A stretch of 64,000 bases of DNA, from assembly GCF_016906535.1 (NCBI RefSeq), contig NC_057383.1, positions 1,302,001 through 1,366,000 of the forward strand. The letters run 5' to 3'. The translations under genes were made by a program, and so were the position numbers. Origin of the DNA: Rhizoctonia solani (taxonomy: Eukaryota; Basidiomycota; Agaricomycetes; Cantharellales; Ceratobasidiaceae). The notes under the pieces are model-generated. The model did no database searches. It was not told the origin of the DNA and saw nothing but the letters and a program-made list of their open reading frames with translations. Positions 1 through 64,000 of the stretch are shown piece after piece (the first letter of the stretch is position 1; each line of letters begins with the position of its first letter).

Positions 1-71
1 ACACACTTTATAAATTTATACAACCAACAATCCCGTTCAGGCATTGAGTCCCACTGTAAAATTCCACCTAT
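1..71. other. Left flank of the element
   Basis: Only 71 bases lie outside the left arm. They are A/T-rich with nothing recognisable, and too short to identify the target gene or a duplication. Confidence 0.6.
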
Positions 72-399
72 TTCAGTAGACTAACATTAACATAGTGTCA
101 AAGCCTTTCCTCAGCGCTCATAGTATTGCGTCATTGACTATGCCAGCTTGTACACCTCGTGGGCCCTAACATAGGAGTAACATAGGGCCACAGCTTGGGG
201 GTAGGGGGATGGCCAGGAAGGGGGGTTGGGGGATAATATAATGGTAGGGGGAAATGGTAGTGAGGGGATAGGGGCATATGTTATGGTAGTGTAGGGGAAT
301 GCATGGGGTGTATGATAGGGGTACATGTTAATATATGTTATAAGGGGTGATCAGAGCCAGGGGTAATGTTAATTGGGGGGAGATATAGGGGTAATGTTA

Positions 400-2510
400 C
401 TGGGGGGAGTATGGTAGTAGGGATATGAATGGACAGGGGCACTCCAAGGGAATGTTAGTGGAGGGGGGTATGTTAGTGGGGGATAGGGGTACTGCATACA
501 TCAATGCTAGTGAGGGGGATTATGTTAGTGGGGGATAGGGGGTAATGCTAGTGGTGAGACTATGTTAGTAAGGGGTAAGGGTTGTACCAATATGGGGAGG
601 GTGGAACAGGGGATAATGTTAGTGAGGGGGAGTATGTTAGTGGGGGATAGGGGTAGCATGCACATGAATGCTAGTGGATAGGAGGCAATGCTAGTGAGGG
701 GAACTATGTTAGTGGGGGATAGGGGGTAATGTTAGTGGGGGATAGGGGGTAATGTTAGTGGGGGGGACCATGTTAGTGATGGTTAGGGGTAGGATGGATG
801 GGGGGATGGACTGGGGGATAATGTTAGTGAGGGGGAGTATGTTAGTGGGGGATAGGGGGTAATGTTAGTGGGGGGACTATGTTAGTGATGGTTAGGGGGT
901 GCACACATGAATGTTAGTGGGGGGGACAATGTTAGTGGGGGATAGGGGGTAATGTTAGTGGGGGGACTATGTTAGTGATGGTTAGGGGAGTGCGCACATG
1001 AATGTTAGTGGGGGGGACAATGTTAGTGGGGGATAGGGGGTAATGTTAGTGGGGGGGACTATGTTAGTGATGGTTAGGGGAGTGCGCACATGAATGTTAG
1101 TGGATGGTGGGCAATGTTAGTGGGGGGGGACAATGTTAGTGATGGTTAGGGGTAGGATGGATGGGGGGGATGGACTGGGGGATAATGTTAGTGAGGGGGA
1201 GTATGTTAGTGGGGGATAGGGGGTTAATGTTAGTGGGGGGACTATGTTAGTGATGGTTAGGGGGTGTGCACATGAATGTTAGTGGGGGGGACAATGTTAG
1301 TGGGGGATAGGGAGTAATGTTAGTGGGGGGACTATGTTAGTGATGGTTAGGGGAGTGCGCACATGAATGTTAGTGGATGGTGGGCAATGTTAGTGGGGGG
1401 GACAATGTTAGTGATGGTTAGGGGTAGGATGGATGGGGGGGATGGACTGGAGGATAATGTTAGTGAGGGAGAGTATGTTAGTGGGGGATAGGGGGTAATG
1501 TTAGTGGGGGGGACTATGTCAGTGATGGTTAGGGGAGTGCGCACATGAATGTTAGTGGATATGAGATAATGTTAGTGGGGGGGACAATGTTAGTGATGGT
1601 TAGGGGTAGGATGGATGGGGGGGATGGACTGGAGGATAATGTTAGTGAGGGAGAGTATGTTAGTGGGGGATAGGGGAGTGCACACATGAATGTTAGTGGA
1701 TATGAGATAATGTTAGAGGGGGGGACAATGTTAGTGGAGGATAGGGGGTAATGTTAATTGGGGGACTATGTTAGTTAGGGATGATGGTATTATATGTAAG
1801 GATGGATGGAATGGAGGACAATATTACTCAGGGGACTATGTTAGTGGGGGATAGGGGGTAATGTTAGTGAGAGAGACCATGTTAGTGAGGGTCAGGGGGG
1901 TGCACACATGAGTGTTAGTGGATGGGGAGTAGTGTCAGTGGGGGGGACTATGTTAGTGGGGGATAGGGGACAATGTTAGTACAGGCAACTATGTTAATGG
2001 GGGATAGTGATGGTTAAGGGTAGTGTGGATAGAGGGGGATGGAATAGGGGATGCTGTTAGTGAAGGAGGTTAGCAGGACATAGGGGGTGATGTTTATCAG
2101 AGGAACTAAATTAGTGGAGGATAAGGAGTAATGTTAGTCAGTGGTGGGACTATGTTAATGACACTTAGGGGTAGTGTCAATGGCAGGATGGAATCAGGAT
2201 AATGTTAGTCAGTGGGAGTATGTTATTAGGGGACAGGGATTGAATAAGGTGTAATGCTAGTCAGGGGAAGTATGTTAGTGGGGGATAGGGGGTAATGTTA
2301 GTGTGGGGGACAATGTTAGTCAGGGATGGTGGTAGTACATATGAGTGGATGGAATACAAGATAATGTTAGTTGGGTGGAGTATATTAGTGTGGATGGGGC
2401 CAGTGTGCACATGGGTACTATTGGATATTGGACAATGTTAATGAGGTGCACATTAGTGGGGGATAGGGGAGAATGTTAGTGGAGGAGAGCAACATTAGCA
2501 ATGCCTAGGG
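400..2510 (+). repeat. G-rich GTTAGTG satellite, left arm
   Basis: Tandem short units combine a TGTTAGTG core with GGGGGATAGGGGGTAA, GGGGGGACTA and GATGGTTAGGGG variants. A longer-period unit beginning AGGATGGATGGGG recurs at 791, 1154, 1426 and 1608. Those spacings are 363, 272 and 182 bases, close to four, three and two modules of about 91 bases. Units are cleanest at 600-1700 and decay towards 2500. Open frames across it are low-complexity and are not genes. Confidence 0.9.
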
Positions 2511-2515
2511 GTATT

Positions 2516-3078
2516 TGTTACAACCCTCTAACATATACCATTAGGATTGCACAATTTTTCTGATATTTTTACTATTTTTTCCGAACTGCTTATCTTACGT
2601 TTTTCAATCACGTGATCTCGGCGCTTATTATGCCAAGATGCCGCGCCAAGATGCCGTGCCAAGGGCGCTTAGGAGAAGTCCACGCTTCTGTGCAGCCCGC
2701 AGCATGCTTCCTTTTTCATATCCTTCCTTCTTTTCTCACAAGCTTTGACCACCTGTAGATAGTTCTCTTGTGTATAAATACAAGAGGGAAATTGCTTGGA
2801 GACCCCAAGTTGATTTTACCTTGTCTCATATTCATTGAGGAGGATACATCCAGCCAGCTAAGTAGCCGGCCCCCAGTAGCTAAACCACACTTACCCCTTT
2901 ATTCAACCTACCACACCTCCAGGCCTAAGGCCCCTTTGTCCATAGCACTCAGTAGAAGTCTGCCTTAAGCGGCAGTAGTATAGCCTAGTTAGTTAGTTGG
3001 ACCAGTGTTGCTTGTAGTAGTACAGCCTTAAGCGCCTGTCCCCACCAGCGTGTACCCACCTTACAGTGGTGTACAACA
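2516..3078 (+). mobile_element. Solo LTR (retrotransposon relic), left arm
   Basis: A 563-bp non-satellite block interrupts the array. It starts TGTTACAACCC and ends GTGTACAACA, so it has TG...CA termini, and it is flanked on both sides by the same 5 bases GTATT (2511-2515 and 3079-3083). A TATAAATA box lies at 2773-2780. These are hallmarks of a single long terminal repeat left after recombination of a Ty3/gypsy-like or similar element; no internal retrotransposon genes are present. The open frame 2768-2968 inside it is not a gene. Confidence 0.85.
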
Positions 3079-3083
3079 GTATT

Positions 3084-3900
3084 ATAGATGAGGGGCAGTG
3101 CAATAGGGGCTACTATTATTTAGGTGGAGTATGTTAGTGGGGGTCAGGTCAGTGTGCATGTAGGCTAACAGGTGGGGGAAATATTAGTAAAGGACACTAT
3201 GTTGGTGATGGATTGGGATGGTATGTACATCAATGCTAGTGGATTGGGGAATAATGTTAGTCACAGGAAGTATGTTTCTGGGGAATATGGGTAGTGTGTA
3301 CATCAATGCTAGTGGATAGGGAGTAATGTCAGTGAGGGGGACTAGGTTGGTGGGGATAGGGGTAATGTTAGTGGGGGGAGGGACTACATTAGTGAGGAAT
3401 AGGGATAATGCACACAAGTTTGAGGGAGTATGGTAGCTTGCAGGCAGTAGGTTGGTCAGGGTCAAGGGTCAGGTAAGTTGGCACTGATGGTAATGTTAGT
3501 TGAGGGGACTATGTTAGTAGATGCTGGTGGTGTCACATCCAGTTAGGATGCATTTGAGGGATAATGTTAGTCAGGTGAAGTATGTTAGCATGGAACCATC
3601 AATAGCGTTACTCAGCAGGAATATGTTAGTAACTTATAGGGGCCCATAAATGGCTAAGACATAATGTGAGATAACATTATTCATGGCAAGTATGTTATTA
3701 TGTGATGGTTGGCATTTCAGTTGGAAGTATTGGCAGTGCACTTATATTGGTTAGGGGGAGTATCTTAGTATCAGATGTGTGAGTGCACACAAAGGATATA
3801 CTGAGGCAGGTGTAATGTTGTTCAAGTGATTTGGAAGTGTCTAAGTAGGGGGTATAGCCAAACAGGGGAATTTGATGCTAGTACACCTTTCCACCCTGAT
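3084..3900 (+). repeat. Diverged satellite inside the solo LTR, left arm
   Basis: GTTAGT-type units continue between the LTR and the inner unique stretch, but are sparse and heavily diverged. The mirror copy lies at about 17152-17968. The open frame 3184-3465 (and its mirror) is a satellite read-through, not a gene. Confidence 0.75.
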
Positions 3901-4064
3901 CATATGCACTTTGAGTTATCAATCCAAATTTGGAAATTATGATTAGAATTACTATATAAATATAAATAATCAAACATTAGTCTTCTACTTATACTGTACC
4001 TGAACCTTATCAAAAATGTATTTGAGCATATTTTCTATACTTGGATGGCTGCATTTGTCCTCAT

Positions 4065-4355
4065 GTACCCAACCAAATCAGTCAGAGTCCCCAAGCACTC
4101 CCAAGCACTTATGTGTTCTGCCCAAGGTGGGTCAGCCCCTGCAAGCTCCAATCAACTCTTAGTCATCTTGCTTGACCAAATTGGTCAAGTGGACTTTGCC
4201 TGATATGGGAGGTCAAATATTAGATAGACTTCCAGAATGGTACAAATAACAGCTGACTAAGTACAGTGTGTAGCTTGCAGAGGCTTGCCCACCTTGGAGA
4301 GAACACATAAGTGCTTGGGAGCACTCAGGAACTCTGACCAATTTGTTTGAGTAAG
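4065..4355. mobile_element. MITE-like hairpin, left arm
   Basis: A stretch of about 290 bp has imperfect terminal inverted repeats of about 75 bp. The left end, reading from about CAAATCAGTCAGAG through CCAAGCACTTATGTGTTCT to CTGCAAGCT, is mirrored by AGCTTGCAG...CAATTTG at the right end. A short near-palindrome centred on CCAAATTGG sits in the middle. There is no coding capacity. No clear target duplication is visible. Confidence 0.6.
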
Positions 4356-4638
4356 TCAATTAGTTGGAGTATGCCAGTATGAAGATATGGATCCACCCAG
4401 GTTATGTGCACATGATTTTGATAGAATACAAGGAAAATGTTAGTTGGAGAGATTGATAAATGAGGGCCAGGTAGCAGCAAATATTTGGTAACATCACTTA
4501 CAGACTCACAATAAGTTTGCACCCACTAACATTCACTTGCATTCACTAACATTCACTTGCATTCATACCTTCAGCCACCTTTCATCTACTATCATTCACC
4601 AATGTTAATATCTTTCCCCCCATACCACCATTCCCAGC

Positions 4639-5838
4639 TTACTTTATTCCTTCATGTACTCTTACCTTACTGTATTTCACTCAACTCTTGCTTGCCCCGT
4701 CTCATGTAAGCAATATTACGTGTCTCAATCTCAAAACGTATCTACCCATTATGTTACCAAAAATACACCGCCTATTTACTTGTCATTATTGTCAAGTTGC
4801 GTGGGTGATTCAAGTTCGCGTTCCCAATGTGCCGGTAACAAATCCTGACGTTTTGGCGACAGGTACGGCGTCACCGCACGCTTGTTTGGGCTCCTCGGAC
4901 TTTGGTTGGCAAGCTCTGCCTGCGGAGGTGAGAAGCGCACACGCGACGTGCGTACGGGACTCCCCAATGGAGTAGTCAATCCTACATGTATCATACATTC
5001 AGATTGAGCAATTAAAATTTGACCGTGTAACCCTTACTTTCTGATCCTCTCAACGCGGCTTGCGTCTGTTGCGTCGCTCTCTTCCTCTTATTGGTGCCTG
5101 GTGAAATGCTCTGTTCCGTTGTATTCTGGTGAAGATGTCCGGTCTTTATCAGCTTTTCAGCGCTGACAACACAAATTTCTCACCGGTGAGCCGCGATGTT
5201 GCTTGCTTGGGGGCGTTTCATCCCAATCCATTTCTATTTCTTTGTCTTCGTCTCCTCCACCTCCTAGTTGTTTTTCATCGCTTTTTTGTTTGCAATAGTG
5301 CCATGTAACTACACCCGCTGGGTTCTAATACCAATTTTCTGTTAGAAAACCATCAAATTGCACGTATATACTCACAACCTCTGAATTATATTCCTTAAAA
5401 CCATCCTTCTTGCCCAGACTGCCAAAAAACCATCGTCTCTAGTCCTTCCCACACGGGCATACATTCTTGAGCCAAGAGTCCCATTCCCACCCCTCGTTTG
5501 ACCGTACTCGACGTGTGACCGGCATGTTTGAATGGTTGAAGTGAGGTCGGACGTAATACAACCAAGAAATCATCGCTGCCCACCTTCCCGTTGACACGTG
5601 TTTGATCAAACACTCACACACACGTTTTGAGCTGTTATAACGTATTTATTCGAGCCTCTCCGTTAGTATGATACACATTGTAAGACGCTACGTAACAAGA
5701 ATAAAACGTCCACCGCAAAGAAGTCAACATATTGAACAATTTAAAATAATCAAAAGAAATGGCAAGCCTTGTGTGCTCGCAACCAACCTAAAGCCTGACT
5801 ATGCACTCAATGTGAGCATATGATCGGGCCAGTGATTT
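4639..5838. other. Unique DNA between left arm and transposase gene
   Basis: No convincing gene is seen. Overlapping short frames at 4650-5000 contradict one another. A short exon-like stretch at 5134-5184 (ATG to a GTGAGC donor) could be a gene fragment but has no continuation I can support. The stretch ending at 5838 would be the 3-prime flank of the minus-strand transposase. Confidence 0.5.
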
Positions 5839-8800
5839 TCAGCCCAAATAAGTTGTACAATGGGGTTCTACAATCGAAACAAATTCAATAATCGAATAAA
5901 ATGAACCAAATGAAACCCTCACCTTGACATGTTCATCGCATTGGTTGTACAGGTCAACTGATAGCTGTTCGTAAAAGTCGGCTTTTTGACGTGCGTATTC
6001 TGCCATTCCTGAGGCAAGGCCCGGCTGCAAGGACTTGGACTCCCACTCACGCCGTTCATATTGAAATCCGTTTAGCGCCATTACCATCTCTCGTTTGAGA
6101 AATTTCAGCTCTTCTTCCCATTGAATGTACCGTTGTCGTGCTCTAAACCACTCGACTTTGAGAGCTACACATTTATAAATTGTGAGATCGTGCTGAGATT
6201 TTAGGGAGTAATCAAATAAACATACCATCTATCTGCCATTGTTCATCATTCATCGCCGCCTGCGAGCGCCAAAACCATGGGATGGCATGACCCTTCTGGC
6301 CTAAGCTAGTCGATACATTCTCTAAGTAATCACTAAGCATACGCAACTGGTTCGACTCGAGCAATTTGTACGTTTCTTGGTCAGTAGATGCGAGATCGAG
6401 GCGGAGGAGGGCCGCACAAGAGCGATTGTACCGGCGATGAGCTCTTTGAACTTTGGACTGTAAGTCCCGCATTGCTACTTCCATACGCGTTGAAGCTTTC
6501 TCTCCAACAGCGTTCTTGCGTTTGTGTTGAAGCGCAAAGTGCTTTGCTCCTAACAGGTTCTTGATCGTACGAAGTGCGTCCTCGCATACAGCCCGTTGGA
6601 GTCGCGCCTCTACTTTTGGTGCCTGGAGACACCCCCCGTCAATGAGTGACGAGCTTGAATACGACGACGGCAAGCCAAGCTCAGAGTCTTCCGGGTGTGG
6701 GCTATTACTCTGCTCCCGCTCTTGGTGATCGGGGTCTCCAATGACCCAAGGTACTGCTCGCGCTCCTGGTGGTGGGCGTTAATGCGCGATAAAAGTCGTT
6801 CACGGCGCTCGTTGAGGAGGTTCTGCTGGCGGGGCGTGCCTTCTTGCTTCTGATTTGATGTGTCATATTGTAACTTATCCCTAGGATCCAACATAAAGTG
6901 AGCGGAGTTAAACTATTGCTTAGACGCACTTACATTGTATTCTCCAGATCAATACCTTTATTTATCCACCTTGTCAGTCCTCGTTTTGTGGTTTCAGTTT
7001 CAGCCAGCCACTCCTCCTTTTCCTCACGCTCATTTTCTTGCTGAAGAACCTCCTGTAGACTCTGACCTGTGTTTACGTAGTCCAATCAATAACACACCAT
7101 TGCATAATCCCAAATGTATTATTTGAAGCTGACAAACTCACCCCAATCATATGAGCCAAAAAAGGGGCTGGTCCACCGCCCGTTTGTATCCTTATACGGC
7201 TCAATCGACTCTTTTCTCCAGTGAATGGTCAACTGACTAGGTAAAGATTGGTCGAGTTCGGTAAAAACAGCTTTCTGCCCATGGTAAGACTTCAGCGCGC
7301 CACGAAACTTCCCAATTAGGAACGTGGCTATGATAACCGTGGTAAGCGTGTAGCCGATGGAATCTATTTGTAACTCACCCATAGTTATATTCTTTTCAAA
7401 ATTCCAATCGAGAATAATGTAATTGATTGAATCCCACCGTGCGCCAGGACTTTTTTCGGACGTACTTCCTGCGGTCTCATTCAGAAACGCCCATGCGCGT
7501 TCGCAACCCTCCCCCTCTAGTCTCCCTACAAATGACTTGTAGTTCAGGGAGTGTAATACACGACATTTCTCTGTATGTCCTTGAATGTGAAACTTCGGGA
7601 CCCCTCCGATAAGTTTCAAGTCGCTGGGGAGGGCCAGATGTGCCGGAAATTTAGTGGCTCGCTCCTGAAACTTAGGTGACCAGTGACACCAAATATCGTA
7701 GGTCATTCCAAATTCAAGTGGCCCAAGCCTGAGCAACCGTGCAATGGCTGATGCAATGGCATAATCACCATAAGCAAAGCTATGTGTAATTCATGATACG
7801 TTAGCAATCAGTTATAATGCGCGAGTTGAATCACTGACCGTTCCCCTTTAAAGAAATCGACAAGTCCTTGAGGCATAAATGAACTATGGCGCGCGCAGGT
7901 ACATGCGCCTACCCCAGTCACGTCAAGCCCCGCCCATCGCACGAATCTGTCCAGCGCCGCCTTATGATTATCACATTCTGGACGACTTTTGTCCTGGTAT
8001 ATGATTTGAAACTAGTTATCATGCGCTTTTATTCTTAGGCTTACGGTACTGGGTTCCTTGTTAGCCTCGGTTTTCAACCATTCTTGGTATAACCCATGAG
8101 CAACAAAATACATCAGTCCATCTGTGAAGCACATGTCGTCCTTATCGACCTTCTTGGCCTTCCGCAAGTTTCGGAAGTTTCCATCGAAAGAAAACCAAAA
8201 CATAAAAAACATCCTAAAAGTACGGTATAGTATTAATACACAGTCATTAGCTGAATAATGTGTATGAGCGTACCTCTCCTCCAGTGGAACATCGTCAATA
8301 TTGAAGTTGACCCCGGGCCGAGGACAAGCGATACAAGGGATGGCCAGACTACCGCTAGTTTCAGGGTCGCCTTCCTTACGATATACTGCCCCCGCTCGCT
8401 TAGGGCCATCAGGTAAGCATATTTACGTTGGGCCTGTAAAGCTCCCGGTAGCGATCGCTGACTTGTCCAGGAAACCCGGTGTGCGAAAGTCGCTTTAGTA
8501 CAGAGTAATAGCGATATCCAGAAGTTTTTCCAAGGGTTGAGAATGTTGTGAAATGTTCAAGTAGCTCAAGGTAAACGCCGACTTGGTATTCAAATTGGTA
8601 CAAGGTAGAATGCCGGCACGGAGCAGTAAGAGCGGATGCAACGAATCTGGCTGGTGTCCACAGTAGGATACTCGGAGCTGGTGGAATCCATTGGTATGAC
8701 CAATGCATATAGTCGCTTCGACAGGCTTTGAGACACATGCCTCATCACCGTGGCCCAGATGTAGAATCAAGCCAACATCGGCGAGTGTCGTCCTTTTCCA

Positions 8801-9420
8801 GAAGCGGCCGGACAAACCAAAATACGATGAAAGGGGGCTCGTTGATGCTGATCCAGTAAGCACTTCTGACAGGTTGGATGTTCGTTTGCACAAGATTGGC
8901 ATTGGTACAAGACAGTTTGGCGGCACGAACATCGAGAACACGACAAATCTAGACTTGGGGCGGAATGGCGTTCATAGAGCGCATATAGGTAGGTATGGGC
9001 TTGTTCTTCTTTCCATCTCTTCAACTGAATTTGGGCTCTACTCAGATTATACAATGTCAGCCGGCTTAGTGTATTGTTTGATTAAAAGAAATTAATTACT
9101 GATTTTATTTTATCCCGTGGCTCCGACTCAATTGGCTCTGTGTCTACATAGTTCTCAAAGCCCATGTCGTCAAACTCATATGGAGCAGACACATTATGAG
9201 TTGAGTTACAAGCTGCGGGAGAATTATCTTGTTTTATTGATGCTACATTCGAGGGCCGGAGTCATCTGGTGTCTGTTGTTGGACGGGATATGAGTAGTCC
9301 GAGCGACATCGGTTTTTTGGCGCAAAGAACTGACAACCCGACCACGGCGACTGGGTTGATAGTGTCGGCTTACGACTGGCCTGAAAGAACCTGAGGTAGA
9401 CCTGGTACTTCGAGAGCTCA
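5839..9420 (-). pseudogene. KDZ transposase with CxC2 cysteine cluster (frame-broken)
   Basis: This multi-exon gene encodes a Kyakuja-Dileera-Zisupton transposase, a DDE/RNase H-fold enzyme expected to cut and join element ends in the nucleus. In order: a short S/R-rich N terminus (from 9420); a CxC2-type zinc cluster (8770-9000, spaced cysteines with YQCQSC and CQKC, then LHLGHG at about 8750); a conserved KRAG...CPRPGV block (8270-8400); first catalytic Asp in FSFDGNFRN (about 8180); a CARH block (about 7900); second Asp in YDIWCHW (about 7690); Glu in LEGEGCERAW (about 7490); and a long charged coiled-coil-like tail ending at 5839. Introns are mostly about 50-60 bases. Frame changes near 8812, 8574, 8397 and 6736 and near the N terminus break the reading frame unless they are sequence errors. 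The family call is firm; activity is doubtful. Confidence 0.85.
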
Positions 9421-11464
9421 TACCGTGATGCCGAAAGACAGACGGAGGATGTGGAGGGGTATGTTCAATGCAATCGTCGTACAAGGATTTCGCTGACCAA
9501 ATGTTGATCTTTTGCGGACAATCTATTTTCCTGTTCCGTGAATTCCTTTTCAATTCCACGTCTGTCTTTTGTTTGCGTCAATTACGGTTTGCATCCTTAA
9601 GCTCTGACTGCAAACCATTCGACAGGTCACACAAGGTCACACAAGGCAGCAGGAAAGAATATACAATCAATTTCCTAGTTATGATGCTACAGCACATGAG
9701 TGATATACCGCATTGACTAGTGCGTTTAGCTGTTAACTTTGCGATACAATTGATAACCGCTCTAAGTATTGCACGAATTGCGAGGATTCGAAAGGTGCAC
9801 GTATTTGTCACACATTCCAACGAGCTGTTAGTTGAACACACTCAGAATTTAGGCTCCGGCACGCTGGCTGTTATAACGCCGCGTGTTCATCATTTTACCT
9901 GTTGCAAGGTACCGGACAAAAGCGAGCACTCACAGACGGGTGGGCCGTCACCAGCGACAGCCCATGGGGTTGAGAGTGGGAGAACACATTTGTAAATAAT
10001 AGTTGGGCTTACTATACATTCCGAAACCTTATATATTCACCGGATAACATGCATAAATGCGGGCACAATGCTTGTCAGACGATGGGCAAGACGAGCGCGC
10101 GTGGGCTGAATATACAATATGATAAACAATATCCAAATGATCACGTGATTATGCCGACATTTCTTGGACCAAAGTCTGGCTCGTGCGTCCCCGCAGGCTC
10201 CGATCCACAGCCTCGAACAATGAAATGACGAATGTCTTCTAGCGTCGGGTAACGCAAAGTATGACATTTTGCCATTTCTCCAAAACCTGCTGTGATTGTG
10301 AGCGTGTGCAAACGCATTATGGTCCCATATAGTCCATAAGTCTCACGAGCCCCATGAAATGCGAATAAGCGATTGTATCGTAGAAAAACAGGTCATTTAT
10401 ATGGGTGATACAACGCCATAAACGCAAGTCGCTTCGTGCCCACAGCTATGAAACGTGGAACGGAATACGTTGTAATGTTAGTCATAACCCGTGAAACTCA
10501 ACCCCCAGAGACCGAAATGCCTCGGCGACGGAAAGACAGGGGAATCAAGCACGGGCTTGTCTCACCTAACAAGGTGATCCAATCTTCACGGTAATGAATC
10601 TACGTTATGAGTTTGTGACGCCCACCAAGCCCTACGGGACCATATATGCACTTCCGGCGCTCCTGGCCTCAGCTGGTCTGAATGAGTTGCTCAATTGCCA
10701 TCTACGCAATGACATGGGCCCCACTGGCAAAGGTATGGCTTGTTACACTCCCAACGTCTGTACATCGAGCAGGGTGCTCAAACTGGCACTGGAGAATCAT
10801 TTGGTGCCTGGTTGTATTTGATATACCTTCTCTGGAATTTGATCGATGGCTTCTTGGCCATCAATAGTTTGATTGGGTAAATCCAATGACAAAATTGGTA
10901 TTACACCACTGGGCTCCATAAGTCCGACATCTTTGCTGCGTTTAGAGACCTTAGTGGTACGGTTTTTGGGACATAAAATCTGAATACATGCACATATCAC
11001 TTGAGAGTCATAAGCTACTGGGAGTTGTTGCAGGGGGCTAAGTCCGAACAAAACCATAATTGATTTTGAATATTCCGTGGGGAAAGGTTCGGGGCAGGTA
11101 CACGCGCGGGTAGTAGAAATAACGTTACTAGTGGCTTAGAGTGATGCAACCAAATAATAATAATACAACTCCGCATTGTGAAATGATCAAAGTGCCACTG
11201 GCTAAGGGAGGAGTAACAAGGTCACTGATTTACACATATGCGATGCGAGAATAGCAGATAGAAATGGTAAAAGAATTTCCCGAAATTAGTGACATCTAAA
11301 TCGAGAAAGTTTCGCCTGGGACTTGACCTTAACAGTGTGCTGTGCCAAAGCCCAATTGCCCTCTGCCAACCGACAGATGGGTGACATAACTCAAACACGC
11401 CTAAGTCTTCAGCCGGCTTTATAGTGTTTGGGGTAATAACATTCCATATTGTTCTCGCTCTCGA
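9421..11464. other. Intergenic region between divergent transposase and companion
   Basis: A spacer of about 2 kb separates the divergent genes and presumably holds both promoters. Short frames occur on both strands (for example 9578-9841, 10594-10821, 10797-11057), but they overlap in opposite directions and resemble no family I know. I see no RNA gene or further repeat. Confidence 0.5.
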
Positions 11465-14400
11465 ATGCCCTCGAGTCATAACGATCCTCCATCTGTGTCT
11501 ACTGGTCAACTAGCTATGGACGACGCCGATGATTCTTCGATCAAAGGACTCAAGCTCAACCCTGCTGAGCGGGCCTGGGTAATCAACAACTTCTACCAGG
11601 AGTTTCTTACCAATAAGGCGAATCGAGGGGCACGGAACCAACCCAACGGCAAGAAGTTTGCACACAGCACAGTCACAGACGCATACATCAAGCATCATTG
11701 GGGTTCTTGGAGCGATCAGAAGAAGGAGAGATACAAGCCGAAGCTACGAGAAGTGAGTTCAACGCCTTAAATTCTTGTACTTGTGACCTGATAATCGTTG
11801 AATGGTTTCTTACGATCAAACATTTGTTCCTTCCCACCTCCTTTATTCAGGTATGCTTGCCAAATGGCCACATTTTTCGTTACTGACTCCCATTATGTAG
11901 GTTTATATAATCTTTTCAATAATACGTTATCACAGGATGGGGCCGCGCAAAAGGCCGACGAGGCATCCAAAGCTCCAAAAAGACCGAAGAAGATTAGCCC
12001 TGAAAACGAGTGGTCGCGGAACAACCCACAAGAAGTCCAACGCGAGATGAACAAGTATCTGGAAAACACGCCGGGCTCGTCGTGGAACGTTGGCTCCGTC
12101 CGCCATGTGACTTGTCGCACCTTTGAGGGCTTGCCGAGCGACCAAAGACAATACTGGCAGGAACAAGCAGAGGCAGAACGACAACGGCAAAACGCTTCAT
12201 TGCCCTATCAAGGCGAGACCCTAGCTCAGTGAGTTGCTGGTTACCCTTGCTCGTTTGATTCTTAGGTGTGTTGATTATGTTGGCTTGTCAACTTAGTTAC
12301 GTGTCTGATTGGATGAAGCTACTGAACCGCCTGGCTCTGGATGGTGAGCGATGCGGTAACCTATCGCTTGCGGCCTTCGTAGGTTGGCAAAGCATTGATA
12401 GCAACGGTGTAGCCGTTCAAAATGTTGATATGTGAGTACTGGCCTATATTAATGTTTAATAGACTTTTCACACAAACTCCTAGCTATACGTCCGAGAGTA
12501 TCGCCGCGTTCAAGGATTCGCCAGAGCAGATTGAAGCTCACGCCAAGTTCACACATTGGCTCGAAGGATATAATGGTATTTATAACTCAGTTTTTGTCCT
12601 TAAATATTCCGTGACTCATTGACGTGATAGGTGTTGCTATCAGCGGGAGCGACCCGGCTCCCACAGCCATTCCGAATCCAAAATTTCACAACCGTCCAGA
12701 AATGCCACCACTAGAGGGCAAGCCAAAGCTTTCTCTCGTTCGCCAGCAAAACCGTGATTTTATCAATGCGGAATGGTGTAAGCAACATCTTTGAATTACT
12801 GTGCTCACATCTAACCTAGTTTGAAGCATTTTATGGCGGAGTTGGCCCAACTCCTTGGACACTATTAGGGGAAGTTCATCGCCAGGGACAACTGCACACC
12901 TGGGTTCACGGTTGGCCGGAAGATCTTGATTTTTCCGAGCCGTCAAACCAGAACATTGCCGACTCTATCCGACTTAACGAGCACTTACGGGGACGCCAAA
13001 ATGGACTAGCCAGCGACAAACAGTTCCGATTCAAACGGGTATTCGGTAGTAGTAACTCCCCTCCTGCTCATTGTGTAGCTACTCGGATATCGAAGGTTCA
13101 GCATCGAGGCAACACCGTTCATCAGCTGGATTACGATGGCCCGGTGGACAAGCCGCAATGCGAACGTGCGGTCGCATATCCCCCACGATGCTGGGCTTAT
13201 TTTTATCATCATTTTCAGCAGAAGAACTTGAACCATTGGCTTGGTCTAGCGAGCGTCAGCAATATGCCAGTCATAGTGTTGATCCCCGAGGACGTGCTCA
13301 CGTTTATTCGCGGTTTCCTTGGCCCCGTCGACTCTGTATTATCCGCCAAAATAATCAAGACGCTCGAAATGGTCAACCTAATTGAAGAGCATGGGCCACA
13401 CACAGTACGTACTAGTTCTACCGATTATATAGAAAGTGAGTATCACTAAGTTGCGTATACTAGACTCCTCAAGGCATATGGGGCTTGGCTGATGGGAATA
13501 ATCCCCTCCCAGCACTCATGCCGGCGAGAAAGCTTTCGACCCCTTCGGCTCTGTCATCGCGAATAATTAACGAGTTCTGGGTGCCCGATTCATATGGGAT
13601 GAGTTCGTATGCAGCACAAAGTAAAGGGCTTGGGCGACATTCAACTCTCGAGTATTTCTTCTTATCGATCGATCGTTTGAAAGATAGCTCTTTCATCCAC
13701 TCGACTAGTCAGACCGTGCAAGGTGGCATTGGTGGCGTTGTCAATATCATAATTCCTCTGGTTCAGCTACTATTGAACGCGGCTGTTTCGGCTCTAAGCC
13801 TCAAGAATCTCCCGTCTCCCCCGCCCTCGTCACTGGATTTGGATGGTCTCGGTCATGGCGAATTTTACAAAATTTGCAAGTACCTCGACGCTTGGTCTGA
13901 GGTATGCGAGCGATCTGTTTCTATCCTATCGAGCTCCTCACATGAGCGCATACATTCGGGCGACGGCATCGCGGGATCGGTCGAAGCTTCGGATAAGGAC
14001 TTGACTAGTACCAACTCTGGTGACAACGACAAATTGCCTCGAGTAGATGCCACCCAGCCAAGAAAGGCTACCGGCAAAGGTACAGCCCTGGCCTCCCAAC
14101 GCGCACCTGAGGAGATCGCACCCGTGTCATCTACTGAGTTGGATGGAGGATCCAACTCAGGAGAGAGAAACCCAGATGACGAGGCTGTGCGTAAGTAACT
14201 TCATATTATGTTTATGCCTTTGGTGCTTACATCATTCACAAAGCTATTGTTCTTGACAACGCGCTTTTTGAGCCCACTCCCCAGCGTCAATCCACCACAG
14301 ATTTCAACCAACGGAAACACATATTTGGACTCTTTGCTGCTCAACCTGATGTGCCAGCCATTACGGCCGATCCTGAGGATATCGCAAAGGAGGCTGAGAC

Positions 14401-15899
14401 ATGCCTGACTGAGGCCCAGGCTGCGGTGTCGAGGTGGCAGGTGCTGGATACCTTATACAACATTCCCTACCCGCTGGCCGCTATGCGCTATGCCCAGACA
14501 CTTTCTCAGCGTGCCGAAGAGTCGATCCAACCACTAGTAACCATTATATTACTCCATCGGTTCAATTTTAACAGATGTCGAGATTTATGGCCTCGGGTCA
14601 AATCGTACCACCAGGGCGTGCTTCTTTCTCTGCGTAAATTGGCACATATTTTGAAGGCGCTAGAAGGTCTTTTACGGGACGATGCTCAGTCGCAAGTAGC
14701 CCTCAAGAAGTTTGGCGAAATCCTGGCTGAAGTCAAAGCACGGTCATTGGTGTGCTGCGCAATTGTCGAGCCGCTCAAGCAGTTGGAGCTTGTTTCCACT
14801 TATCACGCAAATCGCCTGAAGGACCTCTGGGATGCCGACGTATTTAGCCTTGACCCAAGTGAGATCGGTGAGCTGGTGCATGGGTTAGATGCTTGGCGAG
14901 ATCAGGCCGAGGGGACGCTTCGTGAACTTAGCCATTCTGTGATCAGAAAATGGCAACTGTTAGGGTTGCACGACTATGCTGAAATTCCGAAAGAGGTGAA
15001 CTTTCGATTTGGAAGTCCAGGAGGTGTGCTTTTCACCGCTGAATCAAGAAGTATGTATTGTGTCTTTAGTGTTTCTATGTTATTAAAGTACTAAAGTCGA
15101 ACTCAATCACAGAAATTCTACAGCAGCATCAATTGACTCGTAAGTACATCCACTAATCGGCAATAATTAGTAGTGTTGAAACCTGTATTAAGTCGCCTTG
15201 GCTCCGAATCCCGGCCCGGGTGCCAACACCGGCTTGCCTAGGCCAATCACACCCGACCCCTGGGACACCTCTGTCCCAGAAATGCCTCCCATTCTGCCAC
15301 CATCTTCCTTGAGTCAAAGCGCTAGATCTCCCACCCCTGGACTGTTCACAAATGTCTCGCTTACGGTTGGCCCTCCCTCGACCAATTCTCAAATGTGCTC
15401 ACCTCAAGCAGACGCCAGTCAGGAGCTTGCATCGTCCAAACATCAAGACATAACCGCTGAAATTGTTGACAAAGAACCATCTGCTTCTCAAGCAACGGTG
15501 GGGGAACCGGTTTTGATTTTGGGCAACGTGGATGCGGTGGATAGTAGGCCAGAGGTGATGGTGGTGTCCGTGAATTGTGAGGAAGAACGGTGGGAGGAAG
15601 CGCCTGCGTCTGACAAACAGAATGAGCCCCGTCGGTCAACCCGCGGAAGGGTCACTCTGGCTGGAGGCAAGATGCTCCGGCTTGCAACTGCAGCCTTGGG
15701 TGCAATGCATGATGCCCCAACAAAAGTCTTGCGGCGGTCACAACGAGGGGAGGCTGGACTATGTGGAGGTGAAGGGGAAAACAAGGCCAAAACAATGGTA
15801 AAAACAAGGGCAAAGCGGAAGTCTGAAGCAGCGGTGGCAAGAGAAACAGAGGGTGTTGGTAGGAAAAAGGCTGCAAAGCGTCAGAAGGTAAACAAGTGA
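11465..15899 (+). CDS. KDZ-element companion protein, HMG-box-like segments and basic tail
   Basis: I do not recognise this as a named family. The start at 11465 follows a promoter-like stretch and opens exon 1 (to 11752, GTGAGT donor). Exon 2 is 11936-12228; further exons run through about 12300-12430, 12480-12575, 12631-12778, 12820-13040, 13080-13405, 13480-14190, 14243-15050 and 15197-15899, giving well over 1000 residues. Exons 1-2 hold two segments like HMG boxes or a KDZ-linked DNA-binding fold (for example LPSDQRQYWQEQAEAER). The middle is globular, with Trp-rich stretches (TPWTLLGEV, WVHGWPEDLD). An alpha-helical region follows at 14350-15050. The tail is Pro/Ser-rich and ends in basic patches (RRSTRGR, KKAAKRQK) that look like nuclear-localisation or DNA-contact signals. 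It lies divergently from the transposase inside the same arms, so an accessory transposition or chromatin role is inferred. No TET/JBP dioxygenase signature was seen. Confidence 0.6.
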
Positions 15900-16368
15900 T
15901 TGATACATGCCGTATTGTAAATAGAACAGCGTTCCAATTAATAAACCACCACTCAGCAGGCCATAGATGGGTTGTGTGAGTGTCATCAGTATGATCAGAA
16001 AGGTGGAGGGCATGGTGTAGGGAAAGGTAACAAGTAAAGATAACTATGATGAGAACGGCAATTAGAGGAAGATGATATGAAACTGTAATGCAAAAGCTGT
16101 TCTATTTTGTCTTCCTGTGAATTTAGGAGTGCTTTGCAGTCAGCAACACCAAAATACAAAGCACTCAAACAACTTTGCAGGTAATAAATAGGGTACTTGA
16201 GACCAAACTCTGTTTGTGATTCTCATGGACTGCCCTATCTTGCAATACTGACAATTCAATGTTGTTATCTGTGCACATTATTACATATTGTTTGCAACAA
16301 AGAGGCTGAAGTAGCCCAGGTAGGGGCACTGCATTGTTAAGGTTTGAATCTTTTATACCATGAAATAT
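15900..16368. other. Companion 3-prime flank up to right arm
   Basis: A/T-rich non-coding DNA follows the stop codon of the companion gene and runs into the inner end of the right arm. Nothing else is recognisable. Confidence 0.5.
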
Positions 16369-16696
16369 GCTGGGAATGGTGGTAGGGGGAAAGATATTGT
16401 AATTAGTGAATGTTAGTAAATGTTAGTGAGTGGGAGCAAATGTTAGTGAGTAGGAGTGAATGTTTGTGAATGCAAGTGAATGTTAGTGAATGCAAGTGAA
16501 TGTTAGTGAATGCAAGTGAATGTTAGTGGGTGCAAACTTATTGTGAGTCTGTAAGTGATGTTACCAAATATTTGCTGCTACCTGGCCCTCATTTATCAAT
16601 CTCTCCAACTAACATTTTCCTTGTATTCTATCAAAATCATGTGCACATAACCTGGGTGGATCCATATCTTCATACTGGCATACTCCAACTAATTGA

Positions 16697-16987
16697 CTTA
16701 CTCAAACAAATTGGTCAGAGTTCCTGAGTGCTCCCAAGCACTTATGTGTTCTCTCCAAGGTGGGCAAGCCTCTGCAAGCTACACACTGTACTTAGTCAGC
16801 TGTTATTTGTACCATTCTGGAAGTCTATCTAATATTTGACCTCCCATATCAGGCAAAGTCCACTTGACCAATTTGGTCAAGCAAGATGACTAAGAGTTGA
16901 TTGGAGCTTGCAGGGGCTGACCCACCTTGGGCAGAACACATAAGTGCTTGGGAGTGCTTGGGGACTCTGACTGATTTGGTTGGGTAC
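16697..16987. mobile_element. MITE-like hairpin, right arm (mirror copy)
   Basis: This is the mirror-image copy of the hairpin at 4065-4355, with the same imperfect terminal repeats (AAGCACTTATGTGTTCT near both ends) at the coordinates expected from the arm symmetry. Confidence 0.6.
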
Positions 16988-17973
16988 ATGAGGACAAATG
17001 CAGCCATCCAAGTATAGAAAATATGCTCAAATACATTTTTGATAAGGTTCAGGTACAGTATAAGTAGAAGACTAATGTTTGATTATTTATATTTATATAG
17101 TAATTCTAATCATAATTTCCAAATTTGGATTGATAACTCAAAGTGCATATGATCAGGGTGGAAAGGTGTACTAGCATCAAATTCCCCTGTTTGGCTATAC
17201 CCCCTACTTAGACACTTCCAAATCACTTGAACAACATTACACCTGCCTCAGTATATCCTTTGTGTGCACTCACACATCTGATACTAAGATACTCCCCCTA
17301 ACCAATATAAGTGCACTGCCAATACTTCCAACTGAAATGCCAACCATCACATAATAACATACTTGCCATGAATAATGTTATCTCACATTATGTCTTAGCC
17401 ATTTATGGGCCCCTATAAGTTACTAACATATTCCTGCTGAGTAACGCTATTGATGGTTCCATGCTAACATACTTCACCTGACTAACATTATCCCTCAAAT
17501 GCATCCTAACTGGATGTGACACCACCAGCATCTACTAACATAGTCCCCTCAACTAACATTACCATCAGTGCCAACTTACCTGACCCTTGACCCTGACCAA
17601 CCTACTGCCTGCAAGCTACCATACTCCCTCAAACTTGTGTGCATTATCCCTATTCCTCACTAATGTAGTCCCTCCCCCCACTAACATTACCCCTATCCCC
17701 ACCAACCTAGTCCCCCTCACTGACATTACTCCCTATCCACTAGCATTGATGTACACACTACCCATATTCCCCAGAAACATACTTCCTGTGACTAACATTA
17801 TTCCCCAATCCACTAGCATTGATGTACATACCATCCCAATCCATCACCAACATAGTGTCCTTTACTAATATTTCCCCCACCTGTTAGCCTACATGCACAC
17901 TGACCTGACCCCCACTAACATACTCCACCTAAATAATAGTAGCCCCTATTGCACTGCCCCTCATCTATAATAC

Positions 17974-18536
17974 TGTTGTACACCACTGTAAGGTGGGTAC
18001 ACGCTGGTGGGGACAGGTGCTTAAGGCTGTACTACTACAAGCAACACTGGTCCAACTAACTAACTAGGCTATACTACTGCCGCTTAAGGCAGACTTCTAC
18101 TGAGTGCTATGGACAAAGGGGCCTTAGGCCTGGAGGTGTGGTAGGTTGAATAAAGGGGTAAGTGTGGTTTAGCTACTGGGGGCCGGCTACTTAGCTGGCT
18201 GGATGTATCCTCCTCAATGAATATGAGACAAGGTAAAATCAACTTGGGGTCTCCAAGCAATTTCCCTCTTGTATTTATACACAAGAGAACTATCTACAGG
18301 TGGTCAAAGCTTGTGAGAAAAGAAGGAAGGATATGAAAAAGGAAGCATGCTGCGGGCTGCACAGAAGCGTGGACTTCTCCTAAGCGCCCTTGGCACGGCA
18401 TCTTGGCGCGGCATCTTGGCATAATAAGCGCCGAGATCACGTGATTGAAAAACGTAAGATAAGCAGTTCGGAAAAAATAGTAAAAATATCAGAAAAATTG
18501 TGCAATCCTAATGGTATATGTTAGAGGGTTGTAACA
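17974..18536 (-). mobile_element. Solo LTR, right arm (mirror copy)
   Basis: This is the reverse complement of the LTR at 2516-3078, with the same 5-bp duplication (AATAC on the plus strand at 17969-17973 and 18537-18541). Its exact mirror position shows it was copied with the arm and is not a second independent insertion. Confidence 0.85.
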
Positions 18537-18541
18537 AATAC

Positions 18542-20650
18542 CCCTAGGCATTGCTAATGTTGCTCTCCTCCACTAACATTCTCCCCTATCCCCCACTAAT
18601 GTGCACCTCATTAACATTGTCCAATATCCAATAGTACCCATGTGCACACTGGCCCCATCCACACTAATATACTCCACCCAACTAACATTATCTTGTATTC
18701 CATCCACTCATATGTACTACCACCATCCCTGACTAACATTGTCCCCCACACTAACATTACCCCCTATCCCCCACTAACATACTTCCCCTGACTAGCATTA
18801 CACCTTATTCAATCCCTGTCCCCTAATAACATACTCCCACTGACTAACATTATCCTGATTCCATCCTGCCATTGACACTACCCCTAAGTGTCATTAACAT
18901 AGTCCCACCACTGACTAACATTACTCCTTATCCTCCACTAATTTAGTTCCTCTGATAAACATCACCCCCTATGTCCTGCTAACCTCCTTCACTAACAGCA
19001 TCCCCTATTCCATCCCCCTCTATCCACACTACCCTTAACCATCACTATCCCCCATTAACATAGTTGCCTGTACTAACATTGTCCCCTATCCCCCACTAAC
19101 ATAGTCCCCCCCACTGACACTACTCCCCATCCACTAACACTCATGTGTGCACCCCCCTGACCCTCACTAACATGGTCTCTCTCACTAACATTACCCCCTA
19201 TCCCCCACTAACATAGTCCCCTGAGTAATATTGTCCTCCATTCCATCCATCCTTACATATAATACCATCATCCCTAACTAACATAGTCCCCCAATTAACA
19301 TTACCCCCTATCCTCCACTAACATTGTCCCCCCCTCTAACATTATCTCATATCCACTAACATTCATGTGTGCACTCCCCTATCCCCACTAACATACTCTC
19401 CCTCACTAACATTATCCTCCAGTCCATCCCCCCCATCCATCCTACCCCTAACCATCACTAACATTGTCCCCCCCCACTAACATTATCTCATATCCACTAA
19501 CATTCATGTGCGCACTCCCCTAACCATCACTGACATAGTCCCCCCCACTAACATTACCCCCTATCCCCCACTAACATACTCTCCCTCACTAACATTATCC
19601 TCCAGTCCATCCCCCCCATCCATCCTACCCCTAACCATCACTAACATTGTCCCCCCCCACTAACATTGCCCACCATCCACTAACATTCATGTGCGCACTC
19701 CCCTAACCATCACTAACATAGTCCCCCCACTAACATTACTCCCTATCCCCCACTAACATTGTCCCCCCCACTAACATTCATGTGCACACCCCCTAACCAT
19801 CACTAACATAGTCCCCCCACTAACATTAACCCCCTATCCCCCACTAACATACTCCCCCTCACTAACATTATCCCCCAGTCCATCCCCCCCATCCATCCTA
19901 CCCCTAACCATCACTAACATTGTCCCCCCCCACTAACATTGCCCACCATCCACTAACATTCATGTGCGCACTCCCCTAACCATCACTAACATAGTCCCCC
20001 CCACTAACATTACCCCCTATCCCCCACTAACATTGTCCCCCCCACTAACATTCATGTGCGCACTCCCCTAACCATCACTAACATAGTCCCCCCCACTAAC
20101 ATTACCCCCTATCCCCCACTAACATTGTCCCCCCCACTAACATTCATGTGTGCACCCCCTAACCATCACTAACATAGTCCCCCCACTAACATTACCCCCT
20201 ATCCCCCACTAACATACTCCCCCTCACTAACATTATCCCCCAGTCCATCCCCCCATCCATCCTACCCCTAACCATCACTAACATGGTCCCCCCCACTAAC
20301 ATTACCCCCTATCCCCCACTAACATTACCCCCTATCCCCCACTAACATAGTTCCCCTCACTAGCATTGCCTCCTATCCACTAGCATTCATGTGCATGCTA
20401 CCCCTATCCCCCACTAACATACTCCCCCTCACTAACATTATCCCCTGTTCCACCCTCCCCATATTGGTACAACCCTTACCCCTTACTAACATAGTCTCAC
20501 CACTAGCATTACCCCCTATCCCCCACTAACATAATCCCCCTCACTAGCATTGATGTATGCAGTACCCCTATCCCCCACTAACATACCCCCCTCCACTAAC
20601 ATTCCCTTGGAGTGCCCCTGTCCATTCATATCCCTACTACCATACTCCCC
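18542..20650 (-). repeat. C-rich mirror satellite, right arm
   Basis: This is the mirror image of the left-arm array, with CACTAACATT and CCCCCTATCCCCCAC units on the plus strand. It matches the left array almost base for base, including the higher-order module pattern. Confidence 0.9.
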
Positions 20651-20981
20651 CCAGTAACATTACCCCTATATCTCCCCCCAATTAACATTACCCCTGGCTC
20701 TGATCACCCCTTATAACATATATTAACATGTACCCCTATCATACACCCCATGCATTCCCCTACACTACCATAACATATGCCCCTATCCCCTCACTACCAT
20801 TTCCCCCTACCATATATTATCCCCCAACCCCCCTTCCTGGCCATCCCCCTACCCCCAAGCTGTGGCCCTATGTTACTCCTATGTTAGGGCCCACGAGGTG
20901 TACAAGCTGGCATAGTCAATGACGCAATACTATGAGTGCTGAGGAAAGGCTTTGACACTATGTTAATGTTAGTCTACTGAA

Positions 20982-21299
20982 GCAACTCAAAATTCATTGG
21001 ACGTTTGCAACTTTTCTAGAGTTCCCTCGAGACCAGTGGCCGATCTCAAAGGCAGGGGAAACTTTCCAACCCTTTACTTATTGTATGCGATGCAGACTAA
21101 ACCAGATGTCCCTCATCCATTGTTGCTGTAAATCTCGATTTTATTTATCAAAGGTTACAATGTGGCCGCAAAGCCTTATAAACCTCTTGACCAATTGAGC
21201 ACAAGACCAACATCGAGGCTACCCAATTACTTAAAATAAGTCTTTGCCCTAATATACCATCCACGTCAGTACATACTCTATCCAGCCAACTCATGATAC
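20982..21299. other. Junction flank
   Basis: Non-repetitive DNA lies immediately outside the element and carries the 3-prime flank of the S41 peptidase gene. No target duplication matching the bases before 72 is visible. Confidence 0.5.
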
Positions 21300-24251
21300 T
21301 CACACAAAGTTCCACAAGTTCTGCGGATTCATATACGTCTCGTGGGTATAAGGCAGTCGGATATTTGCGCGTTCAACAAAGAAGGCTGTGAACCATAAGT
21401 TTGCCTCGAACTCGGACAAGTCAAGAGACTGGAACTCACCCAGAGGCGTATTCTTCGATTTCCAGGACCACGCATAGCGCCAGTTGATACGGATGTTTCC
21501 ATTTACCAACAAATCGGGGGGAGCCAATGGGTCCTATTCGGGCCAAAAGTTAGGACATGTATTAATACGACCAAGTCGGAGCTCACATTCTTCAATCCAG
21601 CCGTCTTGATCTCTGAATCGAGGTTAGCCCATTCGAGGACTTGGTTCCCCGCAAGACCATTGAAATTCATAGGTTGACCGGGCTAAACCAGCGAGAATTC
21701 GATGTGCAATTTTAAAATAGGTTATTGTCTAATACGAGTGTATGCTTTGAATAGGACGCACGTTACCACCAAAAGTAATAACCTTGATTCCCAGTTTCTC
21801 ATACGCTATTCCGGTGAACAGTGCACACGTAGAGCCGCACATTCCATTACCCACGATCAAGATCTGATAAAATGTTCAACGATTAACTTGGTTCACAGAT
21901 GAACTTTCTACCTTTGACGGAGGGAAAGCCGGTTCGGCAGGAAGCTGAACGTCATATGGCGTGCCTTGACACAGAGTAAGCAATCAACTGGGACAAGGTG
22001 TGAAACCCTCACAGATATCATAAAATCTTTTCGAGTTCGAGTCCTTTTGACCGTTGATAACGAAAGTAGCTACAAGACTATTAATCGGAAGTCAACATTC
22101 TATATATAATACTTACTCGGAGGCTCCATGTAGTTGTAGTTGGCAGGTTGAGGTGTGTTATTCAAGAATGCCCAATCTGCTCATAATATGTCACCTTGCG
22201 CCCCAGAATACAAAGTATGACTTACTGTTCGACGAGTAGAACATGTAGTCAATGCCTTGGGCGATATCGGCGGCAACGATCTTGCGTGCTAGAGGATTGG
22301 CACGGGCGCTTGATTCCCAGCCACTGTACATATATGTGAATACAAGGTCCTTTCTGCAACCAGATTACTCACGAATATCCAAAGCTTGTCCCGGCCAAAG
22401 CATTGATAAGGAATTCGCCTGTAAAGCACTCAGATGTTGACAAACCATGAAAACAGGACCAAGACTTACCTAGACACACGTATCCACCACCATTGCCTGT
22501 GGTATCGACAATCAATTGCTGAACACCTGCGCTCTTGAATTTTGCCAGAGCGGCGACAGTGTCGGTTTGGAATTTCGTATAATCTCCGCCAAATGACCCA
22601 ACCATCAGCTAAGAGAGCAAGTTAAGGGATTGTTGTATAACCAGAGGGAAACACATACCACCCCAGTTTTGTTATCTATAAGGTACATATTAATTGAGAG
22701 TTCAAATGTATGCTATAATTATTCTCACCTGCCAAAATGTACGCCTTCAATTGACCACTTCCACCGGCAACCTAATCCAATATGACTTCAGTGAACTCAT
22801 CGGTGCCGCCAAGATAGTTCTCACAATAGGAATGGTAGGTAGATAAGGGTCGGGAAGGGCAATGCCCTCTGGAGCACCGCCATCCACACTCGTGCCCATC
22901 GGGCGCAGCTTAGGGCGACTAATCTTCTTGGCGACGCTCTGGTTCCCGCGCTCATCAACGCCATTGGTGGTAGATCTAGCAACGCAATTCGCGGTCCAGT
23001 AGGATGGCCCATCAACGAATGGGGCTCCCAGGTAATTTGAACGGTAGTCGAACTATATGTACTCGATCAGAGAGGCAAGACAGGAATTGGCTCGTGGAAC
23101 TTGCCTTGACGATTTCTGGCTTAGTTCCGCCAACGGGGATCACTGTCATAGTGAGACTGTCCTTGTCCGGGAACAGCGATCCTGCAATATCTCCGAGGCG
23201 TTGGGCCCACGCGTTACTCGTCACACGGTAGGAGCTAAGCACCGAGTTAACCCGGATATTGTGGTCTACCCAATTTCCGGATTGAGTGGTAGCTATCAGG
23301 TTCACATATCTGTAAAATTATTAGCTTATCAGTTTAATATGGATGTGTGGTACGAGACCTACGCCCATGCTGGAAGCCCTTCGATGGTCAAAATCTATTC
23401 GATGAGGTGTCATGAGATCCAGAAGTGATCTGAAACGAATAGTACGGACCTTGGCACCTGCGTATTTCTTCCAGTTGAACCCCTTTTGGTCGTAGTAAGA
23501 TGTGAAGTTGGACCCCAGCAAAGAGATGAATTCCACAGTATCTGGCGCGATGTAAATGTCTTGTGCTCCATTCTTCTCAAGGGCTACAACCGGTGCCGGA
23601 AGGATGTTTTGGAACGCATTTCGGTAGCAACTCGGAAGCCACACTAGCAAATGAATGAATAATCGTGTTTGAAATAGCACAAATGCGAGGCCTTACAGGT
23701 ATGGCCATCATCTAAGCGGCTAGAGGTCCATGTCATTAAAAGACTGGGAAAAAATAATTAAGAACTCACTTGATGACATTGAAGAGGTCGCGATTAAACT
23801 CATAGTCAGTCTTATATTTGGTTTTCCGGATGCGTGCAAATTCAAAGTCCAAGTTCACCGAGGCTTCGGTAAAGGGGAATGGCGTTAGTTTCTGCCATTC
23901 TTCAAACGTAAAGAAGCTAATAGCTGTCATTGATGATATTAATGCGAGGTAGATGTATACTTAATCGCAAGCAAACGTACCCCCTTCCACGACGTCCATC
24001 ACGTTTTTGGCCAGAGTGGAATTGTAAGGGAACGAGCTAAATGTGAACACTGTTAATAAAAAAGAAGCAAGAACACAAACAGGAAGTGCGTACTTTAGGC
24101 ATGCTCTTGCATCCACTGGAGCAACAAATGACTGGCCCGCAATTTTTGCACAAGCGTCAGAGGCCCGACCGCCGAGAGGGGTTCCGACAGCTCCTGATAC
24201 AACTAAAGCGCCTCCAACAAGAGCACTTGACACCACTTTGAAAAACGCCAT
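21300..24251 (-). CDS. Secreted S41-family serine peptidase (CPAF/UstP-like)
   Basis: The product begins with MAFFKVVSSALVGGALVVSG, a clear signal peptide, so it is probably secreted or enters the secretory pathway. After a Cys-containing N-terminal domain (PYNSTLAKNVMDVVEGG) comes a region like the PDZ-related domain of CPAF-type S41 peptidases (FNRDLFNVI, then a DGHT-like region and LPAPVVALEKNG). The C-terminal tail-specific-protease fold includes QQLIVDTTGNGGGYVC and the nucleophile region GNGMCGSTCALF, with Ser as the expected catalytic residue. Many introns of about 50-60 bases interrupt it. Family knowledge: fungal members are annotated as S41 peptidases, one being UstP of ustiloxin clusters; no such cluster is visible here. 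The substrate is unknown. The end at 21300 is a TGA that could also be read as a splice donor. Confidence 0.85.
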
Positions 24252-24878
24252 GGTGGGTCTTCACGATGATAGAACCAGTCAATTGGAGGGCGGTTGTCTC
24301 GGAGAATTTCGTCGCTCCTAGTAATTTATACACCTCGAATGAACAACACGCGCCACTTCCGTACTGGCCCGGACGGCTAACTGATCCAGAAGTTAATATA
24401 AGTTCAGGGCCATGCTTGGCGTCCAGCACATGGAACGATCATCCTAGTCAAGAATACACAACCGAAGCGGCTGAGAATCACATGAACCATGTGAGCGGCC
24501 ACAAGGAAGCCGCCTTCTCCGCCTGATTCACGTATTTGGACCCTGTCGTACATCTCTTGCTCTCAATTTCATTCAAGTTCCAGTAAAAAATACGAGGTTG
24601 TTCAGCATTGCTCAGTCAGTAGGCGACTAGCAGATTCCATAGTTGGCGTACTGCGCATGATTTGAGCATACCGAAAGGGACAATCAGTCCTATAATCTAT
24701 CATGAACGATCTTTTTTTGGTTCGTGATGAGACACATGCATCTAAATTTGATGAAATTAGGTTCATTTTGAAAGTTCATGTGCTGATGGTTCGGACTAAA
24801 CTACAGATATGGTCCCTATACACCATGCGTGAGAATGGTCTCGATCCTCAGACTCAAATATGCCGGACCTTGTGTTGT
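24252..24878. other. Intergenic
   Basis: This holds the S41 peptidase promoter and the 3-prime flank of the aldehyde dehydrogenase. Nothing else is recognised. Confidence 0.5.
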
Positions 24879-27094
24879 TTATTTCAGATCAAAGTTCACG
24901 CCCTGTGCAAGAGGTGCTTCATCTGAGAAGTTGAGTGTACAAGCACTCCATCGGACGTATTGCTTCCAAGCATCTCCACCTGACTCACGACCCCTGGTTA
25001 AGCGAGTTAGCATCTGAATCTCATAAGCATTGACAATACAAGGATTCATACCATCCAGTGCTCTTCAAAAACGATTTACATGAGTAAATTAGCGGAGCAT
25101 CGAAGCATAATCAACGTACCTTGTTGCCTCCAAACGCGGCACCAACTAAGGAGTTACAATTAGTCAGTTTACTTGCTTCGGTCAATCATTACGTACTTTC
25201 GGCGCCTGAGGTTCCAACATTAACCTACGAAAGATGAGCGAGTTAGGAAACAATGTTAGTCATATGGATACCTGTACGTACGTTTACAATCCCAGCGTCA
25301 CTTCCACTTGGCCCAATCCACTTTCCAAGACTCCTCATATCCCTAGTCCAAAGGCTACTCGAAAGGCCTTGGGGTACTGCATTATTCCATTCAATGGCTT
25401 GCTCAATTTCGTCGAAGATGGCAACGTTCAGGACGGGAGCAAACGTCTCCTTGGTCCACACCTCTGGAAGCTCATGTGGTTGAGGCTTATTTGGGATGGC
25501 CAAAGTGGGCAAGACCCAGTTTCCTCCTTGCAGATCGCCACCGACCGAGTGCTTTTGACCGCCGGTAAGTATCTCTGAGCCGGTCGATTTTAGTTTTTGG
25601 ATAGCGTCTGAGAACATGCCGACAGCTGTTCGAGTATGCAAAGGTCCCATGAGAGTACCCGCAGCCAAGGGGTCACCAATGAGGTTGGTAACGCTGGCAT
25701 AGGCTCGCTGTAGTCGATCCAGAAACTCGGGGGCGATGGATCGGTGAACGTAGAGTCGTCGAGTGGATGTGCATCGCTGCCCTGCTGTACCAACCGCACC
25801 AAACAGAACTGCAGGAATTGCCAGCGCCAAGTCCGCGTCTGGCATGATGACACTGGCTATATGCGAGTCAGGGGCTAAACTTAAGCGTGGGTGAAGCATG
25901 CGCACCGTTGTTGCCTCCCAATTCTAATAAGACCTTTCCGAATCTATCCTGGACTGCTTTGCCTACTACCTTTCCAACCGCCTCGCTTCCTGTGAACGAA
26001 ACTATATAGTAATGTGTTAGGACGGATGATGTTTGGAATACTTTGTCTTGCTCACGTACCCATATGGACGGAGGGGCTGCCAACTACCGCCTCGCCAACG
26101 TCCTTGCCCCCACAAACAAGTCCTGCTGCGGCGCTGTGCACACCATTCTGTTCCAAAACACGTGAAATGATTTTGGTTGTCGCAACCGCACACAGAGGCG
26201 TGGTGGGCGATGGTTTCCACAAAGTAGCGTTACCTGCTGCCAAAGATAACGAGAGGTTCCTGATATGGGTGTCAAGAAATGATGCGAAGCCAGAAACTCC
26301 TGCTTACCATCCGTAAACCGCGACAGGGAAATTAAAGGCGCTCAATACACCAACCACACCTAGAGGATTGGGCACTATCCGGAGTCGGTGACAATAGATT
26401 ATTTCGCTCTGGTACTATTCACCTTCTAGAATTGAGTGACCAGGTCGCTCGGATGCAACCACCCGCCCATTCATCATTCGGGAGAGCCCGACGGCATAGT
26501 CGCACTAATCCACAAGTCATGAGGATATTCTCCCAAATTCGCTGTATCACATACAATATCCACAAATTCCTGCACTTCCCCTTCCCCTTCGGTTCTTATT
26601 TTTCCCATCTCCAGCGAAACGAGTGCACCAAGGTCATTCCTCTACGATTATAAGGCAAGGTCAGAGGCGCTCTGACAATCACTTCCCGAACAAACCTTCT
26701 CGGCCAAAGCCACCCGTATTTGCCTAATAAGTTCTCCCCTTCGAGGAGCTGGCATATTTCGGATCGATACGTACGCATCGTGTGCGCGATCAATAGCCTG
26801 TTGGGTCTCTGCCGGGGTAGCCTGAACATAGTATAGTTGGACAACCCGTGAAGTATTTCAATTGATGGGCCTTACAGTTGTGATCTTTGCCAACGTCTCC
26901 CCAGTAGAGGGACATACGCTGACCAGGGGTTCTCCGGAGCCCCCCCATGTGCCATCGTATACACCATGAACTTCCTTTCCGTTGGTTGGGATGTCAAGTG
27001 CTGAAAGGATTTTGGTTGCCCTGGTCGACAGAGGAGCACTCCCGCGCAAAGGAGCGTTTCTGAGAGCAATTGCACGGATACGTGATAGCAACAT
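24879..27094 (-). CDS. ALDH7A1: Aldehyde dehydrogenase, ALDH7A1/antiquitin type, mitochondrial
   Basis: The enzyme oxidises aldehydes with NAD; ALDH7A1 relatives act on alpha-aminoadipic semialdehyde and betaine aldehyde. The chosen start at 27094 gives [20 protein letters not shown], a basic amphipathic mitochondrial presequence. Visible in order are [14 protein letters not shown], the [20 protein letters not shown] block, the cofactor region [20 protein letters not shown], the general-base Glu in LLELGGNN, the catalytic Cys in [12 protein letters not shown], and a C terminus of the antiquitin type ([25 protein letters not shown], ending [11 protein letters not shown]). The C-terminal GAEIGAAFGG pattern is what separates ALDH7 from other ALDH families. 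Several introns are spread through the gene. No lesion was seen. Confidence 0.9.
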
Positions 27095-27468
27095 GGTGGT
27101 ACAGAGCAAAGGAACTACTACGGTAGATGAACAATCCCTAATAGTGCGCGGTGAAGGATGATCCGACAAGCGCGCTAGTCACGAGCTCACCGATTAATTA
27201 CGTGTACGCCCATACACGTGAATTTCGCTCATTTTGGAGATTAAACTAAATTTTCCGCTCTCTAAAGCAGCTGTAGCCAGAGCCCAAATAGCTTCCTAGT
27301 CCAAATTTACAGATTGAGCGATCTAGTACAAGGGTGACTATATCAGTCCTCCGTAATTCTTCGTTTAATCAGCTTGCTTGAGTTAGTATAGCTATCACGT
27401 TCGAATGCATATATTCACAAGTGAGTAAGTACAATTCACAGTATACCGCAACCATCCGTAGCCATACT
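27095..27468. other. Intergenic
   Basis: This is the ALDH upstream region and the eIF2-beta 3-prime flank; both neighbours are on the minus strand. Nothing else is seen. Confidence 0.5.
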
Positions 27469-29065
27469 CTATGCCGCAGCCTTGGTACGACTGCGCTTCC
27501 CAACCTGGGCCTGGAAACCAGCTTTGATCGCGCTGACTGAACGCCGAGACCCGCATGACTCGCAGGACATGAAGTAGATACGGTTTTCTTTCGTCAGAAT
27601 GGTATCGGGTGATTTACATGTTTTGCAGGTAACATATTCGACTAGATACGTTGTGAGTTGAATTATGAAAGCAAACGAGGGTAAATACATACCAATGTAA
27701 CGCCTCAACACATTTTCTAGCTGCTTTGGCTGGAATCGACCCTTAATAACTAAGCGTTGTGATCCATCGACCGATCCAGTTGTTCCCAATTCAGCAAATA
27801 AGAATTGAATTACATGGTCCGGCTGCCGATGCATCCTAAACAGAAACTGTCAGTAAACATTCGATTTCAGAGGGTAGCAAACAAGGTTGCGTGGTGGATA
27901 ATATCAAAGCCGTCCACGAAAGATAGTCCCAATCGACTCGATCCTCTCAGAAATCGATCAGACTTGGAGCGCTTCCGCACTCAGGCTTTCACAAGGAAAA
28001 TTGGCAGCCGGTTTACCGCAAACACGCATTCACCACAACCAACAAATCTGCCCACCACCTAATGTTATCTAAAGTAGAAACTATGGGCTCACCTCTTGCA
28101 AATTTCGCTAATATTGGCAAACACAGTCTTCTTGTTTCCATCTCGGTGAACACTCGGAGGGACAATTGTGTATCTCCTCTTTTCTCCTGCAAGTTCAGGG
28201 TTCTGGGCACGAAGGATTTGGTAGAATCTGCCAAGGAGCTAGAGGTTGTCAATCAGCGCTTGGCTCTTAGTATATAATCACAAGTCACAGAGCAATAGAA
28301 GCGGTGGATATGATCGGGCGGTGGCACATGGGCTATAGGGATTGAGAGCGTACCTCGGGATAAGTGTAGTCCCTGTCGGTTCCGTGCCAAGTCTCGACTT
28401 GCGCACCACCCTCTGGAGCAGGTTGAGCAAACACATCTTCTCCAAGGTCACCTTCATCCACGTCAGGTACTGGACCGTCATCTTCGTCATCTTCTCCTTC
28501 CTTGGCTAAAACACGACAGGCGGCACCATTGCATACAATGATGTAATGCGACATAAACCTAATCAATAACCTCCATGACTGAAGCTCAGCTGATGCCCAC
28601 CTTTGGACTCTGCCAACTCTTTCTCAAACGCCTCCAAATCGAACGCAGCTTTCTTACTCTTGCTCTTCTTCTTGATCCCTGCAAACTCTCCTAGATCATC
28701 ACCTCCACCAGTAGCCGGGGTCGCGCCTCCAGAAGCAGGGGCACTTCCGTCCTGTAGATAACATCAGCCAAAATTTTAGTATCCGACCGCCTGGCTCGAC
28801 TTGCCAGTTCAAGATCCAAGGGAATTTCCTTTTTCTTTTTCTTTTTCTTCAAATCACCAAACATCGCGTCCAAGTCATCTTCCTTTGGCGGTTCGCTTTC
28901 CTTTAGTATCGGAGCAGCAGGCCTGGTCTCGGCAGGAGGTGGAACCGCAGGGGTTTCGGGCTCAGCGGGAGCAGCATCTGCACCGAGGGGATCTTCATCA
29001 AAATTAACCTTTTTCTTCTTGCGCTTTTTGAGGGAGGGATCAAATAGAGGCTCTTCGCTGGCCAT
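27469..29065 (-). CDS. SUI3: Translation initiation factor eIF2 subunit beta
   Basis: This is the beta subunit of eIF2, the GTPase complex that brings initiator Met-tRNA to the 40S ribosome. The start at 29065 gives [19 protein letters not shown]. Three lysine blocks (KKRKKKK, KKKKKKK and KKKSKSKK) match the three K-boxes that bind eIF5 and eIF2B-epsilon. An acidic stretch ([17 protein letters not shown]) follows, then the conserved core ([52 protein letters not shown]) and the C4 zinc ribbon (CKTCKSP and [11 protein letters not shown]). It ends KRSRTKAAA. Introns split the core. A single-copy housekeeping gene is expected. Confidence 0.95.
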
Positions 29066-29749
29066 TATAATATCTATTCCCAATGAGTATTTACGGGAAA
29101 TGAAGAGATGGCCAGCTTACTTTTTGATGTAACCAAAATGTGGTGTTCTGGGTCAGATAGGGTGACTCGTTCATTTGATAATCATCCAGGGTCTGAGTGA
29201 TTTTGTAAGTATCAGCGCCAATTCGATGGAGGTACTGCACTCTTACCAAAGGGTTAGTAGTCGACTTTAATATAATTATAAGTGCGCGGAGAATGTCTTA
29301 TTAATCTCTTAGATTATGGATCATGCATATAGTATACCAATATGGCATGGATACAATAACTATTGAAGGTCTGTCTCATCACCGGAAAGCCCTCTTGTAT
29401 GCATAATCAAAACCTTCTACACACTCAAATTAAGGCTGAAAATATTTAAACAACCCTTCTATCTCTACCTATACTGGGATATTGACTGGTTATTAGCATA
29501 ACTTGCGTTTGCACTAATCTCCCTTGTCCTTGAAGCTTTGGTCCAGGAGTACTTCTTGGGCAACCAGTAAGGGTAAAGGTAGATGTGTTAGGACTGCTTT
29601 ACAGAGTCCTGATATGTCCACACTCCACCTTGATCTCTAGAGAAATTCTAGCTCAGGTCAGCCAACGTCCTGTGGTCTCTCCCACTTCCCCCAACTTTCG
29701 GAAGCCAGAACCAGCTCAAGAAATGAGCAAAAAATGAGCAAAAAATGAT
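29066..29749. other. Intergenic
   Basis: This is the eIF2-beta promoter region and A/T-rich spacer; no gene is seen before the tRNA. Confidence 0.5.
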
Positions 29750-29849
29750 GGGCCGCTGTGGGAATTGAACCCACGACCTCCTGTATTCAGCGTGTGCAAG
29801 CAAGTGCTTAACTCCCAAAACAGGAATCATACTACTAGACCAAGCGGCC
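29750..29849 (-). tRNA. tRNA-Pro (anticodon TGG) with intron
   Basis: The acceptor stem GGCCGCT pairs with AGCGGCC, and discriminator C is at 29750. The D-arm sequence TTGGTCTAGTAGTATGA (A box) and the T arm GTGGGTTCAATTCCCAC (B box) are both intact. The anticodon stem CCTGT pairs with ACAGG; the loop carries TTTGG, giving anticodon TGG. About 28 extra bases between the anticodon and the stem's 3-prime half are a canonical pre-tRNA intron (100 bases total versus a 72-base mature form). Confidence 0.95.
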
Positions 29850-31562
29850 TTGTTGGCAGCTCAGCTTTAGCATGTCTGTTTAGCGAAGCTTTGTAATTGT
29901 AGGCTGATCTCCGCACATGTTCAAGACACTGTATTACCTTGATACTTAGTCTGTGTATGAGTCATATATCTTGTGAATAATAAAATCCGCCGGTAGCTAC
30001 TCTAATTACAATCATGCCTCCATTCTCCAAACTGCCGGCGAAGATTACAAGACGGATTGTCCTCCAATGAGCCTTTTCAATGCAAACATCTACTTGACCA
30101 TGTTTAGAACCTTTCAACAGGTGCAAGTTTCAATAAAGCCTTTTCTCCCTCAGTGCCAAGTTGCGTGCTTGCGGTCCTATCTTTTAGTTTTGTTACATCA
30201 ACACTTTCTCTCGCATTTCCCGCCCACTAATCCAAATCTACACAACAACCAGCTGCACCTTAGCGGTCATTTCCAATTGTATCTCCACTCCTGGTCTGCG
30301 GTCCAAATCAATCTTTCCTTGAAATAGTAGTGCGACACCAGGCACAATTTCAGCTTACTACAACTCATTCTCTCGTTAGGGCAAAACCACTAGGGGCACA
30401 CAGCTCGGACTTAGCCGAAATTTCAGCGGGGACTACCTGAGTTTCCCATTTGAACCTAGGCCAATCAGGAAAACCTTTCATTCGTCCAAACCCAAAGCAA
30501 CCCATGTTTTAGACCCAGAAAGCCTGTTTATAAGTGGCCGGCATCAATTCTTGAACCGCTCTTGGGAGACACCCCATAATTATATCCGCTTTGTAGGATG
30601 CTCTGACGCTTGTGAGACTGTTGGAGTTAAATAGAAGCTAACTTGTGTAAATGCAAGGTATCGTTGCGCTTTCGAAAATAGACGTGTCTACATGCGGATT
30701 GGTGGAACTACACTGTGACGCCCATCACCTCTAATCTGTAATCTACCTTTGTATTATTAATCTATTGTAAGATGGGACTCGTTGGACGAGTGTGTTATGT
30801 GGGGCTGTATAAAGCAGCTTTACACTTCTATCCTTAGATTTTAATCATTCGAACACGCATAGAACGGGTGCTTAATGAGAGGATGTCAGCAGGCAGTGGT
30901 AAACCCCTAGAAAAGTGCGTTTTCTCTCTCCATCAGCTTAGAGTGAGTTCTATCAGGGGGGTGTGGGTGGGTGTGTAATATGGTTCACAGTGCAACGCAC
31001 ATGATATTGGCCTTCCCTGGCATTCGATTTATGACCATATGCATTAACATAAATTCAGCGCTACCGCCACGAAGCCCTAGTCTTTGGGTACACTTATATC
31101 ATAAACGAGTATGAGCACTATGCAGATAGCGACATACCTCTTTATATAATTATACATGTGTGCATATGTATTATTGAATCTCATGTTCATCATCTGCTGG
31201 GCAGGCTTGTATGAGTTCATCATCATCTCTACGCTTTGCTCGCTTCTCTTTGTGAATTTATGTCTGTATATTCATTACTGCGCGAGTTGGGTCTCAAGCT
31301 ACTCATTCGCGGCCCAATATCATTGCGCGCTCCTCAACTCCAAGAGCCGTCTCATGCCTACGAGTTCATGTCTCAGATTCCTCGTATAATCCACGTCCAC
31401 CTTATGTATACATGACCATTTCCCTTCCTCGAGCACATCCGAGTGCACGTAAATTGATCGTGAGATTGAAGATTTTAGAATCAGTATATTAGCAAATATT
31501 CCTCCTATAACTGTAACAACGTCAAGGCCATTAATAGTGTCGGCCCATATTTCAATTGTTGT
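29850..31562. other. Long intergenic region
   Basis: No supported gene is present. Frames at 30067-30327 and 31156-31389 are isolated and show no family likeness. A TGTGACGCCC string at about 30715 resembles an LTR start, but I cannot find its partner end or a target duplication. Confidence 0.5.
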
Positions 31563-34500
31563 TTACGAGCCCATGTGAATATATGGTACCCATCTTCCAA
31601 ATTCCCTTTCTCCCACATCCTCACGCAATGATGAAACAGCATTGTGCAGCGCTCTCCCCGCCTCTCCACTCCCTATCATTCCGTATTTCATCAGCTCTGC
31701 ATATACTTTGTCCGCCACGAATGGTGCATCGCTGTCCATCACCGACCACATCGTGGCGATCACGCTCTGGTACCCAGCCACTAACATCCCTGATGCAAGA
31801 TGTATGGCCTCGTCAGGTAGTTTCTCATCTCCAGTTGCTGTCTGACAAGCCGAGAGGAATGCTAGGCCTTTCCTCCCGAATGACCGCCGGTTTATCGAGG
31901 CCAAATCGAGTGTGCCGTCGTGAAGGAAGAACCCACTCTCGGTGGCGTCAGCGACGTTCTGATGGGCGTGACACGCAAGATGAACCCAGTCATGCTGCTC
32001 CATCGCATCGAGTACTGCCGCGGTTGTGGCCTGGTCATCTACAAGCTCTGTGTACTGAGCTTTACTTTGTGCATGTGTTTTCACGCAAGCAAGTTCTTTA
32101 CTAGTACCAGGCAACGGCGCATGGCCTGGCGTACTTGCTTGACCAATCGCTAGCACTCGTGGTGCATGGCTTGATAAAGTGACCTTTGAGTTGATGAGAG
32201 CGGCGAGCGTAGGAGTGTATGAAGAAATAGCATAATCGAAAACTCGCGATCCTAGCTTATCGTAGTCCCCTGCCGCGTGCAACGGCAAGAAGGATAGCAC
32301 ACCAACAGGGCACCATATTATGGATGGGAGATCGCGTGTGGCAGCGCTGTTATTATTCTGGTGATGCTATGTGAGCACCACTATAGTGGATTTACTGACT
32401 GATTAGACGTACCGTGTATCCAAGAAAGTCTAGGACGGGCTTGACCACGCTGCTCCAAAGAACTGCTAGGGCTATATCCATGCTATCTTTTCCGTCGGAC
32501 TCCCATTGGTAAAAGGGTCTTCGTTCCCGAGAACCTCGGCTCTCGATGGAAGCCTCTATGTCAGAACGCATACGACGAGCCTTCTCCTGGGTGAAGTCGG
32601 GGAGCGGGACATGTTTGATATCGTTCTGCCCTGGTAATATCAGGAGAGCATCGCAGCGATCTTTCGAGCAATTAATGACAACAACAGGCCCATGATGTGC
32701 AGATTGAATCAAGGCCTTTGCCTTTATTGGTTGGAGAAGGTCTTCAAATCCAGGAAGTTCACGGACACTAGCTAATAAGGAGTTGTACTCCCTAGCTAGA
32801 TTAATCCGATGCCCTGATATATCTGACTCAATATCTGTGGGGGGCGGTGGAGGCTCTGAAGGCTCTGATGTTACCTGGTGAAGCTGTGCGGCGGTTGACG
32901 AGAGGCGGGTGGCGAGGTCTGGATAGGAGGATTGGAGCTCGTCAAGAGGAGAGCGTAGCATCAAGCTCTGATTCCAGACAATACACCGTGCATGCTCAAG
33001 CCACTCCAGCGCTGTTTCAAATGCAGATGAGGCAATTGCAGCTGAAGCGGCTTGTACCGCTAGGTCCCCAGTTGTCAACAGATCCTGATAGCGCTGACTA
33101 GTAGTAGCACCAAGCCATATAAATTGAGGAAGTAGGTCGATTGCGGTGTGATATGCCCCCATAGAATCAAGCGGGCTCTCTCCAGAGGCAACGCTTACCC
33201 ACCCAAGCGCGTACTTGAACCTGTTGCGTGGAGCTGCGGTCAGCAACTGGGCGGCAGCACGTAAAGAATACAACGAGTTCTGAAGGTCATGAGGATCCCT
33301 TTTGTTCCGATAGCGGTACAAACAAGAAAATGCCAAAATATGGTGACGCCCTGCCAAGTCAGGATGTTCGCTAGGAGTTAGCGAAACTGCACGGGAATTG
33401 TATTCAATTGATTTCTCCAGGTCATCTATTTCTCTCAGACGCTTGAACCGCTCACTGTGAGACAACCCTAAACTCGCAAGGTGGCTTGGCAATGCTGGGT
33501 GATCATCGGGCGTCAATGCGACTGCACGGGACGTCAATTCAATTGACTTTGTTAAATCATCAAATTCGCTCAGTCGATTAAATCGAGTTGTGTAAGACGA
33601 CCCTAGAGCAGCGAGGCGGAATGGTAAATCCGGGTGTGAATTCGGTGTCAACGCAAGTGCCTGAGATTTGTATTTCATTGACATTTCTAGGTCACTCAGG
33701 TCACCAAGAGACCTGAACCGACCATCATAAGACGCTGCCAGAGAGGCAAGTCGCTTTGGAAAATCCGGGTGATCGCTGTGGGTCAACTCAACCGCGTGAG
33801 ACTTGTATTTGATTGATTTAGTCAGATCTCCTAGTTCGCCTAAACGATTGAACCGAAAAGAGTAAGATGCTCCTAAAGCAGCAAGGCGCATCGAAAGGTC
33901 TGGGTGATCCTTGGGAGTCAATGTAAATGCACGAGAATAATTCTCGATGGACTTTGTCAGATCGTCCATATCGCCCAGACGATTGAATCGCCTACTGTAC
34001 AATTCTCCTAGATGGGCAAGTCGGTTGGGCAAGTCTGGGTGATCATTGGGAGTCAATTCGGCTGCACGGGAGTGGCTCTCGGTGGACTTTACAAGGTCGT
34101 TCAAATCGCCTAGACGACCAAACCGATTGCTGTATGATACTCCAAGAGCAACAAAACGAGATGAAAAGTCCGGATGATTGTCAGGGGTCAATTCAATTGC
34201 ACGAGATATATATTCAATTGACTTTGATAGGTCGTCTAGTTCACCCAAATGTTTGCTCCGGAGGGCGTATGATATACCCAGATTCGCAAGACGGGGTGCC
34301 AAGTCCGGGTGGCCGTCAGGTGTCAACATAACTGCACGAGAATAGCTCTCGATGGACTTTGCAAGGTCGCCCAGATCACCCAAGCGCTTGAATTGGCCAT
34401 CGTAGGATGCGCCCAGAGAATTCAGGTACAACGGTAAATGCGGGTGTCCGTCCGGGGTCAATGCAATCGCCTGAGAATAGTACTTGATAGATTTGCGGAG

Positions 34501-35631
34501 ATCGTCTATATCCCCCATACGCATAAATCGATCACAATAAGATGCCCCTAGAGCTTTGAGGCGGCCTGGTAAGGCTGGATGGGTATCAGGCGTTAACGCA
34601 ACAGCACGAGAATAGCTTTCAATGGACTTTGCAAGGTCGCTCAAATCACCCATACGTTTGAATCGACCAGTGTAGGATGCTCCGAGAGATGCAAGGTGGG
34701 ATGGTAAGTCTGGATGGTCCTCGGGAGTTAACGTAACTGCACGAGAAGTATATTCGATCGACTTCGAAAAATCGCTCAGTTCGCCCAAACGTCGAGACCG
34801 GATAGCGTACGATGCTCCTAGATGGGTAAGGCGAAGTGGCAAGCTCGGGTGGTCATCAGGTGTTAATTCAACTGCGCGAGAGTAGCTCTCGATGGACTCT
34901 GCAAGATCCTTCAAATTGCCCATACGACTGAATCGATTGACGTATGACGCTCCCAGAGCATCAAGGTGGGACGGTAAGCCCGGATGGTCTTCTGGAGTCA
35001 ATTCAACTGCACGAGATATATATTCAATTGACTTTGATAGATCGTCCAGCTCGCCCAAACGGTTGGACCGAGCAGCATATGACATACCCAGATTCGCAAG
35101 GCGAAGCGCCAATTCCGGGTGACCGTCAGGTGTCAACATGACTGCACGAGAATAGATCTCGACGGACTTCGCAAGATTATCCAGATCGCCCAGGCGCATG
35201 AACCGAAGATGATAAGACGCACCCAAAGAGTTGAGGTAAGATGGTAAGTCTGGGTGGCCATCAGGGGTCAACGCAACAGCACAAGACTCGTATTTAATTG
35301 ACCTTTCTAAGTCGTCCAGTTTACCCAGACTACTGAAGCGGCTACTATAAGAAAAAGCCAAAGTCTGGAGTCGGGATGGCAAAGCTGGGTCGTCATTTGG
35401 AGTCAATGCAACTGCCCGAGATTTGTATTCGATTGATTTTGTCAAGTCATCCATTTCACCTAGGCTCGAAAATCGATCATCGTAAGACGTTCCAAGTGAG
35501 ATAAGACGGCTCGCTAATTCCGGATGGTCCTCAGGAGTCAATTCCAGCTGTCGCTTTTCGTATTCGATTATTTCTTCAAGGTCATCCGGGTTGCCGAGTC
35601 CCTGCGACTGGTTTCGATCAAATTGCGTCAA
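31563..35631 (-). CDS. TPR-CHAT protein (tetratricopeptide array plus caspase-like CHAT domain)
   Basis: One exon (35631-32392) carries about 17 tandem units of about 45 residues, each with a pattern like LTPDGHPDLPSRLANLGASY followed by a RFxRLGxLDDLxKSIE helix, i.e. degenerate TPRs. A helical linker follows, then the C-terminal CHAT peptidase-like domain. An intron of about 50 bases joins it to the last exon, where PLHAAGDYDKLG, the His in WVHLACHA and the Cys in FLSACQTATGDE form the expected caspase-like dyad, ending in GRWVPYIH. Catalysis is therefore plausible. In bacteria TPR-CHAT is the protease partner of the type III-E CRISPR effector; in agaricomycetes such proteins occur in expanded families and are suspected in non-self recognition (inference). 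In-frame coding continues upstream of the first ATG (about 35720-35830, e.g. GLDTPEHILHREQVDG), so the true start is further 5-prime and not resolved. Confidence 0.85.
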
Positions 35632-37060
35632 TCCAGACTGCTGATTACCTATAGTGTTGTGTATGAGCTGGTGAGAAAGTAGCTGATTGATTCCTGGTGC
35701 TCACTGAAACGATTACCGGAAATCGGATCTAATTCTGTCGCAGTATTACCGTCTACTTGCTCACGATGTAGAATATGCTCGGGTGTGTCCAGTCCCTCCT
35801 GACTCGGTTGCCTACCGTCAACTTGTGAGATCTGTTATATATCTATGCTCACATTCTTGCTGCTTCTACTGTTATTCTTTCGGCCTGTTCTAACTCCACA
35901 TAACCCCCACACAATCCGTTCAATCGAAGCTTTCATTGCTAAAAACCAATTGTCTGATTCCGGAGTTGCTATGCGGGCAAGTGGATGTGAAGTGCAGTTT
36001 CAATCAAGTGAAATTTGACTAATGCGGTGCCTTTGGGAACGGATGCCCGTATAACTGAGAGAAGGTGGAAACTTGAGTACTGTCTTATGTAATATAGGTC
36101 TTCCCGGCTACCTAATTCTTGTGAATCCTGTAATGTTCCCGAGAAGGATGAAAAGAAAGAGAACCCCTTTACTGAGCACTTTAAATAACTGATGACGTAA
36201 TCCAATTACCGTGCACTAAATTATAAAATAATATAAATTCAGTATACACGCACAGAAAGCCAGTGATATTCCTAACATATAGTTAGCGGCTCTCTAGGGC
36301 TGTTACATAACCCGATGGAAAGTCAAATTTTGAGAGAGCTTTGGAGAACTGTGAAGTTAAGTCCCCCCTGTTAGAGGAGTTAACTTAGCTGTTGGCGTGA
36401 TTCCAAATCTCGACATACCAGTGTAAAAAGTACCCGTCAATGACCGCAACTTTTATCATCTGATATTATTAGAATGAACCTTTTTCGAAAGACAACCCAA
36501 GGATAATTTCTTACGTCTGCCAAGCACACTATTGGCCATCCATTTGGGAAATGAAAGGAAATAATCAGCTTGGCGGATTGAGATCACACGATGGACCTCA
36601 AAAGTATGGAAAATCTGCGCGACGCCCAAATTTTGACAGCCATCGGCGCCCAGAAATACCAAATTCGCAGCTCGACGGCACACAGGGATGAGTCTGCGGA
36701 CTCACGAAAATTCTGGTCAGGGTTTCCCAGCACTCTGCATACAAAGTACGGCTTTGGGCTTCCGAAAAATCCCACATTTTGAGGATTCACCGTGCTAAAC
36801 CACTCTCACAATCGGCCATCGGGCTAGCTTACTGCGGGCATCTCGGTGGGCATCATTTCTGAATCAGCAGGCGCTTTCGGAGACGCTGTGTAACGGACTT
36901 GGCCTGTCTGCTGAGTGATTGTTGACTAAAGATCAATCTTTCGGCGCGGGAGATACTGACATGTATCAGCAAATAATGTACTACGAAACGTGTTATAGAA
37001 AGGCATGTCTGGACCAGCAGGAGTGGCCGTTTCCACTCGGATTATCATCTTCATATCGCA
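35632..37060. other. Upstream exons of TPR-CHAT gene and intergenic region
   Basis: About 35720-35830 probably holds a further minus-strand exon of the TPR-CHAT gene, and 35970-36200 may hold another, unproven. Positions 36210-37060 show nothing recognisable apart from the presumed promoter of the reductase gene. Confidence 0.45.
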
Positions 37061-38397
37061 ATGTCGCCAGTCCAGAACTCAGCAGCGATTTTTAACTCTG
37101 TTCCTCAAGGATACCCTGTGTTGAATGAGACCATAACTCACGCATCCGATACAATCGACTTGGATAATGTTCCACTCTCGGGTGGTACCCTCGTCAAATC
37201 GGTGTATTTGTCTATCGACCCATACATGCGAGGGAGAATGCGCAAACCAACCTCACAAGCAAGCGGAAACTTCGTTTTAGGCCAACCGATACGAAACTTT
37301 GGGATCGGAAAGGTTATCCGTTCTGAAAAAGATGGTATTCACCCAGGAGATCTGCTATATGTGCACGACCTTCGTAAGCACATATTATTAACTTCAATCT
37401 AGTCACCTGATGGCCAACTAATGTGCGTCCGTACCAGGATTTCAAGTCTACAATGTACTGAAATCCGAACACCCAATTAGGGTGATCAAAGATGAACCGG
37501 ATATTCCACTCTCCGCATACATTGGTGTTCTTGGAATGCCCGGTAGGTGATTTTCTCTTGCCACAGACAAATCGTGATCGACTTATTAACATTCTTCGCG
37601 TTGGTTAGGTATGACGGCGTTTTACGGGCTGGAGGTTGTAGGGAATCCTGTCAAAGGAGAGACTATATTTGTCTCGTCTGGCGCTAGTGCGGTAGGATCG
37701 TAAGCAAAGTGCGCATATACACTATGGACTCGCGCTAACAACATATGATAGTCTGGTAGTTCAACTGGCCAAAGCGAAAGGTCTCAAGGTCATAGCTTCT
37801 GTTGGATCAGATGATAAAGTCGACTTCCTAAAGAGCATAGGCGTAGACGCCGCGTTCAATTACAAAACACAAAGTATCGCAGATGTCCTTGCCAAGGAAG
37901 GACCAATCGATATATACTGGGATAACGTTGGTGGTCCGACGTTAGAGGTGAGCACCAATATGCACGCATTGACCTCGAGAAGTAAACCTAACACTGAGTC
38001 GATAGGCTGCGCTGGATGCATGTAATACCAATGCGAGGATAGTTGTGTGCGGCGCTATTTCACAGTATAATGCGTCAGAACCGTACGGAATCAAGGTGTG
38101 TTGATTAACTTAACAAACATATATTAGCTTCGTCGATTTAACTAGTACTCTTAGAATACTACACACATACTCTACAAACAGCTAACAGTTCGAGGATTTG
38201 GAGTTCTTACTCTTGAACCAGAGTACGAGGGGCAAGCCAATAATCCGGTCAAGTTCTTGAATGCTTTGGTTCCGCTCATCCAGTCGGGGAAGATCAAATG
38301 GTCGGAGCAGATATACAAGGGAATTGAGAGCGCAGGGGAAGGGATTATTGCTGTGCAAACGGGTTCCAACCCTGCAAAAGTAGTCATCGAAGTGTAA
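37061..38397 (+). CDS. NADPH-dependent medium-chain reductase (PTGR/LTB4 12-hydroxydehydrogenase type)
   Basis: This is a member of the zinc-independent medium-chain dehydrogenase/reductase superfamily that reduces alkenal/one double bonds with NADPH in the cytosol. Visible are the N-terminal GroES-like domain (VKSVYLSIDPYMRGRM, FGIGKVIRSEKDGIHPGD), the SAYIGVLGMPGMTAFYGL joint, the nucleotide-binding turn VSSGASAVGS, AKAKGLKVIASVGSDDK, the IDIYWDNVGG motif typical of this subfamily, and the C-terminal LTVRGFGV and IQSGKIKWSEQIYKGIESAG. Exons are separated by introns of about 50-60 bases (near 37375, 37545, 37700, 37950 and 38095). No zinc-binding residues of alcohol dehydrogenases are seen. 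The length is about that usual for the family. The exact substrate is unknown. Confidence 0.9.
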
Positions 38398-38948
38398 ACG
38401 CTTGTGTAGATGGACCCGGTTCGCCAATTTGTGGCAATCACTTGACAAAAGGGTTCGATGGCAATGTTCTGTTTTGTATGATTGGTACATTTGAAAGTTA
38501 TTTTTTGAACAAGAGCAAGAGAAAAGGAACGAATATGAATAAATCTGAATACAGATATTATCAAGCCAGACTATACCCAGGTGTTCACTGCTTGGCCTTT
38601 GGTCCAATTAGCTCAAGACATGACGAACTAAGAGCACGTAAAGACAATCTACCAAACCTTCACGGTCCCTGCCCAGACACCAATAGCCCTAACTTTACCT
38701 GACATTTGAATACACAGTGTCGGCTTTCAAAATCATCGAAAAACGTCGGTTACTATCTAATCGGCCTCGTATACGTGTATGTGGGGCAATACTCCGCATA
38801 CAACCGGTTCGGACGTTAGTCAGCGTCGCTAAGCTCGCGGCAGGTCACGTGCCCTTCCCAGTCTTGTCTTGTGCGATACCCCACACCATACGTTACCTGA
38901 CTTTCCTCTTTCCTCTTTCCAACCGCCCGTGTTCTTGTTCTCATCACC
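38398..38948. other. Intergenic
   Basis: This is the reductase 3-prime flank and the UBC2 promoter, including a run of C/T-rich sequence just before the UBC2 start. Nothing else is seen. Confidence 0.5.
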
Positions 38949-39665
38949 ATGGTAAATCTGCACCGTGCGTTTTCCCCGTAGGAAAAGACTAAAATACGTC
39001 TGTAGTCAACTTCGTGCCGCCGCCGCTTGATTCGCGACTTTAAGCGTCTCTCGTCCGATCCTCCAGATGGTATCTCTGGTGCGCCATGCCCCGACAACAT
39101 TATGCTTTGGAACGCGGTAATCTTCGGGCCAGGTGAGTAGCTCAGTCCTCAGTCCTGGGTGGCTTGACATGACTTGTGAGGTGCTCAGCCGATACGCCCT
39201 TTGAGGATGGGACGTTCAAACTGATATTGACATTTGACGAATCGTATCCCAACAAACCTCCCCAAGTTAAATTCTTGTCTAAAATGTTTCACCCGAACGT
39301 ATACGCGAACGGAGAGCTCTGTTTGGATATTTTGCAGAATCGGTGTGTTCCTATCGACTTGTGTTGGGGGGTTCGCTGACTCATGCTCATTGTGGCTCAG
39401 GTGGTCACCTACGTATGATGTGGCCGCTATTCTTACATCAATTCAGAGTCTACTACACGACCCAAATCCTAATAGGTGAGCTCACTTTCCCCTCGCACCC
39501 CTATCCTATGACTAAGCCTCTACCAGTCCTGCCAACGCTGAGGCCGCAGCGCTCTATCGCGAAAATATGAAAGAATATGTACGGCGCGTAAAAACGACGG
39601 TAGAGGAAAGTTGGATGGATCCAGGTGACCTGACTGGGGAAACCGCTCCCGAGTCATCTTCATAG
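38949..39665 (+). CDS. RAD6: Ubiquitin-conjugating enzyme E2 UBC2/RAD6
   Basis: This E2 transfers ubiquitin to histone H2B and PCNA in the nucleus, with Bre1- and Rad18-type E3 partners. The start ATG (38949-38951) is alone in its exon; an intron (38952-39005) separates it from [15 protein letters not shown]. Further exons give [40 protein letters not shown] and the active-site Cys in [13 protein letters not shown], then [38 protein letters not shown] and a short acidic tail ending PESSS. The length of about 165 residues fits Rad6. Four introns are inferred from splice consensus and frame continuity. Orthology to RAD6 is firm. Confidence 0.95.
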
Positions 39666-40127
39666 ACATCCATGTTGCGGAAGTGGTATGCACTGGTGTC
39701 CAGAGATAGCAAGACGCACGTGCCCCCCCGCTTTCCTGCAGCACATTCTCATGCAAATATTTGTACAAACAATTCCGCACGTTAATTTCCTCTCCCTCTT
39801 GTGTCCTGTTTTTGTATTGTCTGTCGTTTTGTGGTGTTCTTTGTGTTCTTTATGGATTGTTTGTCAGCACATGGGATGAGCTGAGTCACAACCTAGAGAT
39901 CCGAACTCGGGCTGATGACGAGTGTGTATGGTATCCGAGATGCCATGTGGATGTCTGCCACCAATTGGGAAATTGCTTCCTCGGCGCTTCGTGTCGATGA
40001 TCTCCAATGCGGACTTGGCTCTTCTTGACGATGACGGCCTGGGGCGGCTGTGGTGAATTTCCATCCTATTCTTGGATTTGGCAATCATTTCTCAGCCTGT
40101 TTACGTCTTGAACTCAACTCTCGAGCT
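39666..40127. other. Intergenic
   Basis: This is the UBC2 3-prime UTR (T-rich) and the upstream region of the FAD synthase gene. Nothing else is recognised. Confidence 0.5.
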
Positions 40128-41431
40128 ATGAGTGTAGACACCAGCCCCAACAACACCGATACTTACATTGACCCGTCCTCGCTCGACGCGGTATATGATC
40201 TGGCTCAAGATCCAACTCCACTGGGTGAGATGATACGCGAGGCGATTGGAGTAATTGACCGAGGGTTAGACATCCATGGGTAGGCTCACTTTTCTGCTGC
40301 CAGTGTGGGAATAACAACCTCTTTCCAGTCTAGATAAGCTGTCAATTAGCTTCAATGGAGGGAAAGATTGTAACTAGATTTTTCTCTCCTTATTTCTCTT
40401 CAAAGTTTATAATATTTATTGTCAGGTACTGTTCTTTTACACCTATTATCCGCTGTTCTACGCAAACGGTACGTCGAGGGAATTGGGTATGGGCCTGTCT
40501 TTCAGGTAGATACAGTCGTTGCGGACGGGGCAGTGGTCTCCCCTTCGCTATCAAATGCTACACTGTCTGCTTCTGCGCCCACTACCGAACCTACTCCTTC
40601 CGATGTGCTGCCATCGACAACTATTACCACTACAACCGCGACGCCCCCACCAATCCGTTCTGTATACGTTCTCTGTCCCTCTCCCTTTCCTGAAGTCGAA
40701 GAGTTCGTCGAATCAAGTGTAAAAGCATACAACCTTCAACTAGTTAGAGTCTCTGGGTCGATGCGTGTAGCTTTGCAAGCATATTTGGATACGAAGGAAG
40801 GACAAGGGATAGAGGCAATTCTCGTTGGCACAAGAAGGAATGACCCCCATGGTGGTAAGTCACTCTGGTTTTTACTAGTACCTTCCTTTTTTCATTCACA
40901 CTCTCGCTTTCCATTCGAATTTATCCTTTTCATCGACCGTATCCCCTATTTTCGCTACTATCTCGGAGATGTATCCGTACTGATCGCACCGCCCCTCTTC
41001 CTCAGGTAAACTCGATTTCTTACAACATTGTGACCCGGGTTGGCCCAAACTCTTACGTGTCCACCCTATCATCAATTGGAGTTATTCACAGGTGTGGCAA
41101 TACCTGCGTCACCCGAGACTAAAAGTCCCATACTGTCATTTGTACGACGTAGGGTACGTATATCATTTTTGCTTACTCGATCAAGGTATCCTTGTCTACT
41201 CGATTAAACGCCATCTGACTCGAGTGATGTCGCAGATATACATCTCTCGGCTCTACATATAACACGTTCAAGAATCCCGCACTCCAAGTTCTAACATCCG
41301 ATTCATCGCCGACTTGGAAACCAGCCTATGCCCTCGAGCACGGGAATCTTGAACGGGCGGGGAGAGGAAATGGAGCGGGGTTGGAGAACAGACGCGGTGT
41401 CGAGGTCCCAGTAGCTCTCAACGGAATATGA
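40128..41431 (+). CDS. FAD1: FAD synthase (FMN adenylyltransferase, PAPS-reductase fold)
   Basis: The enzyme transfers AMP from ATP to FMN to make FAD in the cytosol. The start at 40128 gives [20 protein letters not shown]. Visible are [17 protein letters not shown] (the PP-loop-like ATP site, assembled across an intron with a GTAACT donor), [18 protein letters not shown], the [12 protein letters not shown] motif that binds substrate, [45 protein letters not shown] and a C terminus [17 protein letters not shown]. Between the ATP site and the PFPEVEEF motif lies a Thr/Pro/Ser-rich insertion of about 45 residues that looks disordered and is unusual for the enzyme core. No lesion is seen. Confidence 0.93.
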
Positions 41432-42581
41432 TGTACGATTTGTGATAGATAGACAGTATATGATATTGCGCTTGAAAATGACTCGGGAAATTCCAACGCG
41501 TGGCCACCCACTGTGTAAACAAAATTAGAACACCAAGTCTTGTACTTTTTGCCGCTGCTACTGCCACCGATAGGTGCCTTATAGCTTGTCAATATTTGAC
41601 TTCTCGACTTCCATGCTCCCCAAACCATTTTGCATACACCCACCACCCAAAAAAGGTCCTACATCACAAAAAGGCGCATTCTCCCGCATGCCCTTTTCTT
41701 GCTACTCTCGTATATTTTTGTTCGCTCTGCGATCCAATACGCCCTCGATCCGTGATAATTCCCAAATCTATCACTGGTGTAACGAGACCCCGAACTTTAG
41801 TACATTGGTAAAAAATGTCTCTTTCAATACGATATGGCCTGAAAACAAAAACTTCAGTACGCCTTCTTCAGAATAAATTAGACTAAGAGAGGTTTTATGC
41901 GTAAAACCAGTACATATTGGCCATCGTTTCAACCCAATTTTACTTGAACACGGATGCTTATTTTCAATACACTATTGGCCTTGTACAGCGCATGTATGCG
42001 CCTTATACCAATGAATCAAACCCATTGTGAGGAATTAGGCCCCAATATCCCTTTACATTTCATGTCTAAACGAAGCGCTGCTCATGGCTCAAACTACTCA
42101 ATTCGCTATACTAGCACCGGGTCGTGGGGAACCAATGTACAGTTCCGAGAGATTCTTTCGATTTTGAACAGTTCACCTCGACCCCCACTGCCCAGTAGGC
42201 GTCACATGATGCTTCTTATGCGAACTCCCCAAGGCAGATGGAGGACGAGCGATAATGCCTATACCTACTAATACTGCTCGACTAGATCTAATAGAAGGCC
42301 TTGCGACACAACAAAGGGAACTCATTTGATTGGTAAAGTTGCCAGGAGACTCACCATATGCCTCAGCATCGCATAAAGCTTGATGTGCTGGGCCGTTCTC
42401 ATTATTTGAATGTCAGTAGCACTGAGGCATTTGTAGGGATCTGTCCGGGGCCGGTGGATGCTCAAGTAATGATTGTGCGCGAGGTTCCTATTAAGCAGCG
42501 GTTCGAATTTGATTGCGTACTTTACAAGAGCAAAAAAGCCACCTATACATCGAGTACATTTCAGAGCAATCCTTTTTTTAC
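41432..42581. other. Intergenic
   Basis: This lies between converging genes (FAD synthase plus, SMG-like minus). Several frames of about 100 codons occur on either strand with no family likeness; I read it as two 3-prime UTRs and spacer. Confidence 0.5.
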
Positions 42582-45500
42582 CTATTCCCAATTTGGAATG
42601 TCCCTAGCTGTCGCATAGGTCTGCTGCCTCGAAAGGCGATTTACCTCCATATCTCCAAACCCCTGGTTACGTGCCGACCATGTTCCATCCGAGGCAAAGC
42701 CAGGTCCAACCATCCCACCAGCGATCGAGTTTGAGCGCATAGGGCCTGTACCTGAGGAACCACCCCAGGATCCCGCCCGAGCTACCTCCTGAGGCGCTGG
42801 AGTCCATATCGTGGCCGCTCCGGTGAGCGACGGGAGTCGAGCGTGCGAACGAAAGGCCAGAGGGTCGTTTGTTCTCCCGACCCCGGGAGAGAGAGAACTG
42901 GGTGAACCTACGGCAGAGAAAGTGGTCGATCGCTGGTTCGAAAATGCGGACGGTTGCGGCGGAGAGCGCGGAAGGCCTGGACGCAGGTCGAGTCCTGGCG
43001 CCCCAAGGGGATTCTGCAAAGGGAAAGGGTCTGGAGAACGGTTTTGGGCAGGCGACAAGAACGAAGGGGTCGGGCCATGCATAGAAATGGAGCGCCCAAC
43101 AAACGGCGTATTGGAGGTGATTATGCTTGATGTATTATTGCCAACGGGACTCGTTGCCATGTTTAAAAAGGTGGGAGTACCATTCAAAACGCGATTCAGT
43201 AAATCTTCGGCAGTTGTTCCAGCTGGTCTAGGCTGTGTATGGCTGTGAACACGAGCAGAACGCTCCGTAGGTTCCGAAAGGAACGAAGGCGTCGGAGGAG
43301 GCCAAACTAGTGCTGGACCAGTCTCTAACAGAGGAGAAGCCGAATGGGGAGGGGGAGACATAGAAACACTTCTGTATCACAACGTTAAAGGCTAATTCTT
43401 TACGATGAAACCGGCACTCACACAGGCCTCTGACGAAAGCCCTGAGGGTATAATATTTGTTCATCCTCGCCTTCGTCTTCGTGATCGCTCAACCTTGCGT
43501 CCATAGCGAGCCGAACTGGATCATCATCGGTTCTCGTACTTACTGTTGCACGGTCGTCTTCCTGGCCGGGGAAATCATCATCTTCGGGAGTTCCATCGTC
43601 GCTGCCCAAGTCGGTATCGTTTGCCTCATCCCAGCGATCATGGGGTTCGATGCCGGCGTAACCTTGACTCTGGTTATGGGTCTCAGACGGAATGGAGCCT
43701 GATGCTAGGGGACATCCCTAGCAACAATATGAGTCTGCCTGGAACTTTTTTACGCAATCCATAACTTACCGGGAGAGCAGTGATGTATTTGTTGTCTACA
43801 ATTAGGTCTCCAATTCTCATGAGCTGCTCTTCGTTCGGATGCACGCTTGCTGCCTCATTTGTACCTTGACCCCCGCGACCCACTGGGTCAAGCCCTCCAT
43901 TCGATTCCCATTTCAGCGGTGAGAATCCCTTCATATCAATATCTTCCTCTAAATTGACTGATACCGAGGGAAGTAAATTCAAAGGGAACGCCTCGTTAAG
44001 CTGGCCATCAAATCGTGACCAAGCGTGCCAAAAAGAAGTGAGACTAGGACGCATCGTGTTTGGGAGAGTGGGCGATGTGGGCGTATTCGGCTCCTGTGAG
44101 TCATCCAGAGGATACTGCTGCAAATATCGAACATTCGCCTTGACCCACTTGTTGGCAATCCGCAAAGCCGGCAAAGTTCTGCGGAACGTGCCTGTAATCC
44201 TCTGTGCGAGCTTCTCGGCTTGTTGTTGTTCGTCACCCGCCATTTCCCCAACCTCCTTGACCCCATCCTGAATCTCCCTTATCCCAATTTCCAGGAGCAC
44301 GGTATACAAAGCCAGTAAATGTGCAACTACTCGTGTCTCCAATGGGATATCCTCTTCTCGACTCTCTTCTCGGTCGCTCGCCTTGGGCTTTGCCCGCCTT
44401 CGTTCGGGTTTATGATCCCCTTCCATTCTAAACATCCGCACCCTCCAAAGTGCTCCCAAGGTTATGACCAAGACTTGAACAATCGTTGCCGCAGGAAGTA
44501 GCCGACGAGTGACCAATGATGCGAAACTCGCCAGGACATTCTGAGTGTGGCGAGCCAGCTTGGTCGGGCTGGAGGAGGGGAGCAGGGCGAGATCAAGATA
44601 ACGTAGCTGTGCAGGATGAAAATGGTACGCACCGGCATTTTCCAGCCCACAAGGCATGTAGTAATACTACATCCTGTTTGAATCGACTCTCGAGATCTTT
44701 GGAGGCGTCGTTGTCTGCCGAAGGCTTCCCGGCTGGCTCTGCTTTGCTTTTCCTTTGCCTGAATCGTCGCCACTAGCTTCTTGCTCCCTTCTTTCCCTCC
44801 ACATCTCCCTGTCTACTTCCAAACATTTTGCTAGGCTCCTAATAAGGTTGTCCTGAGCTGTTGGGAAAGGTTTCCTCACACAAAGAGCACGGTAGTAGTT
44901 GAGAGCTGCCCCGAAAAAATCATGCTGATAGGAATGGACTATGGCAAGTTGATTGAACGGATTGCCTGCATTGAGTTGATGCCATCGAAAGCAACGTTTC
45001 GGACTAAGAATGGACTCAATAAAGAGAGAGATCAAACGCACCGTAATCAGGTAACAACAACCGGGCCTGAACATAGAAAGCCTCGGCCTTCGAGAAGGGT
45101 TTCTCGTTAACTTTTCAGCTCCTCCGCCTTTGCCCCTCCTCCCACCTCGCGAACGTTTAGTGCTTGGCTCGGAATTTGCCTTGTTCGGATGCGTCCCATA
45201 CTGTTCTCGATAGCGCGCAATGTCCCCCAAATATATGAGTGCACGAAAAACGACAAGGAGTTTATTCGATCGATGCTCGTGGCTAGGAGGAGGATGAGTC
45301 GGTGTGGGATTGTCCTCGAGAGCGGGTGCCATGTCGATTTGACCTTGTCGTGCGAGCGACTCGCGATTCTCGAATTCTACAATGTTCATCCCAAGTGCTA
45401 CCATGGCCCCGTTCGCCTCGGTCAGTCCGTGGATGCGAACTAGTCTGGAAACGATTCCAGACCAAAAGGTGCCCTCGGCTCCAAGGAATGCAAGGAATTT

Positions 45501-45908
45501 CTGGAGCATTTTTCTGTTCTCGACGGCATTCTTGTTACCCGGGGGTGATGCCCGTATGGGGTCGATTCGAGAACGATATTGGGCTATAAGGGCATAGGAT
45601 GTATCCGACCACAGAGACTGGTCGACTGCCTGGGCTTGGCGTGCAAACGGAAAGCCAAAAAGGATATCCTTGTATTTCCGTTGAATTCTGGACCGTGCTG
45701 AGTGTTTGCTGTGCACCTACCAGTTAGGAAGGTGCTTACCGTTTGAACTGGATATCAATCTCACGATCCCAGGGGTCTCGAAGCTTGAGCTCTCCACGAA
45801 AGTCGGCCACAAGCCCTTTGACGTCCCTTGTACCCTTTCGATGAGTATAATATATACGTACGAATATAGAACTAGAGCTCACCGTGATAGCTTGGAGGGG
45901 TCACCCAT
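42582..45908 (-). CDS. SMG5/SMG7/EST1-like nonsense-mediated decay or telomerase-associated protein
   Basis: The start at 45908 gives a short first exon (MGDPSKLSR), then GLVADFRGELKLRDPWDREI and YKDILFGFPF...LWSDTSYALIAQYR. This is the 14-3-3-like N-terminal TPR domain of SMG7/EST1 proteins, which bind phosphorylated Upf1 or telomerase. Signature blocks LLVVFRALIYLGDIARYREQ, LNAGNPFNQLAIVHSYQHDF and GAALNYYRALCVRKPFPTAQ follow, then the helical DNA/RNA-binding region (VKANVRYLQQYPLDD), an acidic linker and a Pro/Ser-rich tail ending RDIPNWE. Two frame breaks, near 45098 (CCC run) and 44750 (A run on the minus strand), each look like loss of one base in a homopolymer. With those repaired by eye the conserved blocks join in register, so I treat the gene as real. 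SMG versus EST1 function cannot be told from sequence alone. Confidence 0.8.
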
Positions 45909-46064
45909 CGTGGTTGGAGTAAAGTGCCTGTATCTGTGGGGTCTTAGGCTGAGATCGACGGTAAGGGTCTGAGGGCCAAATCAATGGAATTTCGCACGTG
46001 GCATAGCCTGGTCTACAACACAGCCAATTACATATTTCCCGCCTTTACATTTGACAACCAAAGC

Positions 46065-48497
46065 ATGGAGGGTCAGGGCAGGACATCGCGTTACGAGGAT
46101 GAAGAGATTGAAATGCTAATACCTGGTGAAAGACATTCGAATACTCGCTTTAACCTCAGGTCAAAGACTATATCTCGCACCCTCTATTTTCTGTCTTTTG
46201 CTCTGGGAATACTAGCGTGTATCTTGGTCGAGGTTCTTGCGCGTACTACAGGAATACTGCCTCCTCTGAAGTCGCATCAGCACTCTTTGAATGATTCTGA
46301 ATCACACTTCCCTCCAGCTGACCTACCAATTGGCAACCATCGCTCTTTCCTCCCGACGTTGGATACCCTGGCCCAACGCCAACTGGCATAGAACCTGCGG
46401 TACTCGCCACTGCGCCTGCATACCCTAAACATATGGGGTCCACCGGGCTCGTACCTCCGAAATTTATAATGGGAACGAATAAAACCGATGGATTCAACTT
46501 GTTCAAGAGCTGGGGAAGCTTGAGTCCGTGGTATTCCGTGAGCAGCGCGGAGTTCGGGCTACCTGATGCAAGCGTGGAGGCACCTGAAACATGTCATATT
46601 ACGGGTGTCATGTTTTACATAGACACGGAGCAAGGTCAGCCTTGAATACCAATCGTTAGAATACATATTTTATCTCCAGTTATAGATACCCGACATATGA
46701 TCTTGAGTGGGGTCAGCCTCCGGTACTGGTGAAAAAGCTTGGCTCCATTAAAAGTATCAATGCCATTGGTCAACTCCGCTTTCTCAACGACTGGTAAACG
46801 CAAGGTTTCTTACCTCGAGCAATTTGGCTCACTGATTCCCAGGACGTATACTCTCGGCGCTGAAGTACTTACGCCCTTTGGTCGTGGGCAACTGTGTTAG
46901 TAAGCTAGTGTGCATACTTGTTATCAAACTAAATAGAGAGGTTGTAGACGAGCTGGGTGTTTCTATGCGTATGCGTTATGGACATCTTTTGAATAATTTT
47001 ACGGAGAGCAATACGATTCCGGTGTTTCGGACCGAGTCTCAGTAAGCTATGATACCACAAACTTTAGGATGAAACTTAACAAAGACATTCATGGCATTCA
47101 AAGGAATCGCATGCTCGAGTCTTCCATCAATTTCGCGTTTGGGTTCTTTGGGAATCCAATCGAAGGACAATACCAACAAGTGATCGCTCTAGTGCATGCT
47201 GGCGTGCGTTAGATTTGCTTCAAATATACCGACCCATATGTACTCATCCAAGCAATAGATCAATAACACAATATCACCGTGGAATACGTGAGTCCCCACC
47301 AATTCTCACAACCCGCCGCTAATTAACTCCCGACAGATGCCCAAATGCCAACATTCCGGCCAAAGCTTTCAGAGGACTGAACTTTGTTCAACAATGGGGC
47401 GACGTTTACCTGAAAGACGCCGTTGCGAGGTTCAAGGAAATGGCGCCCGAAGTTGACTGGACTACCGAAGACGTCTACTCGGCCCAAAAAGTGAGTTCCA
47501 TACAAACACTTCGCATCCCTGTTCTCATGCACGCGATAGATGTGTGCATATGAAACAGTTGCTCTCGGGTACTCTGCTTTCTGCGAGCTGTTCACCAAGG
47601 AAGAGTGGGACGGGTTCGATTATTCGTACGTGATGAACTTTTGATCTCAATGTGTCGCCTTATTTAGAGAGGTTTCCCAGTCATGACCTAGGATTCTGGT
47701 ATGCATACGGTTAACAAACACAAATACCTGGTCTCTTAACGTAATTGCTTCAGGTACAACGATGCGTACGGGTCACCAATAGGTCAAGCGCTCGGGCTGG
47801 GCTGGGTTTCAGAATTGGTTGCGCGCCTTACGCATACACCCATAGAAGTCCACAACACCACTACAAATGCTACTATGCATGATAACATTCGCTTCCCGCT
47901 GAACCAATCAATTTATGTGGACTCGACTCATGAAGTACGTAGTTGTATACGTTATGTAATTAGGCTATACTAACATCTGGAACTTTCAGACTGTATTCAT
48001 GCAAAGTAAGATTCACCTCTTTGGCATGTTATGCTCGAGGCTGATTGTTATATTTCTTAGTCATGACGGCACTCAACCTCACTAACTTTGCTTCGGATGG
48101 ACAACTTCCCATAACTCACATTCTCCCCAACCGGAAGTTCAAATCTTCTAAAATTGCTCCGTTCGCTACAAACATGCAGGTTCAACGTGAGTTTCTTTAT
48201 ATATGCTACTTGAGCTCCGTAATCATACCGGGGTCAGTGCTTTCATGTTCATCCCATCCCGAACCACAAATTCGTCTCATCATCAACGACGGCGTCACTC
48301 CTCTAACAACAATACGAGGATGTCCCGAAGATAAAGACGGAATGTGTCCTCTCAAAAAATTTGTTGATGCCCAAAAGGAAACAATCAGAACATCGAGTTT
48401 TGATTGGGCATGTTACGGAGATTGGGAGATCGAGGAAGGATGGGTAACTACACGCGGCATGCCTCCTTCAGGAAAGCCAACCGGCCACATGTCTTAG
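46065..48497 (+). CDS. Membrane-anchored histidine acid phosphatase (phytase-like), copy 1
   Basis: The likely start at 46065 (MEGQGRTSRYEDEE) opens a short cytosolic tail, a single membrane segment (LYFLSFALGILACILVEVLA), a Pro-rich stalk, then the phosphatase domain: FNLFKSWGSLSPWYSV, the RHGARYP catalytic motif, MRMRYGHLLNNFT, FAFGFFGNPIEGQYQQ, CPNANIPAKAFRG, LGLGWVSELVARLTHTPIEV and YVDSTHETVFM, ending GDWEIEEGWV. Two single-base losses break the frame: near 46353 (C run before GYPGPTPTG) and near 46607 (immediately before HVLHRHGAR). The active His is kept; the usual HD proton-donor pair reads HE. It is paralogous to the gene at 61435-63940. Whether it is a pseudogene or hit by base-call errors is undecided. 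Confidence 0.75.
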
Positions 48498-49000
48498 TTC
48501 TGTTGGCATACCTCTCATTATTTTCATACCTGCACTCGCTATTTATTACAGTTCCAAAGTACCATAGAAGCAGCCTCCCTTATTAATTTATGTGTCTTTT
48601 TCTTGGATTTTGTTAGTGGTGTCCAGCTTAGCCACTCAGGTCACCTATGAGATACCGCCTGTTTACTCGGCATCCACATATACGTCCCAGCCAAAGTGAT
48701 AGAAATGCATGCGGTTGATAAAAACAGCATAATACAAAGTAACATACGGATACAAAATGGCTACCGCCAATATTAGTGTACACATCCTACAATGATTGTC
48801 CAACTCAATCGATCAGTCCTCTCCACCTCCAATTAAATAACAACCCAGGCCGGAAAGACATAATGAAAGACATGAAACAGGACTCGTAATAGACATAAAG
48901 ATATTCATAGTGGCTGGACGTAGCAAATGATTTCAGTCATATTGATAGCAACAAATGAGGATACAAGACTCACTCGAAGCGTCGATCCATTCATGCAACC
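48498..49000. other. Intergenic
   Basis: This lies between converging genes; A/T-rich 3-prime flanks. Nothing recognised. Confidence 0.5.
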
Positions 49001-50791
49001 TCAGGTAGGAACCAAAGATAGGCTCCACCATGTCGAGGCTCCCACAACGAGTTGAGCAACGTGTCCAGCGCAGTTACTGACAGCAAGCAACGCATGGCAC
49101 AGTTGAACCATGTCAGCAGTAAGGGGAGGATCTGTCACTGTCATTGTGTAAGCCGACTTTTGATCCGGTTGACTATGGTCGCTTGGTGCTGTCGCTTTGC
49201 CAAAAGACCCGGGAAGCGTAGAGGGCGTCCACTCAGTAGAAGGATAATCGATCGTCGGGGTGGGTGGGTCAGGTGCTTGGTGGCCAACTATGACGAAATC
49301 ATCTATAACTTCCACGTCGTCTTCAACGGACACATCTCGTTCCATTGAATCGACTGGAAGATGGGGCTCGGGAGGGCCTTTGAACGAGTACCCAGACCCG
49401 GCGCTGAAGGGTAAATCATGTTTCAGCTCGGTAGGAGTATCAGGGCCGGAGGACTCGCTATCAGACGACGATGAGCCAGCATCTGACAATGGACTACGTG
49501 GGGCCTCGTTGCAGTCTTTGTCCGTGCGCAACGCAGTCACAATTGGAGGCAGGACAGGAACAAATGGCATTGCGACAGGGCTGGGAGACTCATAATCTGA
49601 AACATCTACCCATGGAGAGAGCTCTTCTATGAAGACCGTTGTCGTGGTAGCAATAGCATCGAGTGGTAAGGTATGGATCAACAGTGATGATACGGCCTTT
49701 GGAGATAGAGGTGGAGACTCGGGTAGTGGCATGCCAGAGACCGTGACACCAGGGACAGTACAAAGGAGGGATGATCTCGGGGCTGGATCACCAGCGCCTG
49801 GCCAACCTGTATCGTTATACTGGGAACTTTGGTTGACTTTGTCTAGAGAAATGATGGCACTTCCGGGGGTACGAGTAGGCGAGGTGACGTCTATGGCAAG
49901 GGGCGCTTCGGAGCAAGGATGATGAGCCAGGTCGGTAGGATCGGCGTTCGGGTCCCGTTTTTCAGGCTCATGGATTGACGTAGAAGCAGGTATCATCGTA
50001 ATGCTGGAAACCGTTAGATGTTGGCCAGACTGAGAACTCGAGGACAATGGCTCATCCTGAGGAACGACGTCATCCTTGATGCCAGGTTTCTCCGTCAGAA
50101 TCGAGTTTACCTTGCCTTCCTGTCCATTAGCCCTGCAGTGTATTTCCTCGGCTGGTGTAGGTGCTAGTATTGGCCATAGCGCAATCCCAGATACTCCGGT
50201 ATCGAGTGGGCTCAAATAAGGTGGGCGGTTCGAAGATGCTAAAATAGGCGTAGCCACAGCCACATTCGCTGGCAATGGTAGACCTGGCGGAAAGACTGGC
50301 CCGTCGCCCCAATCGCGCGTGTCCGAAATATCTCCTTCGGGGACTAATACCGAGTTGGCTCGTTGCTGTGTACCTGGACTGAGAAGACCGGGGGGCCCTC
50401 GCAATGGATTATTGAGAAGCACTTGAGGTCCTTTGGCCAATGTATCTCCAATGTCAGACTCTTGATTTGGGAAGAGCGGTAGTAAGAGCTCGGATATCGA
50501 GGTGGTCGCCTTTTCGTCCTCTTCGGTGAACTCTTTCCATCCTGGGCTGGTCCCCTCTCTTCGCTCGAGAGCGTTCTCGGACAGCCCCTGCTCTGTGTCA
50601 ACTTGAACCGACTTGGTGAATACCTTTCTATGCAACAAAATAACACCCGCAACAGCAGTTGTGACAAAGGCGCCAGCACCTAAAGCAGCAATAGCGAGCG
50701 GACCCATGCTCAAGAATGCGGGTCCGTGAAGGAGATGGAAGAAGAAAGACAGCTGAAATGGGAGTTGAAGAGGATCGCTCATAGAGAGCAA
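49001..50791 (-). CDS. Orphan single-pass membrane protein with long disordered tail
   Basis: This single long exon encodes 596 residues and matches no family I know. The N terminus has a hydrophobic segment (MGPLAIAALGAGAFVTTAVA at about residues 29-48, then GVILL), likely one membrane span. An alternative start at the Met of MGPLAIA would put the span at the very N terminus. The rest is rich in Pro, Ser, Thr, Asp and Glu (for example SDAGSSSSDSESSGPDTP and DVSVEDDVEVIDDFVIVG), consistent with a long disordered cytosolic or extracellular tail. A hydrophobic, Cys-containing C terminus (VQLCHALLAVSNCAGHVAQL) is the only other folded-looking part. Its length without stop and its fixed strand support a real gene. 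Function is unknown. Confidence 0.6.
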   Translation of the reverse strand: MLSMSDPLQLPFQLSFFFHLLHGPAFLSMGPLAIAALGAGAFVTTAVAGVILLHRKVFTKSVQVDTEQGLSENALERREGTSPGWKEFTEEDEKATTSISELLLPLFPNQESDIGDTLAKGPQVLLNNPLRGPPGLLSPGTQQRANSVLVPEGDISDTRDWGDGPVFPPGLPLPANVAVATPILASSNRPPYLSPLDTGVSGIALWPILAPTPAEEIHCRANGQEGKVNSILTEKPGIKDDVVPQDEPLSSSSQSGQHLTVSSITMIPASTSIHEPEKRDPNADPTDLAHHPCSEAPLAIDVTSPTRTPGSAIISLDKVNQSSQYNDTGWPGAGDPAPRSSLLCTVPGVTVSGMPLPESPPLSPKAVSSLLIHTLPLDAIATTTTVFIEELSPWVDVSDYESPSPVAMPFVPVLPPIVTALRTDKDCNEAPRSPLSDAGSSSSDSESSGPDTPTELKHDLPFSAGSGYSFKGPPEPHLPVDSMERDVSVEDDVEVIDDFVIVGHQAPDPPTPTIDYPSTEWTPSTLPGSFGKATAPSDHSQPDQKSAYTMTVTDPPLTADMVQLCHALLAVSNCAGHVAQLVVGASTWWSLSLVPT

Positions 50792-51602
50792 AAGGACATG
50801 GGAGCCCGCCCCGGCGAGGGGTATGACGGGGAGTTGCGGATACTGAGGAACAGAGATAGTGAGGACTCGAATATATCTGCTTTTTGGGTGAGAGTGAAGG
50901 GCTGTTTTGTATTGGCTATCAACACGAGGTGATTTGCACGTGGAGGATTAAAAGCTGATATGAGATCGAAAAGTGAACGTTTGTCGAGGCTGACTGCGGG
51001 CGGTGAGTGTGGGGGTAAGTGTTCATTCTGATTAAGTCGTGCAATAATTCTATGTGAAAGTACGCACTTCCACCCCGAGCCTCCAGCGGAAAGTGGGGGA
51101 TCGCTTCCGATTCCTGGCTATCCTGTTAGTATTCCCGCCAATCGGTTACATCACGAGCAGGAGAATCGTTCGACCTAGAAGTTTACATCATGCACTACAC
51201 GTGTGTTAGAACTGCCACTAATATCTTCTCCTCCCAGACGCGAACAACACGCCTCCAACTGGCGTGTGTTCAAGCAGCTTCTCAGCCGAGTCCATACCCG
51301 ACAAGGAACATAAAATGGTCAAACAAAGACACAGTGTTAACGAGAGGACGAGAGATACTATCTCAAAGCCGAGGCTTCTCTCTGACATTGGCTCTAGGCC
51401 AAGATGCACGCTGAGGAGGCGAGGCAAAACAAAAGAAGCGCATAATCAGGAGCGCACTGCATATTCCCATTTTGGGCCAATATGAGCTTTGGCTAAGCGC
51501 CGAGTAGTCATCAATTACTCGCGTGGCGTTGGCGCTTGTACTTGTGGTTTGTCCAGACCCCTCCACCACCACACCTACGAAACACCCCGGTACCTGGTCA
51601 AT
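50792..51602. other. Intergenic between divergent genes
   Basis: This holds the promoters of the orphan membrane protein (minus) and the USP-like gene (plus). Overlapping short frames on both strands are not supported. Confidence 0.5.
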
Positions 51603-54341
51603 ATGCAAGAATCACACGCAGATAAAATTGAATTTCTCCAAGCACTGGGTTCAGCTGCCACAAGAGATCAAATTGCGAGTGTGTGAATGCCTCTATGCGT
51701 TACAAATGTACGCCTGACCAAGACTGATGCATTCTATGACTATGTACAGATTTATTGAAGAAATATAATGGGAATGCAGAAATTGTCGCTGGTCATCTGC
51801 TTGACGGAAATTTCGACACACCCGCTGTAAGTGCCTTGTACAAACATGCTTTCATAACCAAAATTGGTTATGAAACCATATCAGGTTGGGGTTAGCGAAC
51901 CAGAAGAGCGCGGTCGAACGATGAACAAATCGGCACCAGGTACAGTACCCAGGCTGTCAGTTGATGTTATACTAAGTCATTCTAGCACTTCCCCCTAGAC
52001 GGAAACATTCGAGCCCTGTAGATAATTCTATGGCACTTGTCCCAACAACTGGGGAACAACCCCCAAGGTATGATCAAATGGAGGATGACGATATGAAAAA
52101 AGCCCTGGCCCTTTCAATGGAAGACCAGGGGCCTCCCCCACTAGAACCCATACCTGAAGAGTACGGACCTTATAATCAACAAGACGTGAAGAAATACGAT
52201 AACAGGGCAAGTATTAATGAATGATAGCACCAGGGACTCTGGCTTTAACTTCATAACAGAGTTTGGACTCAGGAACCGATCACGCACTCAGACAAGCGCT
52301 TGAAGCCAGTCTCAACGACGGAAAAAGTAATTTAGCCGCGGATCTATACGTTGATCGGCCCGCTGAGGAGCGAGGGCGGGAAAGTGACGGACGGTACATG
52401 ATTTGATTGTCACCTGGAATGTTTTGACTGACATCAGTGGCAGGCCAGTCGCGTTTCGATCCAGCGATCAAAATTCGATATTTGCCCCTCCCATATTTCA
52501 GGCGCTGATGGCACTCGCGCCTTTGCGAGCAAGGTTAAAAGAACAACATGCTCAATTTACGCCCAATGGTGATCAAGTTGCGAAAGAAAATCTGGAACAT
52601 GCCTGGCATGGTATGAATGTGTTGTATTGCTGTGATAAAGTATACTGATGGTGCATTTAGACAGTCAATTGACACGGGATATGATGTGCCATGCTGAATG
52701 TACACAACAAGCCTATATTGATATTAAACCCTGGACAGGGGAATGGTCTGATAGCGTATCTGCACATTCACCCGCAACAGCAGCAACAGGTAGTCTGTTT
52801 TTATATTATGCCCACTACTTTTTGATACGTTTCGATAGAACTCCTTGGACGTCTGACCAAAAACCTAAATCTGGCACTGGCGTCTCCAATCACACCCTTA
52901 TTTCTTCCTACAATTGATAGTGTGTCTAACGAAGCCAAGGTTCCCAAATCGCCACTCCCTCCTCACGTCGAGTTGACCAAGCCACAAGATCAGCAGTACT
53001 ATGTCATCCCACTTGCTATGGGCGCTGGATCTCCGAACAACAACAACCTCGCCGATATCCTTGAATACCATATCGCAGCCGATGGTCTAGGATTCGTACG
53101 CGATACTTTACCCGAGATATTATCATTTAAGGTGGATAGGAGCCCGAATCAATCAGGTGGAACAGGAAAATTTGGGTTTCCTGCTCGATTATGGTTTGAT
53201 CGGTGGGTGATGGACAAGAGGGACTTTGTTCTGAGGACGATCAAGTCGAGAGAGAAGGATATCGAGGAACAAGTTAAAACGATGGAAAGTGAAAGTGTCA
53301 AACTGAGAAAGTGCGAGGTATGTGTAAAGCTTGGTATTTATCGCACAAGTAACTCATTTGGGCCACAGGGGCGTGACACTCTAGCCGATCTACGTGCGTG
53401 CATCCGACATTTTGAGCATACGGCCACAGATGGCGGAGATCCGAAGCGTAAAGTTCGGAACGATAATACATTGAAGAAGCTCAAGTCGATTTTGAAGGAT
53501 ATTGAAGATAAATTGGCTGGTATGTGCCGAATTGATAAGTCTGGCCAACGCCGATCATCTCTTGGCCCCAGAACATGCCACAAAGACGGAAGAACTCAAC
53601 GCAGAGCGATCGAAATTATGGGATTTACCAGAACTACGAACAATAAAGGCAAGTAGTCCGGAGCAGTCCGAATTTGATCAGATTTTACTTACATATTACT
53701 ACAGTATGACCTCCAAGCAGTTGTTATTCATGATGGCTTGCTAGGTCGAGCTCATATCTTCTCATATATTCGGTACAATGACAAGTGGTGGAAGATCGTC
53801 GATGATGATGTGACTGAGGTGCGTTTGGTCATGATTACCGGACGAAATCTGCACGAGTCAAAAACTGAAGTAATCGTGCATATAGGCATCGGAAGAAACC
53901 GTTCTCAGCGATAGCTCCGGGGTACACTTGGGATCTGGGGCTTTTCTTATGTTCTACTCGAAGCCGAACGAAGGGAAAGAATCACCGTGGCCGCGCAAGG
54001 ATAGGGTATGTACATGAGCTGATATCGCTACCAGCATATTCCCAGCTAAAATTAAATACGCGTCGTAGATCAAATCTCAGAAGCTAGATGAAGAATTCCG
54101 AGCCACCTTGCCACCGACCGTGCGATTCAAGTTTGAAAAATCGGCACAGATAATTTCACCTACAGATTCGGACGAGGACGAGTACATGGACGCCGAAGAA
54201 AGTATTATAGTCGAAGCTGACCCGGCTGTGGACAAGGTGGAGGAACTTGGCGAGAATAAAGCAGATAAGCTAGGCGATGAGACAGATAAGAGGCGCGATG
54301 ATGGGATGCAAGATGTAGTACATATGCGCGATGTTGATTAG
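51603..54341 (+). CDS. USP25/28-like protein with UBA and UIMs, probably catalytically dead
   Basis: The start at 51603 opens an N-terminal UBA-like fold (FLQALGSAATRDQIA, then LLKKYNGNAEIVAGHLLDGN across an intron). Two ubiquitin-interaction motifs follow (DDMKKALALSMED at about 52090, DHALRQALEASLND at about 52280). Next is a USP-type domain whose Cys-box position reads SSDQNSIFAPPIFQALMALA, where active enzymes have NTCYxNSxLQAL; the nucleophile Cys is not there. A charged coiled-coil insert (52920-53640) precedes the C-terminal USP half, where the His box and beta-core survive as AVVIHDGLLGRAHIFSYIRY, WWKIVDDDVTEAS and SGAFLMFYS. An acidic tail ends at 54341. Many small introns are present. 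By layout it resembles USP25/28; I infer a ubiquitin-binding pseudo-deubiquitinase. Confidence 0.75.
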
Positions 54342-54686
54342 CACAATGGGCGCCAAATGAGGGCGAGACAGTTTCCGACGTCGAGGTCCCTGATTGTTGT
54401 GATGGTCACAGACTCGTGACGGACCTGACATGTGACGGAAAAGGAAGTTGTCATGTGACGCGATCTCACAAATGGAACGTATATAAATTAAGTTGGACTT
54501 CTACCACGAGGCGGCCGCGTTGAAAGGGACTCACATTGCCACGTCCCCTGGGCGTGGATAGGACAAAAACAAGCGGAGCCAAAGGATCTCGGACTGGTAG
54601 ATCTACGGGAGCTTGATTGTTTTTTTCTTCATTCTTGACACCACCGTTCCCTCCCTTGAGCCTCCCCCCTCCCGTGTGTCATTGCT
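54342..54686. promoter_or_regulatory. Upstream region with TATA-like box
   Basis: A TATATAAAT string at about 54480 lies some 200 bases before the next ATG. The stretch also contains CATGTGACG-like repeats (54425-54460). It is probably the promoter and 5-prime UTR of the gene at 54687. Confidence 0.4.
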
Positions 54687-57600
54687 ATGGCTTCCGGCCA
54701 GGTTGTTGGACGACACGAGGTCTTTGAATATTCATACCGCGTAGGCCCTAAGGAGGCTCGTAAACGAATCAAACTTGTGGTCATCCAACGACGGGAGCAA
54801 CGCCGCAAGTCCCTCATTGCAGCAGGAAGGATATTTGAGCATGCTCCTGTGCGACTCAGGCTGAATCTTCATCGAGCCAAGTATGGTGTAAGCAAAGCCA
54901 AGGTCTATTTATGTTTTTGTTCTAATTATTTATGGCAGGACCCGGAAGTTGTGTCTGGGAGCCGTGAAGTACCGATCACTTTGCGTCGCAAGGTCAAGCC
55001 TGCTCCGAACACTATTATTGTACACCGAAAAGTCGCACAACCACAGCCGACTGTGGTAGTTCAGCAGGTCAAGCAAAAGTCGACACCGTCTCCCAAAGAA
55101 AATGTGATTATGATTCAGCCTGCTCCGCCAGTAGCACCACCAGAGCCGAGGCGCATCGAACTTATTGACCAGCCAGTGGGCCCAGGAGATCTCATTCAAC
55201 AGCCACCTGAAGTCATTGTTATTCCTCCAACGCAAACGCCTTCTCCTGAAATAGTAACAATCGATCGTCCGTCTAGCCGTGCCAGTTCGGTGGGCAGCGT
55301 AACCCGTCCCAAGGTTAAGCGATCCAACTCGCTTACAAACAGTTTCCGACGCTTCCCCAGCATAATGGGACTTATTAGAAGAAACAGTAGAGACCGCAGG
55401 AGTGGTGGAACTGTTGTATCTGAAGGCGAGCATATCAATGAAGAATATGTAGACATAGACCCTCGAGCGAGCTATGATGATATTATTATCGAAGAACGCG
55501 AGGTGGGTTATTTCAGCTAACTCTTCTAAGGAAGTCGTTGACAAGGAGGTGTCCGTAGTCACAACTTGGCTCTCCTATTGCTCCCTCGGCAAGACATGGA
55601 CCCCCCTCAGTAGCTGAGAGTCACCGTCCTCCAACGGTATGGCTTAGCTTAAACTTTGAATTACACTATTCACTCATCTTCACGCGCCAACAGATTCCTG
55701 GGTCCGTGGCGTCTGGTCGCTCTGGCCGCTCAAGTCGTTCCCGTGCTATGTCTTTCGGAAGCCCGAAAAATAGGCTTATCAAGGTCTGTTCAATCATACT
55801 GTGTACAATTTTTTAAGATTAATCCTCAATCTATGTAGGCTCCTCCCCACCAGGTCCCCTTGCCAGAATCTCACTCTCCGTCTTCGGGAACCTATCCGAT
55901 TCACGCGCGTGAATCTGCCGAATATGAGCCTGCACGAAGTGTGACAAGCCACCACACAGCAGACCGGTGCGTTTTCCCAATATCTTTGTCGCGAGCGAAA
56001 TTTGGGGCCTAATTGCATTTTCGTCTTTCATTGTTCTTGCGGATTGGTGGGGCCATAATTGGACTCGGAACGTGAATTGCGATTCGGCTGTGGGGCTACG
56101 GTATGGGTGAATATGATTTGTCGGGATGTTGCGGTTTGGGTTGGACGCGTGCTGGGGTGCTGTTTTGACATTCGGGGGTTCGATCGCGTTGATGGCGATC
56201 CCGTCTGGACTTTTACTTGCCGTTTCGTCAAATGTCGGGGTCTTGGATATCCGTAGCTCTTACCGAGGACCACCAAGCACAGCGCATGGTCCGACGTACA
56301 CGGAAACGTATTTGCATGATTCACCCACCTCTCATACGCGTTCGTTACACGACCACGAAGGTTCGATTATATCAAGGTTAGTCATGTCCTTACCAAGCAA
56401 CTGGGATACACATTTCTAATTAACTTTAGATCTCACCATGATGCCGCTTCTGTCAAGACGGACAACCGATCAGTACCGGACTTGGCCATGCATTCTCCAT
56501 CAAGGCATTCCCAATCGGCCCATTCGCACGCTCCTTCCGCCCGTTCGGCGCGCACCCGACACTCGGCCGAGGGATCGACTCGTGAAGGCAGAGAGCTTGT
56601 CCTGCACGAAGGGCATGGTGCGCGTTCGCCTTCTCTGCGAGAAGGGTCCATTCGTGATGGACACTTGATTCGTGACGGTCACTCCGTTCTGGATGGACAC
56701 TCTGTTCGTGATGGCCATTCTATTCGCGATGGTTATTCTGTCCGCGATGGCTACTCTGTCCGCGATGGTTCTGTTCGCGATAGTTCAGTTCGTGATGGCT
56801 ATTCCATTCGTGATGGACAATCAGTCCGCGATGGTTATTCTGTCCGTGATGGCTATTCCGTCCGAGATGGGCAATCTGTTCGAGATGGTCATTCTGTTAG
56901 GGACGGTCACTCCCCCTCAATACAGGAACCGTCCGTGCGAGGCGATGTACGATCCCCTTCACTCGGCGAGCCTTCTATACGCGATGGACATTCGATTCGA
57001 GATGCTCGCTCCACTCACGGCGGTGAATCGGTCCGCGGTGATGGTGGACTATACTCTCCCACTTCTTCATTCCGGGAGCGCCTCTCAGATGTCGACCGCG
57101 AGAATGACCGTATTCAGTACTTTGATCGTTCTCCAGCCCAGTCGCGTGTGGGATCTCCATCCATACGTGCACCTTCGAGTCGGGTCGCCAGTCCGCCTCT
57201 TCACTATGCTGGCAGTCCTAGTATTCACGCGCCCGAGTCGTATAGGGAGGGAAGTCCGTCGCTCCACGCACCAAGTGTCCGGGCACCCTCCCAGAGGGTT
57301 GACTCACCTTCGTTGCATGGTGGCGTGTCTGAGTATACTCATTCCCGCAAAGGGTCACCATCGATACAAGGCAACTCTCCTCCAGCATCAGTTGTTGCTG
57401 GGTCGGTTAGGTCCGGCTACCCAGCATCCTCAGTCAATGGTCGTGTTATTCGTCCCAAATCTCCTCTAAGTCAAAGCGGTACCAGTTATGCTTCGAGCAA
57501 GCGATCCAAGGCCTCAAAGGTATTACATGACAAATTATTTACACTACAAATCAGACAAAGGTACTTATTGCCTTGTAGGGACCTGAAATCACGCCGGTGC

Positions 57601-57871
57601 CGATGCCCCCACCATCGGTTATTTCTCATCGTTCTGGTGTTTCCCGAAACGGGGCTAAGTCACCCTTGGTACGTCTTCGACCCTTGCATCCTTATTCCCC
57701 ATTCTCTCATATTCCCACTAGTCCCGTGTCGCATCTTCCGTCGCAAGCGAAGAACCCTCGCAAATAATAATACCGGCGACGGCACCTAGTGTAGCAGGGT
57801 CCCACCGGAGTGGGCGAGCATCATCAGAGGCACGGACTCCTCGATCCACCAATAGTCGTAAACGATTCTAA
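54687..57871 (+). CDS. Disordered protein with SxRDG hexapeptide repeats
   Basis: I do not recognise a family. The N terminus (MASGQVVGRHEVFEYSYRVG, then EARKRIKLVVIQRREQRR) is basic and may be a small folded domain. A Pro/Val/Gln-rich stretch follows (55000-55300), then a basic SFRRFPSIMGLIRRNSRDRR patch. Short exons at about 55590, 55700, 55840-55970 and 56250-56380 lead to a long exon. There, 56640-57010 encodes at least 20 near-perfect units of SVRDGH/SIRDGY/SVRDGQ type, flanked by SPS-, HAP- and RAPS-rich low complexity. Introns near 57520 and 57670 precede the stop at 57871 (ending STNSRKRF). The repeats are also visible as DNA repeats. The next gene may be a continuation: its first coding segment joins a splice-acceptor-like site just before its ATG. 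Function is unknown. Confidence 0.6.
56640..56920 (+). repeat. 18-bp tandem array encoding RDG hexapeptides
   Basis: Eighteen-base units, each close to GTTCGTGATGGNNATTCT, repeat in head-to-tail order with third-position drift. They encode the S-V/I-R-D-G-H/Y/Q series. Confidence 0.85.
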
Positions 57872-58044
57872 CTGACACTTCTGATTTTGTTTTTTGGGGT
57901 CTTTGCTGTGATGTTGTGCCATGTGTGTTGTTGTATCACGAAACGAACGATCCACTTGAACGCAAATGCGCGCGAACGCAAACGAACTCATTCGTCCGGT
58001 GCTCTCTGCCAATTGGGCCTTGACGCGAATAGGGCGCACACAAA

Positions 58045-60644
58045 ATGCCGCTACCAGCCTCAACATATTCTCCCAGCGTTATCTCGCAAGCCCCGACTTC
58101 CCGATCAGGCGTACCTGTAGGTCCCACGATATCCAGGGTCCCAAGTTCTGCCGGTCATCGATCAAGGGCCCCAAGTGTCGTCCCAAGCACCGCGTACCGA
58201 ACACCGCTCCCAGCTTCCACCTATGCCCCAAGCGAGGTCTCCGAAGCCCCGACCCGAGCTCCGAGTGTCGCCCCGAGCACGGCCCGACGCATGCCACTTC
58301 CGCCTTCCACCTATGCTCCTACTGTCATGTCAGATGATGCTGAGAGCACCATTGCACCACCCTCCAGAATTGGTAGCGTCGCTCCGAGCACCGCATACAG
58401 GACCCCGCTGCCGCCATCGACGTACGCACCGAGTGAAGCTCCAACCCGGACACCTAGCAATACGGCCTATCGGATGCCCCTCCCACCCTCAACCTATGCC
58501 CCAACGGTCATGTCCGACGATGCGGAGAGCACCATCGCGCCTCCTTCGAGAATGGGAAGTGAGGCTCCTAGTATTGTACACCGGACACCCTTGCCCCCTT
58601 CGACGTACGCGCCCAGCGAAGCACCCAGTCGTGCCCCCAGTGTCGCGCCGAGCACGGCGTACCGCACTCCTTTGCCCCCTTCGACATATGCACCCAGCGA
58701 AGCACCGACTCGGGCCACTAGCAAAGCGCATCGAACCCCGCTTCCGCCCTCCACTTATGCACCAACGGTCATGTCGGATGATGCCGAAAGTACTATTGCC
58801 CCGCCCTCTAGGATCGGTAGTGTAGCCCCAAGCACGGCGTATCGAACCCCTTTACCTCCTTCGACCTACGCACCAAGTGAGGCTCCGACGCGAGCGACCA
58901 GTAGGGCTCATAAGACACCACTCCCCCCTTCAACATATGCTCCAACCGTGATGTCAGATGATGCACAAAGCACTATTGCACCGCCCTCGAGGATCGGTAG
59001 TGTAGCCCCAAGTACGGCGCACCGAACCCCTTTACCCCCTTCGACCTACGCACCAAGCGAAGCTCCGACCAGGGCACCAAGCGTCGCACCGAGCGTCGCA
59101 CATAGCTCAGCATACCGGGCACCTTTGCCCCCTTCAACTTATGCGCCAAGCGAAGCTCCCTCAAGGGCTCGATCTCCTAGCATTATTCCTGACACTCCAT
59201 ATAGGGCGGCGATCCCACCGTCAACGTATGCTTCAAGTATCATGTCAGACGAGCCTGGTAGCACCGCGGTCCCCCCTTCTCGAGCGGGTAGTGTAGCACC
59301 AAGTGCGGCCTATAGGACAGGCCTACCTCCTTCTACGTATGCGCCGAGTGAAGCACCTACCAGGGCTCCAAGTGTTGCACCAAGCACTTCATACAGGACC
59401 CCTTTGCCTCCCTCAACATATGCACCGAGCGAAGCACCTAGTCGAGCCCCAAGTTCTGCCGCGCATAGGACACCGCTCCCTGCATCGACTTACGCCCCAA
59501 CTGTCATTTCGGATCGCACTCGTGCCAGGTCTCCAAGCATTTCACAAAGCACAGCTTACAGAACACCTCTCCCAGCATCGACTTATTCTCCAAGCGTAAT
59601 TTCTCAAGCGCCTACTGCCAGGGCTCCAAGCGTAACTCCTTCGAGTGCAGCACACCACACACCACTGCCCCCCTCGATATACGCACCTAGCGTTATCTCT
59701 GAAACACCCACCCGTGTGCCAAGCAGTGCCGCGCACAGGATGCCCCTACCACCTTCAACTTACGCGCCAAGTGTAGTTTCGCACACGCCCACTTCGAGGT
59801 CGAGGCGCACACAGAGTGCAACAGGAGTTGCTCTTCCCGAGAGTGTAGTCGGTTCCCCGGTTTCTCGTCCTCCTAGCGCTGCTAACACCCATCGAACTGG
59901 CAGTCTCCGTCGAACGCCTAGCGCGCTTGGCACGCCTCGTGTACCTCCAAGTGTTATTGGTTCTCAACGTGTACCACCTAGTATTGCCGGCTCTGGCCCT
60001 AGTCGGCACACCCCACCACCCGAATCTGCGCCGTCCGATATTGCCCCCGAGTCCGAGTCACATGGCGGTAAAGCATTGAGGTCCCAGGCGCGATTGGAGG
60101 GAGACAAGATGTCCATGGCGTTTACGGCTAGCCGTCAGGCGCATGACGAAGGAGACAAGCTCCGGGCGAAGCAATTGTCAGATCTCGGGCGAGAACATCA
60201 AGAGAAAATGCACAAACTTCACGGCGAGGCTGCAAACCAAATATTCAAGGAGAAGAACGATGGCCGACCCGCGGATGAGGTTGACCTTCACGGTGGGTGG
60301 CCTAAGTAGACCAGCCAGAGAATAATTGACTAATTTTATACGTAGGTCTATACGTTAAAGAAGCCTTGTCTCGTCTGAGCAGGTACCTTCGCGAAGCTCC
60401 TGTCGCCGGACAGACGACCGTTCGCGTCATTACTGGCAAAGGAATTCATTCAGAGGGAGAACCACAACTTATTCCTGCAGTAGAAGAGTCGCTCCGCAGG
60501 TGAGTGCCATTTTCATGCATCTAAGTGCTGTCAGATCTGACCTGTGTGGCGCTCTATAGCAAAGGACTCCGTCATCATACCGATCCAAACAACGCCGGCG
60601 TCGTCGTCGTCGAACTCGGCCCTAGGTCTCCAGTTTCCGACTAA
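58045..60644 (+). CDS. Repeat-rich protein with C-terminal DUF1771-Smr domain
   Basis: The first ATG at 58045 lies inside what is already a repeat unit (AHKMPLPASTYSPS) with a TAG splice-acceptor-like site upstream, so an earlier exon is likely. Residues 1 to about 610 are tandem units of RTPLPPSTYAPSEAPTRAPS type, alternating with VMSDDAESTIAPPSRIGSVA units, then Ser/Arg/Pro-rich sequence. The C terminus carries a DUF1771 helix (LEGDKMSMAFTASRQAHDEG...KLHGEAANQIF), then the Smr domain: VDLHGLYVKEALSRL (DLHG motif) across an intron at 60293-60345, VRVITGKGIHSEGE (TGKG-H motif), and GVVVVELG. Smr domains are endonucleases acting on RNA or branched DNA; fungal relatives resemble Cue2-type nucleases of no-go decay, although no CUE domain is seen here. 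The repeats are probably disordered. Confidence 0.8.
58150..59790 (+). repeat. Long tandem protein-coding repeat array
   Basis: About 1.6 kb consists of imperfect units, with a core encoding PLPPSTYAP recurring roughly every 75-120 bases in at least 17 copies. Longer composite units with VMSDDAESTIAPPSRIGSVA are repeated four times between about 58310 and 59010. Confidence 0.85.
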
Positions 60645-61434
60645 TCAAGCAACAGAAACATAATACACAAAAGAACATCCCGATTTTCATTTTCATTTTT
60701 TCATTTTTTTTTTGGTTTTCCACTCTTCGTCACGGCCTCCCCAGATACACCCAATCATAATCACGCATCTCACGTCTCACATGCATATACTCACGCTTTC
60801 TCACGCTCGCGCTCTCATGTCCTACAAACCATCGCAACTCGCTCGCATATCCAGCTTTCGTTGACATTGTCATTCCAATCATCTCAAATCTTCCATTAAT
60901 CACGCCCTCCCACGTCCCACTCACGCATTCGCATCTGACGTCTTGTCCATGCACCAATTTATGTACTATACTTTCACGCTTGCTTTCTTGCAATGACGAA
61001 ACGTTTTTTTTACGACACCGGCCACGTTGGGGTGATACTTTAATTGAAAAAAGGCACCACCAAAATGAACATGAGGCTCGCGAGGACAATAATAATATCC
61101 CTCAAGTGGGGCTGTGGGAGGAAGAGGAGCACGCTGCCGTGTTTCGGCACCTTGAAACGACTGGATGAGTAGGCCGATCACTGAAACGAGGTGCTCTCCA
61201 GAGGCTATACACGCTCATCCTGAAAAGATAACAGCTACTCGTCAAATGCAGCCCACAAGTACACATTTGTCCACACTTCCAAATACGGGCTGTGTGACAA
61301 GTGGTCACGATCATGTATCATTATATCATCAACGTTAAATTTAAAAACAAACACAACAAGATCTCAATGTTGCGGCCAGTCGTCGAGTCGACTAAATAGG
61401 GAATGTTATATATAGATAGCCTCCCCTGCCTTGC
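60645..61434. other. Intergenic
   Basis: This lies between converging genes. It starts with T-rich and TTTTCATT-repeat sequence; the rest is C/T-rich spacer. No gene is supported. Confidence 0.5.
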
Positions 61435-63940
61435 TTAGGCACCGGGACGTGGCGGTGGTGTGCCCGTCGTCGTATTCCACTCGGGACCTTCGGGCAGTTC
61501 CCACTCGCCATGACAGGTCCAGTCAAAGTCGGCCTTGGCCAAGCTTGCCTTTTGGGCCGCGACAAACGCGTCGAGCGGGCACAGGCCGTCCTTGTTCGTG
61601 GGACATTGGTCGAGTCCGTCGAGCGCAACCACGCCGTCGTTGATGATCACACGCAACTGAGGTTCCGGCTGGGACGCGCAGGACAAGACTAGAGAAGAGT
61701 AAGTACATTACGAATTCGGTGCAAGTTGGGAGGGAAGGAAGGAAGGGGAGGTGGCAACTTACGTTGGATTTGCATGTTGGTTGCGAATGGCGCCGCCTGC
61801 GAAGACTGGAACTTGCGCTTGGGTGGGATGTGTGTCCACGGCAAGGGTTCGTCCTTGAACTGCGTCAAGTTCATCGCAACAAGAACTAATCCAGAGTCAG
61901 CAAAGAAAATACAATCAATTGTCTAGATGGATTAAAATGCGCACTCTTCATGAATACCGTCTGGAAAATCACGCGTGTCAGATCAGAGAACCTGGCGCAA
62001 TCATCCGAGGACACTCACCTCGTGGGTCACATCGACGTACATCGAATCGTGCAGCGGGAACTGGATTGGATTGTGCAGCGTCGCGTTGGTGGTTGTATTG
62101 TGAACCTCCACCGGGGTGTGCGTCAAGCGAGCGACCATTTCAGTTACCCACCCAGCACCCAGTGCCAAAGAAATAGGAGAGCCAAAGACGTCATTGTACC
62201 TGAAAGCCAGTGAGATGGGACAAGTGCGACAAGAGACGTGATACGAACCAGAAACCAAGATCCAAACTATGCATGAAAACAACGTCAGCACAGATTAACT
62301 TCGTCATAAACTCAAGCCAACGTACGCGTAATGGAACCCTTCCCATTCTTCCTGAGTAAACAGCTCACAGAACTTGGAGTATCCCAGCGCGACCGTTTCA
62401 TAAGGACACAACTACACGAGAAAATCTGGGTCAAGATATGATCCAAACTGGGCGCGCTCGACTCACGTATTGGGTAGCAAACACATCCTCGATAGTCCAC
62501 TCGAAGCCAGAGGTATCTTTCTGGAACCGGGCGAGCGCATCCTTCAAGTAGACGTTTGTCCACTTTTTCATGTACCAGAGCCCTCGGTCCGCACGGCCAG
62601 TTCTGTGAGCATTGGGGCAGCTACATGTTACAGAGTTGATCAGTAAAATGCGACCAGGACAGATTGGTGTGGCATTACGTTAGGTCGGGTGAGATGGTAT
62701 TGTTAATCTGGGCTCAAAGTCAGTTGCGCATAGTAGTGTCGAGGCGGAAATTGCGTACACCAGGGTTCCTGACCATAATTAGCTGCTGGTATTGCTTCTC
62801 GATAGGGTTGCCAAAGAATCCGAGGGCAAAGTTCATGGCGGACTGGAGCATCCGGTCCCTATAGAGCATGACATTCAGTCTACGACGGGGTTTCATAGGT
62901 TTGGTGAACTCACTGTGACTCTGTGCGAAAGGTGGGAACAGTTTCGGATCGAGTAAAGTTGTTCAAGAGGAAACCATAGCGCATCCTCATAGATACTCCA
63001 AGGTCATCTACGCCAAACAATGAGCCGAGAAGAGCAAGTCTAAAGTAAACGCGACTGACAAAGCTGATGACGACCAAACGGTGTCAAAACCTCGGCTCCC
63101 AACGAATACTTCCTATTAAAAGATCGTGTCATAAGCAAGAACCTTGTACGCATACGTAAACGACGCACCAATCGTTCAAGAATTCCAACTCGCCCTTTGC
63201 GCTAAAGTTGCCAGACGCCCGGAGCTTCCCTTCGACCGTGGCCGGGCCTGCATAGTTGGACCATTCGGTAGGGTACCTTGCGAGTCTATTAGACAGTGGA
63301 GAGCTTGACAATACAAGCCCACATACCTGGCACCATGTCGGTGCAAAACATGCAGCCCAGTAACACGGCACTGGTCGGGTGCAGCCGGGCTCGCGCCATC
63401 CAGACCGAATTCGGAGCCCGGGACGGTATACCAGGGACTCAAGTTGCCCCAGCTCTTGAATAAATCAAATGAGCTGCTGGTCTTGCCTTTAATCTTTTGC
63501 GGCAAGAGCAGACCCGGAGCCCCAGTGTGCTGAGGGTAAGCAGGGGCCGTGGCCACGACACCGGGCTCTACGCCGGTAGGAGTGGGTCCAGGATACCCAA
63601 CGTCGGTGGGGAACAAAGATGGGTAGGCGTTGGTAGGTTTGGACGGTGGGAAATGGCCGACATTGGGGGAAAATTTGGGCGAGGTGAAATGAGTTGTTGG
63701 TGTGGGCATCGAGTCGCAGAAGAACGAAGCGGTGTATTGGGCAGCAGCACATGCGAGAACTCCTCCAGCAAACGAGAGTGCGAGTCGTCGGCGGTCGTAT
63801 TTCACAGCAGAGTGGTTCACACCACGCTCGCTTACCAAGGGGCCGGAAGAGCTTGGGAGCAGTGAGTCATGCTCGGTATTGTCCTTTTCCATGTCTATAT
63901 GGCTATAGGACTTGGATGCTTCTGGGTTGAGACGATCCAT
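61435..63940 (-). CDS. Membrane-anchored histidine acid phosphatase (phytase-like), copy 2
   Basis: This is the intact paralogue of copy 1. The start at 63940 gives MDRLNPEASKSYSHIDMEKD, then a basic stretch and a membrane anchor (LALSFAGGVLACAAAQYTAS), a Pro/Thr-rich stalk, DLFKSWGNLSPWYTVPGSEF, and the catalytic VLHRHGAR at an exon end joined to YPTEWSNYAG. Downstream are MRMRYGFLLNNFTRSE, NFALGFFGNPIEKQYQQ, WTNVYLKDALARFQ, LGAGWVTEMVARLTHTPVEV and YVDVTHE at the exon end, then LRVIINDGVVALDGL and CHGEWELPEGPEWN, ending PPPRPGA at 61435. It should hydrolyse phosphate esters, perhaps phytate, at the cell surface. Here too the usual HD proton-donor pair reads HE. About nine introns are present. 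Upstream DNA (63941-64000) is the start of its promoter. Confidence 0.88.
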
Positions 63941-64000
63941 GTTGGCAGTCGGTTGCGGGGAGTGAAGCGCCAGAGGTAGTATATACGAGGTAGGACCCTG

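Follow-up and report, generated by a model that had tools for sequence, protein, structure and literature searches.

A probable large KDZ-superfamily transposon with long, repeat-built inverted arms in Rhizoctonia solani

Iyer 2014 is reportedly the founding paper on KDZ transposons. How a transposase joins ends that lie 20 kb apart is, to our knowledge, an open question. KDZ elements have been reported among the largest cut-and-paste transposons, with lengths of up to 30.3 kb in Ectocarpus and 31.7 kb in Chlamydomonas, and the giant Ectocarpus families often carry accessory genes, along with nested insertions, their transposase often being pseudogenised (PMC12477816). The KDZ1–KDZ3 elements of the basidiomycete Cryptococcus, which have been seen to move, measure ~9–11 kb and have terminal inverted repeats (TIRs) of 139–241 bp, target-site duplications (TSDs) of 4–8 bp and a CxC1 cysteine cluster (PMC12810828). 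Kyakuja-1_LB and Kyakuja-2_LB of Laccaria are described with a 7-bp TSD, CA..TG ends, no TIRs and TET/JBP (Kojima 2025, PMC12730594). Long, internally repetitive inverted arms are known from the foldback-like Drosophila elements Galileo and Tetris, whose arms have been suggested to serve as binding sites for transposase and to favour recombination and conversion (PMC3573991, PMC4079207); Galileo TIRs reach about 1.26 kb in D. mojavensis, and the copies with the longest TIRs are without transposase (PMC3573991).

The window analysed here is a 64,000-nucleotide stretch of contig C14 (2,094,219 bp) of a 40.7-Mb Rhizoctonia solani assembly in 16 contigs (hereafter, the genome). At 65–20988 it contains what is quite likely, together with the whole explanation developed below, one insertion of a large KDZ-superfamily DNA transposon, with the following features:

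58–64, plus strand: left copy of the target-site duplication, AAAATTC, the identical 7-mer lying directly outside both ends
65–71, plus strand: left tip, CACCTAT, external to the inverted repeat; the same 7 bp occur twice on C7, twice on C10 and at C14:627717
72–4565, plus strand: left arm, 4.49 kb, a G-rich repeat array followed by a less repetitive inner part
2516–3078, plus strand: solo LTR in the left arm, 563 bp, TG..CA, with GTATT flanks
4566–4640, plus strand: decayed inward extension of the inverted repeat, aligning with ~16365–16486 reversed
5802–9385, minus strand: KDZ transposase gene with CxC2 region, apparently frame-broken (PF18758, PF18803; tblastn of pieces of the database protein P0005)
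11465–15899, plus strand: companion gene, ~1,260 aa, about ten exons
16487–20981, minus strand: right arm, an inverted copy of the left arm in the arm-to-arm alignment
17974–18536, minus strand: solo LTR in the right arm, with GTATT duplication, 562 of 563 bases identical to the left-arm LTR
20982–20988, plus strand: right tip GCAACTC (GAGTTGC when read inwards), outside the inverted repeat; the same 7 bp occur at C15:839138
20989–20995, plus strand: right copy of the target-site duplication, AAAATTC, again the 7-mer directly outside both ends

The span of 72–20981 given in an earlier note on this DNA matches the outer limits of the inverted repeat, but the element itself extends 7 bp beyond them on each side. 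The tips are two different 7-bp sequences, and the 4.49-kb inverted repeat begins 7 bp inside each end. Given that sequence similarity among the tips found in the genome ends just outside these 7 bp, and that AAAATTC stands on both sides, the element can be delimited as 65–20988. Chance agreement of the 7-bp duplication has a probability of ~6e-5; the TSD rests on one insertion, as this is the single copy with both ends in this genome. The insertion point is located ~0.3 kb beyond the end of a 383-aa plus-strand open frame. A 93-aa frame across the insertion point, found on the joined flanks when frames of at least 60 aa were listed, was not accepted as a gene.

In inverted alignment, 72–4565 and 16487–20981 are 99.84% identical over 4,497 columns, with 2 mismatches and 5 gap columns, as expected from the earlier claim of near-identical giant inverted arms, which here surround an 11.9-kb core. 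Every gap is one base long, and in four of the five cases that base is a G. Identity breaks off sharply at 4565/16487, within a short tandem repeat, and weaker similarity, the right side being longer by ~46 bases, reaches about 4640/16365. Each arm contains the motif TGTTAGTG 56 times in one orientation and twice in the opposite one, most commonly at a spacing of 18 or 23 bp, whereas 200 shuffles yielded the motif 0.3 times on average and at most 3 times. The arms are also strand-asymmetric, with a GC skew of up to +0.81 and −0.81. For G-quadruplexes we claim no enrichment, with 15 found against a mean of 8.7 and a maximum of 15 in the shuffles. One 103-bp internal inverted repeat (79%) with an 82-bp spacer is present per arm, at 4066–4353 and 16699–16986; it resembles a small nested element, and a genome search gave no match beyond the two arms.

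The observed/expected ratio of CpG is 0.11 in the outer left arm, 0.02 in the inner left arm and 0.12 in the whole right arm; elsewhere it is 0.98 and 0.81 (core halves), 1.1 and 0.83 (flanks) and 0.52 (LTR). On the right side, the CpG-poor zone begins at ~16.0 kb, just beyond the companion gene. The TpG/CpA ratio indicates no excess in the outer array (1.09; left flank, 1.12) and an excess in the inner arm (1.33), and CpG in the window tip stands against TpG or CpA in the three relic tips compared (9 of 9). Loss of CpG from the window arms by methylation decay is a possibility that we do not claim.

The core (11,921 bp) contains two divergently transcribed genes. That a KDZ transposase and one large companion gene lie between the arms had been claimed before, and both are found: PF18758 (KDZ) matches the minus-strand ORF 7122–7790 (E 8.7e-30, 104.5 bits vs a cut-off of 26.6) and PF18803 (CxC2) the minus-strand ORF 8498–8971 (E 6.9e-14, 52.4 bits vs a cut-off of 27), and the second gene occupies 11465–15899. 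KDZ was the sole match in a Pfam scan of the transposase ORF, and in the relative P0005 (983 aa, RHS04_07631, R. solani) positions 3–217 of the 217 of PF18758 are covered. The element thus combines PF18758, the cysteine cluster CxC2 and a TSD within the ~7–8 bp of the KDZ superfamily (7 bp here, from one insertion). At least 42 relatives of the KDZ gene were found among the 7,999 scored candidates, those sharing most words, 39 of the 42 being named Rhizoctonia or Ceratobasidium.

In tblastn comparison with P0005, the window gene changes frame at 8.4–8.6 kb and near 6.74 kb, and ordinary introns do not explain these changes when the frames are read by hand; no comparable frame change was found in the companion gene by the same kind of comparison. 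On this sequence evidence, the transposase of the window copy looks frame-broken. The frame changes could be sequencing error, as they appear to reflect very small differences in length. Moreover, a database model of the window gene, P0006 ('Transposase family Tnp2 protein', R. solani, 907 aa, with KDZ listed and no CxC2 listed), extends towards about 4780 and bypasses the frame changes via other splicing, so the gene could be read unbroken but different. Considering that the transposase looks frame-broken, the window element, though structurally complete, is probably not autonomous; what had been called a complete giant mobile unit is complete in structure, but does not look like a working unit.

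The exon pieces of the companion gene are all open. Searches for relatives gave four proteins, each of them named R. solani, and a profile search gave the same four. In a Pfam scan of three of these four, no match appeared up to an E of 5, and four scanned window ORFs of the companion gave one match, DUF3646 at E 0.17, far below the cut-off. Within this genome, the companion-bearing half of the core and one companion exon match only themselves. The companion relative P0002 (RHS04_07632) and P0005 have consecutive locus tags and are each listed with a contig of 12,066 bp, which is close to the core in length, as might be expected if long near-identical arms broke a draft assembly on both sides. 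The companion is probably a resident part of the element, with a putative role as an accessory transposition or DNA-binding protein. Between the two genes, a ~45-bp stretch at about 10169–10219 matches 14 other places in the genome (88–95%).

The tip pattern TTCAGTRGACTAACATTAAMAT has eight mismatch-free matches in the genome: two in this element, two on C7, two on C10, one at C14:627,724 and one on C15. CACCTAT stands before six of them (the left tip of the window element, both on C7, both on C10, and C14), and GAGTTGC before the remaining two (window right and C15). The C10 tips were counted together with those of C7, since both belong to one duplicated region (99.8% over 39.1 kb), which gives four left-type and two right-type independent tips. 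This 39-kb duplication (C7:2200911-2240000 and C10:2020001-2059043) lies toward chromosome ends and holds two tips and LTR sequence. A ninth match, which lies on C5 and has 3 mismatches, was not retained, because a reversed control pattern gave 21 matches at a tolerance of 3 mismatches; for the eight mismatch-free matches, the control gave none. The recurrence of the end types at C7/C10, C15 and C14:627,717 argues for a transposon family and against a fold-back artefact.

The earlier note had proposed looking in this genome for further copies with the same ends; the tips recur, but no further full copy was found. The other places consist of one decayed relative with KDZ (C15) and of tips or arm pieces without a detected core (C7/C10, C14). 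At C7/C10 and C14:627,717, the tips and arm pieces are interrupted by LTR sequence (among the best 40 of 59 and 57 matches on C7 and C10, respectively), and separate searches for the core did not find it at these places. The C15 relic (829,118–839,138) includes a KDZ gene region (80% and 73% identity), a 6.3-kb arm and a right-type tip. Its 6.3-kb stretch contains CTAACAT 23 times and the full TGTTAGTG once per orientation. The relic is nearly CpG-free (observed/expected 0.02–0.03), and 167 of the 723 substitutions in the aligned core set a window CpG against TpG or CpA, with one CpG shared. On C15 the KDZ gene points at the right-type end, whereas in the window it points at the left-type end. 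The C15 core is therefore reversed relative to its tip type, which fits recombination between arms as a simple explanation, although this orientation, seen in one relic, could be a chance junction. Tblastn gave no companion trace within the 40 kb examined on C15, and tip searches did not find the other end of the relic. Across the genome, the KDZ domain gives five matches at three places, namely the window, C15 and C14:1,684,781; the third locus, C14:1684781-1685390, fits the Pfam model better than any other place in the genome (E 5e-39).

Like the giant Ectocarpus and Chlamydomonas elements, the R. solani element is large and belongs to the KDZ superfamily, so that its size by itself is not new given the reported 30.3 and 31.7 kb; it differs in having multi-kb, repeat-built inverted arms, which are not mentioned in the parts of that report considered here (PMC12477816). 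With Cryptococcus KDZ1–KDZ3, for which movement was observed, it shares being a basidiomycete KDZ transposon, but it has CxC2 instead of CxC1, and 20.9 kb with 4.49-kb arms instead of ~9–11 kb with 139–241 bp (PMC12810828). The 7-bp TSD and a left end beginning CA are as in Kyakuja; however, the right end is TC rather than TG, each end is followed, 7 bp inward, by an arm of the 4.49-kb inverted repeat whereas Kyakuja are TIR-less, and Kyakuja carry TET/JBP whereas the companion relatives scanned here had no Pfam match (PMC12730594). Since it has neither CA..TG termini nor an absence of TIRs, we file the element, as judged from its end features, as KDZ and apart from Kyakuja. Its 7-bp TSD also departs from the 8 bp reported for Zisupton/Dileera (PMC12730594). 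In its long, internally repetitive inverted arms it is foldback-like, as are Galileo and Tetris, but its transposase is KDZ, unlike that of Galileo (P superfamily) or Tetris (thought to be Mutator-like) (PMC3573991, PMC4079207). By analogy with these, the architecture would work like that of a foldback element.

In the open-licence literature, no joint mention of Rhizoctonia and KDZ was found, and titles and abstract openings among the matches listed describe no comparable KDZ arms. The earlier suggestion that no KDZ element with satellite-built arms of this size had been described holds, within these matches, for the arms. Separately, giant KDZ elements and arms of the foldback-like type are both known; their combination appears new.

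A solo LTR stands at the equivalent place in both arms with the identical 5-bp duplication GTATT, and LTR-related sequence is present at many other genome places. That an LTR should have inserted twice, independently, at one and the same base is not credible; the shared LTR and shared GTATT therefore indicate that, once the LTR was in place, the sequence of one arm replaced that of the other. Such copying would be gene conversion or recombination between the arms, which could flip the core too. Part of the arm identity could stem from polishing, as only assembly sequence was compared. A single recent inverted duplication, by template switch or break repair, that replaced the other arm would likewise account for the identical LTR and for the sharp end of identity in the short tandem repeat, and would make recurrent conversion unnecessary. 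We consider it possible but rather unlikely, given that the outer 7-bp tips remained different and that degenerate inverted similarity continues inward of 4565/16487, so that an older inverted repeat seems to predate the last homogenisation.

Near-identity of the arms, with five of the seven differences being single-base gaps and four of these a G, is also what an assembly fold-back or collapsed repeat might leave, the second arm being the assembler's copy. This is highly improbable, since 11.9 kb of other sequence separates the arms, their inner ends differ, a genome search with the first 1,012 bp of the right flank gave no second match, the tips and TSD are those expected of a transposon, and relics elsewhere bear the same tips. 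The tips at C7/C10 and C14 without a detected core could instead suggest a composite, in which a pair of independent small elements brackets other genes and carries them along. But the core itself encodes a KDZ transposase, C15 also has KDZ adjoining a repeat arm and tip, and the tip types differ as would the left and right ends of one element, all of which makes a composite improbable.

For a single KDZ element with homogenised arms, the TGTTAGTG sites may form a putative transposase-binding array that pairs both ends, and the 7-bp tips may be the cleavage ends; the window copy would require transposase from another copy. A more speculative extension, which we hold only tentatively and think rather doubtful, is a foldback-type KDZ lineage with asymmetric 7-bp tips outside a self-converting multi-kb array, in which arm recombination would keep the putative binding array uniform and flip the core, the CpG-poor arms would offer host CpG methylation little while CpG-rich genes lie between them, and the companion would be a dedicated array-binding or arm-pairing protein. 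With 56 sites per arm, asymmetric tips and evidence of arm-to-arm copying, the element provides a testable case for end pairing. It would also extend foldback-like architecture to another superfamily and reveal, in a crop pathogen, an inverted repeat of a kind that can rearrange chromosomes.

Elsewhere in the window, a 1,102-aa open frame on the minus strand (32392–35700) overlaps a tandem repeat with a 135-bp unit, and the stretches 56650–56909 and 58639–59069 hold repeats of 18 bp together with a GC-rich repeat of 180 bp in 2.4 copies.
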